Assembly: GCA_019285715.1 (NCBI GenBank)
Contig: CP079108.1
Location: forward strand, 2,681,001 to 2,745,000
Direction of reading: 5' to 3'
DNA length: 64,000 bases
DNA from: Sphingosinicellaceae bacterium
Lineage (GTDB): Bacteria; Pseudomonadota; Alphaproteobacteria; Sphingomonadales; Sphingomonadaceae
Shown here: piece after piece, positions 1-64,000 of the stretch
Position numbering within the stretch: position 1 is the stretch's first letter
How the letters are laid out: every line of letters starts with the position of its first letter
Notes under the pieces: generated by a model
What the model was told of the DNA's origin: nothing
The model's database searches: none
What the model saw: only the letters and a program-made list of their open reading frames with translations
Program-made: the position numbers and the translations under genes

Positions 1-828
1 TGTTGCCCGCGAGACTCGCATCCCAGGCGCGGCGGACGCCCGCCCAGTAGTTCGCGGTCCTGGCCCAATAGGCATCGGCGGCGGCGGTGTCGAAGCTCGC
101 GTCGCGGTCGTAGGTGTTGACGACGGTCTCGTCGACGTAGGTGACGAGCTTGCCATCCTTCAGGCCGAGCTTGTTGTTGTCCTGCTCGTGGACCCAGCGG
201 TCGGGGTCAGGGCGTGGCGGTTGACGCCGTAATAGCGGTCGTAGACCGGGTGGCGGGTCGCGTCCCGGCGGGCCAGCGGCCGCCAGGTCGGGGCGCTCGT
301 CCAGCTCGCGACGCCGCCGAGATAGGTCCAGCGCCCGATGCCGCCGTAGCGCGGTGAATCGTCGGTCTGCCAGACCGTCTGCGACCACGCGCCGGTCGCG
401 TCGGCGGCGGCCACCGGCTCGGCGGCCCAGACCGAGGCGCCGCGATAGGTCAGCACGGTCCTCGGCTGCCAGGTCCAGTCCTGCCGCCAGTGCTTGATGA
501 CGACCGGCTTGGCGGCCTTGTCGGCGGAGTCGCCGACGACGAACAGGTGCTGGAGCACGATGTGGTCGCCGGTGTCGACGACGACGCGGACGACCTCGTG
601 GCCGCCCTGGACCTTGCCCGGGATCGGTGTGTAGCCGGGCACGAAGGCGACCTTCTCGCGGAAGTCGAACTTGACCTTGAAGGTCCCGGCCATCGCCAGG
701 ATGGCGCGGCGGTCTGCTTCCGGGACGGTCGCCGTGGCCTCGCTGACGGGCGCGGCGAGCAGCGGCGCGCCGACGGTCCCGCCGGTCGCCAAGGCCAGCG
801 CCAACAGTGCCAATTTCCAGTCGTTCAT
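1..828 (-). pseudogene. DUF6607 family protein, partial and apparently frameshifted
   Basis: A secreted protein of unknown function that belongs to the DUF6607 family, whose genes often sit beside TonB receptors. The frame opens at ATG 828 behind a GAGG motif and encodes a signal peptide. It reads well to about position 207, then gives a low-complexity tail (TAGSTSRTTTSSA) and stops. Moving by one base at the G-run 203-206 restores a family-like continuation (DRWVHEQDNNKLGL, then YWARTANYWAGVRRAW) that stays open to base 1. A one-base loss in this homopolymer explains the break. It may be a sequencing error or a real mutation. The gene is also cut by the window edge. It diverges from the heme receptor and shares its Fur-like intergenic region. 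Confidence 0.72.
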
Positions 829-866
829 CGTCAATCCCTCGAAGCTTGTCCCGGTCTTTTGCCATG

Positions 867-885
867 ATTGCGATTGACTCGCAAT
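867..885. promoter_or_regulatory. Fur-box-like palindrome (distal copy)
   Basis: A perfect inverted repeat, ATTGCGA-TTGAC-TCGCAAT, in the intergenic region between the DUF6607 gene and the TonB heme receptor. Length and shape (7-5-7) resemble the TTGCGA/TCGCAA type of Fur operator found before proteobacterial iron receptors. It could repress both divergent genes when iron is plentiful. The assignment rests on motif and context only. Confidence 0.6.
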
Positions 886-901
886 ATCTACATGGTGTTA
901 T

Positions 902-916
902 TGCGATCCATTCGCA
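902..916. promoter_or_regulatory. Fur-box-like palindrome (proximal copy)
   Basis: A second inverted repeat, TGCGA-TCCAT-TCGCA, with the same half-site core and the same 5-base centre as the copy at 867-885. It lies directly before the AGGGGGA ribosome binding site of the receptor at 927. Its centre is 33 bases from the first copy (876 to 909), so both sites could lie on the same DNA face. Confidence 0.55.
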
Positions 917-926
917 GGGGGACTTG

Positions 927-3155
927 ATGACAACAACGACGATGACGACGACGACGATGAAGCGCTACTTGCTGGCCGGCGCGGGCCTCGGCGCGCTGTT
1001 CGGGGCCGGGGCAGGCCATGCGGCGGCGGCAGACGACACGCTCGGCACCATCACGGTCACGGCGACGCGCATCGCGACGCCCGTGATCGAGGCGCCGGCG
1101 ACGGTCAGCGTCATCACCGCCGCACAGATCGACGACCTGCTGATCGACGACATCAAGGACCTCGTGCGCTTCGAGCCCGGCGTGTCGGTGCGGGCGCAGC
1201 CGTCGCGCTTCACCGCGGCGCTCGGCTCGACGGGCCGCGACGGCAACAGCGGCTTCACCATCCGTGGCCTCGAAGGCAACCGCGTGCTGATCCAGACCGA
1301 CGGCATCCGGCTCCCGGACGCCTTCGCGTTCGGCGCACAGGCCAACGGGCGCGGCGACTACGCCGACCTCGACCTGCTCAAGTCGGTCGAGATCCTGCGC
1401 GGCCCGGCGTCGCCGCTGTACGGCAGTGACGGCGTCGCGGGCGCGGTCAGCTTCATCACCAGGGACCCCGAGGACCTGCTCGCGGTCGGTGCCAATGTCG
1501 GCGGCCGGCTGCGGCTCGGCTATTCCGACGCCGACGGCAACTGGACCAAGGCGGGTGCCGTCGCGGGGCGAAGCGGCGACCTGCAGGCGATGGTCGCCTA
1601 CACCCGCCGCGACGGCCACGCCCTCGACGACAAAGGCAAGAACGACAGCGCCAGCGTGCTTCGCACGACGCCCAACCCGACCGACGTCGACAACGACGCC
1701 GTGCTCGCCAAGCTGGTCTGGACCCCTGCCCCCGGCCACCGCCTCCGCGCCACCTACGAGCACAACGACCGCACCGTCGACACCGACGTGCTCAGCGCCA
1801 TCGCGCTCCCGCCGCTGGGCGCGAGCAGCACGCTGAGCCTCCTCGCGCACGACACCAGCCGCCGCGACCGCGCCAGCCTCGACTGGGGCTACAAGGGCGA
1901 AGGCATCGTCGAGCAGGCCAGCCTGATCGGCTATTGGCAGGACAGCCGGACCCGCCAGTTCAGCGCCGAGGACCGCAACGTCTCCGCCGACCGGACCCGC
2001 ATCAACCGCTTCGACGACCGCATCTTCGGCGCGGTCGGCGAGGCGACGCTGAAGTTCGACACCGGGGCGATCGGCCACCGCATCGTCACCGGCTTCGACG
2101 TTTCGCAAACCCTGCAGACCGGCCTGCGCGACGGCACCGTGCCGCCGGTCGGCGAGACCTTTCCGACCAAGGCCTTCCCGGACACCCGTTTCACCCTCGC
2201 CGGCGTCTTCGCGCAGGACGAGATCGACACCGGCGGCGGCCGCCTGCTGTTCTATCCGGCGGTGCGCCTCGACTATTACAAGCTCAAGCCCCGCGCCGAT
2301 CCGCAGTTCCTCGGCACGCCCGCCGCCCAGCACGACAGCCGGGTGTCACCCAAGCTTGGCGCGATCGGCTGGCTGAGCGACAGCTTCGGGCTGTACGGTT
2401 CGTACGCCGCGGGCTTCAAGGCGCCGACGCCGAGCCAGGTCAACAACGGCTTTGTCAACCTCGTCCAGAACTACAGGTCGCTCGCCAACCCCGACCTCAA
2501 GCCGGAGACCAGCGACAGCGTCGAGGGCGGGCTCAGGGTGCGCAAGCTCGCGCTCGGCGGCGTCAAGCTCGATGCCAGCCTCACCGGCTTCTATGGCTGG
2601 TTCAAGGACTTCATCGAGCAGGCGCAGCTCGGCGGCAGCTTCACCCCTACCGATCCCGGCATCTTCCAGTACGTCAACGTCGGCCGGGTCCAGGTTCACG
2701 GCGTCGAGGCGCGCGTCGAGGCCGACCTCGGTGGCGGTTTCCGCATCGACAGCGCCGCCGCCCTCGCCCGCGGCGAACGCCACGCCGCCGGCATCGCCAC
2801 GGCGTTGTCCAGCGTCGACCCCTTCAAGATCACCGGCGGGGTCTCGTACCGCGACCCGGAAGGCCGCTTCGGCGGGCAGGCGATCGTCACCCATGTCGCG
2901 CGCAAGGCCCAGTCGCGCGTCGCCGAGACCTGCTCGCCGACCTGCTTCACGCCGCCCGGCTTCACCATCCTCGACCTGACCGCCTACGTCCGGCCCGCGC
3001 CATGGGCGACCGTCCGCGCCGGCTTGTTCAACGTCTTCGACAAGAAATACGCCTGGTGGTCCGACGTGCGCGGGCTGGCGGCGTCGTCCGCGACGCTCGA
3101 CGCCTACACCCAGCCGGGCCGCAACCTCAGCGTTTCACTGACCGGGACCTTCTGA
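927..3155 (+). CDS. TonB-dependent heme/hemoglobin-type receptor
   Basis: Outer membrane receptor of 742 aa that would import heme or another iron complex using TonB energy. A signal peptide (cleavage near GHAAAA) is followed by a TonB-box-like TITVTATR stretch, a plug domain (RGLEGNRVLIQTDGIRLPD; LRGPASPLYGSDGVAGAVSF) and a 22-strand-type barrel. FKAP and NPDLKPE motifs match the FRAP/NPNL pair of the HemR/HutA heme receptor family. The histidine often found between these motifs is not visible, so the ligand is uncertain. ATG 927 follows AGGGGGA at 915-921; a longer reading from 807 lacks such support. The ACGACG-rich start encodes a Met/Thr run. Its stop overlaps the next start (TGATG), indicating translational coupling. 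Confidence 0.88.
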   Translation: MTTTTMTTTTMKRYLLAGAGLGALFGAGAGHAAAADDTLGTITVTATRIATPVIEAPATVSVITAAQIDDLLIDDIKDLVRFEPGVSVRAQPSRFTAALGSTGRDGNSGFTIRGLEGNRVLIQTDGIRLPDAFAFGAQANGRGDYADLDLLKSVEILRGPASPLYGSDGVAGAVSFITRDPEDLLAVGANVGGRLRLGYSDADGNWTKAGAVAGRSGDLQAMVAYTRRDGHALDDKGKNDSASVLRTTPNPTDVDNDAVLAKLVWTPAPGHRLRATYEHNDRTVDTDVLSAIALPPLGASSTLSLLAHDTSRRDRASLDWGYKGEGIVEQASLIGYWQDSRTRQFSAEDRNVSADRTRINRFDDRIFGAVGEATLKFDTGAIGHRIVTGFDVSQTLQTGLRDGTVPPVGETFPTKAFPDTRFTLAGVFAQDEIDTGGGRLLFYPAVRLDYYKLKPRADPQFLGTPAAQHDSRVSPKLGAIGWLSDSFGLYGSYAAGFKAPTPSQVNNGFVNLVQNYRSLANPDLKPETSDSVEGGLRVRKLALGGVKLDASLTGFYGWFKDFIEQAQLGGSFTPTDPGIFQYVNVGRVQVHGVEARVEADLGGGFRIDSAAALARGERHAAGIATALSSVDPFKITGGVSYRDPEGRFGGQAIVTHVARKAQSRVAETCSPTCFTPPGFTILDLTAYVRPAPWATVRAGLFNVFDKKYAWWSDVRGLAASSATLDAYTQPGRNLSVSLTGTF

Positions 3156-3634
3156 TGAGCGATGCGCGAGTCTGGATCGAGCGGCTGCAGCGGGCACCGC
3201 TGCCGACAGGGGTGCCGCTGCCGCGCTGTCCCGGCCTGACTCCGGACGAGCGCATCGTCGTTGCCGCGATCCGGCAGATGGTCATCGACGGGGTGACGGC
3301 GCCGGGCGCGGCCGAGGCGATCGCGCTGAAGCCGGAGAGCGCGGCGGTGTTCGGCGCGCTCGGGGCGTGGCTCGACCTGTTCGCGAGCCGGACGCGGTGG
3401 CAGATCGCGGTCGGTGCGCCGGTGCATTGCTGCCCCACCCCCGACGAGCTGGCGATGCTGACGGTCATCGAGGGGGCGCGGCGCGGCGAGTTCGCGCTGG
3501 TCCATCGGGTGCTCGGTCACTTCGTCGATGCAGCCGATATCGACGGCCTCGCGCACGCCAGCGAGATGCTCGGCGAACGTCTCGACGCGGCGGGGTTCGC
3601 GCTGGTTGCCCGACGGATCGGGCGGCAGGCCTAG
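3155..3634 (+). CDS. Hypothetical protein coupled to the heme receptor
   Basis: A 159 aa protein that I do not recognise. It has no signal peptide or membrane segment and looks cytoplasmic and mostly helical, with a CCPTPDE motif in the middle. Its ATG overlaps the TGA of the receptor gene (TGATG), so it is probably made from the same iron-regulated transcript and may act in heme handling or regulation; this is inference from position. Its TAG overlaps the TAG of phoU on the other strand in a shared CTAG. Confidence 0.7.
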   Translation: MSDARVWIERLQRAPLPTGVPLPRCPGLTPDERIVVAAIRQMVIDGVTAPGAAEAIALKPESAAVFGALGAWLDLFASRTRWQIAVGAPVHCCPTPDELAMLTVIEGARRGEFALVHRVLGHFVDAADIDGLAHASEMLGERLDAAGFALVARRIGRQA

Positions 3635-4338
3635 CCGTCGCCGAGCAGGCCGTCGGCCTTTTCACGCCGCGCCACCGGCGCCCCGCTGATCGCGAAGCCG
3701 ACCTGTTCGGCGATGTTGGTGGCCTGGTCGGCGATGCGCTCGAGGTTCTTCGCGATGAACTGGAGGTGGGCAAAGCCGGTCGCCGCGCCGATGTCCGCCG
3801 CGGTCAGCGTGACGAGCCGCTCGAAGACCCGGCTGTATTCGCGGTCGATCGCCGCGTCGCCCTGGACCGCATCGTGCGCCATCTCGATATCGCGCTCCAG
3901 GTAGGCGGCCAGCGCGATCCGGAGCAGCCGCTTGGCGAGGGCTGCAAGCTCGACCAACTCGCCGGCACCGCTCGACTCAGGCAGCTGGGCGAGGGTCACG
4001 GCGCGCTTGGCGATGTTCTTGGCATAGTCGCCGACACGCTCCAGCCAGCCGGCGATCTTGAGCGACGCCATGACCTCGCGGAGGTCGTCGGCAAGTGGCG
4101 AGTGGCGCGAGAAGATGCCGGTCGCGGCACGCTCGGCTTCTTCCTGCAGGGTGTCGATGCGGTCGTCGATCGCCGTCACCGCCAGCGCCGCAGCGACGTC
4201 GCGGTCGGTCAGCGCGTCGAAGGCGGCGGTGAGCTGGCTCTCGGCGAGCGCACCCATCTGGCCGACGATCGAACGCAGCTCCAGCAGGTCGGAGTCGTAG
4301 GACGACACCGTGTGCGGTAGCGGGGCAGTCGAGGTCAT
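3631..4338 (-). CDS. phoU: Phosphate signalling complex protein PhoU
   Basis: PhoU, 235 aa, a helical-bundle protein that links the Pst transporter to the PhoR kinase and damps the phosphate starvation response. Two PhoU repeats are visible. Their E/D-rich metal-binding helices include ERVGDYAKNIAKRA and, in the second half, NLERIADQATNIAEQV, the classic E-x3-D-x3-N pattern. ATG 4338 is preceded by GGAG. It is the last gene of the leftward pst operon, 34 bases after pstB. Histidine kinase and response regulator genes are not in the window. Confidence 0.95.
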   Translation of the reverse strand: MTSTAPLPHTVSSYDSDLLELRSIVGQMGALAESQLTAAFDALTDRDVAAALAVTAIDDRIDTLQEEAERAATGIFSRHSPLADDLREVMASLKIAGWLERVGDYAKNIAKRAVTLAQLPESSGAGELVELAALAKRLLRIALAAYLERDIEMAHDAVQGDAAIDREYSRVFERLVTLTAADIGAATGFAHLQFIAKNLERIADQATNIAEQVGFAISGAPVARREKADGLLGDG

Positions 4339-4372
4339 TGATCGTCTCCAAGGCTGGCCCGGCCGTGATGCC

Positions 4373-5203
4373 TCAACCGAAGCGCCCGGTAACATATTCG
4401 CGGGTCTGCTTTTCCCGCGGGTTGGTGAAGATCTCGGCCGTCGGCCCAACTTCGATGACCTGGCCGAGGTACATGAACGCGGTCTGGTCCGAGCTGCGCG
4501 CCGCCTGCTGCATCGAGTGGGTGACGATGATGATCGTGAAGTCGGCGCGGAGTTCGGCGATCAGTTCCTCGACCTTGGCGGTCGAGATCGGGTCGAGCGC
4601 CGAGGTCGGCTCGTCGAACAGCAGCACCTTGGGTTTCACCGCGATGGTCCGCGCAATGCACAGCCGCTGCTGCTGGCCGCCCGACATGCCGAGCGCCGAG
4701 CTGTGCAACCGGTCCTTGGCCTCGGTCCACAGCGCCGCCTTCTGCAGGCTCCACTCGACGCGCTCGTCCATCGCCGACTTGCTCAGCCGCTCGTGCAGCC
4801 GGACCCCGAAGGCGATGTTGTCGTAGATCGTCATCGGGAACGGCGTCGGCTTCTGGAAGACCATGCCGACGCGGGCGCGCAGGTCGGTCGGGTCGACCTT
4901 GGGATCGATCAGGTTGAGGCCGTCCATCAGCACTTCGCCGGTGGCGCGCTGGCCCGGGTACAGGCTGTACATCCGGTTGATGACGCGCAGCAGCGTCGAC
5001 TTCCCGCAGCCCGACGGCCCGATCAGCGCGGTGACGCGCTTCTCCGGGAACTCGAGGTTGACCGAGGTCAGCGACTTGTGGTCGCCGTAGAAGAAATCGA
5101 GGTTGCGGGTGACGATGTACGGCGACGCTCCGGCGAGCGTATCGTGCCGCCCGACGACATCGGCGAGCGAGGACATTTCCGGCGGTTGGGTCATAGCGTT
5201 CAT
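4373..5203 (-). CDS. pstB: Phosphate ABC transporter ATP-binding protein PstB
   Basis: ATPase of the high-affinity phosphate importer, 276 aa. Walker [10 protein letters not shown] (about residues 62-70), an MSGGQQQR signature, Walker [12 protein letters not shown] and a switch histidine (IIVTHS) are all present, so it should be active. The N-terminal extension before the core (about 30 aa) is usual for alphaproteobacteria. It is the fourth gene of the pst operon, 2 bases after pstA, and should assemble with PstA and PstC at the inner membrane. Confidence 0.97.
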
Positions 5204-5205
5204 CC

Positions 5206-6042
5206 TTAGCGCCGACGGCCGATGGTGAGCTGCGCCAGGATGTTGATCATCAACACCCCGAGCGTGATCAGCAGCGCCCCGGCCCAGGCCAGCTGCACGA
5301 GATCCTCGTACGGGCTGGCGGCAAATTGGTAGATCGCAACGGGCAGGCTCGCCATCGGCTTGGCCAGCGAAACCGACCAGTTGAGGTTACCCAGCGACGT
5401 GAACAGCAGCGGCGCGGTTTCGCCCGCGACCCGCGCCAGCGCCAGCAGCAGACCGGTCAGCATGCCCGAGCCGGCGGCGCGCCAGGCGATCAGCGTCGTC
5501 ACCTTCCACTTCGGCGCACCGAGTGCGGCGGCGGCTTCGCGCAGCGCGATCGGCACCAGCGACAGCATGTCCTCCGTCGTCCGGATGATGATCGGGATGG
5601 CGATGACGGCGAGCGCGACCGCTCCGGCGATGCCCGAGTAGGTCTGCGTTGTCGCGACCAGCAAGGTGTAGACGAACAGGCCAATCAGGATCGACGGTGC
5701 CGACAACAGGATGTCGCTGACGAAGCGCGTGACGTTGCCGAGCTTCGAACCGCGCGCATATTCGGACAGATAGGTCCCCGCCAGCACGCCGATCGGCGTG
5801 GCGATCGCCATGCCGATGCCGACCTGGATGAGACTGCCGATGATCGCGTTGGCGAGGCCGCCGTTCTCGCCGGTCGGGGCCATCGAGGTGGTCAGCGTGC
5901 TCCAGCGCAGCGCCGGCAGGCCGCGCGACAGCAGCGTCCACAGGATCGATGCGAGGACCGCCAGCGCGACCACCGCAGCGGTGGACGCGAGCACCGCGAC
6001 GACGAGGTTGGTTGCCTTGCGGCGGGTGGCATGGGCGCTCAT
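5206..6042 (-). CDS. pstA: Phosphate ABC transporter permease PstA
   Basis: Inner membrane permease of 278 aa with six predicted membrane segments. The cytoplasmic loop [15 protein letters not shown] is the EAA motif that docks on PstB. It pairs with PstC to form the phosphate channel. It starts 4 bases after the end of pstC, consistent with one transcript. Its length is normal for the short PstA type without a large periplasmic insert. Confidence 0.96.
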
Positions 6043-6046
6043 CGGA

Positions 6047-7042
6047 TCAACTCGCGGCGCGGGGGGCGACCAGCAGGCGCGATGCCGACAGGACGATGAA
6101 GGAGATGATGAACAGTGTCAGCCCGAGGCCGAGCAGCGCCGCGAGCTTCATCGTGCCGAAGCCGGCCTCGGCGAACTCGTTGGCGATGGTCGAGGCGATC
6201 GTCGACCCCTGCGCGAAGATGTTGGGCGACAGGCGGGTCGCGTTGCCGATGATGAACACCACCGCCATCGTCTCGCCGAGCGCGCGGCCGAGGCCGAGCA
6301 TCACCGCACCGACCATGGCGCGGCGGCCGTAGGGGATCGCGACGTGGCGGATGACCTCGAAACGGGTCGCGCCGAGACCGTAGACCGACTCCTTGAGCAC
6401 CACCGGCGTGGCCCCCAGGATCTCGACGAACATCGCGGTGATCAGCGGCAGGATCATCACCCCGAGCACGAGGCCCGCGGTGAAGACACTGTTGCCCGAG
6501 CCGTAGTCGAGCACCTTGTTGAGGCCGGGGACGCCAGCAGCGGCATCGGCGACGTCGAGGATGAAGTGCTCCGCCAGCCACGGCGCGAGGACGAAGAAGC
6601 CCCACATGCCGTAGATGATCGACGGGATCGCCGCGAGCAGCTGGATCGCGACGCCGATCGGGCGGCGGAACGCCGAGGGCAGGATCTCGGTCAGGAAGTA
6701 GGCGACCCCGACCGACAGCGGCACCGCGATCAGCAGCGCCAGCACCGAGCTGAGCAAGGTGCCGTAGACCATGATCCCGGCGCCGTAATTGTTGTTCACC
6801 GAGTCCCACACCGGGGTCCACAGGAAGCCGATGCCGAACGCCTTGAACGCCGGCCAGGCGCCGTACGCGAGCATCAGTATGATCGCGCCGAGCAGGACCA
6901 GGACGATCAGGCCCGCGGTCGTGACGGTGCCCGAGAACAATTTCTCCGCGCCCGCCGAATGGCGCGGAGAATCGTCGGTCGGCATGGGCGTGGTGGCAAG
7001 CGGCCCGATCGGCAGCGGCACCGGTGTGGCGATGTCGGTCAT
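6047..7042 (-). CDS. pstC: Phosphate ABC transporter permease PstC
   Basis: Inner membrane permease of 331 aa. A proline-rich N-terminus is followed by six membrane segments and an EAA-like loop (LKESVYGLGATRFEV). ATG 7042 was chosen because it lies one base beyond the pstS stop and gives the family's normal length; a longer upstream reading would run back through pstS. It forms the membrane pore with PstA. Confidence 0.96.
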   Translation of the reverse strand: MTDIATPVPLPIGPLATTPMPTDDSPRHSAGAEKLFSGTVTTAGLIVLVLLGAIILMLAYGAWPAFKAFGIGFLWTPVWDSVNNNYGAGIMVYGTLLSSVLALLIAVPLSVGVAYFLTEILPSAFRRPIGVAIQLLAAIPSIIYGMWGFFVLAPWLAEHFILDVADAAAGVPGLNKVLDYGSGNSVFTAGLVLGVMILPLITAMFVEILGATPVVLKESVYGLGATRFEVIRHVAIPYGRRAMVGAVMLGLGRALGETMAVVFIIGNATRLSPNIFAQGSTIASTIANEFAEAGFGTMKLAALLGLGLTLFIISFIVLSASRLLVAPRAAS

Positions 7043-7043
7043 C

Positions 7044-8078
7044 TTACTTGGGCAGCGTGGCGCCCGAGATGGCCTTCCACTCGACCCGGACACGCTGGAT
7101 CGCTGCCGCCGGCAGCGGCAAATAGCCGAGCTGCTGGGCGAGCTTGCCGCCGTTCTTGAAGCTCCAGTCGAAGAACGCCAGGGCGGCGCTGGTGCCGGCG
7201 GCGTTGGTCGGCTTGGCGGGAACCAGGATGTAGGTCGCGCTGACGATCGGCCAGGTGTTGGCACCCGGCAGCGCCAGCATGTTGGCGACCGCGTTGGGGG
7301 CCTTGGCCCAGTCGGCCTGCGCCGCGGCAGCGTTGAAGCTGGCCGGGGTCGGGTCGATGAACTTGCCCGCCGCGTTGCTGAGCTTGGTCGTCGTCAGCTT
7401 GTTGGCGAAGGCATAGTTGAACTCGACGTAGCCGAGCGCGCCGACGGTGTTCTTGACGTTGCCGGCAACGCCGTCGTTGCCCTTGCCGCCCGAACCGGCG
7501 GGCCAGCTGATCGTCTTGCCGGCACCCAGCGTCCAGCCGTTGGCAGCCTTGGTCAGGTAGTTGGTGAAGATCGCGGTCGTGCCCGACGAGTCCGAGCGAT
7601 AGACCGGCGTGATCGGCATCGGACGCAGCGGCACGCCCTTGTTGAAGGCGACAATGGCGGGATCATTCCACTTGGTGATCTTGCCCTGGTAGATCGCCGC
7701 GATGATGTCGGGGGTCAGGCGCAGCTGGTTGGCCGCGACGCCGGGCAGGTTGACGATGATGACTTCCGAACCGATCACGGCGGGGAACTGGACGAGGCCG
7801 TTCGAAGAAAGGTCCTCGGCCTTCATCGCGTCGTCGGACGCGCCGAAGTCGACGGTGCGGGCCTTGATCTGGGCCTGGCCGGCACCCGATCCGATCGCCT
7901 GGTAATTCAGCTGGTTCTTGGTCGCGGCCTTATAGGCTGAGCCCCACTTGGCGTAGAGCGGCGCGGGGAAAGTGGCGCCGGCGCCGGTGATGTCAGCGGC
8001 GACTGCAGGAGCAGCGAGGGCAGTTGCGGCGAGCAGCGCTGCAATCGTGCGCATGCCTCGGGTCATCACGACGGTCAT
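7044..8078 (-). CDS. pstS: Phosphate-binding periplasmic protein PstS
   Basis: Periplasmic phosphate receptor of the Pst importer, 344 aa with signal peptide (cleavage near AVAAD). Family motifs are clear: ITGAGATFPAPLYAKW at the mature start, GSGAGQ for phosphate contact, and YRSDSSGTTAIFTNYL. It is the first gene of the leftward pst operon. ATG 8078 follows GAGGATTCGGA. A second Met (MRTIAALL, eight residues in) would give a more standard signal peptide. A Pho box lies about 65 bases upstream. Confidence 0.96.
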   Translation of the reverse strand: MTVVMTRGMRTIAALLAATALAAPAVAADITGAGATFPAPLYAKWGSAYKAATKNQLNYQAIGSGAGQAQIKARTVDFGASDDAMKAEDLSSNGLVQFPAVIGSEVIIVNLPGVAANQLRLTPDIIAAIYQGKITKWNDPAIVAFNKGVPLRPMPITPVYRSDSSGTTAIFTNYLTKAANGWTLGAGKTISWPAGSGGKGNDGVAGNVKNTVGALGYVEFNYAFANKLTTTKLSNAAGKFIDPTPASFNAAAAQADWAKAPNAVANMLALPGANTWPIVSATYILVPAKPTNAAGTSAALAFFDWSFKNGGKLAQQLGYLPLPAAAIQRVRVEWKAISGATLPK

Positions 8079-8141
8079 TCCGAATCCTCAGATCAAGACG
8101 AACCGGTCGCGGCCCGACAAAAGTGTCGGTGGCAGAGTTTA

Positions 8142-8158
8142 GTTACAGTTAGGTGACA
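8142..8158 (-). promoter_or_regulatory. Pho box before pstS
   Basis: On the minus strand there is a tandem TGTCAC/TGTAAC pair with exactly 11-base spacing (8153-8158 and 8142-8147), each followed by a T/A-rich spacer. This fits the PhoB direct-repeat operator (CTGTCAT type). It sits before pstS and predicts activation of the operon under phosphate limitation. Confidence 0.72.
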
Positions 8159-8164
8159 AAGACC

Positions 8165-8190
8165 GGCCGGTAACGCGGAAGTTACCGGCC
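8165..8190 (-). terminator. Stem-loop after the repeat-protein gene
   Basis: Perfect 10-base inverted repeat (GGCCGGTAAC / GTTACCGGCC) around a 6-base loop. It lies 35 bases downstream of the leftward gene ending at 8226 and is followed on that strand by a weak T stretch (GGTCTTTG). It probably ends that transcript. It sits next to the Pho box, so a role in pst control cannot be excluded. Confidence 0.55.
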
Positions 8191-8225
8191 GATCCTTCAG
8201 ATCGATCGTCTCGCCGGGGCGCGCC

Positions 8226-8771
8226 CTACTGCGGCGTGGCGCTCGCGGTGGCCGCAGCGGCAGCCGTCTCGAACTCTGCGGCGGTCATGGCGATCATCAG
8301 GCCGCCCGCCCCTGCCGAGAACGCGTTCAGCGGTACGGCGACCGGACCCTTGGCGCTCTGGACGACAACATTGTCGGCGGCGATCGACTTGACGGTTCCG
8401 ACCGGGCTGCCACTCGAGCCCTTCACCGAGGCACCGACGACGAGCGCACTCTTCAACGCCGCGGTCTGCTGCGCGGCCGCCTGGCTGGCGGCGGCGTCGA
8501 TCTGCGCCTTGGTCACCGACACCATCGGACCCTTGGCCCCGGCGCCGAACGAAGCCTTTGGCATCGAAATCTTGTTGGTCCCTGTCGACACCACGACGAG
8601 GTCGCCGTTGATCGAATCGACCGTCCCGGCCTCGGCCCCTGTAGGATCGTAGACAGTCGCCCCGGCCGCGAGCGCAGGTGCCGCCGCGGCGGCGGGTGCA
8701 GGAGCCTGCGCGATGGCCGCGGTACCGACCGCAAGCGTTGCACCGGCAAGTAGAATAGTAAGACTATGCAT
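8226..8771 (-). CDS. Secreted protein with duplicated PRC-like domain
   Basis: A 181 aa exported protein of unknown role. The signal peptide ends near AIAQA and an Ala/Pro linker follows. The rest is two copies of one unit, about residues 36-95 and 108-170. Each copy runs G-x-V(Y) ... G-x-V-x-S-I ... V-V-V ... F-x-A-G-A-x-G-x-M-(V/I) and ends in an AxA helix. This resembles PRC-barrel or QRC repeats of envelope proteins and would form small beta barrels. ATG 8771 is chosen because a strong AAGGAGG site precedes it; the upstream extension lacks a signal peptide and is rejected. Low-complexity Ala-rich segments are common. Confidence 0.85.
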   Translation of the reverse strand: MHSLTILLAGATLAVGTAAIAQAPAPAAAAAPALAAGATVYDPTGAEAGTVDSINGDLVVVSTGTNKISMPKASFGAGAKGPMVSVTKAQIDAAASQAAAQQTAALKSALVVGASVKGSSGSPVGTVKSIAADNVVVQSAKGPVAVPLNAFSAGAGGLMIAMTAAEFETAAAAATASATPQ

Positions 8772-8934
8772 AAAGTTCCTCCTTGTTCGCCGTAACGACA
8801 CCTGTCCCGCCCGAGAGTTCCCCAACGCCGTAACAATCTGGTCGAAGCGTTCCGCGACAGGGTTGGGTGGAACCTTTCATTAACGATGTGATGCCCACTT
8901 GTGTTGCCCGCATACCACACCAATATCGAGCGTC

Positions 8935-11511
<2,577 letters not shown>

Positions 11512-11525
11512 GGGGGACATGACAG

Positions 11526-11562
11526 GTCGGCATCGGCGCACTAAAACAGCATCGATGCCGAC
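11526..11562. promoter_or_regulatory. Inverted repeat between clpB and hydroxylase gene
   Basis: A perfect 10-base inverted repeat (GTCGGCATCG / CGATGCCGAC) separated by 17 bases that include an A-rich CTAAAACAG. It ends 15 bases before the start of the 2OG hydroxylase gene. No T-run follows, so it is a poor terminator. It could be an operator or a leader stem that covers the start region. Confidence 0.4.
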
Positions 11563-11577
11563 CGTCGCGACCATCCC

Positions 11578-12540
11578 ATGCGCCTGAGCGAGCCACTGCT
11601 GCGGCTGCCGATCGCCTTCGATGTCGAGGCAATGGCGGCCGAAGTCCGTGCGCTGCCGGCGGCGGCGTGGGTCCCTCACCCCAGCGCCCTGCCCGGCAAC
11701 GCCGCCGTGCGCCTCGTCACCACCAATGGCCAGATGAGCGATGCCACCGCGGCCCCGATGGCTCCGACCGCGCACCTGCGCGCCTGCCCCTACATCACCG
11801 AGGTGATGGCAGCGATCGGCGCAGTCTGGGGCCGCAGCCGGCTGATGCGCCTCGCGCCGGGAGCGGTGGTACCGCCCCATATCGACACGCACTTCTACTG
11901 GCGCACCCACGTCCGCCTCCATGTCCCGATCATCACGACCCCCGACGTGCTGTTCACCTGCGCCGGCGAGACCGTCCACATGGCGGCGGGCGAGTGCTGG
12001 GTATTCGACACCTTCTCGAGCCACCGGGTCCGCAACGGTGGCGCCAGCGCGCGCGTCCACCTGGTGCTCGACACCGTCGGCGGTGAGGGCCTGTGGGACC
12101 TGATCGAGGCCGCGCGCGCTGCCGCTCCCGGCACCAGTCCCGAGAGGCGGGTGGTCGTCCCCACCGGGTCGAGCTTCGACCGGCTGAGCTTCGAGCGCAC
12201 CAACACGGCAAGCCTGATGTCGCCCTGGGAACTCCGCTACCACGTCGACTTCCTGATTGCCGAGGCCCTGCCCGGCCAGCCGATCGAGGTCGTCGCCCGC
12301 CGGCTCGACCGGCTCGTCGCGGGCTGGGCGGGCGCGTGGGCGCGCTACGGCTCGTCGAACGAGGGTGCGTCGACCTATCGCGAGCTGCTCGTGGTGCTCG
12401 AGGCAGACCTGCCTCGCCTCGGTGGCGCGCACCTGCTGCTCCGCAACGGGCTGACCGTCGACCGCCAGATCGCGGAGATCGTCTTCACCCTGAACGCCGC
12501 GCTGCCGCCGGTCGTCGGGGTCCGGGCCGCGACGCACTAG
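11578..12540 (+). CDS. Aspartyl/asparaginyl beta-hydroxylase-like 2OG/Fe(II) oxygenase
   Basis: A 320 aa protein whose middle part (about residues 60-180) is a cupin-type 2-oxoglutarate dioxygenase of the Asp/Asn beta-hydroxylase family. The iron site reads PPHIDTHFYWRTHVRLHVPI, with an HxD pair, followed by SSHRVRN carrying the distal His and Arg. It would hydroxylate a protein, peptide or amino acid side chain. The C-terminal 130 aa are helical and unassigned. It has no signal peptide. The next gene, a sulfotransferase, begins 3 bases after its stop, suggesting that hydroxylation and sulfation act on one product. Confidence 0.83.
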   Translation: MRLSEPLLRLPIAFDVEAMAAEVRALPAAAWVPHPSALPGNAAVRLVTTNGQMSDATAAPMAPTAHLRACPYITEVMAAIGAVWGRSRLMRLAPGAVVPPHIDTHFYWRTHVRLHVPIITTPDVLFTCAGETVHMAAGECWVFDTFSSHRVRNGGASARVHLVLDTVGGEGLWDLIEAARAAAPGTSPERRVVVPTGSSFDRLSFERTNTASLMSPWELRYHVDFLIAEALPGQPIEVVARRLDRLVAGWAGAWARYGSSNEGASTYRELLVVLEADLPRLGGAHLLLRNGLTVDRQIAEIVFTLNAALPPVVGVRAATH

Positions 12541-12543
12541 ATC

Positions 12544-13410
12544 GTGGAAGACAGCCAGCGACGCGCCACCCACGACGCCGGCATCGACCGCCCGGTTTTC
12601 ATCCTAAGTTCCCCGCGCTCGGGCTCATCGCTGCTGTTCCAGACGCTGGCCCAGGCCCCGGAAGTCCACACCATCGGCGGCGAAAGCCACGGGCTTATCG
12701 AGCAAATCCCCGGCCTGCACCCCCGCGAACGCGGCTGGACCTCGAACCGACTGACCGCCGCCGATGCCACTCCGGCGATCACGCGCGAGATCGCGCAGCG
12801 CTTCCGCGCCTCGCTCCGCGACCGCGACGGCAACGCCCCGGTCGGTCGGGTCAGGATGATCGAGAAAACCCCCAAGAACAGCCTGCGCGTGCCGTTCTTG
12901 GACACGGTCTTCCCCGACGCACAGTTCGTCTTCCTGTACCGCGATGCCCGCGAAACCATGTCGAGCATGCTGGAGGCCTGGGGCTCCGGCCGGTTCCGGA
13001 CCTACCCGCTGCTGCCGGGCTGGCGGACGACGCCATGGTCGCTGCTGCTGGTTCCCGGCTGGCGCGAGTTGGGCAGCCTGTCCCTTCCGGAGATCGTCGC
13101 GCGGCAATGGGCGAGCACGATGGCCATCCTCCTCGATGATCTCGAGGCGATGGCGACGGGGCGCGTCGTGTCGGTGTCGTACGACGGCCTGCTCGCCGAC
13201 CCGCAGGCGACGCTGAGTTCGCTCAGTGCTCGCGTCGGCCTCGGCTGGGACCGCATACTGGCGGAATCGCTGCCGCTGTCCCCGACGGTCGTGTCGGCGC
13301 CCCGCCCCGACAAGTGGACCCGTCACGAGGCCGCGATCGCCGCAGTCTGGCCAATCGTCGCTACTGTCGACGCGCGCGCCCGCGAGGCACTCGCCCGCTA
13401 CGCCCGCTAG
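12544..13410 (+). CDS. PAPS-dependent sulfotransferase
   Basis: Sulfotransferase of 288 aa. The 5'-phosphosulfate loop is SSPRSGSSLLFQTL near residue 22. The 3'-phosphate region is FPDAQFVFLYRDARETMSSM, with the conserved Arg and later Ser. It would move sulfate from PAPS to a hydroxyl or amine. GTG 12544 is the only start that gives a full N-terminus and lies just after the hydroxylase stop. Unlike the two sulfotransferases at 20-24 kb, it lacks TPRs. The acceptor cannot be told from sequence. Confidence 0.85.
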   Translation: MEDSQRRATHDAGIDRPVFILSSPRSGSSLLFQTLAQAPEVHTIGGESHGLIEQIPGLHPRERGWTSNRLTAADATPAITREIAQRFRASLRDRDGNAPVGRVRMIEKTPKNSLRVPFLDTVFPDAQFVFLYRDARETMSSMLEAWGSGRFRTYPLLPGWRTTPWSLLLVPGWRELGSLSLPEIVARQWASTMAILLDDLEAMATGRVVSVSYDGLLADPQATLSSLSARVGLGWDRILAESLPLSPTVVSAPRPDKWTRHEAAIAAVWPIVATVDARAREALARYAR

Positions 13411-13422
13411 CCGCGACGCCCG

Positions 13423-13980
13423 CTAGCCGATCCGGCGCACTTTGGCGGAAGGACTACCGTCGATGCTCACCTTGAAGCTGCCGAACGCGCCGCGCTTGAT
13501 CGTCGCGGTCGAGCCGGGCTTGGGAGCGCGGCCGAAGATCATCGCGTCGGTCTGCTCCCACCGCGCCCCATCCTCGAGCGTGATCACCAAGGCACCCTCG
13601 GCATTGTGGCCGACGGTGCGGATCTTGGCGGTGATTTCCTCGACCTCGTCGGCGCGCGCCGCCTTGCGGATGTCCTTGTCGTCCTTGTCGTCGTGATTGA
13701 ACAGGCTGATGCTCGGCAGGCTGAAACCGAACAATTTGCGCTTGGCATCCTTGACCTGCTCGCGGTCGACCATGGCGATATCGCCGCGGGTGCGGGCCTC
13801 GCTCAACTGGCCAACATTGGCATCGTAGCACGCCAGCCGCGCCGTATTGTCGGTGATCGCCCGGCAGTCGAAGACCTTCTGCAGCGCCGGCGGGCTGTCG
13901 GAGGGGCTTCGCGCCTGGCTTGAACCGACACCGGCCACCAGCACTACTGCGGCGATGAGATACGACGGACGGACGGGCAT
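13423..13980 (-). CDS. Small secreted hypothetical protein
   Basis: A 185 aa protein with an N-terminal signal peptide and a CRAITDNTARLACYDANV segment. This Cys-x-x-I ... RLxCYD pattern recurs in small periplasmic proteins and in some type VI accessory proteins; no secretion genes are near. The middle is charged (HDDKDDKDIRKAARADE) and the C-terminus is predicted as a beta domain. ATG 13980 follows GAGG. The gene is convergent with the sulfotransferase gene and ends 12 bases from it. Function unknown. Confidence 0.75.
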   Translation of the reverse strand: MPVRPSYLIAAVVLVAGVGSSQARSPSDSPPALQKVFDCRAITDNTARLACYDANVGQLSEARTRGDIAMVDREQVKDAKRKLFGFSLPSISLFNHDDKDDKDIRKAARADEVEEITAKIRTVGHNAEGALVITLEDGARWEQTDAMIFGRAPKPGSTATIKRGAFGSFKVSIDGSPSAKVRRIG

Positions 13981-14150
13981 CGGCACCTCGAAGAACAACG
14001 GAGCCGTGCCGTACCCCAGCGTCGCGCGGCGCACAACGCGGGCTGTCGCACTGTTGCCAAACGGTAACAACGTGGTCGATTCTCATCGCAACTGCAGCAT
14101 GTCGATTGCTTGAGGCTTCTTTCGTCCTGTAGCTTGCTCCCATCGAATAA

Positions 14151-14178
14151 CGGCAAAACCGCACAACGCGGTTTGCCG
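14151..14178 (+). promoter_or_regulatory. Leader hairpin before the large TonB receptor
   Basis: CGGCAAAACCGC and GCGGTTTGCCG form an 11-pair stem with one bulged A around a 5-base loop. It lies 3 bases before the AGAAGGGG ribosome binding site of the gene at 14198. It is likely part of the 5' leader and could modulate mRNA stability or translation. Confidence 0.45.
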
Positions 14179-14197
14179 CTCAGAAGGGGTTCAAAGA

Positions 14198-17191
14198 ATG
14201 CACTATAGCTTGAAGCGGCGTCTGCTCGCGTCGACGATCGTTGCAGGTACTGCAATGATGTCGGTCCCGACCTTCGCGCAGACCGTCGAAGCGCCGATCG
14301 CGCCCGCGCCGACCGAAGCCACCAAGAGCGCCACGTCGGGCCAGGGCTCGTCGGACGAGACCATCGTCGTCACCGGCTCGCGCATCCCGCGTCCGGAGCT
14401 CGCTTCCGCCAGCCCCGTTACTGTCGTCGGTGCCGCCCAGATCAAGCAGTTCGGCACCACGCGCGTCGAAGATCTCCTGAACTCGCTGCCGCAGGTCTTT
14501 GCCGGCCAGGGTGGTAGCATCTCGAACGGCGCTACCGGCACCGCGACGATCGACCTTCGCGACCTCGGGCCGAGCCGCACCCTGGTGCTGATCAACGGCC
14601 GCCGCCTGATCTCGGGCGATCCGCGCACCACCGACCAGGCTGCGGACATCAACCTAATCCCAGCTTCCCTCATCAAGCGGATCGACGTTTCGACCGGCGG
14701 CGCTTCGTCGGTGTACGGTGCCGACGCCGTCTCTGGCGTCGTCAACTTCGTCATGGATACCGAGTTCGACGGTTTCAAGCTCGACAGCCAGTACAGCCTG
14801 TATAATCACGACAATCGCGCCGGGAGCGACATCACCGATGCTCTGAAGGCACGCGGTTACGGCTACCCGAGCGGCAACGTCACCGACGGTGCTACCTATG
14901 ATGCCACCGCCGTCTTCGGTGCAGGTTTCGATGACGGCCGTGGCCATGTCACCGCCTATGCTGGCTACCGCAGGATCAACTCGGTCTCCCAGGATCGCCG
15001 CGACTATTCGGCCTGCTCGCTGTCCGCCAACTCCACTGCCAGCGTTGCTGCAGGTGGCCGCAAGTACACCTGCGGCGGCTCAGGCACTTCGCCGGCGGGA
15101 TCGTTCTACCAGGTCGATACCAAGACCTATTACCATGTCGAGGGTAACCAGTTCGCTCCCGGTCGAGTTCTCTACAACTTCGCGCCGACCAACTATTACC
15201 AGCGTCCCGACGAGCGCTACACGGCAGGTTTCTTTGCACACTACGACGTGGCCGATGCTTTCAAGCCCTATATGGAATTCATGTTCCAGGATGATCGCAC
15301 TGTCGCGCAGATCGCGCCGTCGGGCGATTTCTTCAACACCGGGACGATCAATTGCGATAATCCGCTGCTTTCTGCGCAGCAGCAGGGGATCATCTGCACC
15401 CCCGGCAATACGACCGTCGATGACCGCGGCGTCACCCGGGCGGCCGTGTATGTCGGTCGCCGGAACGTCGAAGGTGGCGGTCGTCGCGATGACCTGCAGC
15501 ACACGACGTATCGTGGCGTGATCGGTGCCAAGGGCGAATTCGCCAAGGGCTTCAGCTACGATGCCTATTACCAGTACAGCCGGGTCGACTTCGCGCAGAC
15601 CTACCGCAACGACTTTTCGATCTCGCGTCTCGGCAAGGCGCTCGACGTCGTCGACGTAGGCGGCGTGCCGACCTGCCGCTCGGTTGTCGACGGCAGCGAT
15701 CCCGCCTGCGTTCCCTACAACATCTTCACGACGGGTGGCGTCACTTCCGCTGCTCTTAACTACCTGCAGATTCCGTTGTTCTCGCGTGGCCAGACCAGCG
15801 AGCAGGTCGCCGATGCCTCGGTCACGTTCCAGGGTGGCGAGTACGGCCTGACGAGCCCGTTGGCCAACGAGGGCTTTGCGATGAACGTCGGTGGCGAATA
15901 TCGTAAGGAGACGCTGAACTACGAAGTCGACACCAACTTCCTCAGCGGCGACGGTGCAGGCCAGGGTGGCCCGACCACGCCGAACTCGGGCACCTACAAC
16001 GTCAAGGAAGGCTTCGTCGAAGCGTCCCTGCCGCTGGTCCAGGAAAAGCCATTTTTCTACGACCTTCGCGCGAGCGCCGGTTACCGTTACTCGCACTATG
16101 ATATTGGCGGGGGCATCAACAAGTACAACACGGATACCTACAAGTTCGAGGGCTCGTGGGCCCCGGTCCGCGACCTGAAGTTCCGTGCCAGCTACAATCG
16201 CGCGGTTCGCTCACCGAACCTTTCGGAGCTGTTTGCGGCGCGGAGCATTGGTCTCGACGGTTCAAGCGATCCGTGCGCCGTCCTGCCTGATGAAACGGCC
16301 CCTCGCGCAACTGCAGCGCAATGCGCACTCACCGGCGTTTCCGCGGCACAGTACGGCACCTTCGCCGCTAACCCGGCCGGCCAGTACAACGGCCAGGTCG
16401 GCGGAAACCCGGACCTGAAACCGGAAATCTCGGACTCCTACACTGGCGGTGTTGTCTTGACTCCGAGTTTCCTGCGGGGCTTCCAGGCTACGGTTGACTA
16501 CTTCCAGATCCAGGTGAAACAGCAGATCGGCGTCATCGGCGCCGATACGATCATCAACTCGTGCATCAGTGGCAACACTTCGGTGTGCGGCCTGATTGTT
16601 CGCGGTGCCTCGGGTCGCCTCGATCGTCCGGACGGTTATGTCATCGATACGAACCTCAACACCGGTAAGGTAAAGACCGCTGGTATCGACGTTACGATGT
16701 CGTACAGCCAGCCGATCGGTCGCTTCGGTACGCTCGGCGCCTCGCTCGTCGGCACCTACCTCGACAAGTTCAAGGTGTCGCCGATCGGCTCGGATGCTTA
16801 CGAGTGCAGCGGTCACTTCGGTGCGCAGTGCGGTACTCCGCTGCCCAAGTGGCGCCACAATGCCCGCTTGACCTGGACGCTGCCCGAAGGTGTGAGCGTC
16901 TCGGGTGCATGGCGCTACTTCCGCAAGGTCAGCAATGAAGACGCCGGCACCACTGCAGTCGGCGGTAACCCGGGCAATGATCACATTGCGGCGCAGAGCT
17001 ACTTCGACCTCTCGCTGACGGTGCCTGTTGCGGACAAGTTCACCTTCCGCATCGGTACGAACAACCTTCTGGATCGTCAGCCTCCGGTCAACGGTCAGGC
17101 TTTGCCGGTCACCGAGAACGGCAACACCTTCCCGCAGGTTTACGACGCCCTCGGCCGCTACATCTACGTCGGCGTGACACTCGACCTCTAG
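14198..17191 (+). CDS. Large TonB-dependent receptor (peptide/glycan class)
   Basis: Outer membrane receptor of 997 aa. The signal peptide ends near TFAQT, followed by the TonB-box-like ETIVVTGSRIPR. The plug includes TIDLRDLGPSRTLVLINGRR and TGGASSVYGADAVSGVVNF, typical of the large receptors that sphingomonads and Caulobacter use for peptides, glycans or plant compounds rather than siderophores. A barrel with FRASYNRAVRSPNLSELF and NPDLKPEISDS follows. Codon choice is noticeably richer in T-ending codons than in neighbouring genes, which may mark strong expression or a different history. It has a leader hairpin and its own terminator. TPR hydroxylases follow, so it may feed or display their substrate. 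Confidence 0.92.
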   Translation: MHYSLKRRLLASTIVAGTAMMSVPTFAQTVEAPIAPAPTEATKSATSGQGSSDETIVVTGSRIPRPELASASPVTVVGAAQIKQFGTTRVEDLLNSLPQVFAGQGGSISNGATGTATIDLRDLGPSRTLVLINGRRLISGDPRTTDQAADINLIPASLIKRIDVSTGGASSVYGADAVSGVVNFVMDTEFDGFKLDSQYSLYNHDNRAGSDITDALKARGYGYPSGNVTDGATYDATAVFGAGFDDGRGHVTAYAGYRRINSVSQDRRDYSACSLSANSTASVAAGGRKYTCGGSGTSPAGSFYQVDTKTYYHVEGNQFAPGRVLYNFAPTNYYQRPDERYTAGFFAHYDVADAFKPYMEFMFQDDRTVAQIAPSGDFFNTGTINCDNPLLSAQQQGIICTPGNTTVDDRGVTRAAVYVGRRNVEGGGRRDDLQHTTYRGVIGAKGEFAKGFSYDAYYQYSRVDFAQTYRNDFSISRLGKALDVVDVGGVPTCRSVVDGSDPACVPYNIFTTGGVTSAALNYLQIPLFSRGQTSEQVADASVTFQGGEYGLTSPLANEGFAMNVGGEYRKETLNYEVDTNFLSGDGAGQGGPTTPNSGTYNVKEGFVEASLPLVQEKPFFYDLRASAGYRYSHYDIGGGINKYNTDTYKFEGSWAPVRDLKFRASYNRAVRSPNLSELFAARSIGLDGSSDPCAVLPDETAPRATAAQCALTGVSAAQYGTFAANPAGQYNGQVGGNPDLKPEISDSYTGGVVLTPSFLRGFQATVDYFQIQVKQQIGVIGADTIINSCISGNTSVCGLIVRGASGRLDRPDGYVIDTNLNTGKVKTAGIDVTMSYSQPIGRFGTLGASLVGTYLDKFKVSPIGSDAYECSGHFGAQCGTPLPKWRHNARLTWTLPEGVSVSGAWRYFRKVSNEDAGTTAVGGNPGNDHIAAQSYFDLSLTVPVADKFTFRIGTNNLLDRQPPVNGQALPVTENGNTFPQVYDALGRYIYVGVTLDL

Positions 17192-17217
17192 TCGCGAAGA
17201 CGCTGACGAAACCGGGA

Positions 17218-17249
17218 ACGGCGGGCCGCAAGGTCCGCCGTTTCTTTTT
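17218..17249 (+). terminator. Rho-independent terminator after TonB receptor
   Basis: A stem of 10 pairs (ACGGCGGGCC / GGTCCGCCGT, one G-U) closes a GCAA tetraloop and is followed directly by TTCTTTTT. This is a textbook intrinsic terminator 26 bases after the receptor stop. It suggests the receptor is made from a largely separate mRNA from the hydroxylase genes at 17276. Confidence 0.88.
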
Positions 17250-17275
17250 GTTTCGCGCTCTGGCAGTTGATCCGC

Positions 17276-18472
17276 ATGGCTTCGACCGACCCTGACATCA
17301 TCGACCCGGACATCGCGGCGCTGGATGCGGTCGAGGTCCAGGCTGACCGCGCTGCGTCAAGGGGCGACTTTGCTGCAGCGCAGGCGCTGTTAGCGCGCGT
17401 CGTCGAAGCTTCGCCGGCCCGCGTCGACACGTGGCTGAAACTCGCCGCGACACGACGCGCCGCCCGCGATCTTCCCGGTGCGCTCGCTGCAGTGGCCGGA
17501 GCGTTGAGCGTCGACCCATTGCATTTCATGGCGCTGCTCAGCCGCGCCAACCTGCTCGAAGCAACCGGCGCCGGGGCCGAAGCGGCGCGCACGTATTCAC
17601 ACGCCCTCGCCCAACTCGTCGACGGCGCGCCCGTGCCGGCGCAACTGACGCAGGCCGTCGCGCACGCCAGGACCCGCGTCGAGGCCTACCAACGGGGCGT
17701 CGCCGCCGCTTGGGACAGTGCTCTGGCGCAGGACCCGACATTATCGGATCTCGAACGCGCCAACCTCGAGCGCTTCAAGTCGAACGCGCTGCGCCGCACC
17801 AGGGTCTTTCACTCCGAACCAACGCATTACCATTTCCCGGGCCTGGTCGAGCGCGAGTTCCATCGCCGCGACGATGTCCCGTGGCTGGGCATGCTGGAGG
17901 ACGCCACGCCGGCGATCCTGGCCGAGCTGACCGCGCTCCTCGAGCACCAATCGGCGCGGGCCGAGCCCTATATCAGTTATGCGCCGGGCACGCCGGTCCG
18001 GCAGTGGTCGGGGCTCAACAATTCGCTCGACTGGACTGCGTTCCACCTGCTCCACGGCGGGCGCGTCGTCGACGAGAACGCCACGCGCTGCCCCGAGACG
18101 ATGGCGCTGCTGGCGCGGATCGACCAGCCGCGGATCGCCGGCCGCTCGCCGAACGCAATGTTCTCGTTGCTCCGCCCGCACACCCGGATTCCGCCGCACA
18201 CCGGAATTGCCAACACCCGCCTGGTTTGTCACCTGCCCCTGATCGTGCCCGACGGTTGCTGGTTCCGCGTCGGTGCCGAGCGCCGCGAGTGGCGCGTCGG
18301 CGAGGCGTTCGTCTTCGACGACACGATCGAACACGAGGCCGCGAATGACAGCGACGAACCGCGGATCGTGCTCATCCTCGACCTCTGGCACCCCGGGCTG
18401 AGCCGCGCCGAATGCGCCGCGGTCGCGCGTGTCATGGAAGCCGACGAGGCCGGTCACGGGGCCGGGCTGTGA
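17276..18472 (+). CDS. TPR-fused aspartyl/asparaginyl beta-hydroxylase
   Basis: A 398 aa protein. The first half (about 10-150) has TPR-like helices; the second half (about 190-385) is an Asp/Asn beta-hydroxylase domain. The iron site is IPPHTGIANTRLVCHLPLIVP followed by IEHEAANDSD and a WHPGLS end. The HxG in place of HxD matches mammalian AspH, where only two histidines hold the iron. WSGLNNSLDW and CPETMALL are also family-like. No signal peptide is seen, so it acts in the cytoplasm. ATG 17276 is preferred over TTG 17267, although no clear ribosome binding site precedes either. The next gene starts 10 bases after its stop. Confidence 0.85.
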   Translation: MASTDPDIIDPDIAALDAVEVQADRAASRGDFAAAQALLARVVEASPARVDTWLKLAATRRAARDLPGALAAVAGALSVDPLHFMALLSRANLLEATGAGAEAARTYSHALAQLVDGAPVPAQLTQAVAHARTRVEAYQRGVAAAWDSALAQDPTLSDLERANLERFKSNALRRTRVFHSEPTHYHFPGLVEREFHRRDDVPWLGMLEDATPAILAELTALLEHQSARAEPYISYAPGTPVRQWSGLNNSLDWTAFHLLHGGRVVDENATRCPETMALLARIDQPRIAGRSPNAMFSLLRPHTRIPPHTGIANTRLVCHLPLIVPDGCWFRVGAERREWRVGEAFVFDDTIEHEAANDSDEPRIVLILDLWHPGLSRAECAAVARVMEADEAGHGAGL

Positions 18473-18482
18473 GAGCGTCACG

Positions 18483-19991
18483 ATGACCGCGACAGCGGCA
18501 ACCCCTTCATTCGAGCAACTATTCGAGGCTGTGCGCCGCCCAAGTCCCGACAGATCGGTGGCAGCCAACCTCGGACTGCGTGCCCTCGACGAGCGCCGGG
18601 AGGAGGACGTCCTGCCCCTGCTGGCGGTGCTCGCCGCGCAGGTGCCGCTCGATGCCACGCTGCTCCATGTCGTGGGCCTGCTGCACCGCGCCGTCGGTGA
18701 CCACGTCGCTGCCCTCGAAGCGCTCGACCGCGCCGTCGGACTGACACCGGGCAGTGCGCGCCTGGTCCATGCCCGCGCCCACACCGCCATTGAGGCAGGC
18801 GTGGAAAGCCTCGGCTGGTTCGAGCGCGCACGACGACTGGCCCCGAACGACGGCGACATCATCCTCGGGCATGCTGCCGCAATGCTCGCCGCCGGCGATG
18901 AGTCGGGTGCCGACGCCTTGCTCGCCGGCATGCTTCGGACGCACCCAGGCTGGCTGGCTGGCCATTCGACGCTGATCCGCCTGCGTTTTGCCGCTGCGGG
19001 GGTAGACCGGGCGCTTGACGAACTCGATGCGGCGATTGCCAAGGCACCCCGGGACGCGCGGCTCCACGACCTGAAGATCATGGCGCTGCACCGGTCGGGA
19101 TTCGGCGAGCTGGCGATGGCGGCGATCGCCGCTGCGAGGCCGGAACTCGGCGACATTCCGATGCTGATTGCGTCGACGGCGATGGTCGCGACCGAGCATG
19201 GCCAACTTGCCGCGGCAGACGCCGCCTTCGCCCGGCTCGATCCGCTCGCTGCCCCGTCGCTCGCGTTGCACTGGCTTCGTCACCTGCTGCGGAGGAAGGA
19301 GCCGGAGCGGGTTGCGGCCATCGCGGAGGGCCTGCCCAAGGCTTTGGACGAGACCGCGAGACCGTATCTGTCGCTGGCCTGGCGGCTGACCGGGGACACG
19401 CGCGCGGCCTGGCTCGACGACGACCGCTTCATCAAGATCATCGACTTCGGGGAGGACTGGCCACTGCTGGCACCGCTCGCCGACGCCCTGCGCCCGCTTC
19501 ACCTGACCCGGCACCAACCACTGGACCAGTCGGTCCGCGGCGGCACCCAGACCGATGGCCCGCTGTTTTCGCGGATCGATCCGGCCATTCGTGCGGTCCG
19601 CAACCGCGTTTTCGCAGAGGTTGCCTCCTATATTGCCGCGCTGCCGCTGCCGGGTACGCCGCATCCGTTTCTGGCGCGCATCCCGCGACGGCCACGCTTT
19701 GCGGGCTCGTGGTCGGTCCGGCTCACCGATGGCGGATTTCACGAACCGCACGTCCATACAGAGGGTTGGCTAAGCTCGGCTTTCTACGTTGCGATACCAC
19801 CGAGCGCGCGCGGCGACGCCGGCTTTCTAACTCTTGGTGAGCCGCCGGCGACCCTTGGGCTCGATTTGCCGCAGCACCGGATAATCGCAGCCCGACCGGG
19901 CCGGCTGGTCCTGTTTCCCTCGACGAGCTGGCACGGTACCCGCGCATTCCCGACCGGCGAACGGCTCACGCTCGCCTTTGACATTGCCTGA
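18483..19991 (+). CDS. TPR-fused putative 2OG-Fe(II) oxygenase
   Basis: A 502 aa protein. Residues 1-350 form repeated TPR-type helices. The last 130 residues are a putative 2OG-Fe(II) oxygenase of the FeII_Oxy_5 type. Key residues are HEPHVHTEGWLSSAFYVAIP (metal-binding His) and LVLFPSTSWHGTRAF (distal His and 2OG-binding Arg). It is the second hydroxylase in a two-gene unit with 17276 and differs from it in its catalytic fold class, so the pair may modify different positions of one substrate recognised by the TPRs. ATG 18483 follows GAGAG. Confidence 0.84.
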   Translation: MTATAATPSFEQLFEAVRRPSPDRSVAANLGLRALDERREEDVLPLLAVLAAQVPLDATLLHVVGLLHRAVGDHVAALEALDRAVGLTPGSARLVHARAHTAIEAGVESLGWFERARRLAPNDGDIILGHAAAMLAAGDESGADALLAGMLRTHPGWLAGHSTLIRLRFAAAGVDRALDELDAAIAKAPRDARLHDLKIMALHRSGFGELAMAAIAAARPELGDIPMLIASTAMVATEHGQLAAADAAFARLDPLAAPSLALHWLRHLLRRKEPERVAAIAEGLPKALDETARPYLSLAWRLTGDTRAAWLDDDRFIKIIDFGEDWPLLAPLADALRPLHLTRHQPLDQSVRGGTQTDGPLFSRIDPAIRAVRNRVFAEVASYIAALPLPGTPHPFLARIPRRPRFAGSWSVRLTDGGFHEPHVHTEGWLSSAFYVAIPPSARGDAGFLTLGEPPATLGLDLPQHRIIAARPGRLVLFPSTSWHGTRAFPTGERLTLAFDIA

Positions 19992-20067
19992 CAGACTTGC
20001 AAGATAGCCACTTCGCGACCAGCACTATCGATATTGGCTGGTGGCTGTGTGCCAGACAGGTGGTCCT

Positions 20068-20313
20068 ATGTTCAAGTTCTTGATTGTTACTGCGATAGCC
20101 CTTTCTGCCACCGCGCCGGCTCTGGCACGGTCACAGACCGACAGGAAGCCACAGGATCCCAACCGGATTGTTTGCCGCACGAACGAGGTGCTCGGCAGCC
20201 GGTTGCAGACCCAGAAAACCTGCATGACGGCTTCGGAGTGGGATCGGCTCGAGCACAGTCAGCGCGAGACCGTCGAGCGGGTTCAGTCGTTGCGGACGAC
20301 GAACAGTCAGTGA
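20068..20313 (+). CDS. Small secreted hypothetical protein with two cysteines
   Basis: An 81 aa exported protein. The signal peptide ends near ALARS. The mature part, about 55 aa, has NRIVCRTNEVLGSRLQ and KTCMTASEWDRLEH, so two Cys could form a disulfide. I recognise this as the kind of small periplasmic protein common in sphingomonads, but no function is known to me. ATG 20068 follows AGGTGG; an upstream GTG would spoil the signal peptide. It ends 19 bases from the convergent sulfotransferase gene. Confidence 0.72.
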   Translation: MFKFLIVTAIALSATAPALARSQTDRKPQDPNRIVCRTNEVLGSRLQTQKTCMTASEWDRLEHSQRETVERVQSLRTTNSQ

Positions 20314-20332
20314 TGGCAGGCTACGGCGTCGT

Positions 20333-22390
20333 TCAGTCGACGTCGTACCCCATCCGCTCTATCCACGGGCGCAGTATCGGCATGACCGGTGCCATGTGCT
20401 CGCGGTAGCGTCGCCAGCGGCCCTTGGCCCGGGTGTAGATCGGCTCGGCGACCTGCGCATAGCTCGGCGAACCGATGTACCCCCGGGCCGATGCACTCGA
20501 TTGGTGGGCGAGCAGCTTGTCGGTCCACTTCAGCCCGGCAAAGCTTGCCAGGCGCCGCAACTCGGTTTCGGGATCGGCGATCAGCGTTTCATAGCGAATG
20601 GTATGGACCGCTATCGGCAGGACCGTCGTGCAGCGCTCCCAAAACGCCAGCACGCGGTCGTACAGGCGGGCGGTGCCGGTGAAGCTGAAGAAGCTCGCGA
20701 CCCGGCTGTCCATTTGTGCGCTGGTGATGAAGCAGCTTAGCACGACATCGCATGGGTGCCGCTCGACGAAGATGAAGCGCGCGTCGGGGAACAGGCGGTG
20801 CAGGAGCGGCGCATTGCCCAGCGCAAGCGGGTGCTTGTCGACGATCAGCCGGCTGCCGGCATCGGGGCTCAGTTTGTCGACCTCCTCGAAGTAGCGGGCG
20901 CGGAGACGTTCGATGTCAGCGGCCGACAACGAGGCGATGTGCTCGACCGGTCCCGCCAGCGCGGCGACCCTGTCGATTGCCGGCCCCTCCTCGATCACCG
21001 CCGCATCCGGGTGGCCGCTGAGCATGGTGTCGATGAGCGTCGTGCCGGAGCGCGGGAAGCCGAAGATGAACAGCGGTGCCGGTCGCCGGGATGCTGGAGC
21101 GGGCGGACCCCACGATGCGTACCATGCCGGGGACAGAATCTCGCGAATCCGGCGGAAGGTCTCGAGATAGCCGGAAGCCGCCTGCGCCGATCCGACAGCC
21201 GCCTCGGCAAGGCGGTCGTTCGCCTCCGAGAACGCGGCGAATGCAGCGTCGGTGTCGCCGAGCCGGTCCGCAAGGTCGCCGATCAGTTGGGCACGCGCCA
21301 CCGCGTCGTGATCGGCGGGCGAACGACGCGCGGCGGCGAGGGCCTCGTCGAACTTCCCCTCGTTGCGCAACGCCTGCGCCCGCATCAGCGCAGTCGCTTC
21401 GGGGCTGACCCCCAAGGCCTCGGCTTCATCGAGCAGGGCCAGCAACTCGGTCGTCTGGTTCAACCGTTCGAGTACCTTGGCGAGTCCGAGCAGGGCCGGG
21501 TGCAGGTCCGGGCGCACGGCAAGCGCGGCGCGGAAGCTGATACCGGCCCGTTCGGGCGCCTTGCAGGTGAATTCAAGGTCGCCGATCTCCGCGAGAATTT
21601 CGGCGTTGCCCGGTGCCGCCGCTCGTGCTGTGGCGAGCGCGACCAAGGCTTCGTCGTCGCGGTCGAGGCCGGTCAGCCCGCGACCCAGCTCGAGTTGAGC
21701 CGCTGCGTCCTCGGGAACACGCGCAACCGCTTTGCGGGCGGCCTCGACGGCGCTGGCAAAGTCCCGGGCAGCAGCATAAGCGCGCGCCAGGTTGATCCAG
21801 TAGGCGCTGGCAGTCGGGCGCAGCGCAGTCGCCCGCTGGAGCGCCGCCGTAGCACCGGCATAATCCCCGGCCGCCAGCCGAGCGACGCCAAGGCCGTCCC
21901 AGCTTTCGAAGTCGCCGGCGTCGGCGCGGGTCAGCTGTTCGAACAGCACGCCTGCTTCCTCGGCGCGGGTTTGACGCGACAAGGCGTGCGCGCGGATCCG
22001 TTGCATCTCGCGTCCCGCTGGCGTCGCGACCGAGGCAAGCGGCGCCGCGACCTCGTCCGCTTCGACCAGCGCGCCGGACGCGAGCAGCGCCCGCGCCAGC
22101 TCGACCTTGGCACCCAGCTCGCGCGGAGCCGCCGCAACGGCACGTCGTAGATGCGGGATGCCGCGCTGGAGGTCGCCCGCCCGGCAGCAGAGCATCCCAA
22201 CGAACAACGCCAACGGAGCGTCGGGCGAACCACCGGCAAGCACCGCTTCGCCAGCAGCGATCGCTCCACGAATGTCTCCCGCCTTGGCAAGCGCCAGCAC
22301 AGTTCCAGCCTGGCCCTCGGACCGGGTCACCGGCGGCACCGTCGTTCGAGTTGCGCCAGCCCGACGGCGTTCATCACGACGGCGTGGCAC
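20333..22390 (-). CDS. TPR-fused sulfotransferase (long form)
   Basis: A protein of up to 685 aa. About 400 residues of tandem TPRs precede a sulfotransferase domain. The PAPS loop is FIFGFPRSGTTLIDTML; the second nucleotide-binding region is LFPDARFIFVERHPCDVVLSCF. The C-terminal SYAQVAEPIYTRAKGRW is typical of TPR sulfotransferases. TPRs likely select a peptide or protein acceptor, as in tyrosylprotein sulfotransferase-like enzymes; this is inference. The start is uncertain: GTG 22390 overlaps the previous gene by 17 bases and has no clear ribosome binding site. It is last in a leftward unit after 22374-23825. Confidence 0.83.
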   Translation of the reverse strand: MPRRRDERRRAGATRTTVPPVTRSEGQAGTVLALAKAGDIRGAIAAGEAVLAGGSPDAPLALFVGMLCCRAGDLQRGIPHLRRAVAAAPRELGAKVELARALLASGALVEADEVAAPLASVATPAGREMQRIRAHALSRQTRAEEAGVLFEQLTRADAGDFESWDGLGVARLAAGDYAGATAALQRATALRPTASAYWINLARAYAAARDFASAVEAARKAVARVPEDAAAQLELGRGLTGLDRDDEALVALATARAAAPGNAEILAEIGDLEFTCKAPERAGISFRAALAVRPDLHPALLGLAKVLERLNQTTELLALLDEAEALGVSPEATALMRAQALRNEGKFDEALAAARRSPADHDAVARAQLIGDLADRLGDTDAAFAAFSEANDRLAEAAVGSAQAASGYLETFRRIREILSPAWYASWGPPAPASRRPAPLFIFGFPRSGTTLIDTMLSGHPDAAVIEEGPAIDRVAALAGPVEHIASLSAADIERLRARYFEEVDKLSPDAGSRLIVDKHPLALGNAPLLHRLFPDARFIFVERHPCDVVLSCFITSAQMDSRVASFFSFTGTARLYDRVLAFWERCTTVLPIAVHTIRYETLIADPETELRRLASFAGLKWTDKLLAHQSSASARGYIGSPSYAQVAEPIYTRAKGRWRRYREHMAPVMPILRPWIERMGYDVD

Positions 22391-23825
22391 CGATAGCGAA
22401 GTGGCGGCTGTAGTGCTGCGCGCGCCCTGAGGAACCTCGGTAGAGTGGCTGGCGGACCTGCCAATTGCTGGCGGTACGGACCACCTGCGGGGTGGCGGGA
22501 CGGTCGAGCATGCCGGGCTCGGCCTCCAGTCCGCAGAATGCGACCAATGCGTCGACCGTTGCGGCCGGGTCGGCCACCAGCCGGTCGTAATCGAGCTCGA
22601 AGATGTCGCCGGGATAGGCGGCGCGCCAATGGTCCATCAATCGCTGGTGCTCGCGGTCGTAGTGGACGATGTCCTCGAGAGCCGTAGCGTAGGCAAGTTC
22701 GGGGGCGGCGTGCAGGAAATAGACCGACAGGCAATTGTCGAGCGTCGCGCGCGTCGTGTGCACGATCCGCGCGTCGGGCATCAGCGTCTTGATCAGGCCG
22801 ATGTGCAGGAAATTGTCGGGGCGCTTGTCGGTCAGGACGGTACCCGCCGGATGGCGACCGCCGACCTTGGCGAGATACTCGTCGCGCAACATGGCCAACT
22901 CTTCGCCGGAAACGCTCGCCACCGATTCCGGATAGGGCACGAGATGCTCGAGGACGAGCGTCGGCAATGCCCCGAGCTCGCCGCCGGCAACGACCCTGCT
23001 GTGGCGCGCGAGGATCTGCTCGGTCAGCGTCGAGCCGGAGCGGAACATCCCGCAGATGAAGATCGGCGACTGGGCACCGGCCTCACCGACGGGCCGATCG
23101 ACCTTGGCGGGAAAGACCTCGATCAGCCGGTCGACGAGCCGTGCCTGGGCCTCCCGGTCGTAGCGCAGCCCGGCATTGGCAGCGAATTCGCGACTGGCGC
23201 GGTTGGCGACCTGGTAGGCGCCAAACGCCGCGTCGTAGTCGCCGACCCGGTCGAGGGCGGCACCGAGGGCAAAGCCGAGATCGGCGCGGTCGACAAGGTT
23301 GGCATCGGGCCGCGAGAGAGCGTCGCGCAGCCGCCCCAGCAAGGCGTCATCGGAGCCTTTGATCGTGGCGAGCCCGGCCAGCCGGGCGAGCGCGAGCGGC
23401 AACTCGGGCTCGAGCGCAAGGGCATGCTCGTAGGCCTGGTGTGCCGGCTCCCGCTCGCCGTAATCCTCGTGCAGATTGCCGAGGTTGAGGAGCGCGGGGA
23501 CATAATCTGGATCGATCGCCAGCGCCGCTTCGAGTTCAGCGCGTGCCGCGTCGCTACGCCCGAGATCATCGGAGAAGATCACGCCGCGCTGGAGATGTAC
23601 CTCCTCCGGTCCGCTGATGCCGAGGTCGAGCGCGCGCTGATACGACGCCAACGCGGCCTCGGGCTGGCGCGCCCGGCGCTGCGAAATGGCGAGATTGAAC
23701 CAGCTGTCGGGCAGGTTCGGTTCGCGCGCGAGCAGCTTTTCGTAAGCGGCTATCGTCTCGGCCACGAATCCGGCCCGGAACAGGCCGGAGGCGTTGCCGA
23801 GCAACGCCTGGACTTCAGGGGTCAT
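22374..23825 (-). CDS. TPR-fused sulfotransferase (short form)
   Basis: A 483 aa protein with five or so TPRs (1-215) and a C-terminal sulfotransferase domain. The PAPS loop is FICGMFRSGSTLTEQIL and the later region is LMPDARIVHTTRATLDNCLS. The acceptor is unknown. It overlaps the M23 gene by ATGA and is followed by a second TPR sulfotransferase. The two share their architecture but clearly differ in sequence, so they are not a recent duplication. Confidence 0.86.
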   Translation of the reverse strand: MTPEVQALLGNASGLFRAGFVAETIAAYEKLLAREPNLPDSWFNLAISQRRARQPEAALASYQRALDLGISGPEEVHLQRGVIFSDDLGRSDAARAELEAALAIDPDYVPALLNLGNLHEDYGEREPAHQAYEHALALEPELPLALARLAGLATIKGSDDALLGRLRDALSRPDANLVDRADLGFALGAALDRVGDYDAAFGAYQVANRASREFAANAGLRYDREAQARLVDRLIEVFPAKVDRPVGEAGAQSPIFICGMFRSGSTLTEQILARHSRVVAGGELGALPTLVLEHLVPYPESVASVSGEELAMLRDEYLAKVGGRHPAGTVLTDKRPDNFLHIGLIKTLMPDARIVHTTRATLDNCLSVYFLHAAPELAYATALEDIVHYDREHQRLMDHWRAAYPGDIFELDYDRLVADPAATVDALVAFCGLEAEPGMLDRPATPQVVRTASNWQVRQPLYRGSSGRAQHYSRHFAIGATPS

Positions 23826-24667
23826 GGTTTAGTGGCCTCTGGCGCGCCCGGCATCGCGCCGACGAGCAATTGGGGGTCGATCTTCACGTCGTGCCAGGTC
23901 ATGCCCCAATGGAGGTGCGGCCCGGTCGAACGGCCTGTCGTGCCGATCGCGCCGATGGTCTGGCCGCGCTTGACCTGCTCGCCGATGACGACGTCGACCC
24001 GCGACAGGTGCAGGAATGCCGAGCCGAGGCCGTGGCCGTGGTCGATCATGACGAGGTTGCCCTCGAGGCTGAACAGCTGCCCGGCCTGGCGCACGATGCC
24101 GTCGGCCGGGGCGACGATCGGCGTGCCCGCGGGTGCCGCGATGTCGACGCCGTAATGCGGGCTGCTCGGCACACCGCCGAGGATACGCTGCGAGCCGTAA
24201 ACGCCGCTGATCCGGCCCTGTGCGGGCCATTCGAAGGCCTGGGTCCAGCCGGTTTCGCTGGTCTCGCCGGTGCGAGCGCCGGTGATCATGGCGAGTTCGG
24301 GCGCGCGCATCGCTTCGTATTCGGGGCTGGGGCCGGTGGTGGGGCGGTGCAGGCTCGGGATCGACTCGACCTGGTAGGTGCGTTTCTCGACGTCGACGGT
24401 GCGGGTCACGGCGCGACCATCGGCGAGCGTCGCGGTCAGGATTGCCGACGCGGGGGCATCACGCCCGAAGCCGACGACGAAGCGCCCGTCACCCGCGAGG
24501 CGGACCGGCACGTCCCCCAGCCTGAGCACGGACGTTCCCGGCGGCGCGATCCCGAACAGCAGGCCGCCCTGCTCCGCATGCCCGGCCAGGCTGATTTCAC
24601 CAGCCGGCACCGGCTTGGCGCAGCCGACGAGGAGCGCGAGCAGGATGCCCGCGATGGACTGCGTCAA
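23822..24667 (-). CDS. M23 family metallopeptidase lipoprotein
   Basis: A 281 aa cell-wall peptidase-like protein. A lipobox-like LLVGC near residue 16 suggests an anchored lipoprotein. The LytM domain at the C-terminus has the zinc motif SPHYGVDIAAPAGTPI (HxxxD) and GPHLHWGM (HxH), so catalytic residues are intact. It may cut peptidoglycan cross-links or act on envelope proteins. Its ATG overlaps the DUF2093 stop (ATGA), and it overlaps the sulfotransferase gene downstream, giving a four-gene leftward unit. Confidence 0.9.
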   Translation of the reverse strand: MTQSIAGILLALLVGCAKPVPAGEISLAGHAEQGGLLFGIAPPGTSVLRLGDVPVRLAGDGRFVVGFGRDAPASAILTATLADGRAVTRTVDVEKRTYQVESIPSLHRPTTGPSPEYEAMRAPELAMITGARTGETSETGWTQAFEWPAQGRISGVYGSQRILGGVPSSPHYGVDIAAPAGTPIVAPADGIVRQAGQLFSLEGNLVMIDHGHGLGSAFLHLSRVDVVIGEQVKRGQTIGAIGTTGRSTGPHLHWGMTWHDVKIDPQLLVGAMPGAPEATKP

Positions 24668-24882
24668 ATCCGGCCCTTTGCCCGCATCTCGCCGTAGCGC
24701 TTCACCGCGATGTCGGCCGACGCATAGGCCTCCTGCAGCTCCGACGACCAGTAGCGCAGGCTGCCCAAGGGCACCCGCTTGCCACTGACAGCGCAGGTCA
24801 CGTAGTCGCCGGGCGCGAGCACGTCGAAGGATCCGGACAGATAGCGCAGTCGCGCCGGGCGGCCGCCGTTGAAGTCAAGCAT
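24664..24882 (-). CDS. DUF2093 domain-containing protein
   Basis: A 72 aa alphaproteobacterial protein of the DUF2093 family. The characteristic text is LRYLSGSFDVLAPGDYVTCAVSGKRVPLGSLRYWS, ending in an AYASADIAVKRY helix. Function unknown. It sits between xseA and the M23 gene, a neighbourhood I associate with sphingomonads, and overlaps the M23 start by 4 bases. Confidence 0.92.
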   Translation of the reverse strand: MLDFNGGRPARLRYLSGSFDVLAPGDYVTCAVSGKRVPLGSLRYWSSELQEAYASADIAVKRYGEMRAKGRI

Positions 24883-24897
24883 GTGGGAAATCGAGCA

Positions 24898-26265
24898 TCA
24901 GAACAACCTACCCTGCCGCGGCAGCGCCGTCGACACCGGCACTTCACCATCGGCGAATCCGAGCGACAGCACGGCCTCCGCGCGCGCCAGAGCGGCTGAC
25001 GTCACCGGCTTGCCGTCGGCGGTGCGCACGAGGGCGTAACCGCGCTTCATAACCTGCATCGGCCCGAGCGAACCGAGCAGTCGCGACGCCTGCCCAAGCC
25101 GTGCGCCGGCACGGTCACGACCGTTGATGAGGACGACCAGTCGCAGCGGCGTCGCGGTGCGGGTCAACTTCTGGCGGTCGTTCGCGATCAGGCCGCGCAT
25201 CGCCGGCTGCAGGCGACCGCTGATGCCGTCGTAGCGGGCGCGCCACCGGGCGGCTCCGGTGGTCAGCGAGCGGGGCAGGCGTTCGGCGAGCTCGTCGAAG
25301 CGCTGCTGGCGGAGGCCGAGCAAGGTCCGCGGGCTCGGCAGGCGGCGACCCAGGCCCTCGGTACGCTCGCGGCGCAGCTCGACACCGCGGCGGACGCAAC
25401 GGTCCTGCCGAAGCGCCATCGCGCCGAGACTGGCGCGGAGGTCGGCGAGCACCGGCACGGCGCGCTCGGCGGCGGCGGTCGGGGTCGGGGCACGGTGGTC
25501 GGAGGCGAAGTCGACCAGCGTGGTATCGGTCTCGTGGCCGACCGCGGTGATGACCGGGATGCCCGACGCGGCGACGGCGCGGACGACGGCCTCCTCGTTG
25601 AAGGCGGCGAGATCCTCGATCGAGCCACCGCCGCGCGCCAGGATCAGCAGGTCGGGACGCGGAATCGGGCCGCTGCCGTCGAGGGCATTGAACCCGGCCA
25701 GCGCGGCGACGACCTGCCCGACCGCGGTATCGCCCTGCACCGCGACGGGCCAGACGATGACGCGGCGCGGGAAGCGCTCGGCGAGACGGTGCAGGATGTC
25801 GCGTATGACCGCCCCGGTCGGCGAGGTGATGACCCCGATGACCTGCGGGATGTCGGGTAGCGGGCGCTTGCGGTCGGCGTCGAACAGGCCCTCCTCGGCC
25901 AGCTTGCGCTTGCGCTCCGCCAGCTGGGCAAGCAGCGCGCCGACGCCGGCCGGTTCCATGCGCTCGATGACGATCTGGTATTTCGACCGGCCCGGGTAGG
26001 TGGTGAGCTTGCCGGTGACGATGACCTCGAGCCCGTCCTCGGGCCGGAACGGCAGCGCGCCCGCGGTGGCCTTCCACATGACGCCGTCGATGACCGCGCT
26101 ATCGTCCTTGAGGCACAGGTAGACGTGGCCCGAGGCGGCGCGCTTGAAGCCGCTGATTTCGCCGCGGACCCTGACATAGCCGTACGCTGCCTCGACCGTG
26201 CGCTTGAGCGCGCCGGCGAGTTCGGAGACCGAATATTCGGGTGTGTTGATGCTGGGTGCGTTCAC
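24898..26265 (-). CDS. xseA: Exodeoxyribonuclease VII large subunit
   Basis: XseA, 455 aa, the catalytic subunit of a nuclease that degrades single-stranded DNA from both ends. The N-terminal OB fold (YVRVRGEISGFKRAASGHVYLCLKDD) is followed by the core GVITSPTGAVIRDILHRLAERFP, LILARGGGSIEDLAAFNEE and GHETDTTLVDFASDHRAPTPTAAAE motifs, all intact, then a helical C-terminus. The small subunit gene is not in the window. It diverges from the lipid kinase gene, with only 34 bases between starts. Confidence 0.97.
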   Translation of the reverse strand: MNAPSINTPEYSVSELAGALKRTVEAAYGYVRVRGEISGFKRAASGHVYLCLKDDSAVIDGVMWKATAGALPFRPEDGLEVIVTGKLTTYPGRSKYQIVIERMEPAGVGALLAQLAERKRKLAEEGLFDADRKRPLPDIPQVIGVITSPTGAVIRDILHRLAERFPRRVIVWPVAVQGDTAVGQVVAALAGFNALDGSGPIPRPDLLILARGGGSIEDLAAFNEEAVVRAVAASGIPVITAVGHETDTTLVDFASDHRAPTPTAAAERAVPVLADLRASLGAMALRQDRCVRRGVELRRERTEGLGRRLPSPRTLLGLRQQRFDELAERLPRSLTTGAARWRARYDGISGRLQPAMRGLIANDRQKLTRTATPLRLVVLINGRDRAGARLGQASRLLGSLGPMQVMKRGYALVRTADGKPVTSAALARAEAVLSLGFADGEVPVSTALPRQGRLF

Positions 26266-26299
26266 CGAAGCTGATTACGTCGTAGGCCGGAAAAAGGGA

Positions 26300-27358
26300 A
26301 TGTCCGACATGAGCCCGGGCACGGTTGGACCCCGAACGACCCGGCGTTCGTACTCCTCGGTACAGTCCTCGTCGTTATCGGGTAGCCATGATCCGTCCGT
26401 CCACCGCTTGACGACCCTCGACACCGATCGCCAGGCGGAGAAGTTCGAACTCGCAGAACGCATTGCGCGGGATCGCCAGGCGACGCTGATCGTCAACACT
26501 AAGTCACGGCGCGGGCGCCGGCTCTATGCGCACGCCTGCAAACTGTTCCGGGAGGCCGGCTTCAGCCTCGACGCGACGCACGCCATACCCGACCCGGAGC
26601 AACTCGACACGACCGTGTGCGAGGTCATCGCCGGCGGGGCGACGCTGGTGGCCGTCGGCGGCGGCGACGGCACGTTGAGTTCGGTGTCGCGCCATTTCAT
26701 CGGCAAGCCCGTGGTTTTCGGCGTGCTGCCGCTCGGCACGGCGAACAGCTTTGCGCGAACACTCGGCATCCCGCAGGACCTCGCGGGCGCGGTCGGCATC
26801 CTCGCCACCGGGCGGGTCGCGGACATCGACCTCGGCCGGATCAACGACCATGTCTTCACCAACGCAGCTGCGATCGGCCTGCCGGCGATGATCGGCGAGA
26901 CCGTCCCGCACGGCCTGAAGGCCGTGCTCGGCCGGATCGGCTATCTCGGCTGGGCAGCGTGGAGCCTTGCCCGATTCAAACCCTTCACCTGCGATCTCAT
27001 CGAGGACGGCAAGGTCCGCCGCTTCGAGGCGCTCGAGGTGCGGATTGCCAATGGCCAATATCTTGGCGGGCTCGAGGTCGCCGGCGAGGCGAGCGTCGAA
27101 AGCCACGACCTGACGATCCAGGTGGTCATCGGGCGATCGGGCTGGACGCTGGCGAAAAGCTGGTTTCGCAGCGCCATCGGGCAACGCGACAAGCGCGAGC
27201 TCGTGTCGTTCCGGACCAAGGGGCTGCGGATCGAGACTGTGCCGCCGATGCGCGTCTCGGTCGACGGCGAGGTACTGGCGACGACCCCGATCGAAGTGTC
27301 GGTCGCGCGCCAGGCGCTCAAGCTGATGGTGCCGGCGGAGCGGACCGACCTTCGCTGA
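26300..27358 (+). CDS. Diacylglycerol kinase-family lipid kinase
   Basis: A 352 aa soluble kinase of the DAGK/YegS/LCB5 family, which phosphorylates lipid hydroxyls with ATP. The core starts at ATLIVNTKSRRGRRLY and contains VAVGGGDGTLSSV and GVLPLGTANSFARTLG, the nucleotide-binding and catalytic loops. The first 60 residues are Ser/Thr-rich, unlike the family, so the real start may be later; ATG 26300 is the best ATG, with AAGGGA close by. Its last 41 bases overlap the end of the metallophosphoesterase gene on the other strand. Confidence 0.85.
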   Translation: MSDMSPGTVGPRTTRRSYSSVQSSSLSGSHDPSVHRLTTLDTDRQAEKFELAERIARDRQATLIVNTKSRRGRRLYAHACKLFREAGFSLDATHAIPDPEQLDTTVCEVIAGGATLVAVGGGDGTLSSVSRHFIGKPVVFGVLPLGTANSFARTLGIPQDLAGAVGILATGRVADIDLGRINDHVFTNAAAIGLPAMIGETVPHGLKAVLGRIGYLGWAAWSLARFKPFTCDLIEDGKVRRFEALEVRIANGQYLGGLEVAGEASVESHDLTIQVVIGRSGWTLAKSWFRSAIGQRDKRELVSFRTKGLRIETVPPMRVSVDGEVLATTPIEVSVARQALKLMVPAERTDLR

Positions 27359-28169
27359 CGATCCACTTGCCGTCGACGCGGTCGTGGACCTCGCGCAGGA
27401 CGGTCGCGAATTCGCCTTCGGTGCGGGAGCGAACCTCGATCTCGGCATGGTCGGGCGTCGCAAGGATGACGTTATAGCTGTTGGCCTCGCCGCGGACCCG
27501 GGTCGAGGTCGTGGTACCCGCCTGCACCACGAGCAGCGATCCATCGGCGTCGTGAAAGGTTGCACCCGAACCGGTGAAGCTGCGGTGGTGATGCCCGGCA
27601 AGCAGCAGGGCGACCCCGGCAGCGCGGGCGGCGTTGAGCGCCGTGACCGACCGGCCCGCAGCATCGAGCCTAGCCCCTTCCCGGCCCCACGGCAGGTCGA
27701 CGAGCGGGTGGTGGGTGACGAGGACGCGCACCGCATCGGCGGAAATGCCGTCGAACGCCGACAGGATGATCGCGGCCTGCTCGAACGAGACCCGGCCATC
27801 GGCGATCGTCCACGAGCGGGCGGTGTTGATCCCAACCACCGCAAGCCCCGGCGCCTCGAAGCGGGGCAGCAGGTTGGGGGTGATGTAGCGCCGGTAGCGG
27901 CTGAGCGGTCGCAGGAAGCGCCGGACGACATTGTACAGGGGGACGTCGTGGTTCCCGGGAACGGCAAGCCAAGGCAGGCCCAGCGCCTCGATCGCGTGCA
28001 GGAAGTCCTGCGCCTGGGCGAATTCGTGCCGCTTCGCGCGCTGGGTAAAGTCCCCGCTGATGACGACGAGCGTCGGTCGCAGGGCGGCGAGATCGGCGAG
28101 GATCGCGGTGACCGCAGCAGGGTCATGGCGACCGAAATGGATGTCGGACAGATGAGCGAGTGTCGGCAA
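27318..28169 (-). CDS. Calcineurin-like metallophosphoesterase
   Basis: A 283 aa phosphoesterase with a complete set of metal ligands: [30 protein letters not shown] and LAGHHHRS. The closest known types are the 3',5'-cyclic nucleotide phosphodiesterase CpdA/Icc group and UDP-diacylglucosamine-type hydrolases, so the substrate is open. The convergent lipid kinase gene overlaps its 3' end, so its C-terminal 13 residues and those of the kinase share DNA. Confidence 0.9.
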
Positions 28170-28252
28170 GCGTTTACCCCGGATGGCATGGTCATAGCCG
28201 TCACGAGACCGAAGGGTTCCGCCGCCGCGCTGGCGCGGCTATGCACCGGGCG

Positions 28253-29485
28253 ATGAACATCCTCGTGATCGGCGGCGGCGGGCGCGAACATGCGCTCTGC
28301 TGGAAATTGCGCCAGTCGCCGCAGTGCGGGGCGCTGTACTGCGCGCCGGGTAACCCCGGCATCGCGCGCGAAGCCGAGTGCGTCGGGCTCGACGCGGGAG
28401 ATCATGCAGCGGTCGTCGCCTTTGCCGCGGAGCACGACATCGGCTTGGTGGTCATCGGTCCCGAGCAGCCGCTGGTCGCCGGCCTTGCGGATACCCTGCG
28501 CGCCGCCGGGCGGCGGGTATTCGGGCCGAGCGCGGCAGCGGCGCGGCTCGAGGGGTCGAAGGGCTTTACCAAGGACCTTTGCGCTCAGGCCGGGATTCCG
28601 ACCGCCGCCTACCGGCGCTTCGAACATGCCGCCGATGCCGTGGATTATGTCGCTGCGCATGCGTTGCCGGTGGTTCTCAAGGCTGACGGGCTCGCTGCGG
28701 GGAAAGGCGTGGTGATCGCGGCGACCCACGCCGAGGCGCGGGACGCGCTCGCCGCGATGACCGGGGCAGTGGTGATCGAGGCGTTCCTGAGCGGGCCGGA
28801 GGCGAGCCTGTTCGTGCTGTCGGACGGGATCGACGCGCTCTCGCTGGCGAGTGCGCAGGACTACAAGCGCGTCGGCGACGGCGATACCGGGCCAAACACC
28901 GGGGGCATGGGGGCCGTGTCACCGGCGCTGCACCTGACGGCCGCACTCGAGGCGCAGGCAATGCGCGAGATCATCGAGCCGACGATCCGCGCGATGGCGG
29001 CGGCGGGCACGCCGTTCCAGGGAGTGTTGTATGCGGGGCTGATGCTGACCCCGACGGGCCCGCAGTTGATCGAGTACAACGTCCGTTTCGGCGACCCGGA
29101 ATGCCAGGTCCTGATGCCGAGGCTGGCGAGCGATCTCGTCGACCTGCTGGTCGCGACCTGCGACGGTACGCTGGCTGCAGCCGATACGGCGTGGCGGGAC
29201 GAACCCGCCGTTACCGTGGTCATGGCGGCCGAAGGCTATCCAGGGACGCCGCGCAGCGGAACCTCGATCGGGGGCATCGACGCCGCCGAAGCCGCGAAAA
29301 CGACGGTCTTCCATGCCGGCACCGCGCTGGCCGACGGAAAGCTCGTGGCGGCAGGCGGACGCGTGCTTGCGGTGACCGGCCTCGGGCGCGATGTTGGCGC
29401 GGCGCGCGCCCGCGCTTATGCTGGCGTCGACAAGATCGAATGGCCCGGCGGTTTCTGCCGGCGCGATATCGGCAGGGAGGTTTGA
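28253..29485 (+). CDS. purD: Phosphoribosylamine-glycine ligase
   Basis: PurD, 410 aa, the second step of purine synthesis, joining glycine to phosphoribosylamine with ATP. It starts [19 protein letters not shown] and has [12 protein letters not shown], the ATP-grasp [14 protein letters not shown], the signature [15 protein letters not shown] and a GMGAVSP loop. Length is normal. ATG 28253 fits the conserved start; longer readings do not. It overlaps the next gene by TGATG. Confidence 0.97.
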
Positions 29486-30558
29486 TGGCGACACGACAGG
29501 AGCAGATGTCGGGGGCAGGCGAAGTTCGCCAGGGCCTCGGCTTCGACGAGGCGCGACTGGCAACCTGGATGGCGGCAAATGTCGCCGACTATGCCGGACC
29601 GCTGACGGTTCGCCAGTTCAATGGTGGCCAGTCGAACCCGACCTACAAGCTCGAGACGCCGCTCCAGAACTATGTCCTGCGCCGCAAGCCGCCCGGCCTG
29701 CTGATCAAGTCGGCCCACGCCGTCGACCGCGAATACAAGGTCATCACCGCGCTCCACGCCGCCGGTTTTCCGGCCCCACGGACCTTTGGGCTGTGCACCG
29801 ACGACGACGTCATCGGCACCTGGTTTTACGTTATGGACTGCGTCGAGGGCCGGATCATCTGGGACAATACCTTCCCCGATGTCAGCCGCGACGACCGTCC
29901 GCGGTATTTCGATGCGATGAACGCCACCATCGCCCAGCTCCACAACCTCGATCCGGTCGCCATCGGCCTCGGTGACTTCGGTAAGCCGGGCAATTATTTC
30001 GTCCGCCAGATCGGGCGCTGGTCGAAGCAGTATCTCGAGGATGCAGATGCCGGGCGGGTCGCCTCGATGGACAAGCTTGTCGAGTGGCTGCCCGCGAACA
30101 TTCCCGACGACGGCGATGAGTCGCGGGTCGTCCACGGCGACTATCGCTGCGATAACATGATCTTCCACCCGACCGAGCCGAAGGTGCTGGCGGTGCTCGA
30201 CTGGGAATTGTCGACACTCGGCCACCCGCTCGCTGACTTCAGCTATCACCTGATGATGTACCGGATGCCTCCTGCAGCAACTGCCGGGCTCCTCGGCAAC
30301 GACCTCGTCGCGCTCAACATTCCGAGCGAGGACGAATATGTCGAGGCCTACTGCAAGCGCACCAATCGCCCCGAGGGCATCCCGAACCTCGATTTTTACG
30401 TCGCCTACAACATGTTCCGACTGGCTGCGATTCTACACGGCATCCGTGGCCGGGTAATGCGGGGTACGGCGGCGAGCGCTCACGCGCAGAAGAGCGCCGA
30501 AGGGGTCGAGTTGCTGGCAGATTTCGCCTGGGCGCAGGCGGAGAACGCGCGGATCTAG
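29485..30558 (+). CDS. Phosphotransferase family protein (APH/ACAD10-like)
   Basis: A 357 aa kinase-like protein of the aminoglycoside phosphotransferase superfamily, ACAD10/FadE36 subgroup, whose members are linked to fatty acid or hydroxyacid breakdown. Visible motifs are QFNGGQSNPTYKL (glycine loop), VLRRKPPG (lysine), VVHGDYRCDNMIFH (Brenner catalytic loop) and VLAVLDWELSTLGHPLAD (metal Asp). The role of the gene here is not known. It is coupled to purD by TGATG. Its TAG shares a CTAG with the stop of the convergent PAS-GGDEF-EAL gene. Confidence 0.9.
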   Translation: MATRQEQMSGAGEVRQGLGFDEARLATWMAANVADYAGPLTVRQFNGGQSNPTYKLETPLQNYVLRRKPPGLLIKSAHAVDREYKVITALHAAGFPAPRTFGLCTDDDVIGTWFYVMDCVEGRIIWDNTFPDVSRDDRPRYFDAMNATIAQLHNLDPVAIGLGDFGKPGNYFVRQIGRWSKQYLEDADAGRVASMDKLVEWLPANIPDDGDESRVVHGDYRCDNMIFHPTEPKVLAVLDWELSTLGHPLADFSYHLMMYRMPPAATAGLLGNDLVALNIPSEDEYVEAYCKRTNRPEGIPNLDFYVAYNMFRLAAILHGIRGRVMRGTAASAHAQKSAEGVELLADFAWAQAENARI

Positions 30559-33095
30559 TTGCCCGGCGTGGCTTGCAACTGCGCCAGCGTCGCCGCGGCA
30601 TCGCGTGGCGCGCCGAACCAGCTGCCCTGTCCGAAGGTGCAACCGAGTTCGGAGAGAGTTCTCGCCTGGGCGGCGGTCTCGACCCCGACCGCCACGATGC
30701 GGAGGCCAAGGGTTGCGCCGAGCCCGGTGATGATGCGGACGATGGTCCGGTCGCTGCCGGGTTCGGCGACCCCGCGGACGAACTGGCGGTCGATCTTGAC
30801 CGCCGCCAACGGCAGTTGCGACAGGTGCGACAGCGACGACGAGCCGGTGCCGAACTTGTCGAGTCCGACGAGCATGCCGCCGTCCCGCAGTGCCGCGAGC
30901 GTCGCGGCACTGGCGCTTCCGGCGCGGCCACAATGCAGGCCGTTCTCGACAATCTCGATGCGCAGGCTGGCGGGCGGAAAATCATGAGCCGCGAGTTTGG
31001 CAAGTAGGCGGTTGGCATAGTCGCCTTGCCGGAGCTCGGCGATCGTCACGTTCACGGCGAGAAATTTCGGCGCGAGTCCGGCGCTGCGCCAGGACCTGAA
31101 GTCGGCAAGCGCCCGGTCGAGGATGCAGGCACCGAGCCTGATGCTAAGTTCCGCGTCGCCGAAGCTGGCCTCGAACTCATGGGTGTCGACCGGCGCCTCG
31201 TCGCCGCCGGCCACGTGTGCCAGCGCCTCGTAGCCGACGAGGCGACCGTCGCTGAGCCGGACGATCGGTTCGTAAAGCGGCCTCATCGTGTCGGCATCGA
31301 GGGCGGCGCGGACGGTCGCCAGTGGAGCGGTCTCGCGGCGCATCCGCGCGCCCAGCGCCGGATCGTAGAGCGCGACGCCGCCAAAAGCGCCGGCCTTGGC
31401 GTTGTACATCGCCATGTCGGCGCTGCGCATAAGGGTGGACGGGTCGCCGCCGTGCCCCGGGGCGATGGCGACGCCGATGCTCGACCGGCAGGTGAGCGTC
31501 TCGCCCTCGTGGAGGAACGGGCTGGACAAGATGCTTCGGAGTTTCTCGAGGCGCCCGGTGAGCCGCTGCGCGCTACCGCAGTCCGGGATGATCAGCGTGA
31601 ACTCGTCGCCGCCAAGGCGCGCCACCGTCTCGTCGGGGTAGGCGAAATCGGCAAGCCGCTGTGCCAGCACCTTGAGCAAGGCGTCGCCGGCAGCATGGCC
31701 GTGCACGTCATTAACACTCTTGAAGTCGTCGATATCGAGAAGAGCCAGCCCGACCCGCCGGTCGCCGCTGAGTGCCGCTTCAAGGCGCGTGTTGAAAAAT
31801 GTGCGGCTGGCGAGGCCGGTGAGTGCATCATGGTCGACGGTCCAGCGCAGGCGTTCGGCCGCGCACTTGCTGTCGTCGATGTTGGTCAGCGTGCCGACCA
31901 TCCGGGTCGCCCGGCCTTGCGCGTCGCGCGCCGTCGCAAGGCCGCGGTCCAGCACCCAGATCCAACCGCCGTTATTGCGTCGAAGCCGGACCTCGACGGC
32001 GAAATCCTGGCTGCGGCCTTCGACATACTCGGCCATCGCGGCCAGCAGGTGCTCGCGGTCGTCGGGGTGGATCGCTGCGCGGTAGTCGACCCGGTGATAA
32101 GACTCCCGCGCGCTGGCGATGCCCGCGAGGCCGAGCGCACTGCCGCTGACACTGACGCTGTCGGCCGCCGCATCCCATTCCCAGACCCCGACGCCTGTGC
32201 CGTCGAGCGCTCGCGACAACCGCAACTGGACGTCGGCGAGTTCGCGCTCCGCCAGCTTGCGGTCGTGGATATCGGTCAGCGACCCGGCGAAACCCACCAG
32301 CCGCCCGGCGGTGTCGAATCGCGGCCGCCCCGAACTCATGAACCAGCGGGCGGTGCCGTCGCTAGCCAGCACGCGGAAGTCGAAATCGAAGGGTTTGCCT
32401 TTCGCGACGCAGCGCGCCAGCGGCATCATCCGACCGAGGTCCTCGCGGCACACCGCTTTCATCCAGCCGCGGCCGAGCGCGCCGGCCTCGGTCTGGCCGG
32501 TGTAATCGTACCAGATTTTAGACAGATAGGTCGCTTGGGAGGCAGGATCGACGCACCAGACGATCACCGGAATGTCGTCCGCGAGTCGCCTGAAGCGCTG
32601 CTCGCTTTCGACATCGGCAGCCGAGCGCGCGGCCTCGGCAAGCCGCGACGCGGACAGGTCGACGACGAACAGGATCAGTTGAGCGCTATCTGTCGGGTCG
32701 ACGCCGCGGCTGACGATGACCGGCCAGCGGCTGCCGTCCTTACGGACGAATTCATGCTCGTCGGCGGGTGCGATATCGTCCGGCGCTCCAGGCAGGAATG
32801 TCCAGGGCTCGACTGTCGTCAGCGCCGTCCAGCTCAGGCCGGCGAGATCGGAGCGCCGGTAGCCAGACATTTCGAGGAAGGCGTCGTTTGCCCACCGCGG
32901 ACCACCGCCCAGGCGGCCCCGCACGACTCCGACGCCACTCGCCGCGACGACGCTCGCCATGCGCTGGAGGAGGAGGTCGGCCACCCCGTTGCCATGAAGT
33001 CCAGTGTCCGTGCCGTCACCAAACGGCGGTCGTGACCGGGGGCGCAAGCCTGCATCGGACCGTCGCTTCGTGTTCCCCGCCGCTCGCGTCGCCAT
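30555..33095 (-). CDS. PAS-GGDEF-EAL signalling protein, EAL degenerate
   Basis: An 846 aa cyclic-di-GMP protein with three PAS-type sensor units (about 45-150, 160-285, 290-410), a GGDEF domain (415-575) and an EAL domain (595-840). It has no membrane segment. GGDEF at 495-499 is intact, so it should make c-di-GMP; the inhibitory RxxD before it reads YPDE and seems lost. In the EAL domain E623 and N692 are kept, but the DDFG pair reads D746-K747 and the AEGVE motif reads AVGVE (V803), so phosphodiesterase activity is unlikely. ATG 33095 gives a sensible start; the upstream extension overlaps the promoter region. Confidence 0.9.
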   Translation of the reverse strand: MATRAAGNTKRRSDAGLRPRSRPPFGDGTDTGLHGNGVADLLLQRMASVVAASGVGVVRGRLGGGPRWANDAFLEMSGYRRSDLAGLSWTALTTVEPWTFLPGAPDDIAPADEHEFVRKDGSRWPVIVSRGVDPTDSAQLILFVVDLSASRLAEAARSAADVESEQRFRRLADDIPVIVWCVDPASQATYLSKIWYDYTGQTEAGALGRGWMKAVCREDLGRMMPLARCVAKGKPFDFDFRVLASDGTARWFMSSGRPRFDTAGRLVGFAGSLTDIHDRKLAERELADVQLRLSRALDGTGVGVWEWDAAADSVSVSGSALGLAGIASARESYHRVDYRAAIHPDDREHLLAAMAEYVEGRSQDFAVEVRLRRNNGGWIWVLDRGLATARDAQGRATRMVGTLTNIDDSKCAAERLRWTVDHDALTGLASRTFFNTRLEAALSGDRRVGLALLDIDDFKSVNDVHGHAAGDALLKVLAQRLADFAYPDETVARLGGDEFTLIIPDCGSAQRLTGRLEKLRSILSSPFLHEGETLTCRSSIGVAIAPGHGGDPSTLMRSADMAMYNAKAGAFGGVALYDPALGARMRRETAPLATVRAALDADTMRPLYEPIVRLSDGRLVGYEALAHVAGGDEAPVDTHEFEASFGDAELSIRLGACILDRALADFRSWRSAGLAPKFLAVNVTIAELRQGDYANRLLAKLAAHDFPPASLRIEIVENGLHCGRAGSASAATLAALRDGGMLVGLDKFGTGSSSLSHLSQLPLAAVKIDRQFVRGVAEPGSDRTIVRIITGLGATLGLRIVAVGVETAAQARTLSELGCTFGQGSWFGAPRDAAATLAQLQATPGN

Positions 33096-33189
33096 CCCAC
33101 CGCCCTCGCTTGTCGACACGATCGGTGACGGAGGCGGTCTGTGCGCCGTGCGACGTCTGTGCCGCCACCGAGTCAGCTGCAATGGGCGC

Positions 33190-33204
33190 AAATGTTTAAC
33201 ATTT
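33190..33204. promoter_or_regulatory. AT-rich palindrome between divergent genes
   Basis: A perfect 15-base palindrome, AAATGTT-T-AACATTT, in the 198-base region between the PAS-GGDEF-EAL gene and the beta-helix gene. Such an AT-rich symmetric site stands out in this GC-rich sequence and may be an operator. The regulator is not known. Confidence 0.4.
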
Positions 33205-33293
33205 CTTTGTGAAGACACCGCTGGACGTTGCACTATCGACCACTGCCCCTCGGGCGAGTAGGTACGAATGCTACGTAAACGGGGACACGATCG

Positions 33294-34511
33294 ATGAATC
33301 GCCTGCTGATCGCCTTGCTGCTTGCCGGCCCGGCCACTGCCCGGACAATCGAGGTCGCACCCGGACCCGACGCGCAGGAGCGACTCCAGACCGCGCTGAT
33401 CGATGCCCATCCAGGCGACATGGTAGCGCTCGGGGCCGGGCGATTCGAGCTGACCGAGGGACTGTCGCTTGACGTCGCGGGCGTGATTGTCGCCGGTGCC
33501 GGCATGGACAAGACGGTCCTCTCGTTCGACGGCCAGAAGGGTGAGGGCGAGGGGCTACTGGTGACCTCCAAGGACGTCACCGTGCGAGACTTCGCGGTCG
33601 AGAACGCCCGCGGCAACGGGATCAAGGCAAAGGCCGCGGACGGCATCAGCTTCGTCCGCCTGCGCGTGGTCTGGACCCACGGCCCCAAGGAAACCAACGG
33701 TGCCTACGGCGTCTATCCGGTCAGCTCCGCCAACGTCCTGATCGACGGCGTCACCGTCAGCGGCGCGTCGGATGCGGGGATCTATGTCGGCCAGTCGCGC
33801 AACATCGTCGTCAAGAACAGCCGCGCCGAATTCAACGTCGCCGGCATCGAGATCGAGAACAGCTATAACGCCGACGTCTTCGACAACGTCGCGACCAAGA
33901 ACGCCGGCGGCATCCTGGTTTTCGACCTGCCCGGGCTACCCCAGATGGGCGGCCACAGCGTCCGCCTGTTCCGCAACAAGGTCGTCGACAACGACACGCC
34001 GAATTTCGCCGCCAAGGGCAACATCGTCGCCGGGGTGCCGACCGGGACTGGCGTGATGGTCATGGCCAACCGCGACGTCCACGTCTTCGACAACGACATC
34101 AGCGGCAACGGCGGCAATGCGGTGATGGTCGTATCGTACCGACAGGCGTTCACCGACAAGAGCTACAACCCCCTGCCCCGCGCCGTCGTCATCGGTGCCA
34201 ACAAATTCGGCCGCAACGGCTTCGCCCCCGCCTTCGAGGGCGGCAAGGGTCTCGCCGCAGCGGTCGGCGGCACGCTGCCGAACGTGATGTGGGACGGCGT
34301 CACCGACTATGTCGTTCCCGGAGGTGCGACCATCAGCGACGCCGACAATCTCAAGATCAACGGTAATGTCCTGAATTTGCAGCTCAAGACGCAAGGAACG
34401 CCAGTGGCCAAGGCTCAGCCACGAATCGACACGATGACCTATACCGAGGGCTCGCAACTCGCGGCCATCGTGCTGCCGGCGGCCCAGACGGCGCGCGCCT
34501 CGGCACGGTGA
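33294..34511 (+). CDS. Right-handed parallel beta-helix protein (TIGR03805-like)
   Basis: A 405 aa exported protein made of short repeated beta turns typical of a parallel beta-helix, such as GIYVGQSRNIVVKNSRAEFNVAGIEIENS and VHVFDNDISGNGGNAVMV. The signal peptide ends near ATART. I recognise the conserved pairing of this family with the diheme cytochrome that follows. The role is unknown; it may bind a polymer or hold a metal site in the periplasm. The next gene starts in its stop region (GTGA). Confidence 0.85.
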   Translation: MNRLLIALLLAGPATARTIEVAPGPDAQERLQTALIDAHPGDMVALGAGRFELTEGLSLDVAGVIVAGAGMDKTVLSFDGQKGEGEGLLVTSKDVTVRDFAVENARGNGIKAKAADGISFVRLRVVWTHGPKETNGAYGVYPVSSANVLIDGVTVSGASDAGIYVGQSRNIVVKNSRAEFNVAGIEIENSYNADVFDNVATKNAGGILVFDLPGLPQMGGHSVRLFRNKVVDNDTPNFAAKGNIVAGVPTGTGVMVMANRDVHVFDNDISGNGGNAVMVVSYRQAFTDKSYNPLPRAVVIGANKFGRNGFAPAFEGGKGLAAAVGGTLPNVMWDGVTDYVVPGGATISDADNLKINGNVLNLQLKTQGTPVAKAQPRIDTMTYTEGSQLAAIVLPAAQTARASAR

Positions 34512-35560
34512 CGGTGCGGGCGACCTTTGCCGCGCTGCTGTTGGCGCTTGCCGGCGTCGCACCGGCGCCACTCCCGGTCGACCAGGCCGCGCTGCTCGCA
34601 GTCGATCCGGCACCGACGCTCGGGGCGTACCATCTGTTCGCCGATGCCGGCGCGCGGACCCCTAACAAGGGACTGATCCCGTATGCGCTCAATACGCCAC
34701 TGTTCAGCGACTACGCCACCAAGCACCGCTTCGTGTTCCTGCCGGCGGGGCAGAGTGCGCGCTACACCGCGACGGGAGTCGTCGAGTTCCCGGTCGGGAC
34801 GACGCTGGTCAAGACCTTCGCCTACCCGGCCGCATCGGGTGAACGCTTCATCGAGACCCGGCTACTGATCCGCAAGGCGGACGGCTGGGTGCCCAATACC
34901 TATGTCTGGAATGCCGAGCAGACCGAGGCGGTGCTGAAGCGCGCCGGAGCGCGGGTCGCGGTCAGCTTCAAGGGCCGCGCGATCGACTATGCGGTGCCCA
35001 ACGTCAACCAGTGCAAGCAATGCCACCTGAGTGGCGAGATCGTCACGCCGATCGGCCCGAAAGCACGCAATCTCAATGGCAGCTTCACCTATGCCGGGGG
35101 TACCGAGAACCAGCTCGCGCACTGGACCCGGACCGGAATGCTGACCGGGGTGCCGGCGACCGTCGCCGCGACGCCGCGCTGGGACGATCCGCACGTCCCC
35201 GTCGCCGACCGCGCGCGCGCCTACCTCGATGCCAATTGCGCCCACTGCCACTCGCGCTCCGGGCTGGCGAGCAACTCTGGATTGTACCTCAACCTCGAGG
35301 AGTCGGTGGCGTCGGCGCTGGGTGTGGGCAAGCGTCCAGTCGCTGCCGGCCGCGCTTCGGGAGGGCTGGAGTTCTCGATCGACCCCGGTCACCCGGACCT
35401 GTCGATCATCGTCCACCGCATGGACTCGACGGAGCCCGGCGTGATGATGCCGCAGTTCGGCCGTACCGTGACCCACGCCGAGGGTGTCGCCTTGATCCGC
35501 GCGTGGATCGCCTCGATGCCGCACGACGGGCCCACCGATATAGCCAGCCTCAATAAGTAA
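34508..35560 (+). CDS. SO2930-family diheme c-type cytochrome
   Basis: A 350 aa periplasmic protein with two heme c attachment motifs, CKQCH (near residue 176) and CAHCH (near 246). The signal peptide ends near APAP. The first half (PNKGLIPYALNTPLFSDYATKHRFVFLP) is typical of the SO2930/TIGR03806 family. It likely moves electrons for an unknown oxidoreduction with its beta-helix partner. The GTG start overlaps the upstream TGA by 4 bases. Its last 11 bases overlap the end of the TonB receptor gene on the other strand. Confidence 0.88.
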   Translation: MTVRATFAALLLALAGVAPAPLPVDQAALLAVDPAPTLGAYHLFADAGARTPNKGLIPYALNTPLFSDYATKHRFVFLPAGQSARYTATGVVEFPVGTTLVKTFAYPAASGERFIETRLLIRKADGWVPNTYVWNAEQTEAVLKRAGARVAVSFKGRAIDYAVPNVNQCKQCHLSGEIVTPIGPKARNLNGSFTYAGGTENQLAHWTRTGMLTGVPATVAATPRWDDPHVPVADRARAYLDANCAHCHSRSGLASNSGLYLNLEESVASALGVGKRPVAAGRASGGLEFSIDPGHPDLSIIVHRMDSTEPGVMMPQFGRTVTHAEGVALIRAWIASMPHDGPTDIASLNK

Positions 35561-37637
35561 AGCGCACCGAAACCCGAACATCGCGGCCCGGCAGCGGCGC
35601 GAAGTCCTTCAGGAACGAGGCGTGGCGGCGCGCGTCGACGTCGAACAGGTTGTTCGCCGAGAGCACGACGCTGACCGCCGGCCTCGCGGTGAACGGCCGG
35701 TAGCTGACGCTGGCGTTGACGAGAGTGTAGGCGCCGGTCTGGGTCTCGAAGTCGGAGACGCGGTCTTGCTTCGCCGAATACTCGGCCTCGAGGCGAGCAT
35801 CGGCGCGGTCGCTGTTGAGGCTGACGCCGCCAAGTACCCGGAACGGCGGAATGCGGGGCACCGGGCCGAGCCCATTAAGCAGTTGCGCATTGACGTAGTC
35901 GGCGAGCGCATCGACCCCGAAGGTATAGTCGCCGAAGTGGGCCAGCGTCAGCGACCCCTGTGCTTCGGCGCCGTAATAGCGCGCGTTGCCGGCCCGGTTC
36001 TGGAACACCGGCAGGCCGCTTTCCTCATCGACGGCGCCGGTCTGAACCTCGTAGATGTAGTGGCGGAAACGCGTGTAATAGACCGACGCCTCAAAGGTGT
36101 AGCCGCTGCCGCGGGCGCGCAGCACCGCCTCCGCGCCGTTGGCTATCTCCTTTTGGAAACTACGGTCACCGACCTCGAAGGCTTGCGTCCCGCCATGTGG
36201 GCCATTGGCAAGAAGCTCCTCTGCCGAGGGTGCGCGCTCGGTGTGCGAGACGTCGACGCCGAGCCGGACGTTCTGCGCCAGCGCGACGCTTCCCCCGGTC
36301 GAGGCCGAATAAGTGTCGAAGCTGCGATCGAAGGCGTTGGGCTGGCCGCGGAACTCGCTGAGTATGGTGTTGATGCTCTGGTGCTCGTAGCGCGCTGAGG
36401 CCTCGGCCTTGATCGCGCCGAAATCGAGCGTTTGGAGGGTGAACACCCCGATCTGGTTGGTGGTGTTCTTCGGCACGAAGGCTTCGTCGCCGATGATGTT
36501 GAAGTCTCGGATCAGGAACTGCACGCCGGTCGACCCCGTCCACGGCCCACGCTTGGCCTGGTTGAGCTCGAGCCGGCCCTCCATGCTCTTGTTGAGGAAG
36601 GTGGTGTTGACCTGGTTGGTGTCCGACAGCTCCTCGTGCTGGTAGTTGGCGAAGCCGTAGCGCGCACTCAGCTTCTCGAAGAAGCCGTCGCCGAGCTGGA
36701 GGCTGGCGCGGGCGTCGACGCGAGTCTGCTTGACCGCAAGGTGGACCTCCTCGCCGAAGCCGGTGGTCAGGTCGTAGCGCGCCGGGACGCCGTAATTGCT
36801 GTCGTAGTGGCTGACCGCAAAGCCGAGGTCGCCGTTGTCGTCGATGACGGCTAGCCCGCCGGCAAATTGGTAGGTCCGCGCCGCCGAATTGGGCAGAGTT
36901 CCGCGCAGCGCCGCCAGGCTGCGAACGGCTGGGTTGGTGCTGGCCAGTGCTTCGGCGCGGCGTTCCGGGGACAGGACGTAGCCGCCGATGTCGAGGTCGT
37001 CAGTCTTTGCGTAGCTGCCGTCGAAGTGGGCGACGATGTTGCTCGCCAGCGGGATATCGACGACGGCTCCGCCCGAGCGCTCGTTGGCGGCGGACGCATA
37101 GGTGCCGAGCAGGTCGACGTGGACGGGTTCATCAGGCACGCCGCGCGGGATCCGCTTGTCGATTACGTTGACGACGCCGCCGATCGCCGACGAGCCGTAG
37201 AGGAGCGACGTCGGGCCGTGGAAAACCTCGATGCGTTCGGCAAGCTGCTGGTCGATGACGACGGCGTGGTCCACCGAGGTGTTCGAAACGTCGAAGCTGC
37301 CGATGCCGTCGGTCAGGACGCGGACGCGCTCGCCCTGAAAGCCGCGCAGCACCGGGCGTGAGGCATTAGGGCCGAACGCCGTCGAGCTGACACCGGCTTG
37401 CCGGGACAGGGTTTCGCCGATGGTGCTGCGGATCTGGCGGGTCAGCTCCGTCCCCTGCAGGACGACCGTTCCCGACAACAGGCTGGCGCGGTCGCGGGTC
37501 AACGACCCGGTGACAACGATGTCGGGCGAGACCGCCGCGTGAATGTCGGGGGCAGCATCCGCATCGGCGGCCCGAACCGGAGCGGCGAGTGCGGGCACGA
37601 GCAGCGAGGCCGTCAGCAGAAAGTTGGTCTTAATCAT
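35550..37637 (-). CDS. TonB-dependent receptor, ZnuD-like
   Basis: A 695 aa outer membrane receptor. A signal peptide (near VRAAD) and SPDIVVTGSLTR precede the plug. RPVLRGFQGERVRVLTDGIG, DVSNTSVDHAV and AERIEVFHGPTSLLYGSSAIGGVVNVID are the hallmarks of the ZnuD-type zinc receptor group. The His-rich loop of Neisseria ZnuD is not visible, so zinc is likely but not shown. A weak Zur-like palindrome lies in the promoter region. It diverges from a MarR-type regulator. Confidence 0.88.
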   Translation of the reverse strand: MIKTNFLLTASLLVPALAAPVRAADADAAPDIHAAVSPDIVVTGSLTRDRASLLSGTVVLQGTELTRQIRSTIGETLSRQAGVSSTAFGPNASRPVLRGFQGERVRVLTDGIGSFDVSNTSVDHAVVIDQQLAERIEVFHGPTSLLYGSSAIGGVVNVIDKRIPRGVPDEPVHVDLLGTYASAANERSGGAVVDIPLASNIVAHFDGSYAKTDDLDIGGYVLSPERRAEALASTNPAVRSLAALRGTLPNSAARTYQFAGGLAVIDDNGDLGFAVSHYDSNYGVPARYDLTTGFGEEVHLAVKQTRVDARASLQLGDGFFEKLSARYGFANYQHEELSDTNQVNTTFLNKSMEGRLELNQAKRGPWTGSTGVQFLIRDFNIIGDEAFVPKNTTNQIGVFTLQTLDFGAIKAEASARYEHQSINTILSEFRGQPNAFDRSFDTYSASTGGSVALAQNVRLGVDVSHTERAPSAEELLANGPHGGTQAFEVGDRSFQKEIANGAEAVLRARGSGYTFEASVYYTRFRHYIYEVQTGAVDEESGLPVFQNRAGNARYYGAEAQGSLTLAHFGDYTFGVDALADYVNAQLLNGLGPVPRIPPFRVLGGVSLNSDRADARLEAEYSAKQDRVSDFETQTGAYTLVNASVSYRPFTARPAVSVVLSANNLFDVDARRHASFLKDFAPLPGRDVRVSVRFTY

Positions 37638-37649
37638 GCCGGCTCCCTA

Positions 37650-37669
37650 GAATGTAATAATATATCACG
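37650..37669 (-). promoter_or_regulatory. Possible Zur-like operator
   Basis: AATGTAATAATATATCAC is an imperfect AT-rich palindrome (TG..ATA/TAT..CA) directly upstream of the ZnuD-like receptor start at 37637. Zur sites share a GTTATA-N-TATAAC shape. The match is partial, so confidence is low; the best support is the type of gene it precedes. Confidence 0.35.
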
Positions 37670-37775
37670 TCAAGCGCTGATCGCCGCTATTTTGCTGCGA
37701 CGCCGCATCGCCCCGAGATCCACACACAAAGCTTTTTTTCGTTACATGCAATTGCAGATGCTTTAGAGTGTTTCG

Positions 37776-38231
37776 ATGATCGCGGTCGCCCAATCCGATA
37801 TTGCTAACCCGTCGGCGCCTTCGGACTGCGCCGCGTTCAAGATTCGTCGGCTGGCGCGGCGGGTGACGCGGATCTACGACGAGGCGCTTGGCCCGCACGG
37901 CCTGACGATCGGCCAGTTCGGGATCCTCGGCGAATTGCGACGGCGGCGCGGCATTGGTATCGCGACCCTGGCCGAGCGACTTGCAGTCGATGCCTCGACG
38001 CTGTCCCGGCTGTTTCGCCCCCTTGCGGCGAGTGGTCTGCTGACGGTTTTACCGGATCCCGACGACCGGCGGGCTAAGCAGTTGTGGCTCACCGACGACG
38101 GTGCCGAGCGCGTTCACGCCGCGCTGCCCGGCTGGCGGGAGGCGCAGGCCAGAGTCACCGCGCATCTCGGCGCGGCACGTCTCGCTGCGCTGCGCTTCAC
38201 TCTCGACGACGCCTACCAGCACCTTATCTGA
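37776..38231 (+). CDS. MarR family transcriptional regulator
   Basis: A 151 aa winged-helix regulator. The layout is the MarR one: helix 1 (AFKIRRLARRVTRIYDEAL), the helix-turn-helix GIATLAERLAVDASTLSRLFRPLAASGLL and the wing PDPDDRRAKQLWLTDDG. MarR proteins usually respond to small phenolic or lipophilic ligands. It is transcribed away from the ZnuD-like receptor and towards four small enzyme genes, either of which it may control. Confidence 0.92.
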   Translation: MIAVAQSDIANPSAPSDCAAFKIRRLARRVTRIYDEALGPHGLTIGQFGILGELRRRRGIGIATLAERLAVDASTLSRLFRPLAASGLLTVLPDPDDRRAKQLWLTDDGAERVHAALPGWREAQARVTAHLGAARLAALRFTLDDAYQHLI

Positions 38232-38242
38232 CGAGGACGACG

Positions 38243-38548
38243 ATGCACCAACTTCACACTGTTTTAATTGCAATTGCAGCAACCCTGTCGAGCGGCGCAC
38301 TTGCTGCAGGCGCGCCGAGTACTGCGACGCTGGCGGCTCCGGCCCTGCAAGCGCAGGTCACCAGCGAGACGGGCGTCTGGCATTGCAAGGACAATACCTG
38401 CACCGGCGTTGCCGACACCCACCTTGCTGCTGCCGTTGCGACCTGCACGATGCTGGCGGGCGTCAACGGCCCAGTGGCGAGCTTTACGGCGGGCGGCACC
38501 GCCTTTGGCGAAGCCGAGTTGAAGCGCTGCAACCGGCACGTAAAGTGA
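38243..38548 (+). CDS. CC_3452 family secreted protein
   Basis: A 101 aa exported protein. After a signal peptide, the mature part has GVWHCKDNTCTGVADTHLAAAVATCTMLAG and ends ELKRCNRHVK, with four conserved cysteines likely forming two disulfides. This matches the CC_3452 family of Caulobacter and sphingomonads; function unknown. ATG 38243 follows an ACGAGGACG site. It overlaps the next gene by GTGA. Confidence 0.85.
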   Translation: MHQLHTVLIAIAATLSSGALAAGAPSTATLAAPALQAQVTSETGVWHCKDNTCTGVADTHLAAAVATCTMLAGVNGPVASFTAGGTAFGEAELKRCNRHVK

Positions 38549-39021
38549 GCGTGGCCGACGCCTTCGCGCCCGACGTGATGCGGTCGCTGACCGGGCTCGA
38601 GATGATGCGGGCGATGTTCGCAGGTGATCACCCGCGGCCGCCCTTCGGAGAGCTGCTCGGCTTCCACGGCGGCGACTTAGGGCCCGGCTGGGTGGTGTTC
38701 GAGGGCCGGCCCGGCCCGCAACACTATAATCCGATCGGCACCGTCCACGGCGGCTATGCGGCGACGTTGCTCGACAGCTGCATGGGGTGCGCGGTCCATA
38801 CCTCGCTCAAGGCCGGCATCGGCTACACGACCATCGACCTCAATATCACCTATCTGCGCGCCATGACCGAGCACACCGGCATGGTTTTTGCCCGCGGCGA
38901 GGTCATCACCTCGGGCCGCCGCATCGCCACCGCCAAGGGCACGCTGACCGACGGCTCGGGCAAGCTGATCGCCACCGGCACGACGACATGCCTGGTTTTC
39001 CCGCTCGCCGATCCGGCCTAG
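38545..39021 (+). CDS. PaaI-type hotdog thioesterase
   Basis: A 158 aa acyl-CoA thioesterase-like protein with the hotdog fold. The signature TVHGGYAATLLDSCMGCAVHT and the strand run TIDLNITYLRAM are clear. PaaI-type enzymes hydrolyse aryl- or acyl-CoA. The start is GTG 38545, overlapping the upstream stop; a second GTG at 38551 is possible. It is followed 9 bases later by an SDR gene. Confidence 0.88.
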   Translation: MSVADAFAPDVMRSLTGLEMMRAMFAGDHPRPPFGELLGFHGGDLGPGWVVFEGRPGPQHYNPIGTVHGGYAATLLDSCMGCAVHTSLKAGIGYTTIDLNITYLRAMTEHTGMVFARGEVITSGRRIATAKGTLTDGSGKLIATGTTTCLVFPLADPA

Positions 39022-39029
39022 GCTGGGCC

Positions 39030-39758
39030 ATGGCAAGCCACGGCTCAGCGATCGTCATCGGTGCGGGTGACGCGACCGGCGGGGCGATCGTCGCAGCTTT
39101 CGCCGCCACGGGCCTGGTCGCGGTGCCGGTCCGGCGCACCGCCGATGCACTGGCCCCGCTGGTCGAGCGCATCGAGGCTGCGGGCGGCCGCGCCGTCGGC
39201 ATCGCCTGCGACGCCCGCGACGAGGACCAGATGGTCGCGCTGTTCGACCGGGTCGAGCGCGACATCGGGCCGGTCGAAGTGGCGGTGTTCAACATCGGTG
39301 CCAACGTGCCCTGCTCGATCCTCGAGGAAACGGCGCGCAAGTACCGCAAGATCTGGGAGCTGACCGCGCTGGCGGGGTTCCTGACCGGGCGCGAGGCGGC
39401 GCGGCGGATGGTGCCGCGCGGCCGGGGCAGCATCATTTTCACCGGTGCGACCGCCTCGATGCGGGGCGGCGCGGGCTTCGCGGCCTTTGCCGGCGGCAAG
39501 CACGCGACCCGGGCACTGGCGCAGAGCATGGCCCGCGAGCTCGGGCCGAAGGGGCTGCACGTCGCGCACGTCATCGTCGATGGGGCGATCGATACCGCCT
39601 TCATCCGCGACATCTTCCCAGAGCGCTACGCCCTCAAGGCCGACGGCGGTATCCTCGACCCGGAGCACATCGCCGCCAACTACGTCATGCTCCACTCCCA
39701 GCCGCGCGACGCCTGGACCCATGAGCTCGACCTCCGCCCATGGAGCGAGAAATGGTGA
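39030..39758 (+). CDS. Atypical SDR family protein with Tyr-to-Phe change
   Basis: A 242 aa Rossmann-fold protein of the short-chain dehydrogenase family. The nucleotide loop is VIGAGDATGGAI and the structural NNAG is replaced by NIGAN. Ser143 is kept, but the YxxxK motif reads F153-AGG-K157, so the usual catalytic tyrosine is missing. It may be a non-catalytic or altered dehydrogenase. Changed copies of this kind recur in proteobacteria next to acyl-CoA genes, so it need not be decay. Its TGA lies inside the start region of the GNAT gene. Confidence 0.86.
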   Translation: MASHGSAIVIGAGDATGGAIVAAFAATGLVAVPVRRTADALAPLVERIEAAGGRAVGIACDARDEDQMVALFDRVERDIGPVEVAVFNIGANVPCSILEETARKYRKIWELTALAGFLTGREAARRMVPRGRGSIIFTGATASMRGGAGFAAFAGGKHATRALAQSMARELGPKGLHVAHVIVDGAIDTAFIRDIFPERYALKADGGILDPEHIAANYVMLHSQPRDAWTHELDLRPWSEKW

Positions 39759-40216
39759 TCCGCCCGGCCCGGCCGACCGAGCGGCTGGTGCTCGAGGAGC
39801 TCCAGCGCCGGTCGGCGCTCGAGTACGCCGACACCCGCGAGGCACTGCTCGACGACCCCGACTTGATCGAGCTGCCGGTGGAGTACGTCGCCTTCACATT
39901 GGTCGCTGAGGTTCGCGCCCGCGCACTGGGCTTCGCGATCGTGCTGCAGCGCGCCGACGGTGATGCCGAGCTCGATGCGCTGTTCGTCGAGCCGGGCCGG
40001 TGGCGCGAGGGCGTCGGGCGCGGACTGGTCGATGCGGCGATCGCGACGGCCATCGGACGCGGTGCGGCGACGCTGCACGTCATTGCCAACCTGCATGCGG
40101 TCGCCTTCTACCGGGCCTGCGGCTTCATCGACGGCAAGCCCATCGAGATGCAGCTCAGCGACGCGCTCGAGATGCACCTGCCGCTCGCCACGACGCTGCC
40201 AAGGCTGGCGGCGTGA
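39752..40216 (+). CDS. GNAT family N-acetyltransferase
   Basis: A 154 aa acetyltransferase. The acetyl-CoA-binding motif A is FVEPGRWREGVGRGLVDAAIATA, followed by LHVIANLHAVAFYRACGF, the classical motif B. The substrate is unknown. ATG 39752 is favoured by GGAG six bases upstream; ATG 39740 would add four residues. It overlaps the SDR by 7 bases and the next gene by GTGA. Confidence 0.9.
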   Translation: MVIRPARPTERLVLEELQRRSALEYADTREALLDDPDLIELPVEYVAFTLVAEVRARALGFAIVLQRADGDAELDALFVEPGRWREGVGRGLVDAAIATAIGRGAATLHVIANLHAVAFYRACGFIDGKPIEMQLSDALEMHLPLATTLPRLAA

Positions 40217-40800
40217 CCCGGCTCGAGTTCCTGTTCGACTTCGGGTCGCCGACGACCTACCTCGCGCACAAGCGGCTGCCCGAGCTGGTCGAGCGCACCG
40301 GAGCGACGGTCGACTATGTGCCGGTACTGCTCGGTGGGCTGTTCAAGGCAACCGGCAACGCCTCGCCCGCCGCGGTGCCGGCCAAGGGGCGCTACATGAA
40401 CGTCGACATGGACCGCTTTGCAGCGCGCCACGGCATCGACCTCAAGCCCAACCCGTTCTTCCCGATCAACACCATCACCCTGATGCGGATCGCGGCCGGG
40501 CTAAAGGGCGACCGCCGGTTCATGCCGTATGTCGAGGCGGTCTTCGACGCGATGTGGGCGGACGAGCGCAACATGGGGGACCCAGAGATCCTTGCCGCGG
40601 TGTTGTCCGCTGCCGGGCTGGATGCGCCCGCCCTGATGGAGATCGCCGCCGACCAGGGTGCGAAGGACCGCCTCAAGGCGGCGACCGAGGCGGCCGTCGC
40701 GCGCGGGGTGTTCGGCGCTCCGACCTTCTTCGTCGGAGAGGCAATGTACTTCGGGCAGGACCGGCTCGACTGGGTCGAGGACGCCCTGCTCAACCAATAA
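40213..40800 (+). CDS. 2-hydroxychromene-2-carboxylate isomerase (DsbA-like)
   Basis: A 195 aa thioredoxin-fold protein of the HCCA isomerase/GST-kappa group. It starts LEFLFDFGSPTTYLAHKRLPEL, where the Ser after FGSP replaces the DsbA cysteine and activates glutathione, and has the cis-Pro loop GVFGAPTFFVG. These enzymes isomerise aromatic degradation intermediates with glutathione. It is the last gene of the 38.2-40.8 kb run and is followed by a strong terminator. Confidence 0.92.
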   Translation: MTRLEFLFDFGSPTTYLAHKRLPELVERTGATVDYVPVLLGGLFKATGNASPAAVPAKGRYMNVDMDRFAARHGIDLKPNPFFPINTITLMRIAAGLKGDRRFMPYVEAVFDAMWADERNMGDPEILAAVLSAAGLDAPALMEIAADQGAKDRLKAATEAAVARGVFGAPTFFVGEAMYFGQDRLDWVEDALLNQ

Positions 40801-40810
40801 AGTCGATACG

Positions 40811-40846
40811 AAAACGGCCCGGCGGATTGCTCCGCCGGGCCGTTTT
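40811..40846. terminator. Bidirectional intrinsic terminator
   Basis: A perfect 16-pair inverted repeat, AAAACGGCCCGGCGGA and its complement, around a TTGC loop. The A-run on one side and T-run on the other let it stop transcription from both the rightward isomerase gene and the leftward Bax-inhibitor-1 gene. Confidence 0.93.
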
Positions 40847-40865
40847 CGTTAGCGTCGGTAACCGC

Positions 40866-41609
40866 TTAGCGGCGATCGCCCATGAAGCGCAGGAGGAACA
40901 GGAACAGGTTGATGAAATCGAGGTAGAGGGTCAACGCGCCCATTACCACCGACTTGCCCATGAAGTCCGTGCCTTCGACCTGATAGTACATCTGCTTGAT
41001 CTTCTGCGTGTCGTAGACGGTCAGCGCCGCGAACAGCAGCACGCCGACGATTGAGATGATCAGCGACATCGTGCTCGACTGCGTGAACATGTTGATCAGC
41101 ATCGCGACGACGAGCCCGACCAAGCCCATCATCAGGAACTTGCCCATGCCCGACAGGTCGCGCTTCGTGGTGTAGCCGTAGAGGCTGAGCGCACCGAAGC
41201 TGGCAGCCGTCGCGAAGAAGGTGTTGGCCACCGACGCGCCGGTATAGACCAGCAGGATCGTCGACAGCGACACGCCCATCAGCCCGGCGTACAGCCAGAA
41301 GATGCCCTTGGCGGCCGGCTCCGACAGCTTGTTGATGCCGAAGCTGAGCACCATGACCAGCGCGAACGGCGCCAGCATGACGACCCACTTCAAGATGCCA
41401 GGCTGCATGAAGATCTGCGCAGCGATGCTGTCCACCCCGCCGCGCGCGAAGAACAGCGCGACGATGCCGGTCAGCAGCACGCCCGACGCCATGTAGTTGT
41501 AAACCGACAGCATGTACGACCGCAGGCCCGCGTCGAAGCTTGCGTCGCCGATAACGGCGCCGCCTGCCCGCGGGAACGCGATGCGAGGATCGATCTGAGG
41601 GTTGGCCAT
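40866..41609 (-). CDS. Bax inhibitor-1/YccA family membrane protein
   Basis: A 247 aa inner membrane protein with seven predicted membrane segments. The family signature VYDTQKIKQMYYQ and the C-terminal ALTLYLDFINLFLFLLRFMG are clear. Members act as calcium leak channels or interact with FtsH; the job here is not certain. ATG 41609 gives the conserved start (MANPQIDPRIAF); the upstream extension is not conserved in type. Confidence 0.94.
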   Translation of the reverse strand: MANPQIDPRIAFPRAGGAVIGDASFDAGLRSYMLSVYNYMASGVLLTGIVALFFARGGVDSIAAQIFMQPGILKWVVMLAPFALVMVLSFGINKLSEPAAKGIFWLYAGLMGVSLSTILLVYTGASVANTFFATAASFGALSLYGYTTKRDLSGMGKFLMMGLVGLVVAMLINMFTQSSTMSLIISIVGVLLFAALTVYDTQKIKQMYYQVEGTDFMGKSVVMGALTLYLDFINLFLFLLRFMGDRR

Positions 41610-41784
41610 CTGGTTAACTCTCTCCGTAACCGGCACGATGCCGGAATAGGTACGATATCGGCGTTCGAAGGCGAAACTTCAAGCGCGGGGCGAAAGGCGT
41701 CACCGGGTCGAGAGTTGTCAGAGTTTACACCCTGGCGAGCTTTATGATCCTGCCACCGCAACCTTGGGGCTCGCTGCTCCCATC

Positions 41785-41869
41785 GTCATCCCGCGCTTGA
41801 CCCGGGACCCAGCTAACCACGGAGTCTGAGCGCTGGGTTAGCTGGGTCCGGGGTCAAGCCCGGGATGAC
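41785..41869. repeat. Palindromic intergenic repeat, GTCATCCCG type (copy 1)
   Basis: A long imperfect palindrome that starts GTCATCCCGCGCTTGACCCG and ends with the near complement CGGGGTCAAGCCCGGGATGAC. The inner arms ACCCAGCTAA and TTAGCTGGGT are perfect. It lies between the Bax-inhibitor-1 gene and ybbP. A second copy is at 62883-62965. It belongs to a family of dispersed palindromes that I have seen in sphingomonad-type genomes. Confidence 0.88.
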
Positions 41870-41888
41870 AACACTATCACCTCGACAC

Positions 41889-44366
41889 CTAAAGCGTCCG
41901 CAGCACCGTGTTCGGCCGCGCCGACAGCGCCCGCCAGCTGCCCGCCAGCGCCAACCCGACGGTCAGGACGCCGCCCGCGACCACGGTCGCCGCCGCTGCG
42001 CCCCACGCCGGATGCCATTCGAGGTTGAACACCTTGGTGATCACCACCCAGCCGCCGAGACCGCCGAGCAGCAGCGCAACACCCGCGACCAGCACGCTCA
42101 GCACCGCGTATTCGGCCAGTGTCGCCGCCGCGACCTGACCACGGGTCGCGCCGAGCACCTTGAGCAGCACCGCGTCGTAGGTCCGCGCCCGGCGGCCAGC
42201 GGCGAGCGCCCCGATCAGCACCGCGATCCCCGCCGCCAGCGTCAGCGACCCCGCGACGCGGATCGCGGTGCCAAGCTGGCCGAGCAGGGTCGAGACCTGC
42301 GCCAGCACGTCGGCGACACGGACGGTCGAGGCGGTCGGGAAGGTGCGGACCATCGCGGCAGCGAAACCGCGCTCCTGCGCCGGTGCCATGCCGATCGTCG
42401 CCATCCAGCTGTGGGGAGCGCCCTCGAGCGTGCCGGGCGCGAACAGGATCGCGAAGTTGAAGCCGAGGCTGCGCCAGTCGATGCGGCGGAAGCTGGCGAT
42501 GCGCGCCGTCACGTCGACGCCGAGCACCGAGACAGTCAGCGTGTCGCCGATCCTGAGGCCGAGCGCCTTGGCCGCGACCTCGTCGATCGAGATCAGCGGC
42601 GGTCCCGCATAATCGGCGGGCCACCATTTGCCCGCGGTCAGGACGTTGTGGTCCGGGAAGGTCGCGGCATAACTGAGCCCACGGTCGCCGCGCAGGATCC
42701 AGGCATCGTCGGGGACATTCTTGAGCTTGGCGACGGGCACGCCGTTCACCGCGGTGACCGGTCCCCGGAGCGACGGCACGGTGCGCAACCTTGCGCCCGG
42801 CGCGGTCCGGGTGACGAGGGCGTTGAACGGGTCGATTGCCTCGGTCGGCAGGTCGATCACAAAGAAGGTCGGAGCCTCCTTGGGCAGCGACGCGCCGATC
42901 TGGTTGTCGAGGCTGGTCTGGATCACCGACAGCGTCGCGAACAGGGTCAGCCCGAGGCCGAGCGCGACGATCAGCTGGCGGGTCAGCGCGCCGGGCCGGT
43001 GCAAATTGGCGAGCGCGAGGCGGGGCAGCAGCGCGGCGGGTCGCGGCAGGCGGGCCGCGGTCCACTTCACCCCCGCGGCGAGCAGCGCCAGCAGCACGAG
43101 CAAAGCCAGCGCGCCGCCGATGAAGCCGCCCGCGAACAGGATGTCCCCCGACTGCGCCAGCGCGAGGCCGACGATCGCGGCCGCCGCGAGGCCAGCAACA
43201 GTCGCCGCGCGCCAGCCGGGCCAGCGGCCGCTCTCGTGGAGGTCGCGGAACAGTCGGGCGGCGGGCATCCGGGCGGCGCGGGCGAGCGGCACGACGGCAA
43301 AGGCGAGCGCGATCAGCAGCCCGTAGGCGGCAGCGGCGAGCAGCGGCTGGGCGTAGACTCCAACCGCGGGCGACACCGGCAGCGCATCGCCCGCGACCGC
43401 GACGACCGCAAATGGCACGGCTGCTCCGAGCGCCGCGCCGACGACGATGGCCGCCAACGTCACCAGCGCGATCTGGATCAGGTAGCTGAGGAAGATCGTG
43501 CGGCCGTCGGCGCCGAGGCTCTTCAACGTCGCGATGGTGCCGGACTTGGCGTCGAGATACGCGCTGACGCCGTTGCCAACGCCGACACCCGCGACGACCA
43601 GCGCCGTCAACGACACGAGGGTCAGGAACTGGCCGAGGCGGTCGATAAAGTCGCGGGTGCCGGGCGCGGCGTTGTTGCGGGTGCCGAGTTGCGCGCCGGG
43701 AAGCATCTTGTGCAGGGTGGCGACGGCGGCGTCGGGGCTGGCGCCCGGCGGGAGGGCGACGCGGTACTCGGCGCGGAACAGGCTGCCGGGCGCGGTGAGG
43801 CCGGTGCGCTCGAGATCGACCAGCCGGATCAGCACACCGGGCCCGAGGCCGAAGCCGTTGGCCGCCGCATCGGGCTCGGTCGCGACGATCCCGGCGACGC
43901 GGAACGTCGCGGCCCCGATGACCAGGCTGTCGCCCGCCTTGAGGCCGAGGCGTTCGGCGAGCGCGGTGCCGGGCGCGGCGGTGCCGGGGGCCAGCGCCGC
44001 GCCGTTCGACAGGGTCAGCGCGCCGTAGAGCGGGTAGGCCCCATCGACCGCCTTCAATTCCGCAAGCACGCGGTCGTCGGTCCCGGCGCGCCCGGCCATG
44101 GCGCGCAGGCTCACGACCTCCGAGACACGACCGGTGCGAGCGAGGACGCCGCGCTCGGCGCCGGTGGCGCGGCGCTGGGTGAGCTTGGCCTCGACGTCGC
44201 CGCCCATGATGGTCTGGCCGTTGTCCGCGAGGCCCTGCCGGATCGCGCTGCTCAGGCTGCCGACGCCCGCCAGCGCGAGGGTGCCGAGGACGAGGCAGAT
44301 CGCGAGCAGGCGCAGGCCCGACAGGCCGCCGCGGAGTTCGCGCAGCGCGAGGCGGAGCGGGATCAC
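41889..44366 (-). CDS. ybbP: ABC transporter permease, YbbP/FtsX family
   Basis: An 825 aa inner membrane protein with two FtsX domains. The first block is LRLLAICLVLGTLALAGVGS, then an MacB-like periplasmic domain, a central membrane block (LTALVVAGVGVGNGVSAYLDAKSGTIATLKSLGA), a second periplasmic part and a C-terminal block (YDAVLLKVLGATRGQV). It forms with YbbA an exporter or extractor of unknown substrate. GTG 44366 is the only start before the repeat; anything upstream is repeat DNA. Confidence 0.9.
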   Translation of the reverse strand: MIPLRLALRELRGGLSGLRLLAICLVLGTLALAGVGSLSSAIRQGLADNGQTIMGGDVEAKLTQRRATGAERGVLARTGRVSEVVSLRAMAGRAGTDDRVLAELKAVDGAYPLYGALTLSNGAALAPGTAAPGTALAERLGLKAGDSLVIGAATFRVAGIVATEPDAAANGFGLGPGVLIRLVDLERTGLTAPGSLFRAEYRVALPPGASPDAAVATLHKMLPGAQLGTRNNAAPGTRDFIDRLGQFLTLVSLTALVVAGVGVGNGVSAYLDAKSGTIATLKSLGADGRTIFLSYLIQIALVTLAAIVVGAALGAAVPFAVVAVAGDALPVSPAVGVYAQPLLAAAAYGLLIALAFAVVPLARAARMPAARLFRDLHESGRWPGWRAATVAGLAAAAIVGLALAQSGDILFAGGFIGGALALLVLLALLAAGVKWTAARLPRPAALLPRLALANLHRPGALTRQLIVALGLGLTLFATLSVIQTSLDNQIGASLPKEAPTFFVIDLPTEAIDPFNALVTRTAPGARLRTVPSLRGPVTAVNGVPVAKLKNVPDDAWILRGDRGLSYAATFPDHNVLTAGKWWPADYAGPPLISIDEVAAKALGLRIGDTLTVSVLGVDVTARIASFRRIDWRSLGFNFAILFAPGTLEGAPHSWMATIGMAPAQERGFAAAMVRTFPTASTVRVADVLAQVSTLLGQLGTAIRVAGSLTLAAGIAVLIGALAAGRRARTYDAVLLKVLGATRGQVAAATLAEYAVLSVLVAGVALLLGGLGGWVVITKVFNLEWHPAWGAAAATVVAGGVLTVGLALAGSWRALSARPNTVLRTL

Positions 44367-44370
44367 GACA

Positions 44371-44517
44371 CTACCCTCCCCCCGCTGGGGGGAGGTACAG
44401 GCTGCGTCTTCGCAGCCAGGGAGAGGGGGCGGAAGCCGCTCACTCGGGGTGCCCCCTCCCTGCCCTCTCCCTGGTCGCAAGAGCGACCTGTCCCTCCCCC
44501 TCGAGGGGGGAGGGTAG
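44371..44517. repeat. Inverted pair of CCCTCCCCC palindromic repeats
   Basis: Two copies of one unit of about 55-58 bases face each other. Copy A (44371-44428) and copy B on the minus strand (44517-44463) share CTACCCTCCCCC, a 6-base loop, GGGGAGG, ACAGG, a second small hairpin, and CCAGGGAGAGGG. The loop bases differ (CGCTGG, CTCGAG) while pairing in each stem is kept. Copy B lies inside the ybbA reading frame and adds its C-terminal residues. Confidence 0.9.
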
Positions 44518-45222
44518 GCGTTCGTCCCGGACAACCCGCCCATCCTTCATCTCGATCACCCGCCCGCAGCGCTTCGCCAGTTCCGCATCATGCGTGATCA
44601 GCACCAATGTCGCCCCGGTTTCCGCCGCGCGCCCGAAGATCAGCTCGACGATGCCGCCGCCAGTGGTCGCGTCGAGGTTGCCGGTCGGCTCGTCGGCGAA
44701 CAGCAGCAGCGGGCGTGGCGCGGTGGCGCGGGCGATGGCGACGCGCTGCTGCTCGCCGCCCGAAAGCTGCGCGGGATAATGGGTCAGGCGGTGGCCGAGG
44801 CCGACGGTGGTCAGTTCCGCCCGCGCCGCCTCGACCGCGCCGTCGCGGCCCGCGAGTTCGAGCGGCACCGCGACGTTCTCCAGCGCGGTCATCGTCGGGA
44901 TCAGGTGGAACGCCTGCAACACGATGCCGATCCGCCCGCGCCGCGCCCGCGCCAGCCCGTCCTCGCCGAGGCCGGAGAAGTCCGCCCCGGCAACGGTGAC
45001 CCGGCCCGACGTTGCCTGCTCCAGTCCGCTGAGCACCGCCATCAGCGACGACTTGCCGGAGCCGGACGGCCCGAGGATCGCGACGGTCTCCCCGGCAAGG
45101 ACCTGAAGGTCGATCCCGCGCAGAACGTCGACCGCGGCATCGCCGCGCCCCAGCCGCAGGGTGACATCGGCGCAGTCGATGACGATATGGGGCTGGGCGC
45201 TGGCAGCAGCGTTGGTCGTCAT
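44440..45222 (-). CDS. ybbA: ABC transporter ATP-binding protein YbbA with repeat-encoded tail
   Basis: A 260 aa LolD/MacB-type ATPase. Walker A GPSGSGKSSLM, signature LSGGEQQRVAIARA, Walker B LLFADEPTGNLD and ITHDAELAKR are intact. It works with YbbP. The domain ends at about KDGRVVRDE; the last 25 residues, from RLPSPLEGEG to GRGHPE, are read from the palindromic repeat at 44463-44517 and its flank. ATG 45222 is 23 bases from the divergent tesA start, the same arrangement as in Escherichia coli. Confidence 0.93.
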   Translation of the reverse strand: MTTNAAASAQPHIVIDCADVTLRLGRGDAAVDVLRGIDLQVLAGETVAILGPSGSGKSSLMAVLSGLEQATSGRVTVAGADFSGLGEDGLARARRGRIGIVLQAFHLIPTMTALENVAVPLELAGRDGAVEAARAELTTVGLGHRLTHYPAQLSGGEQQRVAIARATAPRPLLLFADEPTGNLDATTGGGIVELIFGRAAETGATLVLITHDAELAKRCGRVIEMKDGRVVRDERLPSPLEGEGQVALATRERAGRGHPE

Positions 45223-45245
45223 GCGGACTTTCGGGAAGGCGGCGG

Positions 45246-45911
45246 ATGAAGGGTCGGATTTACAGATATGGCGGGTTCGCGCTGTTTTGCCATGCGGTCG
45301 TTGCCGCACTGGGCCTCGTGACCCTGTCCGCGCCGGCCGCTGCCGCGCCGAAACTGGTGCTGGCGTTCGGCGATTCGCTGACCGCGGGCTACCAGCTCGG
45401 GCCGCAGGAGGGCTTCGCGCCGCAGCTCGAGGCGGCGTTGCGCGCTTCCGGACACGCGGTGACGGTCCACAACGCCGGAGTCTCTGGCGATACCACGGCG
45501 CAGGGCCGGGCGCGTCTGAACTGGGTGCTGACGGGGCTGAAAGCCAAGCCGGACCTCGCGATCCTCGAGCTCGGTGCCAACGACATGCTGCGCGGCCAGT
45601 CGCCGACCACGGCGCGCTCCAACCTCGACGCGATGCTGACCGAGTTCGCCAGGCGCAAGATCCCGGTCGTGCTGGCCGGGATGCTCGCCGCGCCGAACCT
45701 CGGGCCGGCGTATGCGCGCCAGTTCAATGCGATCTACCCGGAGCTGGCGAAGGCGCACGGCGCGGCGCTGTACCCGTTCTTCATGAACGGCGTCGTCGGC
45801 GGCAAGGGGCTGCAGCTCGGCGACGGGGTGCATCCGACCAAGGCGGGCGTTGCCGTCATCGTGCGGGGCATCCTGCCGGTGGTGAAGCGCGAGCTCGACG
45901 GGTTGAAGTGA
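45246..45911 (+). CDS. tesA: GDSL-type esterase/thioesterase TesA
   Basis: A 221 aa SGNH hydrolase. The signal peptide ends near AAAAP. Catalytic blocks are AFGDSLTAGY (Ser), GVSGDT (Gly), LGANDML (Asn) and DGVHPTKAG (Asp/His). Homologues are periplasmic multifunctional thioesterases, arylesterases or lysophospholipases. It diverges from ybbA-ybbP, a long-conserved gene order. Confidence 0.93.
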   Translation: MKGRIYRYGGFALFCHAVVAALGLVTLSAPAAAAPKLVLAFGDSLTAGYQLGPQEGFAPQLEAALRASGHAVTVHNAGVSGDTTAQGRARLNWVLTGLKAKPDLAILELGANDMLRGQSPTTARSNLDAMLTEFARRKIPVVLAGMLAAPNLGPAYARQFNAIYPELAKAHGAALYPFFMNGVVGGKGLQLGDGVHPTKAGVAVIVRGILPVVKRELDGLK

Positions 45912-45930
45912 GAGCTCGGCTGCGCCTCGC

Positions 45931-46020
45931 ACCCACCCCCGGTCCCTCCCTTGAAAGGGAGGGGAGTAGCAAGGGCAAGCGGGTCCCCCTCCCTTTCAAG
46001 GGAGGGGTTAGGGGTGGGTA
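45931..46020. repeat. Inverted pair of CCCTCCCTTGAAAGGGAGGG repeats
   Basis: Two head-to-head copies of a unit that reads ACCCACCCC, then CCCTCCCTTGAAAGGGAGGG with a self-pairing stem, then a GC-rich end. They lie between tesA and thpR. The layout (outer ACCCACCCC and inner hairpin) parallels the ybbA repeat, but the loop is TTGAAA/TTTCAA. Likely the same general class of sphingomonad palindromic element. Confidence 0.85.
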
Positions 46021-46043
46021 CGGGCAAAGCGAGCCTGTCTAGC

Positions 46044-46595
46044 ATGCACCGCCTGTTCGTCGCCCTTGAACCCCCGCCCCCGGTGCGCGACGCATTGCTC
46101 GCGGCGATGGGCGGCGTCGCGGGGGCGCGGTGGCAGCGCGACGACCAACTCCACCTGACGCTGCGCTTCATCGGCGAGGTCGACCGTCACGCCGCGCAGG
46201 ACATCGCCGCGGCGCTCGCGGGCATCGTCTCCGCGCCGTTCGACCTGGCACTCGCGGCCCCCGGCGTCTTCGACAAGCGCGGGCGGGTCGATACCTTGTG
46301 GATCGGGGTCAGCCCGCACGACGCGGTCGCGGCTCTCCACCGCAAGGTCGACGCGGCGCTGCTGAGGGTCGGCGTGCCGCCCGATACGCGGAGCTTCCTG
46401 CCCCACGTCACCATCGCGCGCTTTGCTCGCAGCGCCGGAGCGCTCGCCGCCGGGTTCGTGCCGCCCCGCCCGCTTGGCGGCGTGCAGTGGCCGGTCGCGG
46501 GCTTCGCGCTGTACGAGAGCAGCCTCGGCCATGACGGCGCGGATTACCGCATCGTCGAGCGCTACCGGCTGGCCCCCCGGCAAAGTCCCTGCTAG
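46044..46595 (+). CDS. thpR: RNA 2',3'-cyclic phosphodiesterase ThpR
   Basis: A 183 aa 2H phosphoesterase of the LigT/ThpR group that opens 2',3'-cyclic phosphate ends of RNA. It starts MHRLFVALEPPPPVRDAL and has both catalytic HxT motifs, LHLTLRFIG and PHVTIARF. ATG 46044 is chosen because it matches the family's start just after the repeat. Confidence 0.95.
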   Translation: MHRLFVALEPPPPVRDALLAAMGGVAGARWQRDDQLHLTLRFIGEVDRHAAQDIAAALAGIVSAPFDLALAAPGVFDKRGRVDTLWIGVSPHDAVAALHRKVDAALLRVGVPPDTRSFLPHVTIARFARSAGALAAGFVPPRPLGGVQWPVAGFALYESSLGHDGADYRIVERYRLAPRQSPC

Positions 46596-46641
46596 CCCTA
46601 CTCAAACGCCCCGATAGAGGGCCGGGTGGGGAGACGATATT

Positions 46642-48231
46642 TTGCCGACACGCGAGACGCAGCCCGACACGGTGCCGGGCGAGCCACCGGTCGGCGGGCG
46701 CTATGCCTGGTACGTGCTGTCCCTGCTGGTGCTGGTCTATGCGGTCAACTTCATCGACCGGCAGATTCTCGCCATCCTCGCCGAGGACATCAAGCGCGAC
46801 CTCCGTCTTAGCGATTCCCAGCTCGGCTTCCTCTACGGCACGGCGTTCGCGGTATTCTATGCATTGTTCGGCATCCCGCTCGGGCGCCTGGCGGACAACT
46901 GGGTGCGGACCCGGCTGCTGAGCATCGGGCTGGCGGTGTGGTCGGTGATGACCATGATCTCCGGCCTGTCCGCAAACTTCATCCAGTTGAGCGCCGCGCG
47001 GGTCGGCGTCGGGATCGGCGAGGCGACTGCTTCGCCGTCGGCCTACTCGATGCTGTCGGACTGGTTTCCACGTGAGAAACGAGCAACCGCGCTGGCGATC
47101 TATTCGTCCGGCCTCTACCTCGGTGGCGGTGTCTCGCTGCTGATCGGCGCGCTGGTCGTGAAGGCCTGGGATGCGCACTGGCCCGGCGGCGGTCCGTTCG
47201 CGCTGGTTGGCTGGCAGGCGGCGTTCCTGGCGGTCGGCATCCCGGGGCTGGTCCTCGCCCTGTGGGTCGGGACATTGCGCGAGCCGATCCGCGGCCGCGC
47301 CGACGGGATGCCGCCACCGCCCCCCGTCACCGACGTCGGGCGGCGCTTTTGGAACGACCTGTGCAGCGTGCTGCCACCGCTGACCTTCGTCCACATTGGG
47401 CAATTCGGAGCCGCGGCGCTGCTGCGCAACATCGCGATGGCCGCTGCCGCCGCCGGTGTCGCCGCCGCGCTGATCGCGCTGACCGGCGACATCGCGCAGT
47501 GGTGCGCGCTCGGCATCGGGGCCTATGCGGTCGCGAGCTGGGCACAATCGCTGAAGCAGCGCGACGCGCCGACCTACGCGCTGATCTGGGGCACGCCGAC
47601 CTTCCTGCTGGCGCTGGTCGGCTTCGGCAGCATCTCGTTCGTCGGCTATGCGATCGGCTTCTGGACCGCGCCTTATGCGATCCGCACCTTCCACGTCAGC
47701 CGCGAACTGGCGGGACTGACGATCGGCGGCGTCGGCGCGGCGGGCGGCTTCCTCGGCGTCGTCATCGGCGGCTGGCTCGGCGACCGCGCCAAGCGCCGCA
47801 ATCCCGGCGGCCGCATCCTCGTCGCGATCCTGGCGACGGTGCTGCCCGCGCCGTGCATCGTCATGATGTTCCTTGCGACCGATTTCTGGACCTTCTTCCT
47901 GTGGTTCCTGATCCCGGCGTCGTGCGGCTCGCTGTACGTCGGCATCGCGGCCGCGACCTCGCAAGACCTCGTGCTGCCGCGCATGCGCGGGGCGGCGACA
48001 GCGACTTATTTTATCGGCACGACGATGATCGGCCTCGGGCTCGGGCCGTGGTTCGCGGGCGCGGTATCGAAGGCCACCGGCAGCCTCGCCACGGGCTGCA
48101 CGGCGTTGCTCGTCGCGGCACCGGTGACACTGGTATGCCTCACTCTGGTCTATCGCGGCCTGCCGAAGGCCGAAGCGACCCGCATCATACGCGCCCGCGC
48201 CGCGGGTGAAATTATCGAAGGAACAACATGA
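46642..48231 (+). CDS. MFS transporter, spinster-like
   Basis: A 529 aa inner membrane carrier with about 12 membrane segments. The N-terminus YVLSLLVLVYAVNFIDRQILAIL, the loop ALFGIPLGRLADNWVRTRLL and the middle motif FPREKRATALAIYSSG place it in the spinster-like MFS group, which is often coupled to catabolic dehydrogenases. The start is TTG 46642 behind GGGGAG; no ATG fits. The next SDR gene overlaps by ATGA, so the carrier may import its substrate. Confidence 0.93.
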   Translation: MPTRETQPDTVPGEPPVGGRYAWYVLSLLVLVYAVNFIDRQILAILAEDIKRDLRLSDSQLGFLYGTAFAVFYALFGIPLGRLADNWVRTRLLSIGLAVWSVMTMISGLSANFIQLSAARVGVGIGEATASPSAYSMLSDWFPREKRATALAIYSSGLYLGGGVSLLIGALVVKAWDAHWPGGGPFALVGWQAAFLAVGIPGLVLALWVGTLREPIRGRADGMPPPPPVTDVGRRFWNDLCSVLPPLTFVHIGQFGAAALLRNIAMAAAAAGVAAALIALTGDIAQWCALGIGAYAVASWAQSLKQRDAPTYALIWGTPTFLLALVGFGSISFVGYAIGFWTAPYAIRTFHVSRELAGLTIGGVGAAGGFLGVVIGGWLGDRAKRRNPGGRILVAILATVLPAPCIVMMFLATDFWTFFLWFLIPASCGSLYVGIAAATSQDLVLPRMRGAATATYFIGTTMIGLGLGPWFAGAVSKATGSLATGCTALLVAAPVTLVCLTLVYRGLPKAEATRIIRARAAGEIIEGTT

Positions 48232-49004
48232 AGATCGAACAGCTGTTCAGCGTCGCCGGCAAGGTCGCCATCGTCACCGGCGGCAGCCGCGGCATCGGCG
48301 CGATGATCGCCCGCGGCTATGTCGAGAACGGCGCGCGGGTCTACATTACCTCGCGCAACGCCGCGGTCTGCGACTCGCTGGCCGCCGAGCTTTCCAAGAT
48401 CGGCGAGTGCCACTCGCTGCCCGCCGACCTGTCGAATATGGCGGAAGTCGAGCGCTTCGCCGCCGAGTTCGAGGCGCGCGAGCCAAGACTCGACATCCTC
48501 GTCAACAACGCCGGCGCCAGCTGGGGCGCACCCTTCGACGACTTCCCTGAGAGCGGCTGGGACAAGGTCATGGACCTCAACGTCAAGTCGATCTTCTTCC
48601 TGACCCAGCGCCTCGTGAAGCGGCTGGAAGCGGCCGGCAGCCCGGGCAACTACGCCCGCGTCATCAACATCGGTTCGATCGACGGCATGCACACGTCCGG
48701 GATCGAGACCTACAGCTATGCCGCGTCGAAGGCGGCGGTGCTCCACCTGACCCGCATGATGGCGAAATTCCTCGCGGCGCGGCACATAGCGGTCAACGCC
48801 ATCGCGCCGGGTTACTTCCCGTCCAAGATGACCGCCGGCATCGCCGAGGCGGACGCGCAGGCGACGCTCGCGGCGACCCCGATGCACAGCCGCGGCACCC
48901 CCGAGGACGCCGCCGGAGTCGCGATCTACCTCGCCTCGCGCGCCAGCGGGTTCGTCACCGGCAGCGTCATCGCCGTCGACGGGGGATACGCGACGACGGC
49001 GTAA
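48228..49004 (+). CDS. SDR family oxidoreductase
   Basis: A 258 aa classical short-chain dehydrogenase. Cofactor loop TGGSRGIG, NNAG, Ser in INIGSIDG, catalytic YAASK, and C-terminal FVTGSVIAVDGG are all intact. It should reduce or oxidise a carbonyl/alcohol using NAD(P). It is co-transcribed with the MFS gene by a 4-base overlap; the substrate is unknown. Confidence 0.94.
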   Translation: MKIEQLFSVAGKVAIVTGGSRGIGAMIARGYVENGARVYITSRNAAVCDSLAAELSKIGECHSLPADLSNMAEVERFAAEFEAREPRLDILVNNAGASWGAPFDDFPESGWDKVMDLNVKSIFFLTQRLVKRLEAAGSPGNYARVINIGSIDGMHTSGIETYSYAASKAAVLHLTRMMAKFLAARHIAVNAIAPGYFPSKMTAGIAEADAQATLAATPMHSRGTPEDAAGVAIYLASRASGFVTGSVIAVDGGYATTA

Positions 49005-49140
49005 GGCCGCTGGTCACAAGTCTGTCGAAACTGCTCCATTTTTGCGCGTCGCTGCACGAAATTTAGCCAACTTCCCAGTTGGGGGCATCGAACCCGACAA
49101 AAAAAAGCCTTCGCACCCTCGAAAAGCCCCTTTCCGCGAC

Positions 49141-49156
49141 TGGCACGGCATGTGCT
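49141..49156 (+). promoter_or_regulatory. Sigma-54 type promoter before glnB
   Basis: TGGCACG-GCAT-GTGCT fits the RpoN -24/-12 pattern TGGCACG-N4-TTGCW with one change, and keeps the GG to GC spacing. It ends 35 bases before the GTG of glnB, giving a short leader. This predicts NtrC-type nitrogen control of the glnB-glnA unit. Confidence 0.66.
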
Positions 49157-49158
49157 AG

Positions 49159-49530
<372 letters not shown>

Positions 49531-49619
49531 CGTAGTTTTCGCAGGCGTTCCGGGGAAGGTCTTCGCCGCAACGTCGGCTCAATCATCAATTCGACTTCAT
49601 CCAGGCGAGGGTTCAACAC

Positions 49620-51032
49620 ATGGCCAACACGAGCGCGACCATTCTCGGCATGATCAAGGAGCAGGAGATCGAGTGGGTCGACCTGCGGTTCACCGACCCC
49701 AAGGGCAAGTGGCACCACCTGACCATGGTGTCGTCGGTGGTCGACGACGACCAGCTCAGTGATGGCTTCATGTTCGACGGCAGCTCGATCGACGGCTGGA
49801 AGGCGATCAACGAGTCCGACATGATCCTCAAGCCCGACCTCGACGCGGTCTACGTCGACCCGTTCTCGGCGACCCCGATGTTGATCCTGATCTGCGACAT
49901 CGTCGAGCCGTCGACCGGCCAGCTGTACGGCCGCGACCCGCGCTCGACCGCCAAGCGCGGTGAAGCCTATTTGAAGTCGACCGGCATCGGCGACACCATC
50001 TACATCGGGCCGGAAGCCGAATTCTTCGTCTTCGATAACGTCCAGTTCGAGCTCGGCTACAACGTCGGCAGCTACCGCCTCGACGACATCGAGTTGCCGA
50101 CCAACAGCGGCACCGCCTACCCCGAGGGCAACATGGGCCACCGCCCGCGCGTCAAGGGCGGCTACTTCCCCGTCGCCCCGGTCGACAGCGCCGTCGACCT
50201 CCGCGCCGAGATGGTCTCGACGATGCTCGAGATGGGGCTCCCGTGCGACAAGCATCACCACGAGGTTGCCGCTGCGCAGCACGAGCTCGGCCTCACCTTC
50301 GGCACGATGACGACCACCGCCGACCGCATGCAGGTCTACAAGTACGTCGTCCATCAGGTCGCCCACGCCTACGGCAAGACCGCAACCTTCATGCCCAAGC
50401 CAATCAAGGACGATAACGGCAGCGGCATGCACACCCACCTGTCGATCTGGAGCGGCAAGACCCCGCTGTTCGCCGGCGACCAGTATGCCGGCCTGTCGGA
50501 AATGGCGCTGTTCTTCATCGGCGGCATCATCAAGCACGCCAAGGCCTGCAACGCCTTCACCAACCCGTCGACGAACAGCTACAAGCGGCTGGTCCCGGGC
50601 TTCGAGGCACCGGTCCTGCTGGCCTACTCGGCGCGCAACCGCTCGGCCTCGTGCCGCATCCCGTACGGCACCGGTGCCAAGGCCAAGCGGGTCGAGGTTC
50701 GCTTCCCCGACGCGATGGCCAACCCGTACCTGTGCTACACCGCGCTGCTGATGGCTGGCCTCGACGGCATCGAGAACCGCATCCACCCCGGCCCCGCGAT
50801 GGACAAGAACCTGTACGACCTGCCGCCGCGCGAACTGAAGAAGGTCCCGACCGTCTGCGCCTCGCTGCGTGAAGCGCTGGGCCATCTCGACCGCTCGCGC
50901 GCCGTGTTCACCAAGGGCGGCGTCTTTACCGACGACCAGATCGACTCGTACATCGAACTCAAGATGCACGACGTCCAGCGCCTCGAGATGACCCCGGCGC
51001 CGGTCGAGTTCGACATGTATTACAGTTACTGA
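49620..51032 (+). CDS. glnA: Glutamine synthetase type I
   Basis: A 470 aa enzyme that joins ammonia to glutamate with ATP. Key blocks are [28 protein letters not shown], the ATP-binding [18 protein letters not shown], and [17 protein letters not shown]. The adenylylation site is the Tyr of [10 protein letters not shown], near residue 398, so the enzyme is likely controlled by GlnE. It follows glnB and probably shares the sigma-54 promoter. A hairpin lies just after its stop. Confidence 0.98.
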
Positions 51033-51040
51033 GCGGCCAG

Positions 51041-51081
51041 CGCCGAGTGGAGGATTGCCCTTCGCAATCGTCCGCTCGGCG
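51041..51081 (+). terminator. Long hairpin after glnA
   Basis: CGCCGAG (51041) pairs with CTCGGCG (51081), and inside it GGATTGC pairs with GCAATC around CCTTC. No T-run follows, so it is a stable 3' stem rather than a complete intrinsic terminator. It probably protects or ends the glnBA mRNA. Confidence 0.55.
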
Positions 51082-51226
51082 CGGACTCGCGCAGTAACCG
51101 GCCGGATAGACGGCGGGATTTCCCCGTCGCACTCGTCGACGTCGTCGGCGCTTTGCCGACCGTGGTCCTGCCGGGCGATCACTCCAGCCGTGCATGCGAG
51201 CGAGTTGATGCCTAAAGCATCCGCCC

Positions 51227-52591
51227 ATGCGTGATCCCATCCCAGACCCGGCCTCCGGAGACCCCGCGGACCCCGGCACTGCCTCGCGCCGGCGGCGGAT
51301 CGCCAGACGCTTCTATCTTGCCGCACGACAGCACGGACCGACCGCGCCCGTGTGGCGCACGCGCGCCGCCATTTTGTCGGGTGCGATCGTGCTCGGACTG
51401 GTGGCACTGCTGTTCGCCGATGCTGCCGACCGGGCCAATCGCCTTTTCCTCATCCTCTACGGGAAATGGCACTGGGCGCCGTTGATCGTGACACCCGCGG
51501 GGTTTGCGCTGCTGGTCTGGCTGACACGTCGCTTCGCGCCCGACGCGCGAGGTTCGGGCATACCGCAGATCATGGCGGCTCGCCACGAGCCCGAAGGCGC
51601 GATGCGCTCGCTGACATCGGCAAAGACCGCGATCGTAAAGTTCGGCATGACGCTGTCGGCGCTGCTGCTCGGCGCCTCGGTCGGACGCGAGGGCCCGACC
51701 GTGCAGATCTCGGCGACGATCATGGCCTACGCACATCGCCTGTTTCGCGTGCCAATCACGGCGTCGGTAATGGTCGCGGGCGGCGCGGCCGGGGTCGCCG
51801 CAGCATTCAACACGCCCCTCGCCGGGGTGACGTTCGCCATCGAGGAACTCGCCTCCTCCTATGAACAAAAGACGACGCTGCTGGTCATGACGGCCGTGCT
51901 GATCTCCGGCATGGTCAGTCTCGGACTGGCAGGCGACTATGTGTATTTCGGCGCGATGACCGGCGTCGTCTCGGTCCGCCAGGCGCTCACCGTCGTTCCT
52001 GTGGCGGGTGTCCTGGGCGGGCTGAGCGGCGGTGCGTTCTCGAAACTGATGCTGATGTTCGCGACCTCCAAAAGACCTGTGTTGACCGCCATCCGGCGTC
52101 GACCCGTCATCCTCGCAACCGTTGCCGGCCTCGTCGTCGCCGTGCTCGGGTGCACGACCGGCATGACGTGGGGAACCAGTTATGATCCCGCTCGCATGAT
52201 CATCACCGGCGCGAGCTTGCCCTGGTGGTTCGGGCCCGCGAAGTTCGCAGCGACGCTGGCGACCGCGGTTTCCGGCCTCCCAGGGGGAATTTTCGCGCCG
52301 TCGCTCGCCGTCGGGGCCGGCCTAGGCGACCTGCTGCGGATGCTGTTCCCCGGCGCGGGGCTCGGCGCGGTCGCGTTGCTGGGCATGACCGGATATTTCA
52401 CTGGCGTCGTCCGGGCACCGCTGACCGCCGTGGTCATCATCTCGGAAGCGACCGCGAGCCGGGGGTTGCTGCTACCGCTGCTGGCGACCGCTTTGATCGC
52501 GGACTGGGTCGCAGGACTGGTATCGCGCGAGCGCCTCTATCACGGGCTTTCCCAGGCATTCTTGCAGCGGGCGGTACCGCCCAAGGTGTAA
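51227..52591 (+). CDS. ClC family chloride channel/transporter
   Basis: A 454 aa membrane protein of the ClC family. Selectivity motifs are GSGIPQ, GREGPTVQIS (the gating Glu is present) and GIFAPSLAVGA. The gating Glu suggests a Cl-/H+ exchanger rather than a plain channel, but fluoride and other subtypes cannot be ruled out. The first 40 residues are polar and arginine-rich. There is no C-terminal CBS domain. Confidence 0.92.
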   Translation: MRDPIPDPASGDPADPGTASRRRRIARRFYLAARQHGPTAPVWRTRAAILSGAIVLGLVALLFADAADRANRLFLILYGKWHWAPLIVTPAGFALLVWLTRRFAPDARGSGIPQIMAARHEPEGAMRSLTSAKTAIVKFGMTLSALLLGASVGREGPTVQISATIMAYAHRLFRVPITASVMVAGGAAGVAAAFNTPLAGVTFAIEELASSYEQKTTLLVMTAVLISGMVSLGLAGDYVYFGAMTGVVSVRQALTVVPVAGVLGGLSGGAFSKLMLMFATSKRPVLTAIRRRPVILATVAGLVVAVLGCTTGMTWGTSYDPARMIITGASLPWWFGPAKFAATLATAVSGLPGGIFAPSLAVGAGLGDLLRMLFPGAGLGAVALLGMTGYFTGVVRAPLTAVVIISEATASRGLLLPLLATALIADWVAGLVSRERLYHGLSQAFLQRAVPPKV

Positions 52592-52803
52592 GGGACGGTG
52601 CGCAGTTCCGCCTCCGCGCCGGGCGCGACCCGTCGATCGGCCGTCAGGGGTCCGCACATTCGATAAGCCGGTCAGCATAGCCGCCGCTGGCGTCGGACGG
52701 GGTGTACGAACGCACTCTCGCCGGCCGGTCTTCGCCGACTCCGGCGCCAAGTCGAAATTCGCGGAAGTCGCAAATCTCGCCTTAGCGCCGGGCGTCCTGC
52801 GAC

Positions 52804-53589
52804 TTAAAACGCCGCCGTCAGGCTGACCACGACACCGTTCTTGGCGTTGTGATAAAGCGTCGTGCCCTTGCCGCCGGTGACGGCACGGTCGAGATCATTG
52901 CCGACGTACTGGAGGCCCAGCGTCAGGAATTTATACTTGGTGTCGACGCCGACCATGTAGTCGATCTTGCTGCTGGAGCCGTAGTCGAAGGCACCCTTCT
53001 CGCGGCCGACCGAGGCCTTGACGGTGAACGGCGTCTTGGCGATGCCGTAGGTGCCGAGCAGCCAGAGGTAGAGATTGTCGTTGTGGCCGGTATGGCTCTG
53101 CGACGGCGCGTAGTTGAGGCCCGCGGTGAGCCCGACCGGGCCGACGACGCCCGCAACTGTAGCGAACGGCTCGATGTAGCTGACGTTACGGCCGCCCGGA
53201 TAGACGTAGTACAGCGCGCCGATCGTCGGGGTGATTGCGCCGAAGGTCTTCGAGTAGCCGACGGTCAGGTCGATTTCCTGCTCCGAGCCGTTGTGGAAGT
53301 TGTCGTTCTTGTCGACGTACGCACCGATCGGCTCGATGGTCGAACCCCAGATGCTCGCGAAAAGCCCGAAGCTGGTTGTCGCGGCGATGCTCGCCTGGCC
53401 CGCGATGTCGCGGTCGCTGAGGGACACGCCGCGGAAGCGGTAGTCGGTGACGAAGGCCGCGGTGCCGGTGAAGGTGATCGGCGGCGTTTCGGCGGCAGCT
53501 GCCGGCGCTGCGTCCTGTGCCTGGGCGACGGTGCCCGACAGCATCCATGCGAGCGCAGCGATCGCTGCTCCCTTGGTCTTGATGTTCAT
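52804..53589 (-). CDS. TorF family putative porin
   Basis: A 261 aa outer membrane protein. The signal peptide ends near AQAQD. TFTGTAAFVTDYRFRGVSLSDRDIAGQASI is the TorF/Gcw_chp family start, and alternating beta strands end in ...SLTAAF, the C-terminal Phe needed for outer membrane assembly. It is probably a small porin or adapter for an unknown solute. A ribosome binding site-like GGGAG lies just upstream. Confidence 0.9.
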   Translation of the reverse strand: MNIKTKGAAIAALAWMLSGTVAQAQDAAPAAAAETPPITFTGTAAFVTDYRFRGVSLSDRDIAGQASIAATTSFGLFASIWGSTIEPIGAYVDKNDNFHNGSEQEIDLTVGYSKTFGAITPTIGALYYVYPGGRNVSYIEPFATVAGVVGPVGLTAGLNYAPSQSHTGHNDNLYLWLLGTYGIAKTPFTVKASVGREKGAFDYGSSSKIDYMVGVDTKYKFLTLGLQYVGNDLDRAVTGGKGTTLYHNAKNGVVVSLTAAF

Positions 53590-53833
53590 AGTTCACTCCC
53601 TGGTCCGCCCCGACCCGCATTTTAGCGAGAGAGGCCAACGTGCTGTTTCATGCACCCGCTCAGGGCGACCGTGGGTTCACGGCAGACTTCTTGAGCGGAT
53701 GGTGCCGCGCCTTTGTGCGTCGCACAATAGCAAGCGTACGCGACGCGACGTTCGTGGCGCGATGTTGATTTCGGGCAACAGCGTAAAGAAGCCGTTACCG
53801 TCAATCGATTACCGGAAAGCCGGAGGCCCCACG

Positions 53834-53864
53834 AAAAAGGGGCCGGTGGTTTCCCACCGGCCCC
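53834..53864 (-). terminator. Intrinsic terminator on the minus strand
   Basis: An 11-pair GC stem (GGGGCCGGTGG / CCACCGGCCCC) with a 4-base loop is followed on the minus strand by TTTTT (53838-53834). It lies about 245 bases before the start of the leftward porin gene, so it must end some transcript that starts to its right. Confidence 0.8.
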
Positions 53865-53940
53865 GAAGTCAAATCCTTGGGGAGGATCGCCATATTGGCC
53901 TGATTGTTGTGCACTGCAGCAGAGCATATTGCAATGCACA
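53834..53940 (-). ncRNA. Candidate small RNA with anti-Shine-Dalgarno loop
   Basis: A strong terminator on the minus strand, with no protein gene before it, suggests a short leftward transcript beginning in 53890-53990. Just upstream of the terminator is ATCCT-CCCCA-AGGAT (53873-53887), a small hairpin whose loop exposes CCUCCCC, a motif used by several alphaproteobacterial sRNAs to pair with ribosome binding sites. The 5' end is not defined; 53940 is a guess. A 76 aa reading frame covers it, but it is not protein-like. Confidence 0.45.
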
Positions 53941-54000
53941 AAATGACAGAACCGCACATTTTTTTGTACGCGGTTCGTACGCGCAGGCTAAGACCATTGC

Positions 54001-55995
<1,995 letters not shown>

Positions 55996-56000
55996 AACTG

Positions 56001-56870
56001 TTAGATGTCATCACTGTTTGGAAGCGCAGCTTCAGTGAGCCCTATGGGCAATAGCGGCTCTTCGACTGTTTGAGCTGGAATTTCTCGTAGCATGTAGCCG
56101 ATCGAAGATCTGATCGCTGCCATGAGATCGATTGCTTCATCAACAGTTTCTAGTGTTTGCTCAGGGTGCATCAACGGGTTACGATGAAAATCTTTAATGC
56201 TTTTTAGATGTTCTCGTACTTCAAGCCTGCCAACATTCAAGTCGTTGAGGACCTTCAAGTAGTCCCCCATACTATTATTATGCGGTCGCAATCGTCCCGA
56301 TGTTACAACGTCATAATATACGCGCAAGACACCCTCGTTCGCGCGGTGTAAATGAAATCCCGCCGCGGTGGGTAGCTCAAATGCGATACAGCGTGTTGCT
56401 TGCCGTAGATCGTTGACGACGCTCGGCACCTTCGTTAGCAATTCGATCGAAAATACAACTTCTCCTGACTCAGTCAGGGCTTGCGTATCAAATCCGCTCT
56501 TTTGCGAAACAAAATATGCGGCAGCAGTCTGGAGATCCGCAATGAAGATAGTCTCGAATTTCGGCTGAAGAGAATTTAGCTGAACAATGTCATAAACACT
56601 GAGGCTTTTCGTCCATTCATCACTATCTGCCATCTCTTTGATAAATCTATCAAGAAGATCGATTAGATTTTGACCTGCAATAAGCGTTGGAGGCCTGAAG
56701 ATTGGACTAAAAATACTTTGATAGAGCACTTCGGCCAAGGCATCGCGGGCAATCTTTATTGCAAAATAGTTCTCCGAGTATGTTAAGTCTACCGTGGTCG
56801 GAGTAAGGTTCCGCAACGGTCGAATGCGTGTTCCAAGATCGTAGAGAAAGGCAAGATCGAGCCTTCGCAT
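56001..56870 (-). CDS. AT-rich HEPN-like protein of unknown function
   Basis: A 289 aa helical protein I do not recognise as a named family. R230-NPLM-H235 matches the Rx4H motif of HEPN ribonuclease/abortive infection domains, and the following PEQTLETVDEAIDLM helix fits. No membrane segment or signal peptide is present. Lines within the gene count to about 38-47% G+C against about 70% in parE, and codons are A/T-ended, so it was probably acquired by transfer. It is convergent with parE with 5 bases between stops. No nucleotidyltransferase antitoxin partner is visible. Confidence 0.75.
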   Translation of the reverse strand: MRRLDLAFLYDLGTRIRPLRNLTPTTVDLTYSENYFAIKIARDALAEVLYQSIFSPIFRPPTLIAGQNLIDLLDRFIKEMADSDEWTKSLSVYDIVQLNSLQPKFETIFIADLQTAAAYFVSQKSGFDTQALTESGEVVFSIELLTKVPSVVNDLRQATRCIAFELPTAAGFHLHRANEGVLRVYYDVVTSGRLRPHNNSMGDYLKVLNDLNVGRLEVREHLKSIKDFHRNPLMHPEQTLETVDEAIDLMAAIRSSIGYMLREIPAQTVEEPLLPIGLTEAALPNSDDI

Positions 56871-57016
56871 CGTAATTCACCGGGTTAGAGTTCTCGCTCA
56901 CGTGCCCAAATCGTAACACAGAGCAAAGACACACCAATATCGCGGCAAAGCCGCGCCGTCAGACGGGCGGCGGTGGACCCGCCGCTTCGCCGACTGGGCT
57001 TGCGCGAGTCCGCACC

Positions 57017-57052
57017 TAAGCCAGCAAACGCGAAGGCGCGTTTACTGGCTTA
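57017..57052. promoter_or_regulatory. Large stem-loop downstream of trcR-like gene
   Basis: TAAGCCAGCAAACGCG and CGCGTTTACTGGCTTA form a 16-position stem with one mismatch around AAGG, 11 bases past the leftward DUF1013 stop. No T-run follows. It may end or protect that mRNA. Smaller GC hairpins occur just to the left, between here and the AT-rich gene. Confidence 0.5.
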
Positions 57053-57063
57053 GTCTCGGCCGC

Positions 57064-57744
57064 TCAGCGCCGGAACAGCGCGTCACCCTGCTCCTGAGCC
57101 GAGCCAACTTCCGTCGGCACCGGCCCATGCTCGGCGATATAAGCCGCCTGGACGCGCTCGGCATTGAGCTGGTCGATCATGGCGCTGCGGTCGTCCTCGA
57201 GCTTGCCGAGGTCGGGGCTGAGGTCGATGCCGGCCTTCTTGGCGGCGAGCGCGACCAGCGAGTCCATGTCGCGCTGGGTCGTCAGGCCGAGCGTGACGGG
57301 GTCCTTCGGCGTGATGTTGGCGATGTTCCAGTGGCTCTTGTCGCGGATTTTCGCGATCGTGTCCTTGGTCGTGCCGATCAGCTTGCTGATCTGGTTGTCG
57401 GTGATTTCCGGGTGGTTGCGGACGATCCAGGCGATGCCGTCGGGCTTGTCCTGGCGCTTGCTTACGGGCGTGTAGCGCGGGCCCTTGGTGCGGCGGGTCT
57501 GCTCGGGCTGCTTCTCGAGCACCAGTCGGGCGTTGCCGTCCTTGGAGACGCGGTCGATCTCGGCCTGGGTCAGCTCGCCGCTGCTGATCGGGTTGCGGCC
57601 GGTCAGCTTGGTCGCCGCGGTGTCGTCGGCGATCGCCTGGACCTCGAGGATGTGCATGCCGCAGAACTCGGCGATCTGCTGGAAAGTCAGCGCGGTGTTG
57701 TCGACCAGCCAGGCGGCGGTCGCGTGCGGCATCAAGGGCGTCAT
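57064..57744 (-). CDS. DUF1013 family cell cycle regulator (TrcR-like)
   Basis: A 226 aa alphaproteobacterial DNA-associated protein of the DUF1013 family, named TrcR in some annotations. It starts MTPLMPHATAAWLVDNTALTFQQIAEFCGMHILEVQAIAD and repeats a helix-turn-helix-like unit in PDGIAWIVRNHPEITDNQISKLIGTTKDTI. It probably binds DNA or RNA polymerase; its targets are not shown here. ATG 57744 matches the conserved start. The usual neighbours, a quinone oxidoreductase and DUF1192, are 1.4-2.4 kb away. Confidence 0.93.
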   Translation of the reverse strand: MTPLMPHATAAWLVDNTALTFQQIAEFCGMHILEVQAIADDTAATKLTGRNPISSGELTQAEIDRVSKDGNARLVLEKQPEQTRRTKGPRYTPVSKRQDKPDGIAWIVRNHPEITDNQISKLIGTTKDTIAKIRDKSHWNIANITPKDPVTLGLTTQRDMDSLVALAAKKAGIDLSPDLGKLEDDRSAMIDQLNAERVQAAYIAEHGPVPTEVGSAQEQGDALFRR

Positions 57745-57769
57745 CGTTTGCTCTTTCGCAGATATAGGA

Positions 57770-57795
57770 ACAGCCGCCCCTTGCGGGACGGCTGT
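57770..57795. promoter_or_regulatory. Hairpin in the trcR-like leader
   Basis: ACAGCCG and CGGCTGT pair with an inner CC/GG step around the loop, 26 bases before the DUF1013 start, in the 145-base divergent region shared with kynureninase. On the DUF1013 side it would lie in the mRNA leader. Function unknown. Confidence 0.4.
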
Positions 57796-57889
57796 GTTAC
57801 AATTTCGATGTAAGCGCGCGTGTGGGTCTAAGCAAGAACATTGCGGGCTTTTCGTACGCAAATCGGCGAATCACGTTATGGAACGCGTC

Positions 57890-59107
57890 ATGTTGACCCG
57901 CGAAGACGCCCTTTTGTACGATGCCGACGACGGCCTCGCCTTTGCTCGCGCTCGCTTCTCCTTGCCGCCGGGCGTGATCTACCTCGATGGCAATTCGCTC
58001 GGTGCGCTGCCCCGGCGGACGGCAGCGCGGGTGGCCGACACCGTGACCAAGGAGTGGGGCGAGGGGCTGATCCGCAGCTGGAACGATGCTGACTGGATCA
58101 ACGCTCCGGCCAAGCTTGGCGCGCGGATCGCACGGCTGGTCGGGGCCGAGGCGGAAGAGGTGATCGTCACCGACTCGGTCTCGATCAACGTTTTCAAGCT
58201 CGCAGCGGCGGCGCTGGCGTTGCGGCCCGGGCGGCGCGTTATCGTTACCGAGGCGGGCAACTTCCCGACCGACCTGTACATGCTGCAGGGGCTGAGCCGC
58301 CTGACCGGAGCGGAACTGCGGGTGGTGCCAACTGCCGGCATCGCGGCCGCGCTCGACGACAGTGTCGCACTGCTGCTCCTGACCCACACACACTACCGGA
58401 CCGGCGCGGTGCTCGACATGGCGGGCCTGACCGCGGCGGCGCATGCGGCGGGAGCGCTCGCCTGTTGGGACCTCAGCCATTCGGCGGGCGCGCTCGCGCT
58501 CGACCTGAACGGCGCGGATGCCGACATGGCGGTCGGGTGCGGCTACAAATACCTGAACGGCGGGCCCGGGGCACCGGCGTTCGCCTCCGTTGCGGCACGC
58601 CATCATGCCGAGCTTGAGCAGCCGCTGACCGGGTGGTTCGGCCACGCCGCGCCGTTCGACTTCGTCGACGACTACCGCCCGGGGGCGGGCATGCAGCGCC
58701 TGCTCGTGGGTACACCGTCGGTTATCGGAATGGCGGCGCTGGCGAGCGGGCTGGCGACCTTCGACGGGGTAGACATCGTAGCGGCAGCGGCCAAGTCGCG
58801 CGCGCTCGGCGACCTGTTCCTCGACCTCGCCGCCGAGAGCTGCCCGCAGCTGACGGTCGCCTGCCCCCGCGACCACCGCGGCGCGCAGGTCAGCCTGTCG
58901 CACCCGGACGCCTACCCGATCATGCAGGCGCTGATCGCCCGCGGCGTCATCGGCGACTTCCGCGCGCCGGACGTGCTGCGCTTCGGCTTTCCGGCGCTGT
59001 ACGTGCGCTTCGTCGATGTCTGGGACGCGGTCGCCATCCTCGCCGACGTGATGGAACACGAGGACTGGCGCGCGCCTGCACATCAACAACGGCGCGCGGT
59101 GACGTAA
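57890..59107 (+). CDS. kynU: Kynureninase
   Basis: A 405 aa PLP enzyme that splits kynurenine to anthranilate and alanine. It has IYLDGNSLGALPRRTAARV, the substrate/PLP loops TDSVSINVFKLAAAA and THTHYRTGAVLDM, DLSHSAGAL (PLP Asp) and the lysine in GCGYKYLNGGPGAPAF. All catalytic residues seem present. ATG 57890 follows GGAAC; ATG 57878 would add four residues. No other tryptophan breakdown gene is in the window. Confidence 0.95.
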   Translation: MLTREDALLYDADDGLAFARARFSLPPGVIYLDGNSLGALPRRTAARVADTVTKEWGEGLIRSWNDADWINAPAKLGARIARLVGAEAEEVIVTDSVSINVFKLAAAALALRPGRRVIVTEAGNFPTDLYMLQGLSRLTGAELRVVPTAGIAAALDDSVALLLLTHTHYRTGAVLDMAGLTAAAHAAGALACWDLSHSAGALALDLNGADADMAVGCGYKYLNGGPGAPAFASVAARHHAELEQPLTGWFGHAAPFDFVDDYRPGAGMQRLLVGTPSVIGMAALASGLATFDGVDIVAAAAKSRALGDLFLDLAAESCPQLTVACPRDHRGAQVSLSHPDAYPIMQALIARGVIGDFRAPDVLRFGFPALYVRFVDVWDAVAILADVMEHEDWRAPAHQQRRAVT

Positions 59108-59108
59108 G

Positions 59109-60101
59109 CTAGCCCGCGGCCAGCAGTATCTTGCCGAAATGGTCGCCCGCCTCCATGCGGCGGTGCGCGTCCGCGGCCTGCGCCAGCGGATACACCCGGT
59201 CGGTAACGGCCTTCAATTGGCCGGTCGCGAACAGCGGCCAGACCTCGCGCTCGAGCGCCTCGGCGATCGCCGCCTTGAACGCCACAGGACGGGGGCGGAG
59301 CATCGAGCCGCTCAGCGTCAGGCGCTTGCGCATCAGGTCCATGAAGCTGACCTCCGCGACCGGGCCGCGCTGGAAGGCGATCGAGACGTGGCGGCCGTCC
59401 TCGGCGAGGCAGGCGAGGTTGCGCGGGATATAGTCGCCGCCGACCATGTCGAGGACGACGTCGACGCCCTTGCCGCCGGTGATCCGCTTGACCTCCGCGA
59501 CGAAGTCCTGCGCCTTGTAGTCGATGGCGTAGTCGGCGCCGATGCCGAGCGCCGCCGCGCACTTGGAGGCGCTGCCGGCGGTGACGATGACCGTCAGCCC
59601 GCGGGCCTTGGCCAGCAGGATCGCGGTGACGCCGATGCCCGAGGTGCCGCCGTGGACGAGCACGGTCTCGCCCGCCTTGGCGGCGCCGCGGTCGAACAGG
59701 TTGGACCAGACGGTGAAATAGGTCTCGGGCAGCCCGGCCGCGTCCTCGAGGTCGAGGCCGGCGGGGATCGGCAGACACTGGCCGGCGGGGGCGACGCAGA
59801 ACTCGGCATAGCCGCCGCCCGCGAGCAGGGCGCAGACCTTGTCGCCCGCGTTCCAGCGCCCGGAGCCGACGAGCACTTCGCCTGCGACCTCCAGCCCCGG
59901 GATCGACGGCGCGCCCGGCGGCATCGGGTAGTGGCCCTGGCGCTGGAGCACGTCGGGGCGGTTCACGCCGGCCGCGACGACGCGGATCAGCACCTCGCCG
60001 TCGCGCGGCTCGGGGACGGGGCGCGATACCGGCACCAGCACTTCCGGGCCGCCGGGAGTGGCTGGATCGATGGCGGTCATGCTGGCGGTGATGTCTGTCA
60101 T
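59109..60101 (-). CDS. NAD(P)H quinone oxidoreductase (PIG3-like)
   Basis: A 330 aa zinc-independent medium-chain reductase of the quinone oxidoreductase/PIG3 group. Blocks seen are VAAGVNRPDVLQRQGHYPMPPGAPSIPGLEVAGEV, the NADPH loop LVHGGTSGIGVTAI, and DVVLDMVGGDYIPRNL. It likely reduces quinones or enones. It is convergent with kynU (1 base apart) and diverges from the DUF1192 gene. Confidence 0.94.
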   Translation of the reverse strand: MTDITASMTAIDPATPGGPEVLVPVSRPVPEPRDGEVLIRVVAAGVNRPDVLQRQGHYPMPPGAPSIPGLEVAGEVLVGSGRWNAGDKVCALLAGGGYAEFCVAPAGQCLPIPAGLDLEDAAGLPETYFTVWSNLFDRGAAKAGETVLVHGGTSGIGVTAILLAKARGLTVIVTAGSASKCAAALGIGADYAIDYKAQDFVAEVKRITGGKGVDVVLDMVGGDYIPRNLACLAEDGRHVSIAFQRGPVAEVSFMDLMRKRLTLSGSMLRPRPVAFKAAIAEALEREVWPLFATGQLKAVTDRVYPLAQAADAHRRMEAGDHFGKILLAAG

Positions 60102-60148
60102 GGGCGCGATATTGACTTGAGCGCCGCCCGGGTCAACGCTTTGCGGCG

Positions 60149-60349
60149 ATGGACATGGACGACATCCTGCCGCCGCCGAGGAAGGACTCGGTGCTGGCCC
60201 AGCTGGTCGCGGAGGACCTCGACCGCCTGTCGGTGAGCGAGCTCGACACCCGTATCGCGACGCTTGAGGCGGAGGCGGCGCGGACCCGGGCGAAGCGCGA
60301 CGGGGCGACCAAGTTCCGCAGCGCCGCCGACGACCTGTTCAAGCGCTAG
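60149..60349 (+). CDS. DUF1192 family protein
   Basis: A 66 aa small cytoplasmic protein of the alphaproteobacterial DUF1192 family. LSVSELDTRIATLEAEAARTRA is a short coiled coil followed by an FRSAADDLFKR end. Function unknown. It often lies next to the quinone oxidoreductase and DUF1013 genes. The aminotransferase-like gene starts 2 bases after its stop. Confidence 0.93.
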   Translation: MDMDDILPPPRKDSVLAQLVAEDLDRLSVSELDTRIATLEAEAARTRAKRDGATKFRSAADDLFKR

Positions 60350-60351
60350 GC

Positions 60352-61251
60352 GTGGCCGGCAGCCAGGATTTCGCTGCAGATCCGCGCAACGAGCGGCTGC
60401 TGATCTACCTGAATGGTCGGATTGTTACGCATAGCGAGGCTTTTGTGTCGGTTTTCGACGCGGGTTTCGTGCTCGGGGACGGCATCTGGGAGGGGCTACG
60501 GCTGCACCGGGGCCGGCTGCTATTCCTACAGGCGCACCTCGACCGGCTGTTCTGGGGGGCCGGGCAGATCGGCCTCGACATCGGCATGGACCGGCCCGGA
60601 GTGACCGCGGCGCTGCAGGCGATCCTCGACGCCAACGCCATGACCGACGGCGCTCACCTGCGCCTGATGATCACCCGCGGCGAGAAAGCCGCGGCGAACC
60701 AGGACCCGCGCAATGCGCTCGGGCGGCCGACGGTGGTCATCCTCGCCGAGTACAAGCAGCCCGCGCCCGCGCTCCGGACCCGCGGCCTCAGCCTCCACAC
60801 CGCCGGCATCCGCTGTACGCCCGCCACGATGTTCGACATGCGGATCAACTCGCACAGCCGCCTGCCGCTGATCCTCGCGTTGAATGAGGCGATCGGGGCG
60901 GGAGCGGACGAGGCGTTGATGCTGGATCCGGAGGGCAATATCTCGAGCTGCAACGCGACCAACTTCTTCTGGGTCGTCGGTGGCGAGTTGCGCACGTCGA
61001 CCGGCACGTGCTGCTTCAACGGCGTGACGCGCGCCAACGTCATCGCGCTGGCAGAGGCCAACGCCCTGCCCTTCCAGCGCGGCGACTTCGCGCCCGACGA
61101 CCTGCTCGGCGCCGACGAAGCCTTCGTCACCGGAACCTTCGGCGGCATCACCCCGGTCCGCAGCATCGACGGCCGCGCCCTGCCCGCCGCCCTCCCCGGC
61201 GCGGTCACGACCCGGATGATCGCGCTTTACGAAGCCCTGAAGGACGCATGA
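60352..61251 (+). CDS. Class IV aminotransferase-like protein lacking the catalytic Lys
   Basis: A 299 aa protein with the branched-chain/D-amino acid aminotransferase fold. SVFDAGFVLGDGIWEGLRLHRG, the DEALMLDPEGNISSCNATNFF block and TSTGTCCFNGVTRANVI are clear. In the subgroup the PLP lysine lies in a DPKINSHSK motif. Here the motif reads MFDMRINSHSR, with R164 and R170, and the whole protein has only three lysines, none in a plausible place. Either the enzyme is inactive or works without PLP Schiff base. The start is GTG 60352. It overlaps the next gene by ATGA, a pair that recurs in proteobacteria. Confidence 0.88.
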   Translation: MAGSQDFAADPRNERLLIYLNGRIVTHSEAFVSVFDAGFVLGDGIWEGLRLHRGRLLFLQAHLDRLFWGAGQIGLDIGMDRPGVTAALQAILDANAMTDGAHLRLMITRGEKAAANQDPRNALGRPTVVILAEYKQPAPALRTRGLSLHTAGIRCTPATMFDMRINSHSRLPLILALNEAIGAGADEALMLDPEGNISSCNATNFFWVVGGELRTSTGTCCFNGVTRANVIALAEANALPFQRGDFAPDDLLGADEAFVTGTFGGITPVRSIDGRALPAALPGAVTTRMIALYEALKDA

Positions 61252-61988
61252 CGATCCGGATCGCGATGTGGTCGGGGCCGCGCAACCTGTCGACCGCGCT
61301 GATGCGGAGCTTCGGCGCGCGCGCCGATACCGTGGTCAGCGACGAACCCTTCTACGGCGCCTACCTGAAAGCGACCGGCGACGACCAGCCGATGAAGGAG
61401 GCGGTTATCGCCGCGATGGACTGCGATTGGCACAATGTCGCCCGCACCCTGTCCGGCGCGGCCCCCGGCCCAGCGCCCAGCGACGCCACGGTCTGGTACC
61501 AGAAGCACATGGCGCACCACATGGAAGGACCGATCGGACCCGCCGACCTGACCGGCCAAGTCCATGCTTTCCTGATCCGCGACCCTGCGCGGGTCGTCGC
61601 GAGCTATGCCGCCAAGCGCGTCAGCGTGAACGCCGGCCACCTCGGCCTCGCCCGCCAGCGCGCCTATTTCGACCGCGAGGCGGACCGGCTCGGGCACGCG
61701 CCGCCGGTGGTCGATGCGGCGGATATCCTCGGCGATCCGGCGGGGGTGCTGGCGAAGCTGTGCGCGGCGCTCGGGATCGGCTGGGACCCGGCAATGCTGG
61801 CGTGGGAGCCGGGGCGGCGGGCGACCGACGGGGTCTGGGCGAGCCACTGGTACGGGGCGGTCGAGGCTTCGACGGGGTTCGGGCAACCGGATCGGAGCAA
61901 GGTCGTTGTGCCAGCCGAGGCGCTGCCCGTGGTGGCCGAGTGCCTGCCGCATTACGAGTATCTATCGGGGTTTCGGCTGAGCGCCTAA
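61248..61988 (+). CDS. Sulfotransferase-like protein paired with aminotransferase
   Basis: A 246 aa P-loop protein of the sulfotransferase superfamily. WSGPRNLSTALMRSFGAR is an altered PAPS-binding loop, followed by VSDEPFYGAYLKATG and the second region FLIRDPARVVASY. Similar proteins are commonly annotated as HAD or sulfotransferase family and occur beside class IV aminotransferases. The substrate is unknown. It starts inside the aminotransferase stop, so the two are made together. Confidence 0.85.
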   Translation: MTIRIAMWSGPRNLSTALMRSFGARADTVVSDEPFYGAYLKATGDDQPMKEAVIAAMDCDWHNVARTLSGAAPGPAPSDATVWYQKHMAHHMEGPIGPADLTGQVHAFLIRDPARVVASYAAKRVSVNAGHLGLARQRAYFDREADRLGHAPPVVDAADILGDPAGVLAKLCAALGIGWDPAMLAWEPGRRATDGVWASHWYGAVEASTGFGQPDRSKVVVPAEALPVVAECLPHYEYLSGFRLSA

Positions 61989-62039
61989 CGACGTCCTGCC
62001 CTGGCAAATGCACCCGAAGTCATGGCCGAGGAACCGCCG

Positions 62040-62783
62040 ATGCCCGACGAACACGTCATTATACGGACCCGCGACGGCGATTGCCCGACGCACGTCATGA
62101 CCCCGGCCGGCGACGGGCCGTGGCCGGCCGTGGTATTCTATATGGACGCCGGCGGGGTCCGACCAGGCGTGCTCGACATGGCACAGCGGCTCGCGGACGC
62201 CGGTTATGTCGTGCTGCTGCCGGACCTGTTCTACCGTTATGGTCCCTATGGCCCGCTCGTGCCGGCGGAGGTATTCGCCGGCGATGTCCGCGCCATTCTC
62301 GGTCCATTGGTAGCGACGACCGGCAACGACAAGGCGGCCGAGGACACCGGGGACCTGCTCGCCTATCTCGACACGCGCGGCGACGTCGCGGGCCGCAAGC
62401 TTGGCGCGCTGGGCTTCTGCATGGGCGGCGGAATGGCGCTGGCGGCGGCCGGGACCTACCCCGACCGCTTCGCTGCAGTCGCCAGCTTTCATGGCGGAAA
62501 TCTCGCGACCGACGCTCCGACCAGCCCGCACCGGCTCGCGCCGAAGCTGGCGGCCGAGGTCTATGTGGGCGTCGCGGAGAACGACGACAGCTACCCGCCC
62601 GAGATGGCGAAGCGCCTCGAGGCGGCGCTAGCCAAAGCCGGCGTGCACCATTGCACCGAAACCTACGCCGCCGCGCATGGCTGGATGATGCCGGATTTCC
62701 CCGTGTACGACCACGACGCTTCCGAACGCGGCTGGGACCGGATGCTCGCGCTCTTCGACCGGACACTGCACCCCGGCCGGTAA
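62040..62783 (+). CDS. Dienelactone hydrolase family protein
   Basis: A 247 aa alpha/beta hydrolase. The nucleophile loop is GFCMGGGMAL (Cys), with Asp in VGVAENDDSY and His in AAHGWMMPDFPVYD, the dienelactone hydrolase triad. It would open lactones or esters of aromatic origin. ATG 62040 is favoured by GAGGAA six bases upstream; ATG 62022 lacks a site. Confidence 0.92.
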   Translation: MPDEHVIIRTRDGDCPTHVMTPAGDGPWPAVVFYMDAGGVRPGVLDMAQRLADAGYVVLLPDLFYRYGPYGPLVPAEVFAGDVRAILGPLVATTGNDKAAEDTGDLLAYLDTRGDVAGRKLGALGFCMGGGMALAAAGTYPDRFAAVASFHGGNLATDAPTSPHRLAPKLAAEVYVGVAENDDSYPPEMAKRLEAALAKAGVHHCTETYAAAHGWMMPDFPVYDHDASERGWDRMLALFDRTLHPGR

Positions 62784-62882
62784 CCTTCGAGGCATTGCTC
62801 AGCGACGCGTACCAGCGACGCCGAGTTGTCTTCTTGAGTGATCTTCTTCGCAGCAAGATTGTTGGTCACGAAGTAGAACAGT

Positions 62883-62965
62883 GTCATCCCGGGCTCGACC
62901 CGGGACCCAGCTACTCCGAACTGGCGCGTTGGGTTAGCTGGGTCCCGGGTCAAGCCCAGGATGAC
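62883..62965. repeat. Palindromic intergenic repeat, GTCATCCCG type (copy 2)
   Basis: GTCATCCCGGGCTCGACCCGGGACCCAGCTA pairs with TTAGCTGGGTCCCGGGTCAAGCCCAGGATGAC. It is the same family as the repeat at 41785-41869, with changed loop sequence. It lies between the hydrolase gene and the convergent small membrane protein gene. Confidence 0.88.
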
Positions 62966-63005
62966 AATGGGGTTTGCTTCCGCCCGTTAATCGGCCGCTG
63001 CGGCG

Positions 63006-63422
63006 CTAAACGATCGGCGCGTCGCCACTCCCCGCGACCAGCTGCTTCGCAAACCCGTCGCCGCTGCCGAACACGATCCACAGCGGCGTGCCGACCGCGG
63101 TCCCGAGCGCGGTCAGCACGGCGAACGTGCCGCCGAACAGCGCGACCATCGCGGTCGCGGCACCGACGCCGGCGCGCTCGGTGGTGCTGCGCTCGTCCCA
63201 GGCATTGCGCTTGATGGCGTCACCGATGCGGCGGATCAGGGGCCAGGCGGTGGTGCTGTCGACGGTCGCCATGAAGGCGGCACGCGCCTTGCCGAAGCCG
63301 TCGTCGCTGCTATCACGAATGCTCAGCAGCGTGCTCGCCCACTTCGACAGCGCCAGCCGCTCTTCGGGAGTCGCGCCCTCCAGCAGTTCGGTGGCAACCT
63401 GGTTCTCGACTCGATCCGTCAT
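63006..63422 (-). CDS. Small membrane hypothetical protein
   Basis: A 138 aa protein with a helical, charged N-terminal half (NQVATELLEGATPEERLALSKWASTLLSIRD) and one or two hydrophobic helices in TAMVALFGGTFAVLTALGTAVGTPLWIVFG. I do not recognise a family. ATG 63422 follows GGAGATTTCC. It is divergent from the acyl-CoA dehydrogenase gene. Membrane location is inferred. Confidence 0.75.
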   Translation of the reverse strand: MTDRVENQVATELLEGATPEERLALSKWASTLLSIRDSSDDGFGKARAAFMATVDSTTAWPLIRRIGDAIKRNAWDERSTTERAGVGAATAMVALFGGTFAVLTALGTAVGTPLWIVFGSGDGFAKQLVAGSGDAPIV

Positions 63423-63525
63423 GGAAATCTCCTCAGGCCGTTGCTCGTCTAAGATAGGGTGACGCAGGGGCTTGTGCGAGGCTGACGTTAACGTAAAGTG
63501 ATCGCGTCCTCTGGGGAGAGCACGC

Positions 63526-64000
63526 TTGAATTTCGATTTTTCCGACGATGCGAAGGCGTTGCGCGAACAGGCGCGGCGCTTCCTCGACGAGCGCGCCGGG
63601 TCAAAGGTGGCGCGGGCTCAGATGACGTCGGATGCCCCCTATGACACAATGCTGTGGAACGCGGTGGTCGAGCTCGGCTGGACCGCGGCGCGCGTCCCCG
63701 AGGCGCTCGGCGGCATCGGGCTCGGCGGCGACGAGGCGTGCGTACTGGCCGAGGAGATCGGCCGGGCGCTCGCGCCGGTGCCGTTCATGGCGACGCTGCT
63801 GGCGACAGAGGCGCTGCTGCTCGCCGGCACCGACGCGCAGAAGGCGAAGTGGCTGACGGGGTTCGCCGCGGGCGCGCTGATCGGCTGCACCGGCTGGGGC
63901 GAGGGCACCGCGCTGAGCCCCGCCGCAGCCACGGCAAAGGTCACCGGCGACCGCATTACCGGCGTGAAAACTCCGATCGCCGACCTGAACGGTGCCGACG
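63526..64000 (+). CDS. Acyl-CoA dehydrogenase family protein, partial
   Basis: The first 158 residues of an acyl-CoA dehydrogenase; the gene runs past the window end. NFDFSDDAKALREQARRFLDER, ELGWTAARVPEALGGIGLGGDEACVLAEEIGRALAP and ALIGCTGWGEG match the N-terminal domain. These flavoproteins form double bonds in acyl-CoAs. The start is TTG 63526 behind GGGGAG; no ATG fits. Confidence 0.9.
   Translation, partial: MNFDFSDDAKALREQARRFLDERAGSKVARAQMTSDAPYDTMLWNAVVELGWTAARVPEALGGIGLGGDEACVLAEEIGRALAPVPFMATLLATEALLLAGTDAQKAKWLTGFAAGALIGCTGWGEGTALSPAAATAKVTGDRITGVKTPIADLNGAD

Follow-up and report, generated by a model that had tools for sequence, protein, structure and literature searches.

Two-gene units in which a cytosolic enzyme acts on an exported surface protein are represented by Aah/AIDA-I and HMW1C/HMW1A, in which the enzyme is a glycosyltransferase. 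Among oxygenases, PiuC belongs to the 2OG-FeII_Oxy_3 family (PF13640) and contains no TPRs. In Pseudomonas aeruginosa, this 2OG oxygenase is encoded beside the TonB-dependent receptor (TBDT) gene piuA, and mutations in piuC raise the MICs of siderophore-conjugated antibiotics; there, PiuC is given a part in the expression of piuA and is not presented as a modifier of PiuA (PMC11878004). A 2OG oxygenase gene likewise adjoins a TBDT gene in the locus described here, and PiuA-PiuC is the nearest published parallel found. The oxygenases of this locus differ from the PiuC type in that they match PF05118 and PF13759, with no match to PF13640 (Pfam, E 0.01), and in that two of them carry TPRs. The Aah/AIDA-I and HMW1C/HMW1A units resemble what is proposed below in that a cytosolic enzyme acts on an exported protein, whereas their substrates are adhesins that become glycosylated and the modification proposed here is the hydroxylation or sulfation of TBDTs.

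The initial annotation of this DNA regarded the locus as a candidate for an undescribed system. A search of the open-licence PMC literature found no account that connects TPR hydroxylases or sulfotransferases with TonB receptors, and the pairing appears to be undescribed in that literature. Pairings of receptor and enzyme recur in other bacteria, which suggests, short of proof, that chemical groups are added to the receptors or to proteins associated with them.

Gene content of the locus

The window (the whole stretch of 64,000 nucleotides that was analysed) comes from a genome that consists of one contig of 4.43 Mb. The locus lies between two landmarks assigned by Pfam, clpB (8899-11511, + strand; AAA_2/Clp_N), which is outside the system, and xseA (24898-26265, - strand), which encodes the large subunit of exonuclease VII. 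A third landmark, the M23 peptidase gene (23822-24667, - strand; Pfam), is common to many loci, and a 72-aa ORF is located between it and xseA. Pfam confirmed the genes of the initial annotation in both number and coordinates: a single large TonB receptor, three sulfotransferases and three 2OG/Fe(II) hydroxylases, with TPRs in two of the enzymes of each kind. The receptor gene (14198-17191, + strand; Plug 1.8e-20, barrel 6.8e-34) is followed on the same strand by a terminator-like hairpin (17214-17245; 14-pair stem and T run) and then by the first enzyme gene, which encodes TPRs and an Asp_Arg_Hydrox domain (17276-18472; Pfam 5e-44) and is referred to as the ASPH-like Asp/Asn beta-hydroxylase (TPR-AspH). 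The next gene on this strand encodes TPRs and a 2OG-FeII_Oxy_5 domain (TPR-2OG_Oxy_5; 18483-19991; Pfam 4.3e-16). The ORF limits of these two oxygenases are 17267-18472 and 18429-19991, and the ATG codons at 17276 and 18483 are the likelier starts by eye. Two TPR-containing TPST-like sulfotransferases (TPR-STs) are encoded on the - strand, at 20333-22390 (Sulfotransfer_3 9.8e-36; start uncertain) and at 22374-23825 (5e-36), the latter overlapping both the M23 gene and the neighbouring sulfotransferase gene.

Two genes are additional to those of the initial annotation, and both products appear secreted by eye. The first (13423-14070, - strand) is divergent from the receptor gene, has a weak VasI match (E 0.0023), is present as a single copy in the genome (E 0.01) and contains conserved cysteines in a CYD context. 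The second, a small two-cysteine protein (about 20068-20313, + strand), has no Pfam match and one paralogue elsewhere in the genome. Because three of the five Sulfotransfer_3 matches and both PF05118 matches of the whole genome are located at this site, the clustering exceeds chance; the other two Sulfotransfer_3 genes are of the long TPR type, and each lies directly upstream of another TBDT gene. The suggested search for PAPS synthesis returned a single APS kinase gene, located elsewhere in the genome, which can supply PAPS. Outside this finding, a PBP_like_2 binding protein is encoded along with ABC transporter genes at 4373-8078 of the window.

The initial annotation had also included the TPR-less hydroxylase (11578-12540, + strand; PF05118 E 1.2e-17) and the adjoining TPR-less sulfotransferase (12544-13410, + strand; Sulfotransfer_3 1.1e-25), neither of which has a TPR match or was observed in the recurrent gene set. 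The nearest solved chains of this hydroxylase are the free-proline hydroxylases 1e5r (E 9.6e-6) and 4p7w (E 4.4e-5), and no match at 1e-15 is present in the one other genome of the genus that was searched; for these reasons, the pair was set apart from the module. The sulfotransferase has a weak TPST2 match (E 6e-4). The pair is probably a separate addition, with the absence of the hydroxylase judged from that one genome.

Relatives of ASPH and TPST among the TPR enzymes

The protein encoded at 17276-18472 matches the catalytic domain of human ASPH (E 1.1e-23), and in both proteins a single chain carries a TPR domain and, after it, a PF05118 oxygenase. In a structural model of this protein (pLDDT 93.5), human ASPH is matched with a Z score of 23.8 over the TPR and oxygenase domains (307 residues, rmsd 16), and the catalytic domain alone superimposes with an rmsd of 2.2 over 191 residues; the larger value is taken as a different interdomain angle from that of human ASPH. 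Residues H311, G313, H356 and R366, which form the pattern HxG...H...R, are invariant in 51 sequences and align with human ASPH. In this pattern, HxG...H supplies the iron ligands and the arginine binds 2OG, and this site is thus common to both proteins. The window protein differs from human ASPH in that no signal or membrane anchor is seen by eye, in that valine occupies the position of human Arg688 (the alignment used the R688Q variant) and in that an EGF-like substrate is not evident. Its domain order and its iron and 2OG residues would place it in the ASPH family, with hydroxylation of Asp/Asn as its predicted activity.

For the sulfotransferase domain of 20333-22390, the closest solved structures are protein-tyrosine sulfotransferases (E 8.5e-17, covering residues 9-253 of 255 in the domain), behind which the cytosolic sulfotransferases trail at E 0.01 and above. 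A single-sequence search with 22374-23825 reaches TPST only at E 0.66; by sequence alone, therefore, one of the two window TPR-STs (20333-22390) is clearly TPST-like. The model of 22374-23825 (pLDDT 93.7) matches TPST1 with a Z score of 19.2 over 231 residues (about 19 for TPST1/2). Residues R262, E283, K334 and S453 are invariant in 46 TPR-STs, whose profile also underlies the TPST assignment, and 20333-22390 was aligned with tick TPST. The roles of the 5'-PSB loop and of the catalytic Glu, Lys and Ser are known from work on TPST2. The PRSGTT loop, a Glu 21 residues further on, the Lys and the Ser are common to TPST1/2 and the TPR-STs, which differ from TPST1/2 in being fused to TPRs and presumably cytosolic. 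Residues and fold would thus assign the TPR-STs to the TPST family, and sulfation of tyrosine is their predicted activity. Bacterial RaxST was modelled on TPST (PMC6637879); the TPR-STs differ from TPST/RaxST in being linked to receptors and not to a raxX-like peptide gene.

The TPR-2OG_Oxy_5 protein has no significant relative among solved structures. In three loci (L229, L246 and L222), a methyltransferase-like gene is observed beside genes for a TPR-2OG_Oxy_5 protein and a TBDT, as identified by Pfam in L229 and by eye in the others.

The expectation of the initial annotation that the TPRs recognise proteins or peptides is supported by the closest solved relatives of the TPR enzymes, ASPH and TPST, which act on proteins. 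A glycan substrate, which had also been considered, is disfavoured by these relatives and by the conserved active sites; sugars offer no target for either Asp/Asn hydroxylation or Tyr sulfation.

Recurrence of receptor-enzyme pairings

The suggested comparison across sphingomonads revealed a recurrent set around a TonB receptor, which comprises a secreted VasI-like protein, the TBDT, a TPR-sulfotransferase, a TPR-Asp/Asn-hydroxylase, a TPR-2OG oxygenase and a small secreted protein. In sphingomonads this core is often located near xseA/M23 and clpB, and partial versions are present in Caulobacter, Nevskia, Duganella and Paucibacter. The best 80 AspH loci of a longer list were sampled from named genomes, with short contigs kept, by a query for which most of the sequences came from loci with a receptor; with that bias, HMM matches were obtained for the TBDT in 67 of the 80, the TPR-ST in 47, 2OG_Oxy_5 in 46 and the small secreted protein in 28, in addition to the landmarks xseA (22, some weak), M23 (18) and clpB (14). 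A TBDT frame of at least 350 aa is present in 66/80 and is the next gene in 33/80. In 17/80, the receptor and AspH occur with no match to a TPR-ST or Oxy_5; one such locus, from Paucibacter (L173), has ExbB and ExbD genes downstream.

The family was sampled with one genome per genus (59 genomes), of which 32 contain PF05118. Outside the OlsC/LpxO-like clade, a receptor is present in 13 of 31 PF05118 loci (one AspH counted per locus; L034, L037 and L072 omitted) and is the next gene in 7, compared with 0/6 for the OlsC/LpxO-like control loci. Pfam TPRs (TPR_19 or TPR_16) are found in at least 18 of these 31 proteins; TPR_19 is present in 12/13 of the receptor-linked proteins versus 6/18 of the receptor-less ones, at least 7 of which carry TPRs (TPR_16). 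In this sample, the TPR arm of PF05118 proteins goes with the receptor. The TPR-2OG_Oxy_5 protein occurs in 33/59 genomes and at 35 places, at which a TBDT lies within 3 kb in 26 and within 700 bp in 14, and is absent from the stretch in 6; no AspH or TPR-ST is found within 4.5 kb at 17 of the 26 TBDT-linked places.

The sulfotransferases were compared in groups hand-picked among the matches listed. The receptor is the next gene for 18/20 TPR-STs of group A, 10/20 of group B and 1/20 of the TPR-less controls, and it is present anywhere in the locus for 20/20, 15/20 and 5/20, respectively. The TPR-STs sampled are thus beside a TBDT, classical or Oar-like, in 28/40 cases versus 1/20 for the TPR-less enzymes (Fisher 1e-6), and TPR matches were obtained for at least 39/40 of the former and 0/20 of the latter. 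The Oar-like receptor class combines CarboxypepD_reg with an outer-membrane barrel. L099 (G036) contains a single frame of 991 aa with two sulfotransferase matches.

Receptors are also found paired with any one of the enzyme types in places where the other two are missing, and the three types therefore look like interchangeable modules, which argues against the fixed pathway of hydroxylation followed by sulfation put forward in the initial annotation. Scattering of the genes in relatives had been named there as a result that would speak against a system: the TPR core as a whole is not scattered, although receptor-less related hydroxylases are common (18/31). Among 18 close receptors (59 genomes; E up to 1e-150, counting the window receptor itself, with at most 14 candidates scored per genome), nine have at least one modifier and nine have none within the 7-18 kb examined, including L214, L216 and L223, which lie beside clpB. 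In light of these halves and of the many receptor-less AspH genes, a receptor does not need the modifiers, and hydroxylases of the AspH type are not confined to receptors.

Several neighbours of AspH-type genes recur in their own right. The small oxygenase at L148:10933-11592, which matches 2OG-FeII_Oxy_3 and is perhaps PiuC/YbiX-like, belongs to a cluster found near AspH genes in 9 loci (Pfam on L148 only). Additionally, a family of approximately 370 aa with no Pfam match is encoded beside the AspH gene at L048:10996-12099 and L064:10511-11638. In L055, a PF05118 hydroxylase gene lies beside a JmjC_2 gene and NamZ with no receptor, and related neighbours are present in about six loci.

The enzymes might have no joint function and lie only by chance beside an abundant class of receptor, given that TBDTs are numerous (62 first-look candidates in the source genome) and that many related hydroxylases occur elsewhere, e.g., beside JmjC and NamZ. 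This explanation is very unlikely in view of the low counts in the controls (1/20 TPR-less sulfotransferases and 0/6 OlsC/LpxO-like hydroxylases), the recurrence of receptor linkage with three enzyme types and the tracking of receptor and enzyme inside genomes. In a Mantel comparison of 38 receptor-ST pairs (receptors of at least 600 aa within 5 kb; L074, L086 and L101 left out by hand), r is 0.834 versus a mean of 0.438 on within-genome swaps in the eight genomes with several pairs (P 0.0006). As judged from this comparison, receptor and TPR-ST are inherited as units, which does not imply contact between them; linked inheritance alone can yield such a correlation.

Of the gaps between a TBDT gene and an enzyme gene, 42/54 contain a hairpin next to a T run, versus 21/205 for other gene pairs, and such a hairpin is also found in 10/19 cases in which the TBDT gene precedes another gene (not significantly different from 42/54, P 0.07); counts that join both sets hold a few duplicates, as L141/L052, L201/L061 and L195/L047 are the same loci sampled twice. 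Since TBDT genes with other neighbours are also often followed by a hairpin, it belongs to the receptor gene. Overall, the hairpin scan gave 9 hairpins versus a shuffle mean of 7.5, i.e., no excess, and sigma-70 and Rfam scans of the sequence yielded nothing informative. A terminator-like hairpin in this position could favour much receptor and little enzyme; that the enzymes are expressed by read-through is a guess.

Candidate substrates of the TPR enzymes

The window receptor contains both a plug and a beta-barrel (Pfam), as expected of a TBDT, and falls in a clade of 63 rows drawn from alpha-, beta- and gammaproteobacteria. Its nearest solved chains, BtuB and siderophore receptors, match the plug region only, and therefore no ligand is named. 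The contexts of the linked receptors vary and include GH32 with a Trp halogenase (L226), M14 (L238) and permease genes (the Nevskiaceae and Caulobacter loci). Because these contexts differ (sugar, peptide), the ligand is not the common factor; the receptor is the only thing common to the receptor-linked loci and is for this reason the first suspect as substrate. In L226 (G025:C161), the TBDT, Trp halogenase, GH32 and TPR-2OG_Oxy_5 genes occur in one locus, with 3.2 kb between Oxy_5 and the receptor, slightly more than the 3-kb limit of the count; the halogenase adds another type to the amino-acid-modifying enzymes encoded next to receptors.

The reading that we prefer, with slightly less than even confidence, is that modification by the TPR enzymes takes place in the cytosol before export, on the receptor or on an exported partner. 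In order of likelihood, the linked receptor ranks first as substrate and a co-encoded exported partner second. The enzymes are presumably cytosolic, with no signal peptide seen by eye. The TPR arm would hold the unfolded, export-competent polypeptide while the ASPH-like catalytic domain beta-hydroxylates Asp/Asn, 2OG_Oxy_5 oxidises another residue or the TPST-like domain sulfates Tyr using housekeeping PAPS. The modified protein would then leave via Sec and, if it is the receptor, be inserted by BAM. Such marks would adjust how ligands are bound or hide the cell surface from phage or bacteriocins. We know of no precedent for cytosolic hydroxylation or sulfation of a barrel protein. More tentatively, TBDTs may be modified by cytosolic TPR hydroxylases and tyrosine sulfotransferases dedicated to them. 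These enzymes would form a modular equivalent, in bacteria, of ASPH/TPST chemistry that decorates outer-membrane receptors before export and is inherited with them as cognate units in several proteobacterial classes. If so, outer-membrane receptors would carry post-translational marks of a kind so far not known on them and introduced by enzymes related to human ASPH and TPST; this would bear on ligand specificity, on resistance to phage and bacteriocins and on the reason why 2OG oxygenases such as PiuC adjoin receptor genes.

In eight receptors lacking modifiers (for one of which, the G024 row (L215), the last of two long ORFs was taken and may not be the right one), 1/45 conserved Asp/Asn columns and 0/19 Tyr columns are lost, no more than for other residue classes, and this comparison points to no target site. 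Column 674 was considered as a target site because, of the Asp/Asn columns conserved in AspH-linked receptors, it is the sole one lost in three AspH-less receptors. It was rejected because the close AspH-bearing relatives L134, L135, L161 and L163 share the Thr at this position, which is a clade trait.

A peptide, RiPP-like or an imported oligopeptide, could instead be modified, with the receptor importing the peptide or its metal complex. In another family genome, a TPR-less sulfotransferase and a short PF05118 hydroxylase occur with an asparagine synthase (L072:8099-13636), an enzyme typical of lasso-peptide clusters, and this is probably such a cluster. Permease genes (Pfam BPD_transp_1, matched on L167 only) and a binding-protein-like family recognised by eye are also found near TBDT-AspH in L167, L170, L171, L185 and L187, and less tightly in L178. 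Additionally, in a published table, neighbouring numbers are given to clusters of sulfotransferases, aspartyl beta-hydroxylase, PqqD, asparagine synthase and lasso B2 (PMC10040529). We nevertheless consider a peptide substrate unlikely. The source genome has no lasso B2 protein (PF13471; 0 matches at E 0.001), and the receptor linked to Oxy_5 in L226 lies with GH32, a sugar context. The conserved small precursor peptide anticipated in the initial annotation did not emerge either: no precursor family was recognised among ORFs of at least 50 aa (BLAST 1e-8, top 40 clusters; shorter or fast-changing ones would escape), save for the two secreted proteins, which are not obviously precursors.

Still less likely is that the enzymes act on the VasI-like or the small two-cysteine secreted protein, which then acts with the receptor. 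The VasI-like HMM matches in 45 of the best 80 AspH loci, including those of Caulobacter and Nevskia, and the cysteines conserved in that protein are consistent with this possibility, whereas receptor-enzyme loci without either secreted protein are common, and L214 pairs a receptor with a VasI-like gene without any modifier. The recurrent small families in the gene clustering are the VasI-like family, the small two-cysteine family and a 66-aa family, presumably DUF2093, which was set aside as a precursor peptide and taken as a landmark, as it lies beside xseA in 12 loci. Two further small families, of 59 and 70 aa, are present in 5 loci each.
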